Made by a program: the position numbers and the translations under genes. 64,000 nucleotides of DNA, from NCBI GenBank assembly GCA_019787685.1, contig JAHNUO010000036.1, forward strand, positions 186,001-250,000, read 5' to 3'. Position 1 is the first letter of the stretch. Each line of letters opens with the position of its first letter. This document shows positions 1 through 64,000 of the stretch, piece after piece. Source of the DNA: Chiua virens. Its lineage: Eukaryota > Basidiomycota > Agaricomycetes > Boletales > Boletaceae. The notes beneath the pieces were generated by a model. The model was not told the DNA's origin, searched no databases, and saw only the letters and a program-made list of their open reading frames with translations.

Positions 1-1022
1 TTGGACGGAATGATGGGGCATGGGGAACGACGGTTCCAGGTGGATCCGGCTGCCACCGGGGTAAGTCGGTTGGCCAGGGGAATCCTAGCGTGGATGCGAG
101 GGGGTCGTCCGGGGCAGCAGGACTGGATATGTCCGGGGGACCAGGTAAGACAGATGGGACATTGGTAGTCCCGGCATTCAACGCAGATGTGCCCAAGTTT
201 GTGGCACTCATAGCAGGCCTTGTGGTAGCGTGGGTGGTCCTCGGGGAGGTTGACCTGACCGGTCTGGAACATATGTTCTGCTTCGGCTCGGTTGCAAGCG
301 TCGATCTCTTTGGGGGAGAAGGGAAGAGAGGAAGCGGAGGGGGTAGACGGCGAGGGAGTGGAGGAAGCGAGTGGTTGGTCGAGGCGGAGGGAGAGTTCCG
401 CCTGGTAGCAGTGGAGGTCTGAGAGGAATTCACCCATTTGCATTTGGAATAGGGTGTGTTTGAGGAACGTGCGGATTTTGTCATGGATCTGGCCGGTAAT
501 GGCCGAGAGGAGGTGGGTATTGGCCATTGGCCCATAGAGGTCGGCCCGGACAAGGGCAAGTTGTTTGTTCTGTAGGTATGCCAAGTAGAGGGCGTGGAGA
601 GGGGAGTCGAGGTCGAGATGGTGCTCGATGGGGAACACCATGCTTGGGTCCAGGATGAGGTTTTGCATGTGAGCGAAGTAGTTGGGGGTGGGCGTAGAGG
701 CCCGGATAGTGTGTGAATGAAACGGCAAGTCTACCGCGACGAGAGGAGGATGAACATGGTGAATAGAATGAGAAGGGCGAGTGCGTATGCTTGCTGTTCC
801 CCATCCTGCAGAAGCGACCGCAGAATCAGCTGGAGAAACGGGTCTGGTGGAGTCCATGAGGGAGGATTCGGAGGAGAGGGAGGGAGCATCTGAGGAGTGG
901 AGCGATGGCAGGGGAACAGGGAGCGGCAAGGCGATGTGGGGAATGTTGACGGTGGGGGTGAAGATAGGTACCAGCGTAGTGTCAGATTCGAAGTCGGGGA
1001 TGGAGCAGGAGCGATAGGCCAT
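1..1022 (-). CDS. Third ORF of the gypsy element: zinc-knuckle, gag-like protein (partial)
   Basis: Open frame of at least 340 codons with no stop, running off the left edge of the window. The chosen ATG (1022-1020) lies 27 bases past the pol stop in the same direction. The N-terminal half is Pro/Ser rich. The C-terminal part holds closely spaced Cys/His pairs (CYECHKLGHICVEC, then CPICLTWSPGHIQSCC), which look like two zinc-binding knuckles, suggesting nucleic-acid binding. The frame matches pol's, so pol and this ORF are separated only by one TGA at 1050-1052. Similar Cys-rich ORFs near basidiomycete chromodomain elements are my recollection, not a search result. It may be an element-encoded accessory protein or part of the polyprotein. 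It is better preserved than gag and pol, since no internal stop was seen. Confidence 0.6.
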   Translation of the reverse strand, partial: MAYRSCSIPDFESDTTLVPIFTPTVNIPHIALPLPVPLPSLHSSDAPSLSSESSLMDSTRPVSPADSAVASAGWGTASIRTRPSHSIHHVHPPLVAVDLPFHSHTIRASTPTPNYFAHMQNLILDPSMVFPIEHHLDLDSPLHALYLAYLQNKQLALVRADLYGPMANTHLLSAITGQIHDKIRTFLKHTLFQMQMGEFLSDLHCYQAELSLRLDQPLASSTPSPSTPSASSLPFSPKEIDACNRAEAEHMFQTGQVNLPEDHPRYHKACYECHKLGHICVECRDYQCPICLTWSPGHIQSCCPGRPPRIHARIPLANRLTPVAAGSTWNRRSPCPIIPS

Positions 1023-1049
1023 AACAGTTCTGATGTGGACTGGTGGCGG

Positions 1050-4000
1050 TCAAAGCAGTGAGCGTGGTGGTTGAGGTGGTGGAAGGGCTGAAAGGTGGGA
1101 GACTGAGGGGAAATCCTTGGAGTGGAGACGTTTATAAGTGTCAATGGTTTCCTTGGCATTTCCTAGGTTGGCCTCAGGCTCCCAAGAGTCGTCGGAGGCG
1201 GAGTAGCCTTTCCAGCAGATCAGGAACTTGCAGTTGTGCATGTTCCAGGTGTGACGAAGGATCCATTCGATTTCATATTCCTCTTTGCCGGCTATAAGGT
1301 CCGGTGGGGGTTTTGGGAAATTGGGTCCATAGGTTTCCATTTCCCGATATGGGGAAAGGAGCGAAGCGTGGAAGACTGGGTGGATTTTCCAGGTCTTGGG
1401 AAGGCGGAGACGGTAGGTGAGCGGGGAGAGGACCTCCGTGATGGTAAAGGGTCCTTCATGGCGTGATGCGAGTTTCGGGGAGATGAGTTCCCGTTTCAAA
1501 TTGCAGGCTTCCAGCCAAACCTGATCGCCTTTTGAGAAGGGTTTGAACTTCCTAAAGGAGCGAGCTTTCATGGCTTGCCAGGCGAGTTCGTGTGCGGCGA
1601 GGGCTTCATCACGGGCAGCGGAGAGAGTTTTGAGGCGTTCCTCAATGGCGGGGAGTTTGGTTTCCGCAATGATAGCGGGTAAGGGACGGGGTTTGTAGCC
1701 CATCATGAGGAAGAATGGCGATTTGCCAGTGACGGAGTGGGGGCGGTGGTTGTGTGCGAATTCAGCCATAGGGAGTAAGTTGGCCCATTTCTCTGGATTG
1801 TTTTGACAATACATGTGGAGGTAGGTTTTGACTTCTTGATTGACGCGTTCCGTCTCACCATCGGATTGGGGATGGTAGGCGGTGGAGAGGGAGAGGCGGT
1901 ATCTGATGAGTCAGGAGAGCTCTTTCGCGAATGTGGAAGTGAACTGCGGACCACGGTCGGAAATGATCTTGTTGTAGAGGCCGAATCGTGTGTAGACTTT
2001 GTGAAAAAAGAGGCAGGCTATACCTGCAGAGTTGGCGGTTTTCACCGTGGGGCAAAGAATTACCCCCTTTGTAAGGCCATGGTCTACCACGACCATGAGA
2101 GAGTCATAGCCCTCCGCGGAGACGGGGAGATCCGTGATGAGATCAACGGATATGTTCTGGAACGGGCGGGTGCACGTGGAGGGAATCGGAGAGAGTGGAG
2201 GTGTGGTCGGATGTGTGTTGACCTTGTGCTGTTGACACGAGGCACAACCGGAGACATAGGAGCAGACGAAGGAAGCAAGGCCGGGCCACCAAAATTCGGC
2301 GGTGACCAGCTGGCGAGTTTTCAGAAAGCCAGGGTGTCCGGCGGTGTGGGAGTTGTGGTGGCGAGCAACAATTTGTTGCCAGAGTTCCCGGTTAGGCGGG
2401 ATGTAGATGCGACCTTGGTAGGTCAGGACACTGGCATCATAGTGCCAGTCAGAGAGGCGGGAGCAGAATGACGGTGGGAGGCCACCATCCATGGTGTTGA
2501 GGGTATCCAGGACAAGTGGATCCGCGGCTGAAGAGCGGGAGATCAGGTCCTGGAGATCTGTGGTAACGAGGTTGACAAAGATGTTGTCCGGAAGGAGTGT
2601 GACATCTTCGTTATCTGAGTCTGAGGTGATATGATCGGGACGGCGGGAGAGCGTGTCCGGACCGTCGAGGAGTTTGCCTGGCACGTGGGAGAACGTAAGG
2701 TCAAAGTCAGCAAGGTCGAGAAGCCAGCGGGCTTGACGACGGTTGAGGTTTTGGGGTTGTCGGAAGTAAGTGAGGTTTTTGTGATCCGAGAAGACGGTCA
2801 CAGGAGTAGCGCTACCATGAAGGTAGTGGCGCCAGGCTTTCAGGGATCTAATGATGGCGAGGAGTTTGCGGTCATAGATGTCGTAGTTCCTTTCCGCAGC
2901 ATTGAAGGACTGCGAAAGGTAAGAGCAAGGTTTCCAGTCGCCGTTTGAGTCGGTCTGGAGGAGGACACCACCCGAAGCAGATTTAGAAGCATCGGTGGCA
3001 ATAGCGAAGGGTCTAGAGGTATCCAGGAAATGAAGTACCGGATCAGAGGTAAATGCCTTTTTAAGGCATTCGAAGGCGGTGATCTGGGGTTTGTCCCAGA
3101 CCCAAGGTGCGTCTTTCTTGGTAAGATTGATGAGTGGGCGGGCTATGGTGGAGTAGTCCGGAATGAACTGGCAGTAGAAGTTGGCAAAGCCCATGAACGA
3201 CCAGACATCCTTGAGCTTGGTGGGAGTGGGCCAGTCGGCAATGCCAGCGACCTTGACTGGGTCCATGGCGAGCGATCATGCTGAGATATTCTACTTCAGT
3301 GGTGGCGAAGTGACATTTCTCAAGCTTGAGGTGAAGGTCGAGTTCCTTCACTCAAGCGAGAATGCGTTTGGTGCATTCGGTGTGCATAGCGTCATCCTCA
3401 GAGAAGATGAGGAGGTCATCCATGTAGATGACGAGCCACCCTTCGGCAATCATATCGTGGAAGGAGTCATTCATGAAGCATTGGAACATCGCGGGGGAGT
3501 TGGTCAGTCCGAAGAACATGACCGTGGGTTCGAAGAGACCGTGGTGTGTGATGAACATGGCTTTCCATTGGTGTCCATCCTTGATGTGGATGTTGTTGTA
3601 GCCCCATCAGACATCAAACTTGGTGAAAAGCTTGGCATCCTTCAGCTTATTGACGAGGTCGGAGATGAGAGGAAGGGGGTAGGCGTCACAAACAGTATGT
3701 TTGTTGATGTATCAGTAATCTTGGCAGGGACAGAGTTTACCATCCTTTTTCTTGACGAAGAAGAAGGGAGAGGCCTGAGGGGAGTTTGAAGGGCAGATCT
3801 TGCCTGAAGCAAGGTGTTCGTCGATAAAGTTGTCAGTGGCCTTGCGCTCGTCAGGGGACAAGGGGTAGACCTTTCTGACCTTGGGTTGGAAGGTGTCCTT
3901 TAAGTGGATCTCGTGATCGCAGGACCTAGAGGGGGGCATCTGAGTAGAGGGTTCCTTCGCAAATATGGATTCGAATTCCAAGTATTCCGAAGGGAGGGTG

Positions 4001-4725
4001 ACCTTGGCTTTGGTAGCCGTGGCTACGAGGGCGGTAGCGTTGGTGAGCTTCTCCGGTTGGGTGGTCCGAACGAAGCGTTGACCCACGTGCATGACGCGGT
4101 TCACAGAGTGTTGTACAGACTGGGTCGTATAACGGTGGCCAGTTTCTGTACCGAGGTAGTCAAAGATTTTGCCGTCCCAGATGGGGTTGACATCAATGTG
4201 GCAGGTCGGGATGACCGGCGGCGGGTGAGCGAGTTTGGCGGAGTGGCGAGGTTCATCATGAGTAATAGGGGGGAAGTCGGGTTCAGGAGCAGTGATAGTG
4301 ATGGTTTTGGTGACCCAATCGATGGTGGGGTTGGTCGCCTTGAGCCAGGGAAGGCCAAGGATAACGTTTTCAGAACCACAGTGGATGATGTGGAACTTCA
4401 CGTGTTGGAGTACTCCGCCAAGAGCAATCCGGAGGGTGGTGGTGAACTTGATGTCACCGTTTTTGTTTGAAGTGGAGTCCACGTTCTGAACCGGAATGGG
4501 TTTCGGAAGGCACTCCTTGGGAAACTTGTTCTTCTGGACGAAGTGCCAGTCGATACAGTTTATCCCGGCTCCGGAGTCGATGAGAGCGCGGGTGTCGACG
4601 TCTTTTGAGGTAGCAGTAGCATTCAGTCTAATGGGGATCTGCATAGATTGACATGCTAACTCAGCTACTAGTACATGGGTATGAGAATGGGAAGATACTG
4701 GCATCAAATCGGTCTTCTGTCTTAA
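1050..4725 (-). pseudogene. Ty3/gypsy chromovirus pol: protease, reverse transcriptase, RNase H, integrase, chromodomain (dead)
   Basis: Domains in order on the minus strand are as follows. Aspartic protease with ALIDSGAG near 4580. Reverse transcriptase with the catalytic YMDD box (VIYMDDLLIFSED, about 3430). RNase H (FAIATDAS, about 3000). Integrase with an HHCC zinc site (about 2390-2260) and the DDE core (SVDLITDL; IISDRGPQF). A C-terminal chromodomain (EYEIEWILRH...CWKGY...SWEPE, about 1290-1150). The frame is broken by in-frame TGA codons at 3712-3714, 3607-3609, 3352-3354 and 1911-1913. A small indel near 3270-3290 moves the reading frame just after the RT thumb (EYLSMI), before MDPVKVAG. 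The element cannot make an intact polyprotein. All four stops are TGA at places where arginine is plausible, consistent with CGA to TGA change. The chromodomain places it in the Tf/chromovirus branch, which targets chromatin marks. Confidence 0.9.
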
Positions 4726-4731
4726 AAACCT
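4719..4731 (-). promoter_or_regulatory. Candidate -1 ribosomal frameshift site at the gag/pol junction
   Basis: On the minus strand gag ends GGT TTT TAA. Slipping back one base on the T run gives TTT TTA AGA and enters the pol frame, which is open from here through the protease. The run of five T bases before the stop fits a slippery stop, but it is not a canonical X XXY YYZ heptamer. A chance indel in a dead element would look the same. Confidence 0.35.
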
Positions 4732-5711
4732 GTGATGGGTTCAGGGGCGTTCGAGTTGACTTTGTTGATGCTCATAGAGTCATCATCGTCGTCCTCTATC
4801 TCCTGCAAAGCAGGGACAGGTTCGGCTTTGGGTTCGGCTTTTTTCCGGACCTTCTTATTAGGCGCGGGAGCAGAACGAGCGGAGTTGGTTGTAAAGACCA
4901 GGCAAGAGGAGGTGCGATGGCCGGGTTGGTGGCACCGGAAGCAGAGGTTCTTGTCAATGCATCGCTTTCGCTCAGCATCGGTCATCTTGTTGATGCGGAT
5001 AGAGTCCACGTCCATAGCGTCAGGGTCTCGTTCCTTTTTACGGGAAGGAGCGGGGGAGTCATGGAAGACAACAGCAGTGGCGGGCTTCTTGTTGCGACGA
5101 GTGATCTTGTCTGTGTGCTCCCACTGCATCTTAAAGTGAATGGCCTGGGTGTACCACTTGTCGATGGTCATAGGTACAGTGTCCATTCCCTGGATCCTGT
5201 GCATAAGCAAAGGGGGAAGGCCGGCGGCGAAGAAGTTGATCAGAACTGAGTCTGATCCGGTGAGGGTGGCAGTGGCAACCTTGTTGTGGAATGAGAAGAT
5301 GTAAGAGGGGACATCCTCGTTGTGGGTTACCCGAGTGGTGGAGAGCCAGGCGATGGCGTCGCCCTTGGTGTCGTGGTGTTCGAAGTCCTTTCAGAACTCC
5401 GTCTGCCAGTCGGTCCAGCTCCCAAAGGAGCGGAGGGGGATAGCCTTGGCACGGAATGTATCGGCCCAAGTCTTAGTGGATCCTTCCGTCATAAATGAAA
5501 GGGCAAAGGCGACACATTTGTTATCTGTGTCATAGATAGGGTCATTGACGAAGAGGTATGTTGCTACATTGTTGAGCCAGGGTACGGCGCGGTCATAGGA
5601 CCCATCGAAGGTGGAGGGTTTTCCGAGGCGAAGCTCGACTGCCTTGCTAGACATGTTGCTAGATGAGGTGGTTGGTGTAGGGTTCGGGGTTGGTACCGAA
5701 GGGAGAACCAC
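4722..5711 (-). pseudogene. Ty3/gypsy gag with CCHC zinc knuckle (one nonsense codon)
   Basis: Capsid-type gag starting with an ATG at 5711 (MVLPSVPTP), about 330 codons, ending at TAA 4724-4722. The C-terminal third has a classical CCHC zinc knuckle (CFRCHQPGHRTSSC, about 4945-4905), followed by an acidic stretch (EIEDDDDDSMS). One TGA at 5391-5393 interrupts it in the same frame; the downstream part then continues in frame to the zinc knuckle. Gag packages element RNA into virus-like particles in the cytoplasm. It lies just downstream of the LTR at 5778-6282, and pol follows in the -1 frame, with pol open upstream through the gag stop. It is dead through the nonsense codon, with the same TGA type as in pol. 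Confidence 0.85.
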
Positions 5712-5777
5712 AGAGGGGTTTGGGTTCCTGTTAGAGACTGTGCGACTCGGAGGTAGCCAACTCCGGATCTCCGGAGT

Positions 5778-6282
5778 TGTAACGTCGGACGGGACTTGGC
5801 TTCACCGTATGTGGTGCGCCCTTGTCACAGTCTGTCCCTATATTTCGGACGTGCGGAGAACGGAGGTAGATATATGACTCAACACATAAAGTGGAGTCGA
5901 GCGGAGTAAAGACCGTCAAGGTCTTACGGAGTGTTCAGAGTGAGTCGTACAATAAACTAATATTCAGACTAAGGGTACACAGTCAGGGTACTACAGTTTA
6001 TATACTCAGAGTGGAATGGAGATTAGTAACGGAGTTGGTAAGAACTGAGTAAGACGGAAGATCAGGAAACTACATAGCCGGAGGTAAGTCGGGTACTGAG
6101 AAAGCTGGAGCTGTGCTCGTAAGTGAGACACAGGTTATGTACTAAAATAAAAGAGGAGACATATGTACGTAACGGAGGTCCGGGGTCGCGGAGTTGCATC
6201 CTGAGGGAGATCAACCCAGAGTTATCGTCTAAGAGAAACGGAGTTATATCCGGAGGAACGAAGAATGGAGTGGTATATGACA
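5778..6282 (-). repeat. LTR of the Ty3/gypsy element (5' LTR, minus orientation)
   Basis: This LTR of about 505 bp lies directly upstream of gag. Read on the minus strand it starts TGTCATATACC (6282) and ends near CGACGTTACA (5778). It contains TATATAAACTGTAGTACCC and AGACCTTGACGGTCTT. A second copy in plus orientation starts TGTCATATCC at 7442 and shares the promoter-like block almost base for base. The end positions are inferred from TG...CA ends; the primer-binding site was not identified with certainty (TGGCTACCTCCGAGTCG at about 5757 is one candidate). Confidence 0.75.
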
Positions 6283-6355
6283 GTATCCCCCTTTTAGGCC
6301 TGAACCCTTGAAGGCCTTTAGCGAGGAACAATAGTCAAGCAGAGTCAAAGCACAA

Positions 6356-6600
6356 ACAAAGCGCGAGTGGGTGAGAACATGTTTGATGCATTCAGTGTGT
6401 GTCACATCATCCTCAGAGAAGATGAGGAGGTTGTCCATGTAGATGATGAGCCATCCTTTAGCAATCAAGTTGTGGAAGGAGTCATTCATGAAACACTAGA
6501 ACATCGCAGGGGAGTTTGTCAGTCCAAAGAACATGACCATAGGTTTGAAGAGGCTACAATAGGCGATGAAGGCAGCTTTCCATTGGTGTCCATTGTTCAA
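6356..6600 (-). pseudogene. Second gypsy reverse transcriptase fragment (YMDN active site)
   Basis: This segment is clearly homologous to 3350-3595 of the first element: MNDSFHNLIAKGW, IIYMDNLLIFSED, THTEC. It is a short piece of the RT palm only. The active-site box reads YMDN instead of YMDD, so even this piece would be inactive. It lies between the LTR ending at 6282 and a decayed plus-strand gene beginning near 6600, which suggests nested insertions and deletion. Confidence 0.8.
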
Positions 6601-7085
6601 GGCTCCCATGCACAAGAACAATCATGTGTATGTCAACATTCTAGTTCCCCAATCTCAGAAAGATGCCAATGCAATGGGTGGCCATACTGAGTTGTTGACC
6701 ATGTCTTTCCCACTCTCTAGAATTCCAAATACCACCTTTGGAACACTCAGCAATGCCTCTGGTTCCATGTATATGTATATCTGCTTCCCCCAAATGATCC
6801 ATAGAAATTAGATGACACACAAACAGGCCAATCACATACCAAAGGAAGTCCTTGACTTTTTTAGGAGCACATCTTGCTCCCTGCCATACATTAGCATGTC
6901 AATGCCAGCAGTGCTCCTTGTATATCCCTCACTCTAGACAAGGTCCAATTTAAAGCTTACAAGGGCAAGAGCAAAAAACCTGGTCATTCAAAGGCAGTTC
7001 CATTTACCATGGACCAATTGAAAAAGATTCAGAGGAGCATGGAAAACATCATTTGATATAATCCTGAGTAGTATTTGTTATGATT
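6600..7085 (+). pseudogene. 5' part of a decayed multi-exon gene of unknown function
   Basis: Plus-strand coding traces with protein-like composition run from about 6600 (HVYVNILVPQSQ, MDQLKKIQRSMENIIRYNPE near 7015-7065), with several stops and frame changes. The text stops making sense after about 7085, where LTR material begins, and a similar style resumes at about 8855 (VKLWAKTSLVNPRQT). I infer that one gene was split by the retroelement insertion. I do not recognise the family. It might belong to a transposon or to a repeated fungal gene family. Confidence 0.4.
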
Positions 7086-7441
7086 CATTCTTTTCCTTTC
7101 CTGCTTTCACTACACTCAGTACTATAAGTACCTCACTATGCTCTATTAAGGGCTTAACCCTACACCTTCCTTTTACATCTACTTCTTTCTGCTAGTGCAA
7201 CTCCAGTCCAACCCATCATTCTGCTATTTCTTATCCCTGACCTGCTGTTGGTCCTTTCTTCCCATCATCAATTCAATAACTTCTACTTTCTCCTTTTCAT
7301 CTTCTTTCTGTCTGCTGCTTCTGCATTGTATGCCCCCTTTCAGCCCTTGTGACTAGTTTTGCTCTTCTCGGCCAACCCCTTGCCCTGCTTTGTTATCACT
7401 ATATAAACCTTCAATGATTGAGTATCATCACTCCTCCTTGG

Positions 7442-7860
7442 TGTCATATCCCATATTTTCATCAGTCTAACTCCGAGATCTCTGGAACAACTCCTTGACA
7501 ACTCCGATACAATCTCTCTCCAGACACAACTCCTGATTCTCAGACTTCATACTTAGAACTTCTCATTTCCTCTTGTCTCCTTTCATACTAGCATTACATA
7601 CATTTGTAATACTCTTGAATCCTGTGTCTTGCTTAACAGCACAGCTCCAGCTTCTGTACTACCCAACTCACTCTGGTTACATATGTACTTTCCCAATATC
7701 CCGTCTTACTCAGTTTCTTACTAACTTTGTTACTAATCTCCATTCTCCTCCAAGTATATAAACTGTAGTACTTCAACTTTGTACCCTTAGTCTGAATATT
7801 AGTTTCTACCATCTATTCCTCCAAACTCCATAAGACCTCGACAGTGTTACGGTAGTTCCT
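7442..7860 (+). repeat. Truncated LTR copy in plus orientation (same family as 5778-6282)
   Basis: It begins TGTCATATCC and contains TATATAAACTGTAGTACTTC at about 7756 and CCCTTAGTCTGAATATTAGT at about 7788, matching the reverse complement of 5940-6010. The match fades after about 7860, so the U5 part is missing or replaced by the next LTR. Together with 5778-6282 it makes an inverted LTR pair about 1.2 kb apart. Confidence 0.75.
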
Positions 7861-7892
7861 GGTAGGACCTAATGTAGCCGCAAAGGTGCTGA

Positions 7893-8575
7893 GTAGCAAG
7901 TGGCTGCAATAACTCAAACAACCACCACTTGATATGTGGCCCACTGTTTAGTTCAATAAAGGAGTCTGGTCAGCATAGTTGCTACCAGAAGGAACAAAGT
8001 TGGACTCAGGAAGTTTCCTAAGTTGTCCGGTCGAGAATCTATACTCTTGGGACCAAGGGTCGAGGATGACTTTGGGAGAAGTCCAAAGGAGTTGAGTAAG
8101 CTTCAGCTAGATTGCAGAGAACAAGACTAGAGTACAGGAGTAACTCAACAAGCTATTTATACGTAAGAATGGGCACACGGACCAACAGAAGAACAGGAAA
8201 CCAAGAAAAGCAGAACTGGTGCAAGTGGTCACAAGAGGAAATTGTATGATACGAAGGTAACGGATGATGACGAGGAAGAAAATGAATAAGTGTTCAGGTT
8301 GAGCCAATGCTTAAGTAAGAGCTTGAAATGGAATGAGTACAGATGAATGTAGGAAGATACTTGAAGTATCGAGCATAGGAAGTAGTACAAGTGAAAGAAA
8401 GAAAAGAAATTGTAACAGACAGTCTTATCTTTGCTTGACTTCACTTCAGTGTTAAGTCTCACCTCTGACCTCCAACCTCCTTTCTCCAAAGTAAAGAACA
8501 GACTCTTGACAAGGGCGCACCACATATGGTGAAGCCAAGTCCCTCCAACCAAGACTAACTCCAGAGTTCCAGAGT
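7893..8575 (+). repeat. LTR of a related gypsy family, plus orientation
   Basis: From AGTGGCTGCAATAAC onward this holds a TATA-like CTATTTATACG (about 8152). It ends with ACAAGGGCGCACCACATA (about 8512) and GGTGAAGCCAAGTCC, which matches the U5 end of the LTR at 5778-5830 read on the other strand. The 5' part (7893-8050) is repeated in inverted form at 8600-8850. No internal gag follows, so it is a solo or truncated LTR. Confidence 0.6.
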
Positions 8576-8579
8576 TCAT

Positions 8580-8850
8580 ACCTGAGTAGACCCAGACTTA
8601 ATACTTGGGCTTCATCTAAGCCATCGCTCCATCACTACAATCAACATCTAGCTCCTCAGTCCACCCTGAACACAAGGGGAAGTCTTTGGTCCTTCAGGTA
8701 TAGATTTCCAACAAGACACTCTCAGCAACACCTGAGTTCCACTTGTCTCACTGATAGCAACCTGCTGACCAGTAACCCTCCTTGAATTCTCCAGTGCATC
8801 ACACATCTAGTGGTGGTTGTTACAGTTATTGCAGCCACTAGATACTTGGT
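8580..8850 (-). repeat. Partial LTR copy, minus orientation, inverted to 7893-8100
   Basis: On the minus strand it reads AGTGGCTGCAATAACTGTAA, then CAACCACCACTAGATGTG and GGTCAGCAGGTTGCTA. This parallels 7893-7990 with scattered differences. TGTAACAACC at 8824 looks like an LTR start. It lies tail to tail with the plus copy, so a hairpin of roughly 250-bp arms could form. Confidence 0.6.
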
Positions 8851-8854
8851 GCTT

Positions 8855-10735
8855 TTGTGTCGGGAGTTAAGCTTTGGGCCAAGACATCTCTTGTCAATCC
8901 AAGACAAACAATCCCTGTGGATGTTCTCATGGAAGGCATCCCTTGCCTAGACTGGTCATATATGGTGGACAGAGACAATGGTGAACTCCTGGTCAATCTT
9001 GGAATCAGTGTCCATCCTATCTGTACTCAGAAGGTAGTAGGCATATGGAGACTTGATGCTTTGAAGGCATTCTTTAGGGCTGGTGGGTTTCAATGAGGTA
9101 ATGTACACCATACCTGCACTCTTAGTTGATATGGAGGAATTCAATCAGAGATGCCACAAGAGAGAGCAAGACAAACTCATGTGGCCTTCCAAAGCACTTA
9201 TAACCTTAGCTATGAAGTGGTCAGACCAAATGACAACCTGCTAGCCTTTGCTATGGACAAGGATGGCTATGCATTAAACAATATATTTATAGAGGAATGC
9301 ACTTAGGTGATTTTGATGTACTTTAAAGAGGCAAAGAAACAATCATATGGAGTTAGGGATGAATACAAAATAAGTGGAATGGCTATGCAACATGTCATGG
9401 AAGGGTTGCAAGACAAGGCAAGTTTCTTTCTCATCTCCCATATCTGTCAAAGTTTACAACAAGTGTTCCAAGTGCAACAATTCCTTGAGTCTGATCTCAT
9501 TTTGTGGCTTCCTTCAGACATCTGGTTTAAATTTTTGTCTAGATGAATCAGGGCACTTCAGCTCACTCAAATAACCCTAAAGAATCTGAAGCCTTCAAAC
9601 TTAGGGATCATATGCCATCTCATCTATTGCACCTCTAGCACACCTATCATTCTGGACTACCATGTCCAAGAATCCATGGCACTTCTTCAGTTCTCTTGCT
9701 TTCTAAAAGATACAACATGTTCTTCTTGTTCAATTTAGATTTTCAACAAACACCCATTCTATCCACAGTGCAACAAGTTGACAATATGGATATTCTGAAA
9801 CTCATGAATGCCAAGTTGAAGAAGCAGGAAGGTCAGCTGGCATGACAAAGCCTCTCTATCATGGATGATTCAGAGCACTTCCCCATTGGAAGCATGCCTA
9901 CATGGATGACATTATCCAAGATATTTCAAGAACAACCTTGATTGATTATGTGATCCTGGATGTGGTCCAGCAAATTGTCCTTTCTGGAGCCAGTGGTAGG
10001 CAAGCTCTTTGTGAAGTTCACATGTCAACTTTGGATCCAATTGGAAGATGCTTGGTTCATAGAGCCAGAACATTATCCAGAGCCAACATCATTAGAAGAG
10101 GCCATTCAAGCCTGGTCACTAAACAATACATTCAAGACCCTTAGAGCATGCACATACAAGGCCTGCAATGCAGACATTCCAGGCAACACAGGGGCTGGTT
10201 GTCATCATTTCAATTTTGTAGAGAGAATGTATGTCTTCTTTCTAGATCTAGCTCAAGACACAAAGCCCAGCAATAGGTCTCCTTGGAACATCTTTTGGAC
10301 AAATCCAGGATATATCCAGGAGTATTCATAGCCCCAAAGATGTTTGAAGTGACAGATCAACTCGGAAAGATTTTTTCCCTGCTTTAAATACTACAAAAGT
10401 CTACAAAAGGAAGTTCAAAGACACCTGGGAGAACCTGGAGTTTAGAGCAAGACAAAGTGGTCTTGACAAAAAATCCAAAGTTTTACAAGATCACAGGTAT
10501 ATCTATAGAGACCAAGCTAAAAAAGCCACAAAAAAAGATGACACAGGTGCTAAAAGTTGAGGAACAAGTTACAGCATGATATTTTCAAGCATGCTGGATA
10601 TGAGGAGCTGTTGGCAAACAAGGCATTGATTACAGAGAGGCAAAGATTGTGAGAGCAAAGAAACAGGAAATCAGCAAAATCAAGAAACAAGTGAAAACCT
10701 CTAGTAAGACAATAAGCAGCAAGCTCTCAGATGCA
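8855..10735 (+). pseudogene. 3' part of the decayed gene of unknown function
   Basis: Plus-strand coding traces resume in several frames after the LTR block: VKLWAKTSLVNPRQTIPVDV (about 8865-8925), YNLSYEVVRPNDNLLAFA (about 9200), SYGVRDEYKISGMAMQ (about 9345), and a 123-codon open piece at 9960-10331. Stops separate the pieces, and some breaks could be introns. No known motif was recognised. The order and style suggest one large protein once encoded from about 6600 to 10735. Function cannot be assigned. Confidence 0.4.
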
Positions 10736-10769
10736 GAATGAAAGGGGGGACAGAGAGGGTAATAATGGC

Positions 10770-10905
10770 AACAAGGAGGTGGTGGAGGAGGAGGAGGAGG
10801 CAGAGAAGGAGACAGCAGTTTCAGAGGAGCAGGAGCAGGAGAAGGTGGAGGAGCAGGAGGAGCAGGAGAAGGTGGAGGAGCAGGAGGAGCAGGAGGAATT
10901 TTATG
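10770..10905. repeat. Purine-rich low-complexity tract (GGAGCAGGA repeats)
   Basis: Imperfect repeats of GGAGGAGCAGGA on the plus strand; every base is purine except the C of CAG. Two unrelated reading frames translate to Glu- or Arg-rich strings, so these ORFs are composition effects. Confidence 0.8.
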
Positions 10906-10999
10906 ATCATTGAATGTATAATATCCATTATATTGACCTCTTGATCATGCAGGTGATGTTAACTCAGCTATAATTTAATATCAACTATTCTTCAAATAT

Positions 11000-11345
11000 T
11001 ATAACAATCTGACAGGTATCTATGTTTTATTGAGTTGATCTAATCTAGATCCCTCTTCCTATCAATCCAATATCATGATCAATCAAATTAAAATAGCCCA
11101 CCACTGGTTCAAACAGTGTTTCCCTGATACATAACATCCTTAGACCATGATAGAACAATCAGACAGGTGTCTACATTTGATTGAGTTAATCTGATCTAGA
11201 TCTCCCCCTATCAATCCAATATAATGATCAAATTAAATTAGTACAGTCCATCACCAGTCCAAAAAGTGTTTTCCCAATGTATATGACATTATTAAACTGT
11301 AACAGAACCATTATAAAGGCATCTGCACTTTGTTTGGTTTATTTA
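11000..11345. repeat. Degenerate tandem repeat, unit about 151 bp, two and a half copies
   Basis: The string AACAATCTGACAGGTATCTA at about 11004 recurs as AACAATCAGACAGGTGTCTA at about 11155, and in weaker form near 11305. Blocks such as TATCAATCCAATATCATGATC recur at the same spacing. The surroundings (10906-11883) are AT-rich with no gene recognised. Confidence 0.7.
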
Positions 11346-11883
11346 TCATACTCTTCCCTCAAAATTCTTAAATCATTTATAACTCATTATTCTAACCACT
11401 GTTTTCTCTAACATTTGAACTGGGACATGTCAATGGGTCTATCCATATGCCCCAATAGTTATTTGGTTCGGAAACCTATTTGTCATTTGTAATTACAATT
11501 ACTCCATCCTTTATATAAACCATGATGGCATGAGAAAAGAAGAAGAACAAAACCCCATTCATGGGGGCTACCCCATAGGCAGCACTGCTACGCACAGTGC
11601 AAAGGGGTTGGCTGGTTAATTCAAAGACTCCTTTGACTCAGAATGACCAATATGCCTGAGTATGGCCACACCTCTGATTTCTCTTTTTGTGGTAAACAAG
11701 GCCATCCAAATATATGTTTGTTCAAAGGGCATCTGCAGTTCAGAACATTCCTGTTTCCTAAGGGCTCAAATAGATTTTTGGGCATACTCTAACTAGAGGT
11801 TATCATAATGTGAAATGATAGCAAACTAGCATGTTGTTGTATAAAGAGAAGTTTTAACAACCACGTATTAACCAAGTACCTAC

Positions 11884-14800
11884 CTCAGAAACTGCAGCTT
11901 TAGTTGTGCTATATACTCGAGATGTTAGATCTATCCATCTCTCAGGCTTCTCCTTATGCAAAGTTTCCAACCTTTGAGTAATCCTAACCTTCATTTTCTC
12001 AAAATGTGCTATGGCTTCAATGTCTGTGTCATCAATCTGCTGGAATTTTCCAGTTCGCCATTCTTCCAATGCCTTTATGATCTATTGAAATATAGTTAGA
12101 AATTCAATTGCTTGTTAGAAGGTTGGTAATTTAATTTTAACCTGTTGGATGGCAATGGTTGCCTCTTCTATAGTACATCCTCCTGGCAAGGGGGTGGACT
12201 GAGGAGTTGGACCCGAAAAACCAAAAATCAAGGTCTTCATGACTTGCTCCAACGTGATATCACCAATCTGCTCAGAATTCAAGGCAGTCCTGACAGGATT
12301 GGTCTATATGTAAATTAGTACTTGACCTTGTAAACAATAAAGATATAGAATAAAGCAAAACACATGCCTGAATATTATAGAATGGCCTGTTTGTGAGAAC
12401 CATATCCACCATGCTCTGGTTTTCCTCTGATGAATTTTTGCCTCCTAACTGGTAGTGTTGACAAACTATAGCTCGTGCAACATATAATGCTGCATCTTTG
12501 TTTCTTTCAGTTTGGAACATCAGAGGATTGGCATAAAGGTTACACGTGTTGTCATCAAACTGGATCAACCCAAGAATCACTTGATAGGCCCGACTGACTT
12601 GCATAAGTTGCAATGCAATCATGAGCGGCATTTGTAAGGTGAATAGAATGCCACCACTGCGCCCATAGTGAAGATTGGATGTAGTCATTGTATGCTGACC
12701 TTGTTGATCAAAGACAGTTTCATCGGGGGTGGTTACGAAAGGATGAAGGCGGGGGAAATACATGCGGAGGAGAGCTGTGATAAGATCACGTAGGAAGCGG
12801 CACGTAAGCTTGATGGGAAATTTGACAGTACTCTGCTGTAAAGCACAGTTAACCATAGAACCATTCCAAAGGCAAGCTTTAAGCCGATTTTGAAAGCATT
12901 TCGCAGTGGGAAAAAGGTGTACAAAAAGAAACCGTTGATGGGGCTGATACTGAAGTGGATCTTCAGAGCGGTGGATGATCTTTGAAAACACAATTGTTAA
13001 AGGACGCAGTGCTCCTAGGTAGAATAAAACCGCCTTGGAAAGAGAAGGAGCAATTTGCCAGACACTTTCTCCTGTCCTCTTGTCTGTCTGTTTTGCTTTC
13101 GGATTCCCTAAGGCAAGGGCACCATCCAATATGAAAAGATTACGTCCTGTATCTGTAGTATCATCGTGATCATATTGAAGGACTGCCATTTGAAAGTCTC
13201 GGGGAGGGATGCCGCTAGACTGAACAAGAGCAGCACATAGCAAGCTTTGAATACGCTGATCCAATAACAGCCAATCATTTATGGCCTTGAAGTCGTAGTC
13301 GCCAGTTTTCCTATTGAATAGTGGATGAGAGTTATCCGAAGTTCCTAGAGTAAGGAGCGTTTGATGGATTGCTTGCAGTATAGATTTGAAGCGTTCAAAG
13401 TTGGGTTCTTGGAGGAACAGAGACCGTCTCTCGTTTAGATCATCTGAAAGTGTTGTCCAATTGAAGACCGTATAATAAGTCTGACATGTGAAGGGTAGAG
13501 CGAGAAGAATAGCACGTTGACAATCCATAATAGAGGCCAAAGCTACAGACTTCAGAGTAGCAAATGGAATGTCGATTGTTGAACCATCGGCGACTCTAAC
13601 AAATATAGATTCTCCTTTTCTAGAGCAGGTAAACCGTGCAGTACTGCTTTCCTGCCTTGCAGTTGGAGCAGCAGCCATCCACGTTGCCTTCATCCTGGTG
13701 TAGGGTGTTGATGACTCCAGTGGTAAAGGTTTTACCCAGATTGCGTTCTCCCGAAGGAATCTATATCACTTTGTTAGTTTTTAACTCTCAATAAAATGGT
13801 ACGAAACATACTTCCAAAGACCTTGTCCTTCTTTTTGAACATTGTCAGCCTCTTCGTCACCACTATCAGCGTCAATCAATTCAAGTAAGGTAGCTAATAA
13901 AATGTCCTTGTTAGCCAATATAAGAACGTGAGGTCTGGATTAACATTACCTGGGGTTCTTGATTCTCCACCGCTGGATATGATAAGCTCGGGATCACCAC
14001 CCACTACATCTGTGAAAGCTTCTTCGGCAGAGTTCACATCTTCTTCAATTTGATCTGCGACGTCATCAAGCTGATCTTCTTCTCCTTTGGTAGCTATGCC
14101 TCTTTCCTCATTGTGCAAGAATCTAGGAGCCGTTGGTTGGTCCAAATCAACGCCTGGCCAGTGGAATGCACTATGAGGCACAAAGTCTAGGGCCCTGTCT
14201 TGACGTAGTCTTGCATCATGAAACAAAATGACGAGAAACGAGTGTTGTAAGGCAGCACAGTCTTGAGTGAGGGAATTCGCCAGCTGAAACCGCCCATTCC
14301 GGAGTAATGAGCCTATGCAGAGAGCATAATCGGTGGGGCAAGCGACCTTTAGTTCCATAGAAGGAACTTCATGTTTGACGACAGAAACCAAGAGGTTATG
14401 AAGATGAGTTAAAGCTTCTACCGGTTTTGGCTGCGTGGAAGTGGTAATCAGGCTATACAAAGAAGATAGAGCGGTCTGTTGAATTCTTGGGATAATTTTC
14501 ACAAGAGTTCTCAAAGAACCCAGCTTCGCTTTGACAGCAGTCTTATCCTTTGTTACTATGAAATGAGTGATCCATAGCAGAAGACAAAGTGTACGCTGAA
14601 TGGGACGGGCATAGCGGGCATATGTGGGCTCCTCCAGACGTCGCAGTTTGGCTTTTGTACTAAAAAGGTAAAGGTGAAGGTTAATGGTCGTTCCACTCAA
14701 ATAGAGAGTTTGAATGTACCCTATGGTCAAGCTGTTCCTTGCATCCAGATGTAGGGTAAATGCATAACGATTTCCATCTAGAAGATATCCTGGAACCAAG

Positions 14801-16077
14801 GAACAGAGCCAACGTAACGATTGATAGAACTCCTGATCACTAGGTTCGATATCCTCCCGATGCTTGAGCAGAGGCGCTCCACATATTACATAGAGTGTTT
14901 CAAACGGACAATGCAAGGATTGCAAGAACTGAGGCCATCCTAACTCGAAAAGAAAAGGAGCAGAAGGAGCCGATGTACGCTCTACTTCCTCTATCTCTCT
15001 TAAACTCTGGGACGTTATACTATGGGGAATACCTGGCCCCTCTTCATCATTTGGCACCCAACCTTCTGGGAGTTTGATGACGCATGCATAGTCAGGATCA
15101 TTGCTTGGGATATGCTTGTATGGCCTAATAAGGTAACGGAAAACGACTTCGGAACGCCTAGGGACTTTGATACCAGGGTGTTTGGGTTTGTAGCTTGCTC
15201 CATTCCCGTGGTAGTGATGCCTTAGTTTACCAGCCCAATCCCCAGAGTACGTAGTGGTCCAAAAGCCACAACCCAGCTCTGGACACATATACGACGGAAA
15301 GACAGGTAGGCCTGGAATAGGCTGATCGAGGTCTTCTGGAAAAGGGAACATGGTGTCGGTTGAGACAGAGTGGGAGCCTAGAATATGTTCTGAAAGTATA
15401 CGTCGGTCGGCTTTCGGAATAGCATACAGGTGTGGATGTTTGGAGTTAGGCGTCAAATGTTTGAAGATGTCCTTGGGCCGTATAAATCCTTGACAAGGAC
15501 GACAAAGAAAACCCATGGACGTGTATTCCATCTGCAATCTTTCTACAGCTGGGCAGGTGGAGGAGCGAGGGTAGGGAAAGTCGTAATGCGCTGACTTGTC
15601 CACATGCAGATCCTGGAAACATACTATGGAATTCTTCGCGACGACCAGAGTGGCCTTGTCCTTCGTTGGTGGAACAGGAGGAGTTGGGAAACCGTAGCCA
15701 GCAAATTTGACTGTAGGGTTTGGGGCAGAATCTGTCTCATTTTCTGGTTCTTCAGGCTGATACTCTGAGTCTGGAACACAAGGGACGTCAAAAATTGGTT
15801 GAACTGAGACTGAAAAGGACTGACCTGAACATGATTCGGACGCAGTACTGGATTTACTGGTGGAGGCTTGGTGAACATGATGAATGTCCTTGTACCAGGG
15901 GAGTGATTCCGCCCTAGGTAAAACAACCCCATCAAAAACAATTTTCCTTGATTTTACAGAGAGCATAGGTGGGGATGCACTTCTCCTCCTTTCATAGGAT
16001 GTGGACATAGTGTTGAACGAAGATTCAGAACCGCAAGGGACTAAATGTCGTAAGTGATTTTGCCGGTACATCTTCAT
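11884..16077 (-). CDS. Large five-exon gene, protein with two Cys/His clusters, function unknown
   Basis: Exons on the minus strand: 16077-13950, 13893-13812, 13760-12368, 12303-12142, 12081-11884. Every junction keeps the frame, giving about 1,321 codons without a stop. Introns are 51-64 bp with GT-AG ends, except intron 3, which starts GC (CAG|GCATGT). The start is the first ATG of exon 1 (MKMYRQNHL). Residues about 192-216 (C-x2-C...H...H) and about 265-290 (C-x4-C...H-x2-H) look like zinc fingers. Residues about 670-710 are acidic. The rest is helix-rich with no motif I can name. Large zinc-finger ORFs of this kind occur in repeated, helicase-associated loci in fungi, but no helicase motif is present here, so that link is only a guess. 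The 3' end is unsure: GTAGGT at 11883 implies a further exon, possibly starting at ATGCCCTTTGAACAAAC near 11732 and ending with TAA near 11618. Confidence 0.6.
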
Positions 16078-16573
16078 ACAGTTACAGTTACATTGTAGCG
16101 ATACATTAAGCCTAAAGCTCTTGGGCTTGAATCAGATCCTGCACCAAATAGCACTAATAGGGACCCAAACCTATCATTTTGTTGCCCATCCTCTGAGACG
16201 GCAGAACCTCAATAGCTTTCTGTACCCGAAAGTCTGAGGTGGAACGTGGCATCCTTAAAAGCCAAAGCTAGTAGATCACTCAGTCTGAGACATCGTCATT
16301 GAGATATAACATTCAATTTATGATTTTACTAGCCCAACTACTTGCCTTCTCTAATCAGGCGATGCATGCTACTAGGTGGTAGTTTGAGACGAAAAGTCCG
16401 AGGACGAAAAGAACGATACTTCCAAGATGCGGAGGAATCGGAATACATCAGGTTTAAACGTATGGGGATGCTGTACAGCGGTAATTCAGATGATAGATCA
16501 ATGCTAACAAGTGCCAAGAAGAAACCCAACGTGCGACACGGAGCGAAAGAATTGTGGTCCATGGGATTGATCG
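16078..16573. other. Gap between two divergent-age loci, no gene recognised
   Basis: This holds the upstream flank of the five-exon gene. Overlapping short frames at 16338-16608 on both strands resemble nothing known and appear to be shadows. The chitin synthase pseudogene ends at about 16574, with its catalytic half absent. Confidence 0.5.
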
Positions 16574-19510
16574 CTGTGACAATATCTTGTCGATCGATTC
16601 GTTCATAAAATCCTTGCGTAACGTCAAGTCAGCTTTGGGAACTTGGCCATGATCGCTTCGCGTGCGGTCCTAGATGCGATAAGCATTGCGAACATGAATA
16701 GACAAAGAACAACTTACTTCTTCGTCACTGTCATCAAATCCTGCATACTCAGATAATTCCTCAATGCGTTGAACACATCTTCATCCGTCGGATTTGGGTT
16801 CATACTAGGTGCTGAATTGGCAGCAACCAATAGTAGCTTCCTTGGACAAGTAGGGGGTCGAACCACTAGGGCTCGCTGCTTTCTTGTCCCATTCCGACCC
16901 CCAACCATCCTTTGGGTCGTCAGTATATGCTGGTCTGCGGATATTCAGTGAGGGTAATCCGCTTACACAGTACGGCATCCGTTGGTTTGGGTCACGATAT
17001 CTCGACCCATGGCTACCCACACGAGCGGTGAGTAGATTATTGCGACTCGCGTTGTCGAACATGTCGTGTCCATGTGTGTCCGTGTGAGTATACTCCATTG
17101 CGTCGTCTCCAATGGCACTTTCATCGTCTTCGACAGCTTCGGCGGGGACCAAACGCCTCTGTTCCTTCTCAGCCACACGAACGGGATCTTCGACCACCTT
17201 CCATGCATTATACAACAACATAATCGGTGCCCTCCTTCCATCCGTTCGAAGCTGCGCATTGCCGGATACGCTCTGGGTCTGAACCACGCATTGTTGGTAC
17301 GTACCGTTCGCAAAACGCACGCTGCTGCAAGTCAATGACGAATTCCACACTGCGACGAGCAATGATTTCAGGGATGAGGAGTGATCATATCTTTGCCTTC
17401 ACACGGCGCTTATCGAATGAGTTGGGCGAGTTGGAATCGTTGGGGCGGATACAGGAGATAGTCCATAGCCGTGTGCGGTCAAATGAAACGAATATCTCGG
17501 AGAGGGCATAGTTGAATTGCGTGGAGACAGAGTATATCTTGGTGGAGTCCAAGGGTGGATGTTCTTCGTTGGGCATACGAGCTGAGCCGTCCGGGGATGC
17601 GATGGGTGTGACCTGACGAAGTGGGCGTGACGAGACTTGAGCTTGGACAATGGATATTTCATCTTCCGAGTGCTTCTCAGCGGCAAGTGAGGGACCAGAC
17701 ACCAACTTTGCTACGAACGGATCCAAAGAATGACGCAGCAGAGTGACAAATGCCGAGTCAAGGATGTCACTGTCCTTCTCGATGAAAGACGAAATATCGT
17801 ACGTGCAGCCTCCGCTATAGTGGTTGATACCAAACAAATTCCTGTCGTTCTCGCCTCCTTGACTAGGGCTCGCCACAAAGGATCCATGCACGCCATATCT
17901 AGACACGATATCTTCCACTTTTCCATCTCCCGCCTTTCCCGATCTGTAGGATGAGGATGCTTTGCTCAAGCTGCCAAGGATACCGCCAGGCTTGCGTGTC
18001 GCACGTTCACTAAGCTGGGAACCACGGAGGAGCTCAATGCAAGCCGAGTTATCCACGATAGCAATCGTTGGAAGGGAGATCCCATCACCAACGATGTGGC
18101 CGTTGTAACCAACGCTGTCCTCAAATATGTTGTGCAAGGCATACGATTGCACGAACTCGTCTGAGAAGTTGATGCAGAACTCATCAAACCCGTTTTGGCC
18201 GAGGGCGGAAATGAGCGGAGCAGTTCCCGCAACCATCATTGAGCCGGTACCCACGGGACCACGCGTCTGGAAACCAGGACAATCGAAGAGAATGAGCTGG
18301 GTGGTGGGAAGGGCGTCTCTATTTGGGGGAGCGATCTTGTGGTTGGCCGTTTCGACAACATATGCGAAAAGAATGGCGTAGAGATCACGCATAAGCGTAT
18401 CACGTTGGGCCGCACTCTGTTCGACGAACGTAGTTCGTCTTATTCGTCAAGGCCTGGCCAAGGTCATCCGCGGCGATGCCAAGGAGGCGTGTAACACGTT
18501 CAAGGATTGGAGCGTTGGAAACAGAGGCAGAGACATCCCTAGCATCGGCCTCTGTGAATTGGAGGTTGCTCAAGAGGAGAATAGCAACGAGGATTGAAAA
18601 ATTGGACGACAGATGCTTCGGCTTGTAACCGAGTGTGCGCATAGCAATGCGCACGTCCTCCATTGCGAAAGCGCCATCACTGAAAGGCCCACTGGGCGAA
18701 CGGTAACAACCAGAGGAGGCCAAGAGAGCATATTCGGAAGGGTCCTCGAGGTGGAAGTAGTCACGCTCCTGAGGTGCGGCCCCAGCCAAGAACTGGTAAA
18801 AGATGCGGTAAGTGCGTTCCTCGTGGGAGAGACGAGCGGGTCTAGACTTGTCTAACGCGAACGGGAGAACTTTGGCTGATTCGATGCGACCACGGTCGTG
18901 GAAATGAAGTTCGAGATAACGGTTGTGCCGGGAAGCATTTGGATTTGAAACGGTCTTTGCGTTTCCAAATGCATCGAGCAAGGTGTGAAGGGCTTTAACT
19001 TGACTCGCCATGCGAAGCTCTTTCTTGGAGTGGGAAGAGAGCCACAGCACCTGGTCTACGAGGAGACGTAGCGTGGATGTTTTTCCGGAGCCGGTGATAC
19101 CACTGGACACCAGAATATGAGAGAAAGGGAGGGATAACAGAGAAATTGACATACCGCGTAATGAGGGACTAGGACTGTCTCATGCGACGCATGAGGAGAT
19201 AAAACTGAGCGGCGAGTTCATAGGGATGAGGTTGAAGGAGGGACAACCCGGCAAGAGGGAGGCTGGTGTCCGAGTCTTTGTAACAGCGTTCTTCATCTTC
19301 TCTAGCATTGACATCGTTGATGTTTGTAAGGGATTTGATGGGGTTTACGACGAGGAGATGGGTTGTTCCAATTCTTGAGTATGGCAAATCAGAACGAAAG
19401 CGGGTGTCGAGGACGGCGTCGTCGGAGGGGTAGACAGTGGTGGAGTGTGAGGTGGATACGAGAGAAGGTTGTCGTTGTTGACGGCGTGGGCGGAGAGAGA
19501 GGCCATTTAG
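16574..19510 (-). pseudogene. Chitin synthase with myosin motor domain, 5' part only (pseudogene)
   Basis: Read on the minus strand, the start resembles SLRPRRQQRQPSLV (about 19495), followed by RIGTTHLLVVNPIKSL and then a myosin P-loop GITGSGKTST (about 19105-19075). Switch I is NPNASRHNRYLELHF (about 18940) and switch II DCPGFQTRG (about 18285). The motor end is LWTISCIRPNDSNSPNSF (about 17430), then a linker ending DEDVFNALRNYLSMQDLMTV (about 16770-16720), and TAREAIMAKF after an intron. These match the motor half of class V/VII fungal chitin synthases, which act at the plasma membrane in cell-wall synthesis. It is broken by a TAG near 19169, a frameshift near 18400-18430, a TGA at 17385-17387, and frameshifts near 17225 and 16805-16860. 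The transmembrane and catalytic QRRRW half is missing. It is a truncated dead copy; a functional gene must lie elsewhere. Confidence 0.88.
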
Positions 19511-19749
19511 AGGCCCGTAAATGAACGTGAAAGGAAAGAGGAAAAACGAGAATGCAGTTGTCAATTCCAGAGACAAGTCACGTAATACATAAACATCCAA
19601 ATAGGAAAGCTAATAGGCTGGCAGATCGCTCATTCACTGCGCATCTATCATTATACCAAGTCTCCGGGAAAGAAAGTAGGATAAGTTGCACAGACCATAA
19701 GAACTTGTCCAGTAAATCAGAGAATGAACTACAAAGTGCTAGTCCAAGT

Positions 19750-22396
19750 TCAAGAAAGATAATTATTGTCCATCCATCCGTTTCTTCCATTGATCCACTT
19801 CTCGAATTCAGAGTCAGTCTGGAGGACAAAAGAAGCTCGGCAACCAGTGTACTCCAAGTTAAAGTGAGTTGTTTCTGCTGAAGGAAACACAGCAATGTCT
19901 CCACACCTCAACTCCAGCACTAGTCCTTGCTCATACATCACCAAACTACCTCCTTCAAACTCACCAACAGGCATCACCAGACAGAAGGCTAAGTCCTTTT
20001 TGTCACGATGAGCCTCTGTGCATACATTGAGGTTCACCACAAGTGACACAAATGGGGAGACTGGGGGCCTGGAATTGCCAGGCAAAGTGTGAACAATATG
20101 GTTCAGAATTTCATACTCTTGTGAGGGTAGATATTCTCTCAACTACATAAAGTTTAGTCAGGGACTAACTTAGAAGCTCTGGATAAATTGTTAAAAGCAT
20201 ACCATGTTTTCAATCCACACAAAAGTTTCCTCGAATGCTATCTTCAAGTTGTGATAGAGCGTTTGATGGTTTTCTAGTTCAGAGGAAGGATATGGCAACA
20301 GTTGGGAAATATTTGTTCTCTGTGCCCCATTCACTTGCAACTGATGTGGATGGACATCTGAGGGAGCGCCTTGTCCCTATTTAAATTGAGATTAGTGAAC
20401 CAATAACTCTCTTCAAGTTATACCCATTTGTGACGCATCTAAAGGGTACTCACCTGTGTAGTGTACCTATTGTACCAAGCAAAGTGAAGGGATTCAAAAG
20501 GCACAGGCCCATGGGACTCTTGTCTTGAGTACAGAATGTCCTTTCCATCAAAGGCACCCACAAGATTGGCTGTCAGATTCTCTTTCAAGCGTTGAGGCAT
20601 TGATGAACAGACTAGTGCCATCAAACTGTTGTTGGCACAACGTATATCAAGGACCCTGCAAGTGTTAGAGTCAGCCTGAGACAAGTAGTTGATTCATTCT
20701 GTGAACCACCTACCTTGCTTCATCAAAGACACTCCCAGACAAGCAAAGATATGAGGTCTCTCCAGACCTCACACCTCCTGGATAGAAAGTTGTCATCTGA
20801 TCATAAAACCAGTCAGTTATCAAAACTACAACATGTTCCAGAGAGCTCACTCTTTCCTTCAGTTCTCCTACTCCTTCTACTGCCCTTGCTTGTTCTGCAT
20901 AATATCTTTGAATGTTGGTCCACTGCATATTGTGGGTACGATCACTAGAGCAATGAAATGTGTGGTTTTCCTGATGTTGCGGATCAAAAGTTGTGTTGAT
21001 GACCATGGCAGGAGGATAAACAGACAGAGGTGACTTGGAGAGATCCAAGGGTAATGCTGACCAAGTTGCCAGTGGGGTTGAAGTGGTTGAAGTACCTTGG
21101 TTCTCATTAAATCCAAACAGTTCTCCAAATTCATCGTCAAAGAAGATTGGAATTCTACAAGATTTCCACTCCTGTCGAGAACGTTTGGGGAGCTGGAGAT
21201 TACTAGATGTTACAATTGGTGTACATTAGTTTCTTCTGAGCCCATGAAGAGAGGTGAACATGACATTACTGAGATTTGAGTTTATTAAAAACTTTGTCTG
21301 AGTCCTTTATCACTGTACAGTCCAGGACAGATCCATCTAACCAGATCCTCAAAGGAACTGCCTCTCTGAGTTTGGAAATAGTTGTGATGATAGATTTAAC
21401 CAAGCATTGAAGCTCTAGGGACAAGCTCAGATAGGGGCTTCTAGTAATAGTAATACTCACCAGGCCTGACACAGTTGGGATCTCTGAGTATCTTGCCAAG
21501 CTCCCAGGAAACCTTCACACTGGACCTGGTTATGACACTCTTCAAGTCCATTCCAGAAATCAGAAGGAGCATATAAATTGAACCCCCAGCAGCAATATGG
21601 GCATACTTGGTACCTCTAGTAATCCAATCCCCAAAAGTTCTGGAAGAAGGAGCCTTGGGTAGATTGGCAATGTGCTGCCTGTAGAAATCTTGAGAGTTAC
21701 CCCCCTCGCTAATAAAAATGAGTGTTAACCCACAGTATGAATGCTTAAAGACATACCTCTGGCATTTGAAAGCAAGCTGTATGTGAGCCACCATATAGAA
21801 GAAGTCCTGGGTGATCCCATTGTCAACCACTTCCCTACAGAGGTTTACAAGGTCTGCAACTGAGGCTCCCCCAAGGGGGCTCCTGGTTTGCCAAACCCTG
21901 GACGATAAATTTTGTGCCCAGGCGCCTGCATTGTGAGAGGGGGAATCAAAAGTGGCAGCAGCAAGGGTGGTAACGAGGGATGCAGCGCTGAGGTTGCTGG
22001 AGGCAGATATTTGATTAGTCTGGGTCCACTGGCGCTGAAGAGCTACACCATTTCGGGGACATCGCCAGTTAGCAACTCGATTCGGTTGCTGCAGCCGAAT
22101 GCCCCTAGGTTCTCGGAGCCGTTCTCCTATGGGAGGTACTGAGCTAGCTCTGTCCGCTTCGGGAGTCACCCTGTCCACTTCGGGAGTCGCCCCAGGGGTT
22201 TCCCGAGGCCTAGGGGAGGGTTGTTGGGCTGGCCCGGGATCGAGCTCTGTTTCCCTACCCTCTGTCTCACTTCGCTCTGTGCCCAAACGCTCGTATAGGC
22301 CATCCAGAGCAGAAGCAGTCACACCTCCCCAAGGTAAAGGTGGGAGGCTGGACCTGTAGTACTGAATTAACTGAATCACGAGCTGAGCCTCTGCAG
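19750..22396 (-). CDS. TET/JBP-type 2-oxoglutarate/Fe(II) oxygenase, seven exons, 5'-truncated
   Basis: Exons on the minus strand: 22396-21757, 21708-21461, 21414-21270, 21202-20714, 20655-20454, 20376-20203, 20142-19750. All joins keep frame with GT-AG introns, and no stop was met until TAA/TAG at 19750. The last exon has the double-stranded beta-helix pattern. An HxD iron site (TEAHRDKKD) is followed by GGSLVMYEQGLVL, GDIAVFPSAETTHFN with the distal His, and CRASFVLQTD with a candidate 2-oxoglutarate-binding Arg. The N-terminal exons are Ser/Thr/Pro rich and contain GGSIYMLLLISGMDLKS. TET/JBP proteins oxidise 5-methylcytosine or thymine, and in mushrooms they are expanded alongside KDZ transposons (published by Iyer and colleagues). 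Family assignment rests on motif pattern only. The frame reads upstream to MFSLTAAEAQL (about 22410), but the palindrome begins at 22463, so upstream exons are probably lost. Confidence 0.62.
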
Positions 22397-22462
22397 CTGT
22401 AAGGGAAAACATAAGGGCGAATAAGTGGACAGATGGGCCAGCGAAACGCTGCCCATGGCCGC

Positions 22463-25400
22463 CACTCAATACTCAGGGCCAGGTTCCCTAGGCGGGATAA
22501 CGGCAAGCGGCGGGACCGCACGCACGCGAGGTGCGCACGTCGGGCGGACCCTTGAGGCCGTGGTTGCGCCTTTCCAGCGCCAGCTCCTGTGGTAAGTGCT
22601 CGAAAGCACATCTTTCGGGTCTCCTAGACTATGGTTCAAAATATGGATTACATCTGGATTAGCCATATGTACGGTACAATAAGAGAACACGAGCTAAAAT
22701 GTATACGGTCATCATAAACAAAAAGCAAATTTTTTAAAAAGGCATCCAAACACCGGATGAAAAAGGTCAGTATCGCAGCTGTCGCCGTCGGCGGTCCAGA
22801 AATGCCGGCTGGTAGCGTGAAGCTGGTCTTGGCAGCAAGGCAGGAACAAAGTGTCGTAGACGCGACTGTAGACGAAGCATCGACAGGTAGGCTCTGTTTA
22901 AGTGCTCGATAGAGTTCGAGGAAAGCACTGCACCATTTATGCACACGTATCGTCGTGATCTGTGAAACATGGCAAAGGTTAGGATCGAGTATGGGCCGGG
23001 AGACAAACCTCTTTTGTCCTTAGGACGCAATCGTATACTACCCTCCGACGTGCCTGACTTGTGCGCTGTGATCAGTAGCGCAAAAACGCATTGAGAAGAT
23101 GACGTACCGACGTATGCACCGCCTGCTCTCGCCTACATCCTCCCGAACCAAATGTCGCGCGAGAACTCGCACAGCGGGCCATGCAGTCAACTGGAATTTG
23201 GCGGGATGCACTCCCATCAGGTTCCTGCAAGTATCCAGGTCAACGAGGTTCAGGTCGTGAAGATGTGGGACGTACATCGCAGAGTTGGTCGTAAAGACAG
23301 GATTCCGAGGTCGATCTTGTCTACCAGTAAACCCGTTGTGTTGTGAAAAGGGTGGATTGTCGGGTTGCTGTCACGGTTGTAACAAAGAGACGAAGAGACG
23401 TCACAAATCGGCAACGTCACTATAACAAACAAGTGGCTGTGTTGCACAGGTGGATCCGTGGCATAAATGACAAGCCAAGCCGTTTGTACAAGTCATACCA
23501 AATCATACATATACATATACCTCGGCTCAAACAACGTAAAATCTGTCCTTGTATAACTCAAAGTTGCCAAATCCCATGCATTGGCCCCACCCTCCTGCCG
23601 CAACCACAAACTCCAAATTGTCTGAGCCATGCGAGACATCGTTCATTGCCGCATGTAATGCTGAGTCCAAGCGATGGACCGAACGGAAGGGCCTGAGATA
23701 CTCTACGACACCGATCCACATTCAGAACACAGGTGTCGTATTAAGGGAGGTGATTCAAGTTGAACGGTTAGATCGAGGAATACAACAGTCCACCATGGCG
23801 AGGAGAGAGGGATGAGAATTGCAAGGTGCAGACTGTCCGCATGTCCAGCTTCCACTGATGGTGAACCGATCAAGGATGGCCTCGGTGAGAAAGACGGTCG
23901 TCTTTCCACCTTCCTCGTCTTGTTTGAGACCAAAGACTTTCGCCCGCACGGCGTAAATGCGCTGTCAGACTGTCGTGATCTCTGACGAGCATGGGTGTGA
24001 ACAACTCGGTGGCACTGGAGGCATACATGTTGATTTGGACCCGAGACCCGCGTAGACATGCCATTGGTTGGCGTAGGCCCGAAGCATGGTGTTGACCTTG
24101 ACAGTTTCGATACTCTGATGTAATGGCCATACTATCGTGAGACATAAGTATGTGTCGGTTGCAAAGGGAGAAACGTACGTCAGGAATGCGGCACGAGTGA
24201 CTGCTCGAATATCGGCGGTGACGATACCGTGTTCCTCGTAACCGAGGTACATGTAGCGTGACTTGAAGTACCTGAAGATGTTTTCCACGGGCCGTACGGA
24301 CTGATCTGGGGCACGGCGATTACCTAGTTTCAAATACGAATGGCCGGCCGGAGAAATGGGTCGGACCGTGGAAGGAGCGTATCGAAACGACATGAGGGCC
24401 TGTTGGGAGATGTTCCTCAAAGGCAGCGTTTTTGGGAGCCTTGACAAAGTTTTGATCAGAGACGAGCAAAAAGAACAACGGTCTGTCAATATGATGCAAT
24501 AAACAGAATGGAAGGTAGACATACCGAGAGTTGTGGAATTGTCTGTCTATGCCAGAGGTAAACAACGTCAGCTCGGTGAAACGATATCCACCTTCTTGCA
24601 TGGGTGGGGACATGGGGGCTGGTAATAGCAACGGTGCCCCTTGGGACTAGTTCGCGTATCAACCAGGCTGAAGGACCTGAGGAGTGATTGGGTTGGGCGT
24701 GGGGACAGATGACGAAGGCGGTTGCTACGTTACCTGAGTACTTGATTCCCAAGACTTGGTTGGCTTTGAAGCGTCCTTGGGACCTCGTTCACTGCTACTC
24801 CAATGTCTCCGCCATTCCTCGGGCCGCTTGCCCCAACTCCCAAAAAAAACCCGGCGGTATCTTGTCCTTCAAAGGGATTATGGGGGTTTCTCGCCAACCG
24901 AACTGTGTTGCTCCTGCCTAACGTGTTGCTCCTCGACAGGTTCAACGCAAGGGCTGGTGATACGTTCGCAGGATTTGGGACTGATTGCCACCGTCGCGAG
25001 GCAAGGATCGCGGGTGTGTCAGGGCGAACGGCAGTGCCGACTTGAAGAGTGGGTCTTGGCATGCTCGAGAGCAATACGGCGTGCTATGATCTGGTCTGCG
25101 CATAAATGTGCAAGGTAAGGATTTACGGAAATGCATAGATAAATGAACGACAAACGAGGTGCGGGCACGGTTGCGCTTCTGGCCAGCGTTTTGCTCATCC
25201 TCTTTATTCCCCGGATCAGAAGCTTGTTGCACTCTCTTTACGCCTGTGAAATCCGTGAATGCATCGTTGGAGTCGTTCGCTGCGACCTGTTTCTATCGTG
25301 ATGTAGGTAAGCAAGCTAAGCATGGGTAAGACGACAGAAAGAAACTGACAGTTTTCCAAGGTAATCTTTACTCTTGGAATTCTTGATTTTGTTTTCCGAC

Positions 25401-26304
25401 GGACGATAGAGCACACCAACGGGCTGAGTGATGTTGGATAGGATGAACAACACTGAAGACAGTGTATCCCTCCCCACGCTCTCAGTGTAAACAGGGTTTC
25501 AGCGGAGAATAGTTTGAACTTGAGGCCGATTTGAGCATAGTTGCTAGAGAGGCAATCAGCCCGAGTGCAGGAGTGTGACGGGAACGAACATGGCCTCATT
25601 CCCACGTAGGAACAAGATATAAATCTTGAAAGACCGTGCTGAGGTTGCGAATGGAAATTTTCCCGTCCTTTCGCCCTGTTGCGAGATGGGAACCATCCGA
25701 GGAGAAAGCAATTGAGTGTCTCTCAGTCTTGTTCCCCTCCGTGACGATGGGTCCAACGACAGTGAGTGGTTGTATCCAAGAAAGAGATCGAGTAGCTGAA
25801 GGTGTGCGCAACAACGAAGCCCATTGAAATTTGGCCTGGCTTGAAGCTGGACGTCAACCCCCAAACTCCAAGAACCTATCAAGGTTACCTGATTGGCACA
25901 ACTTGAAGGAGGCAGCGAAGGCGCTAGAAGCACAAGTCATTCAATGTCACGGATCACAAGAGACTTACATACCGCTATGTAAGAACAGGCACAAGGCGAA
26001 ACTGAAATTGGAACAATTATGAGTCAAGACGCAGTACTCAGTACTCAACACTGCGGAGAAGTGCGTCGGGATGACCAATTAGTCAAACTTTGAGTCGTAC
26101 GCATTATGTTTTACCGAGTCTGTACCCGCCTTCCTCTCTTTTGCGTTGACGGCCATTTCGTTGTGGAGAGCCAGACCTGCTGTTAATCACGTCAATTCAA
26201 CGGACTTGTGTTTCGCGTGACATTATCACGTTAGGAAACGAGCCAAACAGTAGTGCAATGAAATGTGAAGCGACCGGGAGAACGACCCGAGATGAGATAC
26301 AATA
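22463..26304. repeat. Left arm of a giant inverted repeat (3,842 bp)
   Basis: Reverse-complement identical to 29446-33287, with base x pairing to 55750 minus x along the whole length, so there is no net indel. The only difference seen is A at 22834 against C at 32916 (in the same orientation T versus C). Outer end: CACTCAATACTCAGG. Inner end: GATACAATA. Confidence 0.97.
25596..25814 (-). pseudogene. WD40-repeat-like coding remnant (left arm copy)
   Basis: One WD40-type blade is readable: TVVGPIVTEGN, SIAFSSDGSHLATGRKDGKI. The frame is open for 72 codons and then stops. Neighbouring frames carry no continuation I can recognise. WD40 blades form protein-binding propellers, and NACHT-WD40 genes are common in mushrooms. 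It is an isolated fragment, so probably dead. Confidence 0.45.
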
Positions 26305-27584
26305 ATATGCAAGTAAAAAAAAATTCGCCCTCACCCTGAGTCTATGATGATGTTCGGGGCGGCGACAGAACACTCATCTGGCGAATCATGGTCGGGCATG
26401 GTGAGATATTCGGCCCGAATACCAAGGATCTCACCCGGCGCTCACGTAGAAAATGTGCACTCTTGATCATGCGTTCAAATAGCTCCCGGTCACTGCATTC
26501 AATAGTCTATCTGTCCCAGGGTGCGTATCAGCCAATGGTAATGGAAACAAATGAAGGGAGAGGGGGCTCGCCACCCTGCATGCACAGAAGACTTACGCGC
26601 TAACATGAACCATCCGCCTACTCCCCGTTGTGCCGCCTTTGCACGCTGCATCATCAGCGCTGAGCTCAGGTAACGACGTCCACGTCCAATAGAATCGCAC
26701 GCAGTGACTACTGTTGTAAGGAGCCCCACAGAGAGCACACGTCCAAGGCGATAGAACTAGAATCGGCAGAACAAACGATGGTACCCTTTTGCAAAGTCAG
26801 CACGGAAGTGAGAAGAGCGCGATTTATCAACATACAAGTGAACTCGAATCCATACTGCGACAGCACTCTATGCGAACGCTATCTCTGCGCTCAAGATGCG
26901 TGTGGCCACTCGACGTCCAGTCTGAATCTTCAAGGGAAGACTGACGTTGAATGCGTCGCGCCAGCCTCGAGAAAGAGTCAAAGTACTCACCTCTCTGCAG
27001 AATATCCTGCACGTCGTTGAGCTAGTCAACCTCCGTCGGATTCTGTGGGACTCATCACAGATATCGGTCGCTAGTCGTGGGAAATATGTATGATTGTTGT
27101 CCGACAGACTTAAGATGCTGTTACAACCATTTACAGCGCTTTGCATAAGTATTGGCTCTCGCGACTTGGAAAAACATAACACAACAACGAGGGACTTAGT
27201 CGAATTTCTACCACTGTGCTTGTACTAGTACCATAGATCTGTAATCGTTGCTCGACGTACAGTTGACCATGTACAAGACAACCTTGAGGCAGGCTTTTCA
27301 GAAGAATGGTGTGTGTCAACGTTCCTGATGACCGGTTGCCGTGCTACACACCTGTCCAGTGCAAGAATCATTATCATCGATCAATCATTTACCAGGCACT
27401 CAGGCCTCAGGACTGGCAAATCTTGCTTTTTTCAGAACAAGGCGGCGTTGTACTTGGGGAGTAAGTAATGACAGCAGATGAGAGCGAAGACCCTCGATTG
27501 GATCCACAGACAGAAACAATCGTGATTATACTGATACGACAACAGGCTCAGGAGCCTAAATGTAACCAACAATACGCAGCGTTA
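26305..27584. other. Left part of the palindrome spacer, no gene recognised
   Basis: Short frames on both strands (for example 26868-27182 minus, 26778-27020 plus) show no recognisable motif and overlap each other. A run of nine A bases lies at about 26316-26324, close to the arm boundary. Confidence 0.5.
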
Positions 27585-28910
27585 TTACGCAAAATCGCCC
27601 ACTTCTTCCGAGTCGTCTTGATTCTCCTCGATATCGAGAAAGATACGAACGTGAGGCGGAAATGAGACCGACCAAAGAACGAGAGCCACCGTCGTAGCAT
27701 CCACGTCCTTCAGCGTCAAAGTTCGAAGCTGGTCACACGCTCCGCAAAGCGCCGAGCATGTCGCGAGCAGGGCCATCGCGTCAACACGGTTCAGACAGAG
27801 CGACGTCAAAGCGCGCAAGTGATTAAAAACACTGCGGATCGATGTCGTCTCTGCATAGAGGCATCGCAGAGTAAGCTCATCAAGCCGAGACAGCGATACC
27901 TGATCCGTCGCGTTCATGTCCACGAGGTGGTCCAGCAGCAACGAACGGTCTCGGGGTTCACTCGGCTGGATCCCAAATACCACGTCTTCAATGGAGAGGA
28001 CGCGAAGACTGGGCAGGACGAACAGAGATAGGAGGTTGATGGCGTACGTCACATCGATGAAACCGATCTCGAGTTCCTCCAATCGTGGCAAATCGATTGT
28101 GTGCGGGTCGTCACGACCGGGAATACCATCTCCATCCATTCGGGGACCCCAGCCGACGATAACGAGGCGCTCGAGCCCTGGGCTTGCGCACAACATGCTC
28201 CGGAAATCGGAAAGAGTGGGCATGACATCCTGCGCATGGTACCTCAACTCCAGCTCTCGAAGATCCGTAAGACCGCACCCAATCGATGTGGACACCAGAA
28301 AGCGATACGTGGCAGAGATGGGTGAGACTGGCATCGCCCCGAAACCAGGCGATGGGGGTGGCGAGACGTGCTGGGCGAAACAACTCTCCTTGTGCAATCA
28401 AGTACTCGTTGCATCTTGCAAGACGATGGTTTGCAGGAGAGGCACTGAGTCGATGGCCACAGTGGATGAGAGGAACGTGAAAATGGGAGCCCAAGTGTCA
28501 GTGAGAAGTTCAATGAACTTCCAACGCAACGCTTGAGGTACGAGAAGGCGCATGATGATCTCCATGTCCTTGCTGCCAAAGACATGCGGTGCTTCGTCCC
28601 AGTCCCAGGATGGATCGCGAAAGTCCATATGGATATTGAGGAGACGGTCGCAGGAACGGATCAAGCAAGTTACCGTACGCGTAAGTTGGCTCTTGGAGAG
28701 TGGAAGCGAAAGGACGATGGAAGTCCATAGGGAAGGCATTGAGAGGGATATCTGCCTCCATTTTGTGGATACATGGGAGATGGAAATCGACGAAGAAATG
28801 GGGTCGGAGGATGAATGGGTTGCGAAACCGAATATATCTGAGATGATTTCGATCGGGATTGAGCGAGCAGGAAAGGTGCGACTCCAATGATGTGGGTAGA
28901 ACCATGGTCA
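27585..28910 (-). pseudogene. F-box/LRR protein (pseudogene with two compensating frame changes)
   Basis: An F-box is readable on the minus strand near 28865-28740: IPIEIISDIFGFA, HVSTKWRQISLSMPSLWTSI. Leucine-rich segments follow: LTDLRELELRYHAQDVMPTL (about 28270), GLERLVIVGW, LPRLEELEIGFIDV, LPSLRVLSIEDVVFG, LSRLDELTLRC. The stop is at 27585. F-box proteins recruit substrates to SCF ubiquitin ligases, and large families occur in mushrooms. The expected text runs in one frame to about 28420, then in another frame (RCNEYLIAQGEL, HVSLSGVHIDW, about 28425-28290), then back again. So two small indels or unrecognised splicing events are needed. The start codon is uncertain. Confidence 0.7.
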
Positions 28911-29264
28911 AAGAAAGTAATTCCTTGTCGTGTGACCGTAACACGTTGTAACGGCACCATCTGACAAAGGGAACCAAGGTAAGTCAGTAATTTCATTTTA
29001 GAGTGCAAAATAACAGTACCATGAGCTAGAGCAGCTGAGGTTGAAGTCGAGAGAATTTGGGTTGTTTGTTGAAGCGAAGACCATAACGGGAGATCAGTCT
29101 TTTATATTGCGCCATTACCCGTCGTCGATGACAGCACTTGTTGTCGCAAAGGGTAAATGTACCAACAGAAAGCCTCGAGGAAATTTTTCAGAATCACCGC
29201 GTGTGTCCCACGCGACCGGGAAACCGGAAGGATAGACTGTGATAAATGAGCAGTTCAATAGATA

Positions 29265-29445
29265 CAGTAGACTCTGTAATAACCCATACGTGATTTAACC
29301 CTCTATGATAACCCATACCTTTTGGCTATCCCATTTTCAAGTTGCAGGGCATAACACCTCTCTCAGAACCCATACTCTGCTGTAAGCCTGTAACCCATAC
29401 TTTTATGGCTATCCCGAACAACATGGGTTATGACAGAGTCTACTG
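29265..29445. mobile_element. 181-bp MITE with pogo/Tc1-like inverted ends and TA flanks
   Basis: Ends are CAGTAGACTCTGTAATAACC and, inverted, CAGTAGACTCTGTCATAACC. It is flanked by TA at 29263-29264 and 29446-29447. The interior has repeated ATAACCCATAC and TTTTGGCTATCCC and no coding capacity. The TIR start CAGTnGACTCT is shared with the larger element at 38280-39179, which suggests it is mobilised by the same transposase class. Confidence 0.88.
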
Positions 29446-29935
29446 TATTGTATCTCATCTCGGGTCGTTCTCCCGGTCGCTTCACATTTCATTGCACTAC
29501 TGTTTGGCTCGTTTCCTAACGTGATAATGTCACGCGAAACACAAGTCCGTTGAATTGACGTGATTAACAGCAGGTCTGGCTCTCCACAACGAAATGGCCG
29601 TCAACGCAAAAGAGAGGAAGGCGGGTACAGACTCGGTAAAACATAATGCGTACGACTCAAAGTTTGACTAATTGGTCATCCCGACGCACTTCTCCGCAGT
29701 GTTGAGTACTGAGTACTGCGTCTTGACTCATAATTGTTCCAATTTCAGTTTCGCCTTGTGCCTGTTCTTACATAGCGGTATGTAAGTCTCTTGTGATCCG
29801 TGACATTGAATGACTTGTGCTTCTAGCGCCTTCGCTGCCTCCTTCAAGTTGTGCCAATCAGGTAACCTTGATAGGTTCTTGGAGTTTGGGGGTTGACGTC
29901 CAGCTTCAAGCCAGGCCAAATTTCAATGGGCTTCG

Positions 29936-30154
29936 TTGTTGCGCACACCTTCAGCTACTCGATCTCTTTCTTGGATACAACCACTCACTGTCGTTGGACC
30001 CATCGTCACGGAGGGGAACAAGACTGAGAGACACTCAATTGCTTTCTCCTCGGATGGTTCCCATCTCGCAACAGGGCGAAAGGACGGGAAAATTTCCATT
30101 CGCAACCTCAGCACGGTCTTTCAAGATTTATATCTTGTTCCTACGTGGGAATGA
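29936..30154 (+). pseudogene. WD40-repeat-like coding remnant (right arm copy)
   Basis: Identical mirror copy of the fragment at 25596-25814, on the opposite strand because it lies in the other arm. Same single blade and same stop. Confidence 0.45.
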
Positions 30155-30675
30155 GGCCATGTTCGTTCCCGTCACACTCCTGCACTCGGGCTGATTGCCT
30201 CTCTAGCAACTATGCTCAAATCGGCCTCAAGTTCAAACTATTCTCCGCTGAAACCCTGTTTACACTGAGAGCGTGGGGAGGGATACACTGTCTTCAGTGT
30301 TGTTCATCCTATCCAACATCACTCAGCCCGTTGGTGTGCTCTATCGTCCGTCGGAAAACAAAATCAAGAATTCCAAGAGTAAAGATTACCTTGGAAAACT
30401 GTCAGTTTCTTTCTGTCGTCTTACCCATGCTTAGCTTGCTTACCTACATCACGATAGAAACAGGTCGCAGCGAACGACTCCAACGATGCATTCACGGATT
30501 TCACAGGCGTAAAGAGAGTGCAACAAGCTTCTGATCCGGGGAATAAAGAGGATGAGCAAAACGCTGGCCAGAAGCGCAACCGTGCCCGCACCTCGTTTGT
30601 CGTTCATTTATCTATGCATTTCCGTAAATCCTTACCTTGCACATTTATGCGCAGACCAGATCATAGCACGCCGTA

Positions 30676-31995
30676 TTGCTCTCGAGCATGCCAAGACCCA
30701 CTCTTCAAGTCGGCACTGCCGTTCGCCCTGACACACCCGCGATCCTTGCCTCGCGACGGTGGCAATCAGTCCCAAATCCTGCGAACGTATCACCAGCCCT
30801 TGCGTTGAACCTGTCGAGGAGCAACACGTTAGGCAGGAGCAACACAGTTCGGTTGGCGAGAAACCCCCATAATCCCTTTGAAGGACAAGATACCGCCGGG
30901 TTTTTTTTGGGAGTTGGGGCAAGCGGCCCGAGGAATGGCGGAGACATTGGAGTAGCAGTGAACGAGGTCCCAAGGACGCTTCAAAGCCAACCAAGTCTTG
31001 GGAATCAAGTACTCAGGTAACGTAGCAACCGCCTTCGTCATCTGTCCCCACGCCCAACCCAATCACTCCTCAGGTCCTTCAGCCTGGTTGATACGCGAAC
31101 TAGTCCCAAGGGGCACCGTTGCTATTACCAGCCCCCATGTCCCCACCCATGCAAGAAGGTGGATATCGTTTCACCGAGCTGACGTTGTTTACCTCTGGCA
31201 TAGACAGACAATTCCACAACTCTCGGTATGTCTACCTTCCATTCTGTTTATTGCATCATATTGACAGACCGTTGTTCTTTTTGCTCGTCTCTGATCAAAA
31301 CTTTGTCAAGGCTCCCAAAAACGCTGCCTTTGAGGAACATCTCCCAACAGGCCCTCATGTCGTTTCGATACGCTCCTTCCACGGTCCGACCCATTTCTCC
31401 GGCCGGCCATTCGTATTTGAAACTAGGTAATCGCCGTGCCCCAGATCAGTCCGTACGGCCCGTGGAAAACATCTTCAGGTACTTCAAGTCACGCTACATG
31501 TACCTCGGTTACGAGGAACACGGTATCGTCACCGCCGATATTCGAGCAGTCACTCGTGCCGCATTCCTGACGTACGTTTCTCCCTTTGCAACCGACACAT
31601 ACTTATGTCTCACGATAGTATGGCCATTACATCAGAGTATCGAAACTGTCAAGGTCAACACCATGCTTCGGGCCTACGCCAACCAATGGCATGTCTACGC
31701 GGGTCTCGGGTCCAAATCAACATGTATGCCTCCAGTGCCACCGAGTTGTTCACACCCATGCTCGTCAGAGATCACGACAGTCTGACAGCGCATTTACGCC
31801 GTGCGGGCGAAAGTCTTTGGTCTCAAACAAGACGAGGAAGGTGGAAAGACGACCGTCTTTCTCACCGAGGCCATCCTTGATCGGTTCACCATCAGTGGAA
31901 GCTGGACATGCGGACAGTCTGCACCTTGCAATTCTCATCCCTCTCTCCTCGCCATGGTGGACTGTTGTATTCCTCGATCTAACCGTTCAACTTGA
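30676..31995 (+). pseudogene. Unrecognised coding remnant in the right arm (mirror at 23755-25074 minus)
   Basis: Several overlapping plus-strand frames have protein-like text: ALNLSRSNTLGRSNTVRLA (about 30800), YRFTELTLFTSGIDRQFHNS (about 31150-31225), FFLLVSDQNFVKAPKNAAFE (about 31280), YFKSRYMYLGYEEHGIVTAD (about 31480). Possible introns (GTATGT at about 31225, TTGACAG at about 31268) could join some of them. I could not name a family. Frame changes suggest either several introns or decay. The left arm carries the same sequence on the minus strand at 55750 minus each coordinate. Confidence 0.35.
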
Positions 31996-32472
31996 ATCAC
32001 CTCCCTTAATACGACACCTGTGTTCTGAATGTGGATCGGTGTCGTAGAGTATCTCAGGCCCTTCCGTTCGGTCCATCGCTTGGACTCAGCATTACATGCG
32101 GCAATGAACGATGTCTCGCATGGCTCAGACAATTTGGAGTTTGTGGTTGCGGCAGGAGGGTGGGGCCAATGCATGGGATTTGGCAACTTTGAGTTATACA
32201 AGGACAGATTTTACGTTGTTTGAGCCGAGGTATATGTATATGTATGATTTGGTATGACTTGTACAAACGGCTTGGCTTGTCATTTATGCCACGGATCCAC
32301 CTGTGCAACACAGCCACTTGTTTGTTATAGTGACGTTGCCGATTTGTGACGTCTCTTCGTCTCTTTGTTACAACCGTGACAGCAACCCGACAATCCACCC
32401 TTTTCACAACACAACGGGTTTACTGGTAGACAAGATCGACCTCGGAATCCTGTCTTTACGACCAACTCTGCG

Positions 32473-32712
32473 ATGTACGTCCCACATCTTCACGACCTGA
32501 ACCTCGTTGACCTGGATACTTGCAGGAACCTGATGGGAGTGCATCCCGCCAAATTCCAGTTGACTGCATGGCCCGCTGTGCGAGTTCTCGCGCGACATTT
32601 GGTTCGGGAGGATGTAGGCGAGAGCAGGCGGTGCATACGTCGGTACGTCATCTTCTCAATGCGTTTTTGCGCTACTGATCACAGCGCACAAGTCAGGCAC
32701 GTCGGAGGGTAG
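32473..32712 (+). pseudogene. Possible LRR/F-box-type fragment in the right arm (mirror at 23038-23277 minus)
   Basis: The start reads MYVPHLHDLNLVDLDTC, similar in style to leucine-rich strands (VPHLxxLxLVDLD) of basidiomycete F-box proteins. Only one strand-like motif is visible, so this is weak. A true F-box/LRR pseudogene sits in the palindrome spacer. Confidence 0.25.
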
Positions 32713-33287
32713 TATACGATTGCGTCCTAAGGACAAAAGAGGTTTGTCTCCCGGCCCATACTCGATCCTAACCTTTGCCATGTTTCACAGATCACGACGA
32801 TACGTGTGCATAAATGGTGCAGTGCTTTCCTCGAACTCTATCGAGCACTTAAACAGAGCCTACCTGTCGATGCTTCGTCTACAGTCGCGTCTACGACACT
32901 TTGTTCCTGCCTTGCCGCCAAGACCAGCTTCACGCTACCAGCCGGCATTTCTGGACCGCCGACGGCGACAGCTGCGATACTGACCTTTTTCATCCGGTGT
33001 TTGGATGCCTTTTTAAAAAATTTGCTTTTTGTTTATGATGACCGTATACATTTTAGCTCGTGTTCTCTTATTGTACCGTACATATGGCTAATCCAGATGT
33101 AATCCATATTTTGAACCATAGTCTAGGAGACCCGAAAGATGTGCTTTCGAGCACTTACCACAGGAGCTGGCGCTGGAAAGGCGCAACCACGGCCTCAAGG
33201 GTCCGCCCGACGTGCGCACCTCGCGTGCGTGCGGTCCCGCCGCTTGCCGTTATCCCGCCTAGGGAACCTGGCCCTGAGTATTGAGTG

Positions 33288-33755
33288 TGTTGAGATCAAT
33301 CTGAGACAAATGTATAAGCCACACTCGACTGAGTAGTCAGGCAATATAATCACCTCACTAATCAGAGGGGCTACGCTAATAAATACAGTAGAACAGTATA
33401 TAAGACCAGCTACTACATCTAGAAGGAAGATAAGGCTTGAGTCCTGATTCCCCCCATCTTATCATGTCCGATTTAAGTGATACTTTTTCGCGCTTATCGT
33501 GCTGCAACAGAGTGGCGGCCGGGCAGCATTCTGGACCTTTGTACTAAATACAAAACAAACACGCGGTGCTGCGGCAGAGACATCAGACGCTTGGAATCTT
33601 GACGGGAGAAAAATGATATACTATGGGCATAAAATACAGTTTGTGTCTACGGAGGGGGCCTGAGGCAGCGCCATGGGGTTAGGGGGCTCGGACGCAGTCT
33701 GAGACGGCGAATATTGGGAATAGGACGACTTGACGACGCCGCGAAGGGCGGACAG
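33288..33755. other. Flank of the right palindrome arm, nothing recognised
   Basis: No coding frame or repeat is supported here. The sequence beyond the arm end is unrelated to the sequence flanking the left arm. Confidence 0.5.
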
Positions 33756-34679
33756 TCAGGGAGAGGGGGACGAGGGTATTGCTGTAATGGTCAGGTACCT
33801 CCCCAGCCTCCTGCGCAAAGGATGCCTATCGCGGACACCGACAGCAGATAAAACAGCTGTCAGATCCATCATAAGACCCCATTTCTCCTCAGGCTTTATA
33901 CCCTGCAATTGTAAAGTTTCTTGAACCCCGCGCACTAGTCGACTCTTGGGATGAGAACTGTCTCCAATGGGTGTACATTTCATCCCTTCCGTTGCAGCAG
34001 CAGCCATCAAAGGGTCAATAAACTCCGTTCGGAACCTTCGGAGCGCCAACACCCCCAAAGGAACAACACGATCCAGCGTAGTCGCTGCTTGCGCTCATTG
34101 TTCTGCTGGAGGGCCCCACTTCAACGGCAGCTCCTTCATGTTCCTTCCCTTCAACGTCTTTGTAGACTCCTCATTCCCCTCCTCGACAGGCCTGCCAATA
34201 CCAGAACCCTCGACGGCCCGGTTGACATAGGTTCTGTTGACGTAGTCGAGGAGTCGACTAACGGCATGCGCGCCAATGCTATAGCGCTTAAAGCAGGAGA
34301 TGACATATTGCACAAGCGTTAAGCTAGTCTTGGGGGCACCCAACAACAACTCCCCAGTACGGTCAGCGTAGTACTTGTCGAGGCGATCGTAGAGGTCTTT
34401 CCCGCTCATATGCTTGGGGGCAGGACCAGTGGCCGTGGACTGTGAGATAAGGTAGCGGTAGGTGGCATCATGTATACCCATATGGTATGAAGGTTCGATG
34501 GCAGGTGCTTTGCTAGAGTTGGTCGGGGAACAGACAATATGATCAAGAGCTGGTAGGATGTAGCCCCAGAGGGCGGCGAGTGACACGGAGGGGTCGGCAC
34601 CTCCTGCAGAAGGACATGCCAGCATCAGGCGCGACGCCATGGACGGTACTGTCTGGTTTCCGTTGTTGCTGGATATCAT
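33756..34679 (-). pseudogene. Cullin-like N-terminal fragment
   Basis: A minus-strand frame starting MISSNNGNQTVPS (34679) carries helical-repeat text of the cullin N-terminal domain: GYILPALDHIV, GKDLYDRLDKYYADR, YVISCFKRYSIGAHAVSRLL, DYVNRTYVNRA. After a TGA (34095-34097) the same frame continues with LALRRFRTEFIDPL. Cullins are the scaffold of RING ubiquitin ligases. The C-terminal cullin-homology domain that binds the RING subunit is absent. The TGA falls where CGA is plausible. It is a truncated and probably dead copy. Assignment is by pattern of helices, not by search. Confidence 0.62.
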
Positions 34680-35117
34680 AGTGGTTAGGTTCTAAAGTAA
34701 CAAATGTGCTATTGATAGTCTATTATACAGTTTTTGCACGAGGCAAACCGATACTTAGCCGAAACTCAGTGACTTTGTCCGACGACTCCGACAACGCCTG
34801 AACACGACCCCAACTTGAAGAAAGCGAAGAAAACACCATGAGAAGGAAGCAGACATGTGCAGTCCAGCCATCGTTGCAATTTTTATGATGGATCCATGTT
34901 CAACGGACCTTGAACTTGTTGATATCTGCGTATTTCGTTGGCCACGCTCGCCGATCCTTACGCTACCGCGGCCTTCAACTTGAAGATTGCTATCGCTGCA
35001 GTGACAAGTAACTGACAGCTGCACTCAGACGCGATATTGGCTCATAGGGCCAAAGGAGGGTCCCCGGGTTCAAGCGTTCATCATTCCGCTATCACACTCC
35101 TCTCAACCCTATCCTAT

Positions 35118-36228
35118 AGGTGGTCCTTATCCACGGCCTTTCCATTCTAGCCATTGTCTGGAAGGACGTGGCACCTGTCCTTGCTTCACACGGTTATAGC
35201 GTCCTGCTTTACAGTACTATTCCTTATCGTGCCGCATCCCTTGGCTTGACAAATTCTCCCAGATCTTTATAGTCGCGGTCTGACATCACCTACGATGCTC
35301 TCTTCACACGACCCAGCTCGCCCTCCTCATGCGGCATATCAGATGGGATGATGCATATGTTATTGGTGTTTCCATGGTACGTATGAGGTCGAGTCTTGGT
35401 TCTCTGGCACTGAGTGCGACCTGTCGTTCCTCAGGGTGGTGGTATCGCCGCCGCGTTTGCAGTCCAATTCCCTCACTTGGTCAATGGCAAGGTCGCGCTC
35501 GTTGCATCCGCTGGCATAATTGAGGTACGCTCCCTCCGTCATTCCTGCGCCTTCATATTTCTGATGTTCCTGGCAGTCAGCTGACATTTCACGTACTGCA
35601 AATTCATGTCGTCACCGTTGATACAAAGTGTATCATCACTTCCTCCATTCAAGGTTTGAATCAGTCTTCGTCATATTGGCCAGTGACGTCTCACGATCAG
35701 TAGCACTACATCCATCTACTCGTCAATGGTTCAAGCACGTCTGAGCTTGAGACCATCGTTCCCATCCAAGAGGTAAGAGCGCTCTACAAATACTGGCACC
35801 GCTCATTCCCGATCAGATCGTTCGATTACAATCTGCCCATCTCCCACATGATAATGCTGCTGTCGCGTCCTCTCTCCGAGATGGTCCAGTTCGCGGCCTT
35901 GCACATGCCTTTAGTGCGATTTCCGATTCCTCGAACGAAATCTTCATCATCCATGTACGTTCTATCACGCCAACATAGTTCGTCTGAGTCATCTCACACT
36001 GACATCTTATAGAGCACGGCAGACAAGACTGTCCAGTATAAATATGCTTCTAAGATCCAAGCTCTCGTTCCCCGAGCCATGCTAGTCACTATTATAGATG
36101 GTGGCCACGATATCACAGTCACCCATGCCAAAGATGTGAACGCCGCACTTCTCCATTTTCTCTCAGGAGTCTTCCGGTTGATATCTCATCCAGATCGCCG
36201 TAAAAGATGTTTTGCCTGGAAATTATAA
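35118..36228 (+). pseudogene. Alpha/beta-hydrolase with introns (pseudogene)
   Basis: Plus-strand exons of an alpha/beta-hydrolase are readable: VVLIHGLSILAIVWKDVAPV (about 35120), a block containing ALLMRHIRWDDAYVIGVSM (about 35310-35375), then after an intron GGGIAAAFAVQFPHL (about 35437), VRLQSAHLPHDNAAVASSL (about 35822), IFIIHSTADKTVQYKYAS and TIIDGGHDITVTHAKDV (to about 36140). The nucleophile elbow G-V-S-M-G is split by the intron. The acid (TAD) and catalytic His (GGHD) are present. One frame break and a stop lie near 35270-35310, and the middle exon (about 35590-35700) is unclear. It probably encoded a small esterase or lipase-like enzyme. Confidence 0.68.
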
Positions 36229-36800
36229 GTATCAATGCGCAGGATACCGGTGTCTGTCGCAAACAATCCCTTGGATACCATCCTCAGTCTCATCTAATCC
36301 TAGTACTTCTTGGGCTCATACATCGTACTTTCATGTATTCAGTTGTCGTCGCTTTCTACTGTCTTAGTAATGGACAATGTTGTAGCTTTGTTTGTTGAAC
36401 GCGTTACACTAAGAAACACTGAGCTTGTTCCTTCACATTTACGCGCGGAAGAATATGAACCAGCAACAAGAAGGTGCAATTTCCACTTCAACTGGCGAAG
36501 CTACATCAATGAACGCAACGAGAACATTTGCTTTGTTTCAGCCGTATGCGTGGTCCAAGTTCTTAGGTTATGAGTGCTCTTTGCTGGTACCCTAGGGTGC
36601 ATTTAGAACCCCATCCTAGGGTTTAATAGATCCTAGAATAGGGTTTGGTAATAAATCTATGTTCTATAAAAGGCCTTGAGTATAGTAAACTGGGTAGTAC
36701 TCAGACTGTATTGACTCTCTCTGTGTATAGTGATGTGATTGTAAGTAAGAGTGCTGTGAAGAACAGTAGAAAAACAGTAAAGATGACAATTGCCACAGAC
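36229..36800. other. Intergenic, no gene recognised
   Basis: It contains three imperfect CCTAGGGTTT-type strings near 36587-36645, which are too few and too irregular to be telomeric repeats. No coding support. Confidence 0.5.
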
Positions 36801-36864
36801 ATGCAAGCTTACCATCTAGGACAGAGAACAGCACACAGCTTACATGGCATGTGAGAATTGCTAC

Positions 36865-37735
36865 AGATACCAGCCTGCCGTCCTGGAAGGAGAGCAGCAC
36901 ACATGTCTGCATAGGACATGACACTGATCATGGACATGTAACACAAGCTCTCCTTCCTGGAAGGAGAGCAGCACACATGTCTGCATAGGACATGACATTG
37001 ATCATGGATATGTACCACAAGCTCTCCTTCCTGGAAGGAGAGCAGTATACATGTCTGCATAGGACATGACACTGATCATGGACATGCAATGTGAGCTCTC
37101 CTTCCTGGAAGGAGAGCAGCACACATGTCTGCATAGGACATGAATTGATCATGGACATGTACCACAAGCTCTCCTTCCTGGAAGGAGAGCAGCACACATG
37201 TCTGCATAGGACATGACACTGATCATGGACATGCAATGCGAGCTCTCCTTCCTGGAAGGAGAGCAGCACACATGTCTGCATAGGACATGACATTGATCAC
37301 GGACATGTACCACAAGCTCTCCTTCCTGGAAGGAGAGCAGCACACATGTCTGCATAGGACATGACACTGATCATGGACATGCAGTGCAAGCTCTCCTTCC
37401 TGGAAGGAGAGGAGTATACATGTCTGCATAGGACATGACACTGATCATGGACATGCAATGCGAGCTCTCCTTCCTGGAAGGAGAGCAGCACACATGTCTG
37501 CATAGGACATGACAATGATCACAGATATGTAATGCGAGCTCTCCTTCCTGGATGGAGAGCACACATCCGTGGGGATTGTCACGTGCCATGCTTGATATGT
37601 GTGCTGCCCTCCGTCCAGGACGGCGGGCTGGCATGTCCGTGGGGATTGTCACGTGCCATGCTTGATGTGCGTGCTGCCCTCCGTCCAGGACGGCGGGCTG
37701 GCATGTCTGTGATGATTGTCACATGCCATGCTTGA
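36865..37735. repeat. Minisatellite, unit about 74 bp, built on a hairpin CTCCTTCCTGGAAGGAG
   Basis: About nine tandem units of 71-74 bp at about 36950-37560, each with the palindrome CTCCTTCCTGGAAGGAG followed by AGCAGCACACATGTCTGC and ATAGGACATGACACTGATCA. To the right the unit changes to a GC-rich form with CCGTCCAGGACGGCGGGC (37609 and 37678). Because 74 is not a multiple of three, all minus frames stay open for 70-120 codons; these are not genes. The hairpin is of the same type as in the arrays at 40.4, 44.0, 47.5, 51.7 and 52.1 kb. Confidence 0.93.
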
Positions 37736-38277
37736 TATGTGCTGCTCTCTGTCAAGGGTGTAAGGGAGAATGTGAGTCCAGAATGGCCAGAAAGTGACAA
37801 GTTGCACAATATATTACTTGAAACAATGTGAAAGATTTGTATTCCATGTACCCATAATAAACAAAATAAATAAGAACACTCGGAACATGTACAAGTCCAG
37901 TGAGAGAATGATTTGTCTATCATAGAACAGCGACCAGCATGTGATGATTGCACAACATGGGAAGATCCACATGGGAAAGAGATTGAAAGTTCATCACAAA
38001 CTTGGTGATATTGTGCGATTAAACCAATAGATAGCTTCTTTGCAGATACCATCATTTGCCACCAAGAGGCATTGAACTGGTTCCTGGGAAACTAAACTAA
38101 TGGTGTAATCTAACACAGAATACATTACAGTGTTGCCCACATTGATTTGTCAATCACAACATGCTTGGCACCTGTAAAGGAGTAAACATAACTGTGCTCT
38201 CCCAGATGAAAAGTAAAGTAAAGTAAAGTTTAAGGGGAAGGGCCAGGGGTTGAGTGGTGCTAATAGGGAGATGCAAG
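37736..38277. other. Intergenic, no gene recognised
   Basis: AT-rich, with only an alternative-start frame overlapping the minisatellite edge. A short AAGTA run lies at about 38210-38230. Confidence 0.5.
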
Positions 38278-38279
38278 TA

Positions 38280-39179
38280 CAGTTGACTCTCACTTAAGGA
38301 ATAGGGGTTTAAAGTGATACTCTCTCATAGTGTATACCTTTTGAGATTTCCTGGCTCAGAATGTGGGACTTCACTGCATAACAAATACCCTCAATAGGGA
38401 TTTCTCAATGCCATAACTGACACTACCTTCAGAATGATGCTAAATTAGGCAACTGTATTATATAATTTTCCTCAATTGGCCTACATCACAACATGTACAA
38501 AGGCAAGTGACTCAAAGTCTGTTCCTGTCTTATCATTATTGGTGACTCAGACCCCACTGCCGAGTCTGAAAGCCTTCTCAAAAGTGCTCTAGACAATTTT
38601 GAGGCGACAGGTATCCTTCAGCTCTCGCACCAGATGAGTGTTTCTGAGGTCCTCAACTTGGACATAGATGACAACAGTTTTGACATGATGGATAAGGATA
38701 TCTATCAGTCCATTATGGATGCACGCATGGCATGGGAAAAGAGTGAGACTGACAAACAGGATTGCAGTGTCACAAATGTCAACCTGAAGCCATGTCCTCT
38801 TGAGTGTATAATTATATTAAATATTAATAATTTTTTCAAATTTGTTTTCAAATTATATATAATAACTCAAATATATATACATCATGGAAGTGCTGCAAGA
38901 TATTGTCGACGAGCTTGATGATGATTTTGGATGGGAGTTTGAACAACTTGAGTCACCAGGATGCCAGTCATTGCGGAATGCAGTGAACGGTAACGTTACT
39001 GATCATTTCACACGTACATAGCCTAAGTTATATTATTCTATATATTGTCTCTACTAATACTACTCAGAAAACTCAACTGCTTTGTCTCGGCAAGCCGACC
39101 TCTCAGGAAATGTATACTCTCTCATAGTGTATACCCTTGGGCATGTCCCGAGGGGTATCGCTTGTGTGAGAGTCGACTG
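38280..39179. mobile_element. Non-autonomous pogo-like DNA transposon, 900 bp, TA target duplication
   Basis: Inverted ends are CAGTTGACTCTCACTTAAGG (left) and CAGTCGACTCTCACACAAGC (right, inverted), flanked by TA at 38278-38279 and 39180-39181. A subterminal block ACTCTCTCATAGTGTATACC occurs in direct orientation at both sides (about 38321 and 39115). Inside, the plus-strand frame at 38634-38918 (MSVSEVLNLDIDDNSF, DKDIYQSIMDARMA) resembles the C-terminal tail of a pogo/Fot1 DDE transposase. The DDE core is missing, so the copy cannot move itself. Confidence 0.85.
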
Positions 39180-39180
39180 T

Positions 39181-39816
39181 ACTCGCATGGAAGCACAAAC
39201 AGGAACGTGTTGCCGCGTTCCTGTTTTGTGTTTGCACGCGAGTGTGGGCAAGGTGAGGATGAGTGGATTGAAGCCAAGGAATGATGAGAAGAGTCCCACA
39301 AGGGTGGGCACACGATGAAGGCTGGGGGCGAGGCGAGGTGGTGAGAGGGTCAAGGTGGCAACGGCGACGAGACTACAAGAGTGAACACGAGTGCTCGTGT
39401 GCAAACACGAATGCAAACGCTTATCATTTGCATTCGTGATTGCACAAGAAGGTGTTGGTGTTGGTGGGGCAAGGGTAAGGTGGTGAGACGGCGAGAGGTT
39501 GGAGGTAAGGGAGCTCGTATGCAAGCACGAACGCAAATGTGAATGGCTATGGTTATGCCGTTCACGTTCGTGTTTGCATACGAGGGTTGAGGGAGATGGG
39601 GTGGCGACAGTGGCGAAGGCAAGGCAAGGCACTAATGATGCCCTTGTATGATGGGATGGTGATGGTGACCGAAGGCGAGGATGGGGTGGCAAGGGCACAG
39701 CGAGACAGTTAAGGGTGAGCGTGAGGGTAAGGTGGGGAGGGTGAATGCGAGGGCCCTCGTGTGCAAACATGAATACGAACGAATATCATTTGCGTTCATA
39801 TTTGCATACGAGGGCG
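39181..39816. repeat. Cluster of four long hairpins with a shared stem (GTGCAAACACGAACGC type)
   Basis: Hairpins at about 39181-39242, 39394-39447, 39514-39584 and 39753-39816. Stems are 22-34 bp, loops 6-10 bp. The third has CTCGTATGCAAGCACGAACG paired with CGTTCGTGTTTGCATACGAG. Starts are 213, 120 and 239 bp apart, roughly multiples of 120, and the intervening DNA is G-rich on the plus strand (GGTGGTGAGA, GGGGCAAGGGTAAGG). The minus-strand Ser/Pro/His-rich frame across this block is a composition effect. Confidence 0.85.
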
Positions 39817-40380
39817 CAATGAGGTGGCGACAGTGGCAGCGGCAAAGGCGGGGCGGCAGAGGCATGCTCGTGTTAGGTTGATGGGTGGCCTTGAGGGCCT
39901 TGAGACAGCCGGAACGATGGAGATGGGGCCAATATGATGGGGAATAAGGTTGGACGGATGGTGCAACGAGCAGTGCACACCGCAACTCAGAACGAGTCGG
40001 GATGCGGTCGCTAGCTAAAGAAGAGACGAGTCAGGGCCAACAGTATAACCACAAGAGAAAAGCAGACGTACCTGGTCCAAACCCTATCAACAACCCTGGA
40101 TGTTCTACCAAGCCCGTACACCCACCGCCTCGATACGGATGACTCAAACCAAACGCTAGCAGAATCAGTAGAGCCTGCACGTGCAAAAGCACTTACCAAG
40201 GTGAACAAGAAGTTGAGTCGGGCAAAGTCAAGATGTATGTACTAGAAGGATTTAGTAGAGTGGTTAGGCTTGAATTAAGGACTCACATGACATGAGTAGA
40301 ACAGACCCAAGGCTGAATAATAGCGCTGAATGTTGAATGTTGAATCGGCGAGGTCTAGCAATATGTGCATAGCACGCCAC

Positions 40381-40680
40381 CGTCTTGGACGGCGAGCGTG
40401 GGCAAGCTATTTCTCAAGCACGTGATACGCAGGGACACGTGCGGCACGCCGTCTTGGACGGCGAGCGTGGGCAAGCTCTCAAGCACGTGATACACAGTGA
40501 TGCATGCAGCACGCCGTCTTGGACGGCGAGCGTGGGCAAGCTCTCAAGCACGTGATACACAGTGATGCATGCAGCACGCCGTCTTGGACGGCGAGCGTGA
40601 GCACTGTTACTCCTCAACACGTGATACCTGGTATTGTATGCATTGCGCCGTCTTGGACGGCAAGCGGGCATACAGAGGCC
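40381..40680. repeat. Minisatellite, unit 65-69 bp, with hairpin CGCCGTCTTGGACGGCG
   Basis: Five copies of CGTCTTGGACGGC at 40381, 40450, 40515, 40580 and 40649. Each is followed by GAGCGTGGGCAAGC and CACGTGATAC, and mostly by ATGCATGCAGCACG. A sixth, diverged hairpin (CCGTCCACGACGG) is at 40769. The minus-strand frame at 40414-40686 is a repeat artefact. Confidence 0.92.
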
Positions 40681-40811
40681 CATCAATCAGTGAAATGGTA
40701 CGTCCCTGACGTTGACATCGATTACCCTGAACTTACATTACAGCAAGCCACAGGTGTATGGCGTGTGCAGCGTCCGTCCACGACGGCGGAGAGCGGCCAG
40801 TAGCGAGTAGT

Positions 40812-41285
40812 ATCATTTCGTGCTTGGTGCACGTTGTGATGGTGAGTACGTTTTATTTCATTTAACGATCAGATCGAGTAACTCACTCCCCTTTGACCAT
40901 TGTGGCAGATCACACAGTGCATGGGACGGCGATATCATTCGCTCCGTGCTAATCATTTGGATGAACGTTTCCAGAATTGGGGATCATTGATGGCAAGTGG
41001 GCTCGTTTCGCACTCAGTGCACGTTTTGACGGTGAGTTCATTGTGTCATTCAACGATCTGAGTGACTCATACATACCCCTTTGACCGCATCAGTGCTATA
41101 TCACAACACACCACAAGCGAACAAACGGCGAGCGCATGACGTGTGCAGGCACCATCCAGGATGGCCGAGAGCAGTCGAAAGTGATGTCGTCATTTCGTGT
41201 TTGATACACGTTGGTGCGTTCTTTTGTGTACTTAATTAAGATCTCAATCACACACCCTCTAACCATCTTCGTTTTTGCTTCAGCA
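40812..41285. repeat. Triplicated leader upstream of the SNF2 gene, unit about 190 bp
   Basis: TCATTTCGTGCTTGGTGCACGTT (start 40812), a related block at 41002 and a shorter one at about 41188 each carry a conserved GGTGAGT-like site, TCATTyAACGATC, a CTCA block and a CCCCTTTGACC block. The last copy runs into TTGCTTCAGCAATG, where the SNF2 coding region starts. These may be duplicated promoter and 5' leader segments with splice donors. Confidence 0.7.
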
Positions 41286-44200
41286 ATGCCTACGGCCAAC
41301 CTCCACACCATCCTGATGTCTCTGAGCAATAACGACGGCCTGCCATGGACTTCAGAGACATGGCAGTCGCTGACTCGTATCAATGGGATCCCCTGGCACT
41401 ACAGCCCCGATGCTGTCAATGACAGCCCCGCACCCAACTATCGACAATGGACCGTCTATGACGCCAAGATGGTGAAGACGTTTGCGGCGACTATGTGGGC
41501 GACAGACGAAGCTGATCAAGACTGGTATATGTCGGCACGCACAGCTGACAACAACTCCCGAGGACGCGACGCATGGCACAAATTTATCAAGGACACAAGG
41601 ATCGCTTCGATTATCAACAAAGTTATCGACAACTGTCTCACCGAACACGAGCGCAACCCGTACCAAGTAATGCAACAGCACGGCCAACGTTCAGTAAGTG
41701 TCACGATCGATGACCGACTATGTAACTAATCTTGCTAATTAATCAAGCTCCCTACGGTCGAAGAAGCTCAAATTCTCGATGTTCGGATGGACTTGGCGAC
41801 TCGATTCTTAGGGGACGACGCCTACGTCAACAACGGGAGGGCCCTGCAGAAATGCGTCTCAAGATTCGTCACGACACTCCTCGTCCACTCGTGGAACCGG
41901 TTCCGGAAGACGGTGAACGGAGAAATACCAAGAATGGAGAATCTCATCTCCACAATTAAGACGGAACTTGCAAGTACGTTCAACGGCTCTGTATTGCTCG
42001 CGATATAATCTCACAATTACTGTAGGGTTAAGTGCCGAGGGCTACAAGCCCAAAGCGGCAGAGCTTCTTGACCTTCTTAAGCAAATTCGCAGTGTTACCA
42101 CTCTGCTCGTCAAATATTCCGACACTCAGACGATATCCGAATTAGAATTTTTCAAGGACCAACTGGAGGGGCTGCTGGCAGCCGTGCGAAAGGATACGTC
42201 GAGTGATGCTGCAAAGAGTACGTCGTCCATCTGCAAATCGTATCCATCCACTCATGTTCATCAAATAGAATTGCCGAAGGCAGTTGTTGAAGCTTTGTCA
42301 CAGCTCGCAAGTGTAGAAGATATCGAGGCGATCACAAACGTCATTCGCGCATCCCTGGAAAATCTCGCCGTCGACACTCACGAGAAATTAGATTTTGAAG
42401 GTCGAGAAGATGTCAGCATTTCAGACTGGAGTGAAGGCGTTGAAGAGCTCGCAAAGCTCACCACCGACGACCTCTGGGTTCGACTTGGCCTTCCTCAAAA
42501 GCGCTTACCTCTGTTCCAGGAATGGACCGACCCCAACATGTTGGTCGACGCATGGAGTGACGAGGGCCAGAAACACCTGGACGACCCAGACTCAGCACGG
42601 CAGCCATTGACCCCTCGCTGGCATCAACTCGTCGGGATCTACAGGACGCTGGAACGAATATTCGACGACAAACCCCTTCTATTGATGGACGGCGTAGGCT
42701 TAGGTAAAACCTTGCAAGCCGTTGGGACCATCGCATGCCTAGCATACTACAGAGAATGTTTCCTCACGAAGGGAACATTTCCTGGACACTTCGGTGAGTT
42801 TTCTCACCATTACCATCTAGCAAACTAATCGAACAATATGATCCAGCCAGCCGCCGCATGAAGACTCCAGACGGAAATATTCCTGACCTCCCGCACATCA
42901 TCGTCTGTCCCGTCAACTTAAGGGACCAGTGGGAGTATGAGATAAAACGCTTTCTCAAGCCGGCATCATTCGATCTATTCCCCTACGTTGGTCGTTGCGA
43001 CAAGCGCGAAAACTGGTGGGAAGCGCTTTTCGCAAAAAGTCTCCAACGCAATTGCCAGCGTATCATCCTCGCCACATATACGGTAGGGAACTTCATTTGC
43101 CTATATATTCACATCACAAATTAAATACATATCATGTCTAGGCTGTACAAGACGATGCCACTCGTTGTTTCCGTGCCGGGGTTAAAGAGGACGTGGGGAA
43201 AGGCATCAAACTCGGTCAATACGAGCGCAACTCTCAGTTGACGGTGTACGGCCGACAATTCGGAGTGTTGGTCATGGACGAGGCACATACGGGCCGCAAG
43301 TACAACCTTGCACACGTCGCGTGTCGCGAGCTGCGCACCCAGTCAAAGGCACTAATAGCCCTCACCGCCACGCCAGTCACCACCAAACCACAGGTGCGTC
43401 TATCAGAACGGTTCATTCATGCTCGACTAACACTTATTCTCTACAGGATCTATGGATAATGGGCGATCTAATGGGCATCAAAGGCTTCCAAGATCGCGAA
43501 GAGTACCTCAAGCTTAATCGTGAGGTCAATGCTGCAAATCGGCGTGACAACAAAGCCCTCCGAGACGCAGGCACCGAAGGATCAACGCTTCGAGGCGTCC
43601 TTGTCGGTAAAGTCGATCCGAACGCTCCAGACCTCGACTTCCCCACCGTAATGCGTACTTGGATGGTACTCATGCGGGGACGGTTTGCGGCTCACGTCAT
43701 TCGTCGGACGATCAATTCCCTCGATTACGAAGGTAACAAACTTTTCGGCATGCGACCTTATATCGACCACTCGCTCAAGGTCAAGATGTATGAATGGGAG
43801 ATGGATTACTTGCGCAGTTTCGCCAAAGAGATCATCAAGGACAACCCAATGGCCACAGCGCCAGATACTCGCAAGGTACGTACTTCCTTTCCTGATCCAC
43901 TGCTCTCTCTCTCTCCGTCCTGGACGGCGCACGCACGCCAACACTCGCCGTGTCATGCAACACAGTACTTCTCACTGCACTCGCCGTCCTGGACGGCGCA
44001 CGCGCACCAACACTCACCATGCCACGTGACGTGACGCGTCTGAGCTTGTCGTTCGTCTCACGTGACGCAGTGCTTCCTACTGCGTTCGCCGTCCTGGACG
44101 GAGAGCTCGAGCATCGCCTTCAGTATTCCACACACCTCGCTCACTTCTATCATACAGCACTTCTACATCGAATTTCGACGTTCAATGCTCCACCCTCGCC

Positions 44201-45960
44201 TGAATCCAAAATTCGGCGACTACTGGAGGAAACCGGCATCACTCGAACAGTGGCAGAACAGCTCCGAGAAGACAGTGAAATTGGACGTCCTCACACAAGT
44301 CGTCAAGCACCATCTCCTTGCAGATGGTCAACAGCCCTTGACGATGAACGATGACGGTCACACGCTCGAGCCCAACCTGTCACTGGCGAACGATCCTGAG
44401 GAATACGCCGAATCCGATCGCATCGTCATTTATTCGGCATTCCCCTCATCAAATCAAGCCATTGTGGACGTGGGTACCTTTCACTCGATTCATATATTCG
44501 CACTAACGCTCGATCATTGCAGATATTGGGTCTCCATCGTGTCAGGGCCGTGGAACTGAATGGCACCTTGTCCACGAAGAAACGCGTTGAGGCGCTGAAT
44601 GCCTTCCGAACCTCCACCAGAACGAATGGACCTCGCGTCCTCATCTTGTCCAATGTCGGGTTGGTCGGGCTCAACTTAGCGTGCGCAAACATAATGATCA
44701 CTGTGGTACGTCCTTTTCTTATTTCATTATCACCACTCAGCCTCGATGGCATTCCGTCAGGACACTACTTGGTCAGCACTCGACGATGAGCAACTCCGGG
44801 GACGAATCTTTCGTTTCCCACAGCCCAAGCAAGTTCATATTTACCGTCTCATCGCCCTTGGAACACCCGACGTATTCTTGAACAACATTTCATTCGACAA
44901 GGGTCAGTTACACGCGGCATTTACTGGCGCAGATCCGGAATTTCGTAAGTACATTTACTAACGACTACATACGACTACTAATCCCTTCACCGTAAAACTC
45001 ATACTCTTAGGAGAGATGTTTATTGACCAGGATGATGGCATCGATCTAGTCTCAGTGGCTGACAGCGACGCAACACTCACGAACAACAATCGACAGTCCG
45101 CCTCCCGCAGAGGCAAAGAAAAGGCCACTGCCGACCCTTCGCAAACATCGGCGTCGACTGTGGTGAAGGGAAAAGGGAAGGGTAAGAAGGGTAAGGGTAA
45201 GGGTAAGGCAAAGTCGAAGTCGATCGCTGAAAGTGAGAACACACCCGAGCCCCAGCCCCAGCCCCAGCCCCAGCCCCCTTCTACTCCCCCTCCAGGCGTT
45301 CAACGCAACGCCGGTCCCTCTCGAGTCGTCCGCTCACCCCAAGCTGGTGACAAACGTCGCCCCTCCGTGGCTACCCCGATCTCACCGCCATCAAAAATCA
45401 CAAACGTGGTCGCAAAGGATCAGTTGTCCAAGCTCCCACCAAAGCCAATCGTTCGCGCATTAAAAGAAAACCAAACGCTCAGCTCTCTGCAGAGGAGTGC
45501 GACATGGAAATCTCCGATCCGTTCCCTTCTTCACCCAGTACTCCTCCTCCCGCCTTCCAGGACGCCGACTTGTCAGAGGATCCTATCCTTCGCGCTCTGC
45601 AAGCACCGCATGGACAGAATGACCCCGACGAGGACCAGGCAATTGCCTTTGCTGCTTTACAAGTCTCGGGTACATCAGGCGCGTTCTCACAACTCCCAGT
45701 CGGCCCCTCCTCACCACTCAGTTCACTGTCATCATCGTCTCCTGCGAGTCCTGCATATATCATGCCGCACCGTGCCCAAACACACAGCGCCACCCTGGCT
45801 AACCGAAATCCGATGTCAACTAACCAACCCGGGCACGACTTACAGCCCCTCTCGCGTTTGCACAACTCAAATGTGGGTGCTAATCGTAGTGATGGCAGTG
45901 GAAGAAGGGGTCGGAGCAGAGGGGGTCACAAATGACTTCATTCCGTGGTTGTATACATGA
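41286..45960 (+). CDS. SNF2-family helicase/ATPase, eleven exons, apparently intact
   Basis: Exons: 41286-41693, 41748-41973, 42026-42217, 42269-42793, 42847-43082, 43142-43393, 43447-43875, 44158-44469, 44523-44705, 44761-44944, 45011-45960. All joins are GT-AG and in frame, giving about 1,298 aa. Motif I is LLLMDGVGLGKTLQA (about 42685), Ia HIIVCPVNLRDQWEYEI, II VLVMDEAHTGRKYN (about 43270), III LIALTATPV (about 43357), V LILSNVGLVGLNLACANIMI (about 44645), VI DEQLRGRIFRFPQPKQVHIY (about 44788). These are the seven-motif signature of DNA translocases that remodel chromatin in the nucleus. About 430 N-terminal residues precede motif I without a known domain. The C-terminus is low complexity (GKGKGKKGKGKGKAKSK, then PQPQPQ). 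A second frame (45504-45935) looks more protein-like there, so the last 200 residues may use a different frame through a small intron or indel near 45330-45400. Confidence 0.85.
43876..44157 (+). repeat. Long intron of the SNF2 gene filled with three hairpin-motif copies
   Basis: Intron 7 is 282 bp, against 49-67 bp for the other introns of the gene. It holds CCGTCCTGGACGGCGCACG at about 43915 and 43985, and CGCCGTCCTGGACGGAGAGC at about 44087. Between them lie CAACACTCrCCrTG and CACGTGACG strings. Splice sites GTACGT and CATACAG are intact. Confidence 0.9.
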
Positions 45961-46850
45961 TTTGTCAACGCGTACTACTTCACATGTTTGCCTCGTTAGT
46001 ATATATAGCATGCCGACTACATTATGCAGTTTCTACTACCCTTTGCCCATAGTCTTCATTTTCTACACATCTTCATCTGAGAGCGATCATGACCTACCGA
46101 GATGGTCTGTTCAATCAGGGTGAGTATGGTACAACAAGAAATTCAGGACGTTAACTTTCATCTCTTCACTCTATGCATATGATTGATCATTTACTTTCCC
46201 ATGGCCATTGGCGAGATTTGGAAGCAAAGAAACCTAGATCACCCGAAGCTAAAGCTGACATTCTTTGTCATTGGCAGAGACACTACTGTTTCGTCATTGT
46301 CTACCTCCAAATCATTTCAACATATGCCTAGTCACCATCTCACCTCTTCCCAAGAGACGAGTAAGTAGTGTCAATTGAACCTTGTTCTTTCTTCGCACTG
46401 AACTCATTACTCATTGCCTTGTAGACGGGACACCAATAGATCGCCCACCAGGGTGCGCCAATGATTGTTACTTGCAATCTCGGGAACCCACCAGTCCTAC
46501 ACAGCGATTATCAGCGATGTTAGAGGCCGTCCTATTATATCATCATACATGACGAGATCTTTGGCAACAATGTTCAGGTGAGTTCGCACACACAAGGAAT
46601 ACATGCAGTTACTGAATCTCGTTCCAGTGTGCAAGAGTTGTCTTTGTCAAAGCTAACATGATCCGTGTCCATTCCTGCTCCTGTTTATATTGAGTGTCCT
46701 GTTTCGAACGTGGCGTCCTTGTCTGTATTCATGTCGACCATCAGATGCTGATGTATGTGAACTGATCGTGAGCAAATTTGCTACTCAAGCTGACACCAAC
46801 CTAGCTCATTTGCGGTCACCCCCACTTCCATTTCGACCCGGACCTCAGAT
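45961..46850. other. 3' flank of the SNF2 gene, no gene recognised
   Basis: Short pieces such as 46183-46368 show no motif. Nothing is supported. Confidence 0.5.
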
Positions 46851-47128
46851 TCGACGATAGCTCTGCTTCAGTTTTCTCCGGGAACCAGACCTTCAACGTT
46901 TCATTTCAACATCGAGCAGTGGCTGGCTGGCTTCTGGTGGCCACACAAGACATGGTGGGGAACATGTTTTACATGTGATCTCATTGCCTCGACGAATAGC
47001 TTTGCCTTAGTTTTCTCCGGGAACCAGACTTTCAACATTTCAACATCGAGCAGTGGCCAGCTGGCTTCTGGCAGCCACACGAGAACATGGTGGGGAACAT
47101 GGTTTACATGTGATCTTATTGCCTCCGT
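46851..47128. repeat. 138-bp tandem duplication
   Basis: Two copies starting at TCGACGATAGCTCTGC (46851) and TCGACGAATAGCTTTG (46989), sharing TTTTCTCCGGGAACCAGAC, ATCGAGCAGTGGC and ACATGGTGGGGAACATG. The second copy lacks a short CGTTTCATTT segment. The right end abuts a diverged hairpin, CCTCCGTCCAAGAAGGC (47126). Confidence 0.85.
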
Positions 47129-47427
47129 CCAAGAAGGCAATCTTACTTCATCCTACAGGGCAAAGAGATTCGTCTGTTAGAGTGTCGAATTGAACCTCTG
47201 CCAAAGAATGAACATGGACCGGAATGGAGTGCCACAGGAACACAGTTGGACTGGTGCATGCGGCATGCCAGTCGATCATTCCGTGTGGTAAGTCATGCTC
47301 AATGGGTCACATGTTTTGTGTTGGTGCCGCAGCTGTAGCACCGAGCTAGCATGGCTGTTCCACTGAACTGACAAGTGTTTCACATGTACTGAGGAAACCC
47401 AACTTGGGGTTCTGCAATGTTTTCTCC

Positions 47428-47685
47428 GTCCTGGACGGCGTTGGGCTTAGCAAAGTCACCGATTGCATCGCTTCCCTACCTCCACCCACCCTCCGTCCTA
47501 GACGGCGAGATCACTCCGCTCTCTCACAACATGGTAGCAATCTTCGTGGCCCACTGGTGTGTACAACTCCTCCGTCTGGGACGGCGACCATGCATATCAC
47601 GATTTCTACTGCTTGTATTGTGTTGTATACTGATCACGTGTCTCACAGCCTGTCAACGTGCTCGCCGTCTCGGACGGCAATGCAA
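47428..47685. repeat. Dispersed hairpin-motif array (four diverged copies)
   Basis: CCGTCCTGGACGGCG at about 47430, CCGTCCTAGACGGCG at about 47491, CCGTCTGGGACGGCG at about 47571 and CGCCGTCTCGGACGGC at about 47664. Spacing is 61, 80 and 93 bp. The sequence between them is not conserved, unlike in the tight arrays. Plus-strand frames across it are artefacts. Confidence 0.85.
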
Positions 47686-47774
47686 TGCAATCCTTTCAAA
47701 GATACTATTCGATCGAAATATCATACTTATCAAATATTTAAATTCACCTTGACGTAAGTGTCCCAGTATTTCCT

Positions 47775-50700
47775 TCAATCACTGGACTCTTCCTCCTCTT
47801 CTCGTTCTGCTCGTCCACCAAGCCTTAACGCTGTCAACTGCCTACCTAGAATTCGCTCCGCACTCTCTTCCCTGTCATCAACCGATTCTTCCTCTTCCTC
47901 GCGCTCCATAATTCGTCCACGATGCTCTCGAGCATGCCCTCGACCGTGACCAGGGAGCTGCCTCCCATCTAACCTTCCACCTGCAGGGCCTTCCTCATGC
48001 TCCACAGATCGTTGACGCTGACGATGAGCATGGCCTTCAGCACGACCAGCTTGCCTTCCAACTCCCCGATTGTCATTTGCTCCTGCACGGACTTGCATTT
48101 GCTCCTCTCCATCTTCTCGTACGTCATTCTCTTCTCTCGCAAGATCTCTTGGGGCGGGGCGAAGGTGAGGCCGTCCATATCTACGTTGTTGTGCTTTTGG
48201 GTTAAGAGCGATGTGCGGTCCACAAGGTGTTTCCCCCACAGGCAGCATTGTCCATTGTGCCGAGTAGTTCGCCCGAGTACACCACATCTTGTCACTTTGA
48301 GTGTATGGAATCCACAACATTGCGTCGAACGTTTTTTTGATGATTCCCCGCACTCGTACGAGTGATTGCGGGTTGAGGACATGTTGAAGTTCCAGCCACT
48401 GAGAATAATAACTGGCTTGTTTGAAGTTTTGCCCAATTGTGGCTGGTTGCTGTGCAGGAAACATCCTGTCGAAGTGTTTCGTCCATTCTGTGCCCGTGCA
48501 GAATTTATATTGAGCAGCTGTGAAAGGAAGAGCGAGTGTTTGATACAATGCTTCTGTGCCTTCTTCCGTTCGCATGTCCTTCGGAATGTTTGTCCATGAG
48601 CCCTCACGTGCGGACTTATGATTCGGTGCTTGTAGCAGGATGTCCAAGAAGAATTGCTCTAGCAATTTTTGAATTTGCACAGACAACGCTTGCACGCCAT
48701 CATTTCCTTGATTCTCGATCACCTGAAGTCTGTTTCCCCCTCCAAATTCCATGAAATGGTCAACGTCTTCTCCTCTCATTTGATGTGGGGGTCGCATTCG
48801 GATATGGTTTAGCCTGTCGGCTTCAATTCGAGGAAGGGGGCGATCATCATCTCGTATGTCGTCTGCACGAAGTGTTTGCTGTCCACTGCGGTTGTCGCTG
48901 CGCTCTGCATTAGACCTGGTCTTAGTCCGTCTGACGCCAGCTGTCCCCATAGCGGCCCGCAAGTCTTGTAGAGAAATCCTGAATGCACCTAAGATCACAT
49001 CCTCCGAGAACGATTTGTGATACGGCAGACGGTACGTTCCGTTTCGATCGACCACGATGTCACATATGAAATAAAGACCAGCATTGTACATCAGCGGGAT
49101 TCGATCTTCAGGTTCGGCCGTGTCTTCATCATACATTCTATAATCCAACGGGATTTCCTGGCATGCCTTCTCAGCTAGCTCTGTGAATCGAGTCTCTGGG
49201 GTGTGAAACAGGCCATTAAGAAGCCATATCACCACGCCTCCTAGGACAAGAGCACATTCTGTCTGCCTGTCTCGTACTGAACTGTCCCGAAGATTGTTCA
49301 TTACTGCAAACATGGCAGCGACACGATACCACTTGAAATACCTTCAAACATTCATTTGTCAGACTCCTGCAACCCATGAGTGATGACTACAACTGAGTAC
49401 GTACCACCAGTTCCGTGATGGGATCGCCAATAGACATCTTCGAAGAGTTCGTATCGGAAAGTTCGTCAAAGCATCCAGTGCGTCACAGAGCCGGACACGG
49501 ACTTCAACGCGAGCACAACCATCTTGACTTTGATTTTCATCTTCATCATCATTGACGCATTCACTGAGCATTATGCTGATGGTCTCCATATCCTTGACAA
49601 GTCGATCCAATGATTGTATACTGAGGAGGGTCTTGGGATCACTGAGGTTGTTGAAGAGACCTTTGTGTTGTTGGTATGCCATAGTCTTCTCCGTCAGATA
49701 GGCTTGAATGTAGGTCACATTGTCTCTTCTTCCTTTAGAGCCAGGTGAGCAGCGAAATCCAGACACTTCTTCGAGATGCATCGTCCTGTCGAGGGTAAAG
49801 CCACTACTGTTTTCCACCACAGTCTTGATTATGCCGGCTTCTAGGCTAGGAAGACAATGGCCTAGTAGTGTCTTGTGACCTGAAGTTTTCCATGTGACAA
49901 CATGCCCCGGTAAGCCTAGTTCCAAGGCGACATCTATTTGCCAGTCTTCTTGATCGACTTGATCCATGTCAAGGACCTGGGTCAGATCCTCTAGTGCTCC
50001 CACTTTGTCTGGTTCACTATTAGGATCATGGGCTGTTGCTCCTTTCCAGCCTCGTAGCTCGTGGACAAAATATGCATCCCTGAACTCTGGTCGTAGCTGT
50101 CCTAACTTCTCTAGATATCGTCGCCCAAATTCTTGAAGTCTATGAGCTGGAACATCAAGAGATCCTGGATGAATCTGGCCCTTTCTGTCTCTGTACAGAA
50201 TAAGGGCAGACTCATAGCTGGTGGGCCAGTGAGTAGCCATGTTTGACAACATGTCAATCACAAGAGGTCGCAAACAGGAGTTGTAAATCAGTGCCAGGTC
50301 TTGAGATGAAACAAGTCTGGATTCCCTGGCATACATGTGTGGCAGAAAAACCCTAACCACTGCTCTGGTTGTCACTTTTGCAAATGCAAAGTTTGGAATG
50401 GTATGCAAGGCAGCAAGACGTGTTTCTCTCTGAGTGAAAACATTAGAATGACTCAACAGATAGATATGCTTCACTCACACCAATGTATGCAGGTCCTCTG
50501 ATATGATTTGGATGTGTCAGAGTATCTCTGAATGGGGGAACAGGAGTGAGGGCAAGGTGCACAGAATATGGTAAATCTTTGCTGATCCCAATCAGTGAAT
50601 CATAGTCCCTGGTAAGATGATATGCAGCAGGTTCCTGGATATCTTGAGAAACATTGATGGTAACATGATGAGCGCTGTTCTTCCGTGAAGTACGTCCTGC

Positions 50701-50865
50701 AAGATTGAACTTGATGAATGCCTTCGCAGCAGCAAGGTCTTCCTGTTCAGTGAGATCCTCTGCTTGCATCTTGGTGTATAAGGCCTGTGATTTGGAAACA
50801 AACTGTAAGAAACTAAGCTGAATGCCTTGCTCTTCACGATCATCAGGATAAGGACGGGCTGCCAT
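47775..50865 (-). CDS. Three-exon gene, 992-aa protein of unknown function
   Basis: Exons on the minus strand: 50865-50479, 50429-49405, 49341-47775. Introns are 50 and 63 bp (GTGAGT...CAG; GTACGT...AAG). All phases fit, with ATG start MAARPYPDDREEQG and no internal stop. Features: a well-folded-looking first 650 residues (PTSYESALILYRDRKGQIHP, FVHELRGWKGATAHDPNSEP, QIDVALELGLPGHVVTWKTS, EEVSGFRCSPGS). Then a helical part (FFLDILLQAP) and a basic/acidic low-complexity tail (RGHAREHRGRIMEREEEEES). No catalytic motif or signal peptide is recognised. I recall similar hypothetical proteins as a repeated family in mushrooms but cannot name it. Intactness beside so much decay suggests either recent duplication or selection. 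Confidence 0.72.
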
Positions 50866-50879
50866 TTGAACAAGGATTT

Positions 50880-51400
50880 GGATAGCTGGTAGTTGACTGA
50901 AGAATTAGACTAGTGGGTTGAGCAAGGTGGGTGGGGGAAGGAAGGGAATGAAAGACTATCAGTCTATGATGTCTGTACTATATAACTAACTTTTGGATGA
51001 AGTAATAAAAATAAAAAAGCTTATAAAGCCTTACTAGCCTGAAATGGCCATTATATACCTTAATTGGTTGATGATTTGGTAAGTTAAGGTTCAATTGAAT
51101 TTTCAAGGGTGATCTTAGTTCATCATATTACTTTCCAATAATCAATGATACAAATTCTCAATATAAAGATTATAGTTTCAAAAATACATCTAGTCACTTT
51201 ATATTGCAAGATTGTGTTTAATATTTATAATAATAATAAATTGTTGGAAATGTACAAGGAGGTTGAGATGGTTAATGTTTATTATAATTGTAATTGTCAT
51301 TATTGTCCTTGTAATCCATAACTAGAATGAACTTGATTAATAGATATATGTGCAAATGAATATTGCAGCATTGTAACTATGTTTAAACACCTTTCTATCT
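50880..51400. other. AT-rich upstream region of the 992-aa gene
   Basis: Strong drop in GC compared with the DNA to the left, and no coding frame. It probably holds the promoter of the minus-strand gene at its left end, but no specific element was identified. Confidence 0.5.
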
Positions 51401-51800
51401 TGGAATGCAAGCTAAAATACCATTGAGATGCATAGCTACAACCATGTTATATATAGTGCAGCATGACTTTTTGGTTGGTGAGGAACTGACATGCAACCTA
51501 GTAGATACAACTTTCCATCCTGAAAAAAGAGCTAGCATGAAGGTTGATGCATAATCAAAACATTGCCCATTGCATATGACTCTCTGTCCTGGAGGGTGAG
51601 CTAGCATAAGGATTCACATACAGTATAGCCATAGGACAGTCTAGTACAAGCTTGCTGTTCTAGAAGGTGAGTTGCCATGAAAGCTCATATATAACCAAAA
51701 CATGGCCTTGTTACCCACAACTCGCCGTCCTGGAAGGCGAGCTGGTATGGGGACCCGTGCATAGCCACAAGATGTCCTGGTTAAGCTTACCATTCTAGTA
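51400..51800. repeat. Diverged hairpin-motif repeat, unit about 65-75 bp
   Basis: Successive imperfect copies: TCTATCTTGGAATG, TTTCCATCCTGAAAAAAGAG, CTCTCTGTCCTGGAGGGTGAG, TTGCTGTTCTAGAAGGTGAG and ACTCGCCGTCCTGGAAGGCGAG (about 51720). Each is followed by CTrGyATGA/G. Same plan as the other hairpin arrays but more decayed. Confidence 0.7.
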
Positions 51801-51929
51801 CATATTTATGAGACTCACTAGGGTCTATTTTTCATCAATCCTAGCTATGTCCAACACAAAATTGAAGTTTTGTATATGGAAAGCCCCTGGCTAGTAGGAC
51901 TACTAGTGTACAGTCATACAAGCCTTTGT

Positions 51930-52360
51930 ATACGCATGGCCTTCCAGGAAGGCCACCTTGCATTGGCATGGTATTGCACAGTCACGCATGACTCTGTGTG
52001 TACATGGCCTTCCAGGACAGCCATTTGTACTAGCATGTTATTGCATACATGATTCAGTGTATGCATTGGCCTTCTAGGACAGCCATCTTGCATTGGCATG
52101 GTGTTGCACAGCCACACATGACTCTGTATGTGTATGGCCTTCCAGGACGGCCATCTTGCACTGGCATGGTGTTGCACAGCCACACATGACTTGTGTGTGC
52201 ATGGCCTTCCAGGAAGGCCATCTGTACTAGCATGTTATTGCATACATGATTCTATATGTATATGGCCTTCCAGGAAGGCCACCTTGCACGGGCATGGTAT
52301 TGCACAGCCACATATGACTCTGTGTATGCATGGCCTTCCTAGAAGGCCATCTGTAGCATG
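51930..52360. repeat. Minisatellite, unit about 66 bp, with hairpin GGCCTTCCAGGAAGGCC
   Basis: Seven copies of GGCCTTCCAGGAAGGCC or variants (GGACAGCC, GGACGGCC) at about 51938, 52006, 52068, 52137, 52203, 52263 and 52331. Each has TTGCATTGGCATGGTATTGC and CACATGACTCTGTGT between hairpins. Frames on both strands are repeat artefacts. Confidence 0.92.
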
Positions 52361-52436
52361 TTATTGTATAGATGATTCTACACTATTTGTTGTTTAGGGC
52401 AGGCTTGAGTGATACATGATGAGTAGAAGTGTAGTA

Positions 52437-52625
52437 AAAAGTGCACAAAAAGTGGTAGCAAAAGTGTAGTCAAAGTGTAGACCAAGAGTGTAGTAGAAGT
52501 GTACCAAAAGTGTAGTAAAAGTGTGGTCAGTCAAGAGTGTAGTTAGTCAAGCCAAAGTGTACCAAAAAGTGTAGTTAGTCAAGATAGTCAAGAGTGTAGT
52601 GAAAGTGTACCAAAAGTGTAGTCAG
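52437..52625. repeat. Short-unit satellite (AAAGTGTAGT)n
   Basis: Irregular repeats of AAAAGTGTAGT and AAGTGTACCA with interspersed AGTCAAG. Unit length varies from 8 to 17 bp. Confidence 0.85.
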
Positions 52626-52679
52626 TTATGAGCACATTTTACACTCCCTATCCTTATGTGTCATGGACTCCGATAGTGC

Positions 52680-53135
52680 ACTCCGTCCCTGTCCCCGTTG
52701 CCTTTTCGGGCCCTGTCCCTGTCGCTTGTGAGTCGCGATCCCCGTCCCTGCCCTTGCCGTCGCTTCCAAACCATGCTCAAACCCCAATCGTCCCTGTTGC
52801 GCCACCATTTTGACTCGCTCTCCATCCCTGTCCCTGTCCTGTCCCCGTCGTGGTCCCTATCCCCGTCCCCGTCCCTGTCCCTGTCCCATCCCCGTTGTGG
52901 TCCCCGTCCTTGTTCCCGTTGCAGTCCCCGTTGCAGTCCCTGTCCTCGTCCCTGTCCTCGTCCTTGTTCTCAATGGGAGCCTGCCAACCCGCCATTTCAA
53001 CTTGCAGTCCATCCCATCACAGTTCCTGTCCTCAGGTCTCCATCCCTGTCACAGTCCCCGTCCCCGTTGTTGTCCCCATCCTTGTTCCCGTCATGATCCC
53101 CGTCCCCGTCCCCACCATGGTTCCCGTCGTGTGCC
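52680..53135. repeat. Pyrimidine-rich (GTCCCC/GTCCCT)n microsatellite
   Basis: Mostly GTCCCy hexamers with interruptions. The minus strand is therefore GGGGAC-rich and could form G-quadruplexes. Open frames on both strands (Pro/Val/Ser- or Asp/Gly-rich) are composition artefacts. Confidence 0.88.
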
Positions 53136-53139
53136 CTGA

Positions 53140-53900
53140 CCTGTCTTGGTCATGTGTGTGAAACCCATCTTAGGTTAGGTTAGTTTAATCCAAACCAACT
53201 AGGCCAGTGTGTCTAGGATGAGTGAAATAGAGCGACAGGTTAAGGGAACCACCCTTTACCTCCCTGTTTCGTTAGGTACTCATCAGGCTCTATTCTTGAT
53301 AGTATATTTGAACATGTAGACTCACGGGGGTTTATATACCTTTAGACCCGTGATTTCGGCAACTTGCGGGATAAGCTGATTCGACGATAAGACACAACGG
53401 GACGGACCTCAAAACCTAAGAATATTCCAGTAGATCCGCTCTATCTCCTGTGCCCCTGACTGCGTTTTTAATACCCGCTATCTTGATAACGGTGACAGTT
53501 GATTCCCGTCTATTGACAGCGAACCTTATCGGAGATTGATGAAACTCTATGTGACATGAGTTCCCCGTTGCGTGAGAAACAAACCCTAAGAGCCCTAAAA
53601 TTAAAATTAAACCAAAACCTTGTGTGACGTGAGAACGCCGCTCCGTGAGAGAGTTCCCATGAGATCTGACAGCGTGAGAGAACAGATCGATCATCCCGAT
53701 ATGGGTGGCTATAAATATTACATTAGTAAGCCGGGGAACTCCGGTACCTGGCACGTGACTACCGGGCCGGTGGGAGTAATGGTTAGACGCGGGCCGTAGG
53801 CCCGCTAGGGGTTTGTCCTAATTGGTTAACAAGTTAGGGTTGATAGGATTTTGTAGGATGGACTTCGGGTGGACATGGCTGCTGAAATTCCCAACCATAA
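53140..53900. other. Intergenic between two satellites, nothing firmly recognised
   Basis: It contains GGGGGTTTATATACC near 53326 and GGCTATAAATATTACATT near 53707, which are TATA-like, so LTR remnants are possible. Terminal repeats were not found. Confidence 0.4.
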
Positions 53901-54119
53901 TCTAGGGTTAGAACTGAGACTGAGAGGTAGAGTGGGTTCTACTTATAGAGTGAGTATGAATGGCATCTAATGGCAGAATGGGTATACAATGGCAGAGTGG
54001 GTGTAAATGGGGTCCAGTAGCAGAGCAGGGGTTAGCAGAGCAGATGTAAATCAGATCTAATGATAGAGTGAGCATCAATGGGTGGGATTTAGGTTGTCAG
54101 TGGAAGAATGTTGTGAATG

Positions 54120-56215
54120 TTCTGTGGCAGAATGGGTGTGAATGGGGTCCATTGCCAGTGTGAGTGGGAACTGCCTGCTGAGTGGGTATGAATGGGGTCC
54201 ATTGCCAGAGTGAGTGGGAACTGCCTGCTAAGTGGGTGTGAATGGGGTCCACTGCCAGAGTGAGTGGGGACTGCCTCCTGAGTAGGTGTGAATGGGGTCC
54301 ACTGCCAGAGTGGGTGTGAATGGGGTCTATTGCCAGAGTGAGTGGGAACTGCTTGCTGAGTCGGTGTGAATGGGGTCCACTGCCAGAGTGAGTGGGAACT
54401 GCCTGCTGGGTGGGTGTGAATGGGGTCCATTGCCAGAGTAAGTGGGGACTCCCTCCTGAGTGGGTGTGAATGGGGTCCATTGCCAGAGTGAGTGGGAATT
54501 GCCTGCTGAGTGGGTGTAAATGGGGTCCACTGCCAGAGTGGGTGTGCATGGGGTCCATTGCCAGAGTGAGTGGGGACTCCCTCCTAAGTGGGTGTGAATG
54601 GGGTCCATTGCCAGAGTGAGTGGGGACTGCCTCCTGAGTGGGTGTGAATGGGGTCCATTGCCAGAGTGAGTGGGAACTGCCTGCTGAGTGGGTGTAAATG
54701 GGGCCCACTGCCAGAGTGGGTATGCATGGGGTCCATTGCCAGAGTGAGTGGGGACTGCCTCCTAAGTGGGTGTGAATGGGGTCCATTGCCAGAGTGAGTG
54801 GGGACTGCCTCCTGAGTGGGTGTGAATGGGGTCCATTGCCAGAGTGACTGGGAACTGCCTGCTGAGTGGGTGTAAATGGGGTCCACTGCCAGAGTGGGTA
54901 TGCATGGGGTCCATTGCCAGAGTGAGTGGGGACTCCCTCCTAAGTGGGTGTGAATGGGGTCCATTGCCAGAGTGAGTGGGGACTGCCTCCTGAGTGGGTG
55001 TGAATGGGGTCCATTGCCAGAGTGAGTGGGAACTGCCTGCTGAGTGGGTGTAAATGGGGTCCACTGCCAGAGTGGGTGTGCATGGGGTCCATTGCCAGAG
55101 TGAGTGGGGACTGCCTCCTAAGTGGGTGTGAATGGGGTCCATTGCCAGAGTGAGTGGGGACTCCCTCCTAAGTGGGTGTGAATGGGGTCCATTGCCAGAG
55201 TGAGTGGGGACTGCCTCCTGAGTGGGTGTGAATGGGGTCCATTGCCAGAGTGAGTGGGAACTGCCTGCTGAGTGGGTGTAAATGGGGTCCACTGCCAGAG
55301 TGGGTGTGCATGGGGTGCATTGCCAGAGTGAGTGGGGACTCCCTCCTAAGTGGGTGTGAATGGGGTCCATTGCCAGAGTGACTGGGAACTGCCTGCTGAG
55401 TGGGTGTAAATGGGGTCCACTGCCAGAGTGGGTATGCATGGGGTCCATTGCCAGAGTGAGTGGGGACTGCCTCCTAAGTGGGTGTGAATGGGGTCCATTG
55501 CCAGAGTGAGTGGTGACTGCCTCCTGAGTGGGTGTGAATGGGGTCCATTGCCAGAGTGAGTGGGGACTGCCTCCTGAGTGGGTGTGAATGGGGTCCATTG
55601 CCAGAGTGAGTGGGGACTGCCTCCTGAGTGGGTGTGAATGGGGTCCATTGCCAGAGTGAGTGGGAACTGCCTGCTGAGTGGGTGTAAATGGGGTCCACTG
55701 CCAGAGTGGGTGTGCATGGGGTCCATTGCCAGAGTGAGTGGGGACTGCCTCCTAAGTGGGTGTGAATGGGGTCCATTGCCAGAGTGAGTGGGGACTGCCT
55801 CCTGAGTGGGTGTGCATGGGGTCCATTGCCAGAGTGAGTGGGGACTCCCTCCTGAGTGGGTGTGAATGGGGTCCATTGCCAGAGTGACTGGGAACTGCCT
55901 GCTGAGTGGGTGTAAATGGGGTCCACTGCCAGAGTGGGTATGCATGGGGTCCATTGCCAGAGTGAGTGGGGACTGCCTCCTAAGTGGGTGTGAATGGGGT
56001 CCATTGCCAGAGTGAGTGGGGACTGCCTCCTGAGTGGGTGTGAATGGGGTCCATTGCCAGAGTAAGTGGGGACTCCCTCCTGAGTGGGTGTGAATGGGGT
56101 CCATTGCCAGAGTGGATGTGCATGGGGTCCATTGCCAGAGTGACTGGGAACTGCCTCCTGAGTGGGTGTGAATGGGGTCCATTGCCAGAGTGAGTGGAGA
56201 TTGCCTCCTGAGTGG
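54120..56215. repeat. Satellite, mixed 50-bp and 30-bp units, about 2.1 kb
   Basis: The main unit is 50 bp (GTGGGTGTGAATGGGGTCCA, TTGCCAGAGT, GAGTGGGGACTGCCTCCTGA). Some units stop after GCCAGAGT, giving a 30-bp unit, and are marked by GTAAATGGGG or GTATGCATGG. The order 30+50+50+50 recurs several times, a higher-order unit of about 180 bp. A looser version runs from about 53930 to 54100. As 50 is not a multiple of three, all three minus-strand frames remain open over long stretches. Confidence 0.96.
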
Positions 56216-57760
56216 GTTGAAGATGGAGCTGGTGTCAACATGTGTGTTCATTACTACAATCATTAAATTCTTGGTTTTTCATCTTACTTATGCTATGTCT
56301 TTAATTACTTATGTTTACTTATTTGTTATCAATCTTCCTCTTATCTTTAAGTATATAAATTTTAAATACTTTATCTTGTAATCTTAGGTCTGACTATTGT
56401 TTTTCTTGTGGGTTAGTATTGCAGTTACCAATTTCTCATTTTTATCTTTGTACTTATCCCATTCATTTTCTACAAGGTTCAAACCTCTAATCTGCAAATT
56501 CAACAAAGCCCTAAAAATAAGGATATACCACATCAGTTGAAGCCGAATATTCCAATCCCTTTGACTAACTTTGACAACTTCTAACATTCTTTTAGTTGAC
56601 TTTCCCCCTTGACATAACTTTAAAACATATACATATTACAGGTCTTCACAATTTAAATAAATGTGTGATTTATTAATGCGTTGTCTATAATTTCATATTT
56701 TTAATACTACAGCTCTATTGTCAAACTTCTGTATGTATGAGTTTTTAAAGAAATGTTGATGATACTATCTAGATATTTTCTATCAAGGAGACAATTAATC
56801 TTATAACACATTAGAGTCAAAAATATACTAATTTCAGTAGAAATTACCTACATGGGACACAAGTCTTGTACAATGCAAGTTAGTAAACCTTGTTCTAAAT
56901 AAACTACAATATATGGTATAAGATGATATATTATATGACAATAATGGCTATCTGTACAATGATTTCACCATGCATGATTTCAAAAATAGCTTCAAGTGTT
57001 GTATGAAACAATGTTTTTTGAAAAGTTTAAACCTTCCTGCTTAATTTTGGTGCACAATCAACTGATATTGATCATAAGATACATAAATAAGAAAACATTA
57101 TATGTTTCAAACAAAATATTTTTACATTTTAAAATGGCAAAGAAATCCAACAATAAAACATCTTGCCTATAATTGTAATGCTTATTATTGCCAATGGTTG
57201 TTGAGTTTGTTGTTTTATCCCTATCAAAAACCTATAAAACATGCATTTCTAGACTTATCTGGATTCCTAGATAGTTTATACATTACCAAGTTTGATGTCA
57301 AGAAATTATAAGAAATCAACTTGTTCATTGTCACCATGCCCACTTTTGTATTATAAGATCATTGACTTATCATCAAATATCAAATCTAAAACAAGCCAGA
57401 AGAATGGCATACAATGAATAAACAAATAGCTCTGAGACATAGATGATATCTAGAAATAACTCATGTATATGAAATATGTCAATCCAAATCATAGATTAAT
57501 GTCACATGAATTTATATTGAACCAAATGCCATTCACACAAGATGACCCAAATGAGATCAAATTTCTTCAGATATGTATGAACTGATTAACTGAGGAGAAA
57601 CATTAACAGCTATGCATACTGTAACTCAATTAGAGTAATAATGCACTGCACAATCTACTCCAAAACAAAAAATGAACCTACAGATGGATGTAATGGTCAC
57701 CATGCAGTATAAACATTGGCACAATGAGTGATAACAACTCTAAAGCTCTCTGTGCTATAG
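56216..57760. other. AT-rich region, no gene recognised
   Basis: Low GC; the frames 56172-56381, 56384-56587 and 57102-57311 have no motif and show no intron or codon pattern. It may be old repeat material. Confidence 0.5.
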
Positions 57761-57764
57761 CCAG

Positions 57765-57960
57765 TAGTGTTTAAAAGTCTGGTCTGGTCTAGTTTTCCAT
57801 GGTCCAAATAAGGCAACTGGTCCAAGACTGGTCCTAAAATGGTCCTGGACCCTTGCAACCACAACTGGACTGAAAAAACCTGTCCAAAATGGTCTTTTGA
57901 TTAGTTGCAACCAGTTGTGACTGGTTTTGTGCAAAACCAGTCTTTTGACCCCTTTCCCAT
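57765..57960. repeat. TGGTC-rich segment, possible MITE
   Basis: Dense CTGGTC, TGGTCC, CCAGTC and GACTGGT strings on the plus strand. Partial self-complementarity (CAACTGGTCCAAGACTGG against CCAGTTGTGACTGG). The minus-strand frame here is an artefact. No clear terminal repeats were defined. Confidence 0.5.
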
Positions 57961-58081
57961 GGGAACCAAGATTCACCATAGTAGAATGAAATATACTATG
58001 GACTCTTGGCTATCTACTGACCCTTAGATCATAATCTTTGGATTACAGGATCAAACAATATGGCCATATCTGGGATGCATG

Positions 58082-60652
58082 TCAGTCAGAGGAAATCCTC
58101 CAGTCTATATGGGGATTGTGGTGCTTTAACCATGTGAATCCAAGGATAAGATCATTCTTTCCCAGGTTAGTAATTTTGGCATCCACTATTTCCCTGTGAC
58201 CTTTGTAATTGATCAGGATTTGGGCAGTGTAAGTAATAGAACCGGCTTGGTTCTTGGTTCCATCCACATTAAAGACTTGTATGGGGTGTGGTAGTGCATG
58301 ACATGGAAGTTTATGTTTAGCAATGTAATCCTTGTGTATGAAGATTACATTAGCTCTACTGTCTAAAAGCGCTTTTGCTCCAACATAACTGATTTGGTTT
58401 ACTGGGAATACCAATATCAGTAAAGATATTTCTTGTTCAATTGATGTTGATCTAATGAAAGATTCATCAGGTATTGGTTTTGTGACAGAATTAAGCATGG
58501 AACTATGATGTTCACTGTGCTCTGCAGAGACACTGTCAACACTTTTGTTATCTTTTGTTTTTGGTTTCAGCAGTTTATCCTTGTGCTTGGGAGGTTTATT
58601 GGATAAGTAAGAGAAATCAAAACCTAAAGAAATAGAGTTTTCATAATATTTTGGAAGGGGTTGGCAAACATGAGATCCCAGTATACTCAGTTCACTTTGC
58701 CTTTTTCCTTCTTTTCTGATTCATATTTGTCATAATAATATGCCTGGACTTGTTCAGGGTCCATTCCACAAATGGCAGCAAAGGGATCCTCTTTCATAAC
58801 TTTTGGAGAAAAGGTGGAAGTAGAAGTTTTCTTCTTTTCCTTGCAAGTTGATCAGACTTTCCTTGATTTGGTGCAGTCCTTCTTGTGTCTGCCACTATAG
58901 AAGTGGCATTTACTGCATTGGTTCTTTGGCTTGGGACAGTCTGAAACAACCAAACCTTTACAGGCTTAAGTTATTTGCTGGAAGGACAATGAAAGCGAGT
59001 CTGTGTGACTAGAGAGGCTTGGGGAAACTCCAGAAGGACAAGACTGGGTCCTTCAGTGAGTTGGGGATGTACTTTTATACTATTCTACTGTTTGTACAAG
59101 TGTAAACTAAATCTACAGATATGCTATGCTATGGGACAAGGGTTTGAATGGGTATAGGGTATATGGATCTAGAATACATAGCCATAGAATGTAATTGCAT
59201 CATAGACATGAGGGAGAATGGTTATGAGGGTAGGCATGAGGTGAGGTAGGCATGAGGTGAGCATGTGTAGAATGGAATGACATACTATGAGTCTGGAGGG
59301 TGTCTGAGGGCTTGTATGGTCTAGACTGGTCAAGGGTTTAGTGGTTCTAGGCCATGGCAAGGCCTGGGTTAATGTATTCAATCATATATCACTTTGTATT
59401 TGCTAAGTGTTCAGTTCTGGAGTTTCCAAGAGCGTGGGAATTTCGGAAACTCCAGAAACTCGGAAACTCGGAAGGAATGGAATGCTTATAGCAAGCTCAA
59501 ATACAAAGGGAAAAATATGGAAAAATAGGCGAAAAATAGGGGGATTAGGTTAGTATATTGTGTGATTGTAACACAGTCCTTGGGGTAATGTCCTTGTGCC
59601 TTGCAATTGAAGCACTTAGGGGTGTAACCAGACTTCTTTTGTTCTATTGCTTTTATTTCGGACATGTAGAACCATCCATCTTCGCCTTTATGGTAAGCAA
59701 AGAATATGTCCATGGCATTAGGGTCCTTTTTAGCCCATGTGCACTCTCTGCAGACAAGATTTATTGATTCCATTAAATTACCTGCCGTGCAAATAGTGGC
59801 TAGGTATTTGGTGACTGCTGTATTTCTATCAGCTTCATATGACAGATGAGCTATGTTTGTGTACATCTTGTCATTCAGGTTTTGCCTTTGGCCATCTTTG
59901 AAAATTTGGAATATGATACTCCTGGCCATATTTGTCTCAAGGAGACGGTTAGTGTGGGTAGGATCTATTTCAGCTTGGTGCCAGAGATTCTCTCATTTGA
60001 CAATGTAGTCTTTGACTCTTATCATCCCTTGAGTGAGGTTTTCAAGCTTGGTTCTTGCCCAATCAACCTTATTGTTTTGTCAGAACATCCCTTTGATGTT
60101 GACGGTTAGCTACACAAAGGATAGTTTTGTTCCTTGTACTAGCCGTGTTTCTGCACATTGTGATGATTTTGCTCCCTTTAGGCATGAGAGCACTGCAACA
60201 ACCTTCTGGAAGTTGATGTGAATGGCAAGTTTATTAATTTCTAGCCATTCCTTGATTGAGTACAGTCTAATGTAAGATGGGACTTCTCATCTCCTGTCTG
60301 TGCAGATTCTCTGCCTATTTGTCCTGATAGGACCTGCTAATCTCCTTTCTAATTCTGCTGGTGTGATATAATTGTTTGGGTCTCCTAACGATTCTTCTGA
60401 TGCTGCTCTACTTGGCATAAGTTCCGGGAGCGGGGATGAGACTTCCCTGTTGATAAGGGGTAGGAAAATGGGTGACACTTCTTTTTTGATAAGAGGGGGT
60501 TCAGCAATCTCCTGCTTAACCTCTGGTTCCTCTGTTAGATAGTATAAGTTCGGGCTGCTGCTCTGACTATTGGTTTCAGACTCAAAATCCAATAAGGGAG
60601 ACTGTGCTCCAAGAAATTGCTCAAGGAGAGTGTGAAATGTTTCTTCCTGCAA
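58082..60652 (-). pseudogene. Second Ty3/gypsy element: gag and protease remnant
   Basis: The minus-strand gag starts with MQEETFHTLLEQFLG (60652), has several stops at 60287 and between 60240 and 59930, then ARSIIFQIFKDGQRQNLNDK and a CCHC knuckle CFNCKAQGHYPKDC (about 59600-59560). After the interrupting LTR it resumes with a second knuckle CSKCHFYSGRHKKDC (about 58925-58880). Protease-like text at about 58400-58090 reads ALLDSRANVIFI, LILGFTWLKHHNPHIDW. The catalytic DSG/DTG triad reads DSR, so the protease is inactive. RT and integrase are missing. The family is distinct from the element at 1-6282 because gag is different. Confidence 0.8.
58942..59573. mobile_element. Solo LTR, 632 bp, with 5-bp target duplication CAGTC
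   Basis: On the plus strand it starts TGAAACAACCAAACC and ends GTGATTGTAACA. It is flanked by CAGTC at 58937-58941 and 59574-59578. It sits inside the gag of the second gypsy element exactly between two zinc-knuckle segments; removing it and one CAGTC restores continuous gag text. Orientation is undetermined (read on the minus strand it starts TGTTACAATC). Confidence 0.9.
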
Positions 60653-61340
60653 GTAGTGATCCAGGTCGAGATCTCTGCAGCAACTGCTTGAGCCAAGAAA
60701 GTGGCATCAATGTAGGCAGGATCTGCCTCTTGATCAAAAAGAATCTCCTCTCCAGTAACCTCAAAGGGTGAAAGAAAGTAGGAGGAGGACACTAGGAGAG
60801 TGAGCTCAGTAAAGAGTATGTCGCAACTTTTTTGTGGAGATGAGAATAGATTACCATATATTACCATAAGATCGTACTGCATTATAATGCCTTATGGTGC
60901 AAATTGGAGGAAATTAGATAATTTTTTACACTGAAATGCCATCATAATGGACTTATAATGAGCCTTGTAATGCCAAAACGGGGTTGGCAGGACATTTAAG
61001 GCAGTCGTAAGGAGTCGTAAGCCGGTGGCATTAACATGGCAGAAAAAAAGTTACAACATACTATCAGCTGCCCTGTGGGGTGCGCTGTCTGCTATTGGGT
61101 TATTGAATACCTTGAGTCTTATTCAACAGCTTATTCAAAGTGGACTTTCCTTTCTGTTTTCAAAGTGATGACTTACTCTGGGCATGCTTGTTTATTTGCA
61201 GGAGGTGGCTATGATGAGGTCGAGGGACTTGGCAGTAGTGTCAATGGTGAAGAAGATAACAAAGTTCTAATGAAACAACCTAGAACAAAGACTGAACTAG
61301 TAGTTGTGAAGTGGTTGAGAGAGATGTTCAATCAAAGAGG
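60653..61340. other. Upstream flank of the second gypsy element, no gene supported
   Basis: It contains repeated TAATG/ATAATG strings at 60870-60980 and TCGTAAGGAGTCGTAAG at 61005. The plus-strand frame 61036-61422 runs into the LTR-like repeat and has no recognised domain. Confidence 0.4.
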
Positions 61341-61667
61341 TGAAAACTCCAAGAAAACTTTGTTAGAGTCCTCTGGCATTGATTCATGGGGTTTATATAC
61401 CACATGGATGTCAGAGTTCTAATCTGAGTATGAACTATGCTACGATGCTATTGGACAATAAGAAATGAGTCATAAGAAGAAACATAGTCTTGCACAGGTA
61501 CATATCTGGCTGGTCGTGAGTCATAAGAAGCATGGCTGTGGGAGAATGCTGTGTTTATATGGCAGCCAATAGAATATGATCCTGTGGACAGCCTTGACAT
61601 GAGGCATTAGACTTAGAAAAGATTGAAAGTATAATCCATAGAGGGATGAAACATTGAGATCATAACA
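61341..61667 (-). repeat. LTR-like repeat, copy 1
   Basis: Direct repeat of 63348-63721. On the minus strand it starts TGTTATGATCTCAATG and ends GGAGTTTTCA. It contains GGGTTTATATACCACATGG. No matching target duplication was found. Confidence 0.65.
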
Positions 61668-63347
61668 CTAACTAGGTGTGACAACAGACCTCTTCTGTTG
61701 TAACACCAGTCCCAAGGTGTGAGTTCACAATGTCATTCTGATTGAGGACAACACAAGTGCTAAGAAGACCTCAATCAACACACCAAGGTTTGTCTTTAGG
61801 TGGCTAGGGTGTCTATCCAGGAATTCAAGGATCCATGTGCAGCTAGTAAGGGTGGACATGTGGGATGGAATACATAGAGTTGTAGAGTTGAAGGCTTGCA
61901 TTGTGATATTGGTGATCAGGGCTAGAACAATTGTTAAAAAGAAAAGGATACAATGACAATGAGTTTGAAGGTGTATGATTGCTCAAATTTCATCTAGATT
62001 AAATTGTGCTTTCAGATCAGTGTTGATGTTAATGTCCATGTTTATTTTGTCACAAATGATACTTTGTCATCATGTACAATATCTTGTGCAGGTTGAATTT
62101 TGAATTTTGGATTTTGAATTGTGAGTCTAAACCAACTCTTAAGCATAATGGTTTTGTGCTTTGTGGGCTTAGCTATCTAAATTACTTAATGGAAGGGTCA
62201 AAGTGCCTGAAAGTTATGTAAAGTGAATGTAATATTTGCTGATGTCTGAGAAATGTATGTGCAAGTGTTTCAACCAAGAATTGATGTGCAAGGATCTATA
62301 CAAGGCCAAGGAAATCACTGAGGCACACTTGCACAAGACAGGTGCTTGGGACAAGTTGAGTGCCAAGCAGAAACAGCTTGTTGAGAAGATGGTGCTCAAT
62401 GGGAAGCAAGCTGGGTTGACACTTGAGGAGGAGGAGGATAAGGAAAAGCTCAAGCTATTTAAGGATGATCTCTCAGATGCCTGTTTGAAGTTCATGGTAT
62501 GTATGTAGCTGGGCTCAGTGTGTGCACAAGTAGGTGTTGAATCAGATGTGATTTCACAGCAAAACTTTAACAAGAAGAATGTAAGTTGACCCTGCTACTT
62601 ATCCATATTGATTATTATAATGCTTCTTGCAAGGTCACATCTCCCCTACATGCAAAGAACCTGATGTTGTCCCAGAGGACATGATCTCTGGATACACCTA
62701 GCACACAGAAGGTGGTAAAGTGCTGTACAAAGTCATCTTCAAGACACCTGATATCTTTAGTGTTGTAAGTGTTGCACCAGTAGTCATCAAATCCTAGACA
62801 TGTTACCACTTTAGCACTTTCCAATTGTCAGTAGTTGTGTTATACCATCACCCTACATCTTCCACATCCACCCTTGTCCCTTCTTCTAATTGTCCAAGTT
62901 ATCATAAAGCATGCCAAATAATATTGGCACATCAGACACATCAAGCTCTGGGCATTGAAGCAAGAACTGTACAGTACATGGGTAGATGAAATTCAATGGG
63001 TAAAAATGTTGTGGAGAGCATGTAGTAGGATGAACATCACAAATGTTGTGGGCTGTTGCAGTGAGTCATTCATATTTTCAGACAGATCTAATATGTTCTT
63101 GAGTAGCCATAATATGTATGCAACTTGAGGCATTTCATGCACATTTAATTTCTGATCCAGAAGGATTCATATAAATCAATCAACCTTTACTTATATTTCC
63201 TTCCAGAGACTTGCAATCTGGTGGAGAACTGTCTCACATATGTTCAGGTCTTTTAAGGAGAGACATTGAATGAGGAGACTCTATCATGATAGGGCTACCT
63301 TGTATGTTATCTTGCAATGCAGATACCAGTTGAGCTCTTCTTGTGCC
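61668..63347. other. DNA between two LTR-like repeats, one short possible ORF
   Basis: A hairpin GTGTGACAACAG / CTGTTGTAACAC lies at about 61676-61707. A plus-strand frame at 62236-62508 (CKDLYKAKEITEAHLHKTGA, LVEKMVLNGKQAGL) is helical and Lys/Glu rich but not recognised. No gag or pol text was seen, so if the flanking repeats are LTRs the element is non-autonomous or unrelated. Confidence 0.4.
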
Positions 63348-63721
63348 TGAGAGCTCCAACTCCAAGAAAACTTTGTTAGGAGTCCTCTGGCATCGATTCA
63401 TGGGGTTTATATACTACATGGATGTCAGAGTTCTAATCTGAGTATGAACTATACAGTGCAATGCTATTAGATGATAAGAGAATGAGCCATAGATAAGAAA
63501 CATAGCCTTGCACAGATATCTGGTGGGTTGTGAGTCATGATGAGTAACATGTGAATACACATGTAGGAGTCGAGTCATAAGAAGCATGACTGTAGGAGAA
63601 TGCTGTGTTTATGCGGCAGCCAATAGGATATGATCCTGTGGATAGCCTTAACATGAGGCATTAGACTTAGAAAAGATTGAAAGCATGATCCATAGAAGGG
63701 TAAAACATTGAGCTTGTAACA
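63348..63721 (-). repeat. LTR-like repeat, copy 2
   Basis: It shares AACTCCAAGAAAACTTTGTT, GGATGTCAGAGTTCTAATCT and GGCATTAGACTTAGAAAAG with copy 1. It has an extra segment of about 35 bp near 63540 (GATGAGTAACATGTGAATAC). On the minus strand it starts TGTTACAAGCTCAATG. It ends exactly where the Tc1-like transposase text begins. Confidence 0.65.
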
Positions 63722-64000
63722 GCTACAAATTGGTCTCTGGTATGGTCTGATGAGACCAAAATCAATTGTATTGGGTCAGATGGCAGGAAATGGGCTTGGA
63801 AAAAGGCAGGAGAGGGCCTTAGTGATAGGATTGTGCAGGGTACAGTCAAGTTTGGGGAAGGTTCAGTGATGATATAGGGTTGTATGAGTTGGGAAGGGGT
63901 TGAAATGGCTTGCAAGATTGATGGTAAGATGGATGCTACCCTCTATGTGTAGATTTTAGAGTATGATCTCTAACAAACCCTGGGGGATTTTGGATTTTTT
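63722..64000 (+). pseudogene. Tc1/mariner-type transposase fragment
   Basis: The plus-strand frame reads LVWSDETKINCIGSDGRKWA, WKKAGEGLSDRIVQGTVKFG, then a TAG, GCMSWEGVEMACKIDGKMDA and two more stops (TAG, TAA) before the window ends. WSDET contains the first catalytic Asp of the Tc1 DDE core, and GCMSWEG is a conserved block after it. The N-terminal helix-turn-helix part is missing, replaced by the LTR-like repeat. It is a dead copy. Confidence 0.85.

Follow-up and report, generated by a model that had tools for sequence, protein, structure and literature searches.

Transposable-element boundaries of a near-identical inverted repeat in Chiua virens

Arms, spacer and surroundings

We found that a near-perfect inverted repeat in Chiua virens is bounded in its right copy by two transposable elements: the identical stretch runs outwards exactly up to a solo LTR and inwards exactly up to a MITE-like element. 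We regard it as moderately probable, judging from sequence comparison, that the repeat is an older inverted duplication whose arms have lately been made identical by gene conversion. The repeat lies in a stretch of 64,000 bases (hereafter the window), which is C36:186001-250000 on a contig of 262,969 bases; the assembly searched comprises 48.3 Mb in 136 contigs.

Direct alignment of the left arm (22463-26304, + strand) with the reverse complement of the right arm (29446-33287, - strand) gave 3,842 columns with one mismatch and no indels, and the identity ends at both arm limits. A repeat finder returned the identical arm pair around a spacer of 3,141 bp (26305-29445, +). The first-pass annotation had given just these arm and spacer lengths, no indels and a single difference at 22834 against 32916, and the alignment confirmed this description to the base. 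Chance is excluded as the origin of the match because of its length, and inverted arms of such high identity around a spacer have the form of a palindrome. At the sole mismatch the left arm carries A (22834, +) and the right arm, read in the same direction, carries G. Since a paralogue on C1 (64%) also has G here, the left arm probably carries the newer base, though the indication is weak.

Among the own-genome matches listed, these two were the only near-identical copies of the arm; the next-best match was 74% alike over part of the arm, and the other relatives (69-74%) likewise covered parts of it. The matches listed for the spacer contained no other near-identical copy. In Pfam, one reading frame of the arm matched WD40 weakly, its 21.5 bits falling short of the cut-off (27), and the spacer holds diverged LRR/F-box-like reading frames (LRR_At5g56370, 20.1 bits, also below the cut-off of 27), with the MITE-like element at its right end. 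The G+C content is 0.506 and 0.507 in the arms and 0.502 in the spacer, and with arm values so close to that of the spacer there is no sign of G+C-biased conversion. A paralogue on C15 (70%) aligns across the left inner junction (window 26118-26402) and ends at the right inner junction. Because this paralogue crosses the left junction only, and because the left outer site lacks the LTR, we take the left arm as the probable original and the right one as its inverted copy.

To the right of the repeat lies a cullin-like fragment (34095-34679, -; its Pfam Cullin score of 23.7 bits misses the cut-off of 33.2). Farther out on both sides, window segments 17029-19540 (92%) and 34989-36562 (84%) have relatives on C2 that are colinear with them in reversed orientation and stand about 20 kb apart. 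Of the interval between these relatives, 2,562 bases (L081) were read; they gave no match to the window, and the arm search listed none in that part of C2. The left of these segments overlaps myosin-motor reading frames (17385-19152; Pfam Myosin_head), whose DNA relatives, 72-92% alike, occur at several places on C2, C14, C79, C53, C63 and C5. For the frame at 18400-19152, the closest named proteins come from mushroom-forming fungi, headed by Pleurotus djamor with 68% identity, and metagenome relatives are named chitin synthase. A repeat begins at 36563; among the matches listed, 11 other places share its first 438 bases with 97-100% identity. Four of these 11 lie less than 5 kb from a contig end, and the place on C136 is at 2423. 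Within this repeat is a 74-bp minisatellite (36881-37565). Elsewhere in the window are broken LTR retrotransposon frames with RNase H, integrase zinc-binding, aspartyl protease and chromodomain profiles (1050-4707) and a long tandem array with periods of 50, 178 and 228 bp (54128-56221). An exact (TTAGGG)4 telomere repeat, which might have pointed to a subtelomeric location, is absent from the assembly.

Limits of the right copy and the stub beyond

The two elements that bound the right arm to the base, and a diverged stub past the LTR, are additions to the first-pass annotation. Directly after the right arm, at 33288, begins a repeat family whose alignment delimits a solo LTR of 222 bp here (33288-33509, +; TGTTG...CAACA). 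Reading the sequence on both sides of it revealed a perfect 5-bp target duplication, GAGTG, of which the left copy (33283-33287, +) makes up the final five bases of the right arm and the right copy lies at 33510-33514 (+). The 11 closest aligned relatives also start with TGTTG and end with CAACA, and 9 of them are, by eye, flanked by a 5-bp direct duplication of their own, although two of those nine (L069 and L070) sit in near-identical contig stretches. The element thus has the TG...CA ends, the several copies and the 5-bp target duplication of a solo LTR. The alignment took in 13 of the 18 other loci that match past the arm, leaving out L075 and L077-L080 with their partial or neighbouring matches. 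A majority sequence was built from 11 of the 13, and L074, which is more distant, served as outgroup. Each of the 11 relatives departs from the majority at 0 to 7 columns, whereas the window LTR departs from it at 31 of 218 columns, 24 of these being transitions. Polarised with L074, private changes of the window LTR number 10 in 137 columns, some of which it may have carried before it inserted.

At the inner end, the final base of a 181-bp MITE-like element (29265-29445, +), with terminal inverted repeats CAGTAGACTCTGT, directly precedes the right arm. A TA stands to its left (29263-29264, +), and the partner TA is formed by the first two arm bases (29446-29447). TA precedes all 17 of the 17 ends found at 12 related loci; among the matches of the element, the longest is 78% alike and the best short one 86%. 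Short length, terminal inverted repeats, a TA duplication and dispersed copies are all present, as in MITEs, and the TA target presumably fits Tc1/mariner-like elements. Homology to the left side beyond the MITE-like element was sought and was not found. The exact boundary at this element suggests that the right copy may have begun from a break at the MITE end.

Beyond the LTR and its target duplication, a short stub (33515-33545, +) resembles the sequence just outside the left arm (22424-22462, -). No LTR lies between the left arm and this counterpart, and the left outer site is the unoccupied form of the insertion site. The alignment of stub and counterpart spans 39 columns with 28 matches, 3 mismatches and 8 gap columns in 4 gaps. 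With 3 substitutions in 31 positions and 4 gaps, the stub is far more diverged than the arms, which show 1 in 3,842 and 0 gaps (Fisher p 1.8e-6 for the substitutions). Its anchored extension score of 30 was reached by 0 of 1,500 shuffles, at 4 of 127,698 window positions once the left flank itself was excluded (the stub itself and three at one other site), and at 1 of 226,160 positions in other loci, taken in steps of two with 13 C36 loci excluded. Unanchored, the stub is weaker, its score being reached by 2 of 5,000 shuffles and by 35 of 25,514 window 60-mers. A comparison of 400-base stretches scored 38, which is unexceptional beside shuffles that averaged 34.2 and peaked at 56, and farther out than the stub no homology was found (208 of 300 shuffles scored as high).

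The stub is likely a leftover piece of the same duplication as the arms. Since it resembles the left flank on the far side of the LTR, the right copy would predate the LTR insertion, and if stub and arms do stem from one duplication, the arms would have been homogenised since. The diverged stub, over its 39 columns, and the diverged LTR, whose age is indirect, both point to a repeat older than the identity of its arms. In the history that we favour, a copy of the left locus would have been placed in inverted orientation beside the cullin-like fragment; breakage where the MITE ends may have come first. An LTR retrotransposon would then have entered the right copy and shrunk to a solo LTR, and the stub past it, short and cut off from the arm, would have gone on diverging. 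Finally, recombination between the arms would have copied one onto the other, in either direction, and halted at both heterologies. Insertions present in only one arm hinder pairing, and on that ground the limits of the conversion tract would be fixed at the LTR and the MITE-like element.

As a tentative extension, we propose that two unrelated transposon insertions act as firebreaks, setting to the base the limits of a conversion tract in a fungal inverted duplication; that the tract keeps decayed DNA identical while the duplication diverges just outside it; and that such self-correcting mirror repeats recur in this genome. Were this right, the locus would hold its own clock and control, namely a converted core and an unconverted remnant split by insertions, and the reach of conversion in a natural fungal genome, and its stopping by transposon insertions, would become askable. 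It would also serve as a warning that near-identical duplicates are not necessarily young.

Competing explanations

The first-pass annotation had offered recent duplication, gene conversion and misassembly without choosing among them; the two elements and the stub now tip the balance towards conversion of an older repeat and away from a simple recent duplication. The latter is the main rival. By this account template switching produced the right arm as a fresh copy of the left, joined at a pre-existing MITE end and, via GAGTG, at a pre-existing LTR, with no homogenisation at all. The near-zero divergence of the arms speaks for it, as does the position of both junctions at repeat ends, where breaks can start, and GAGTG could act as a 5-bp microhomology. 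However, the stub past the LTR would then have to be a product of chance or of error-prone synthesis at the junction, and the arm-like sequence around the LTR and its GAGTG pair looks as though the insertion had followed the copying. We therefore consider a simple recent duplication somewhat unlikely, though a serious contender.

Two other mirror-symmetric pairs with different breakpoints bear on this question, as they suggest that inverted duplications arise repeatedly in this genome. A cullin-profile search gave matches that group, by eye, into about eleven places, and two exact mirror pairs stand among these, one on C8 (1592381-1594140, +, against 1594794-1596553, -) and one on C7 (837146-839115, +, against 842101-844070, -), the members of each pair having equal profile scores. 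In the C8 pair the central 300 bp do not form a palindrome (pairing at 62 of 299 comparable positions), and so this pair also has a spacer. The same centre piece is listed once at C8 and in both C7 arms, 98% alike; its single occurrence in the one and double occurrence in the other mean that the breakpoints differ. The two pairs probably arose separately, and one old inverted duplication common to both was rejected on the strength of those breakpoints. If inverted duplication is frequent in this genome, as these pairs suggest it may be, the odds of a recent origin for the 3,842-bp repeat would rise. Mirror pairs are not universal, however: inspection of coordinates and scores by eye showed none among 133 kinase matches (125 of 388 candidates scored) or among 7 P450 matches (92 of 300 candidates scored).

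An assembly artefact, with a single arm entered at both places or a collapsed consensus of two diverged copies used for both, appears improbable. Repeat ends, such as those of LTRs and MITEs, are often sites of assembly errors, and an LTR and a MITE-like element do stand at the arm ends. Near-identical segments also occur on different contigs (99.94% over 3,213 bp, 98.9% over 3,413 bp and 99.85% over 4,011 bp), which suggests retained haplotypes or recent segmental duplications; the pairs concerned, at 98.9-99.94%, are L069/L070, L004/L005 and L020/L021. Against an artefact stand the unique spacer of 3,141 bp, the LTR target duplication and the stub, the one real base at which the arms differ, and the outer markers that are colinear with C2; moreover, copies as diverged as the stub would hardly collapse. 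The misassembly option of the first-pass annotation is made unlikely in its fold-back form by the LTR and MITE-like boundaries together with the stub. A fold-back read fits poorly with a unique spacer, with the LTR target duplication and with the stub. The other haplotype joined in inverted orientation is likewise disfavoured, as likeness to the left flank lasts for only 39 columns past the LTR and both outer markers are colinear with C2.

Last, long inverted termini enclosing a spacer could suggest one large transposon with 3.8-kb terminal inverted repeats, but this is very improbable and was set aside: the arms are not flanked by a target duplication (GCCGC precedes the left arm and the LTR's TGTTG follows the right one), Pfam showed no transposase profile in the two spacer frames submitted, the genome matches listed held no second full copy, and the left inner edge continues into the spacer in the C15 paralogue.

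Comparison with known systems

Inverted duplication by template switching at microhomology yields an original arm, a spacer and an inverted copy. The fungal repeat shares this layout, but its diverged stub and LTR suggest that the copy is not fresh, unlike that of a template-switch duplication.

A gene-converted history has closer counterparts in sex-chromosome palindromes. According to one report, the arms of palindromes on the willow W chromosome are kept alike by arm-to-arm gene conversion, as are those of human Y palindromes cited there, and LTR insertions specific to one arm argue that a willow palindrome is older than its identity suggests (PMC7023750). The fungal repeat resembles these palindromes in having near-identical inverted arms, a spacer and an LTR in one arm only (PMC7023750). 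It differs from them in being much shorter, with 3.8-kb arms and no clear gene, in lying on a contig that is not known as a sex or mating-type region, and in that two transposable elements delimit the tract to the base (PMC7023750). Recombination between engineered inverted repeats has been studied in budding yeast; those repeats are experimental, whereas the one described here is natural and its recombination event is inferred (PMC8748988). Among the titles and abstract openings of the literature searched, we found no description of a nuclear inverted repeat in a fungus whose conversion tract stops at inserted transposons. The gene-converted inverted repeat is a known kind of structure, and what is unusual here is the sharpness of the limits, which transposons may have set.
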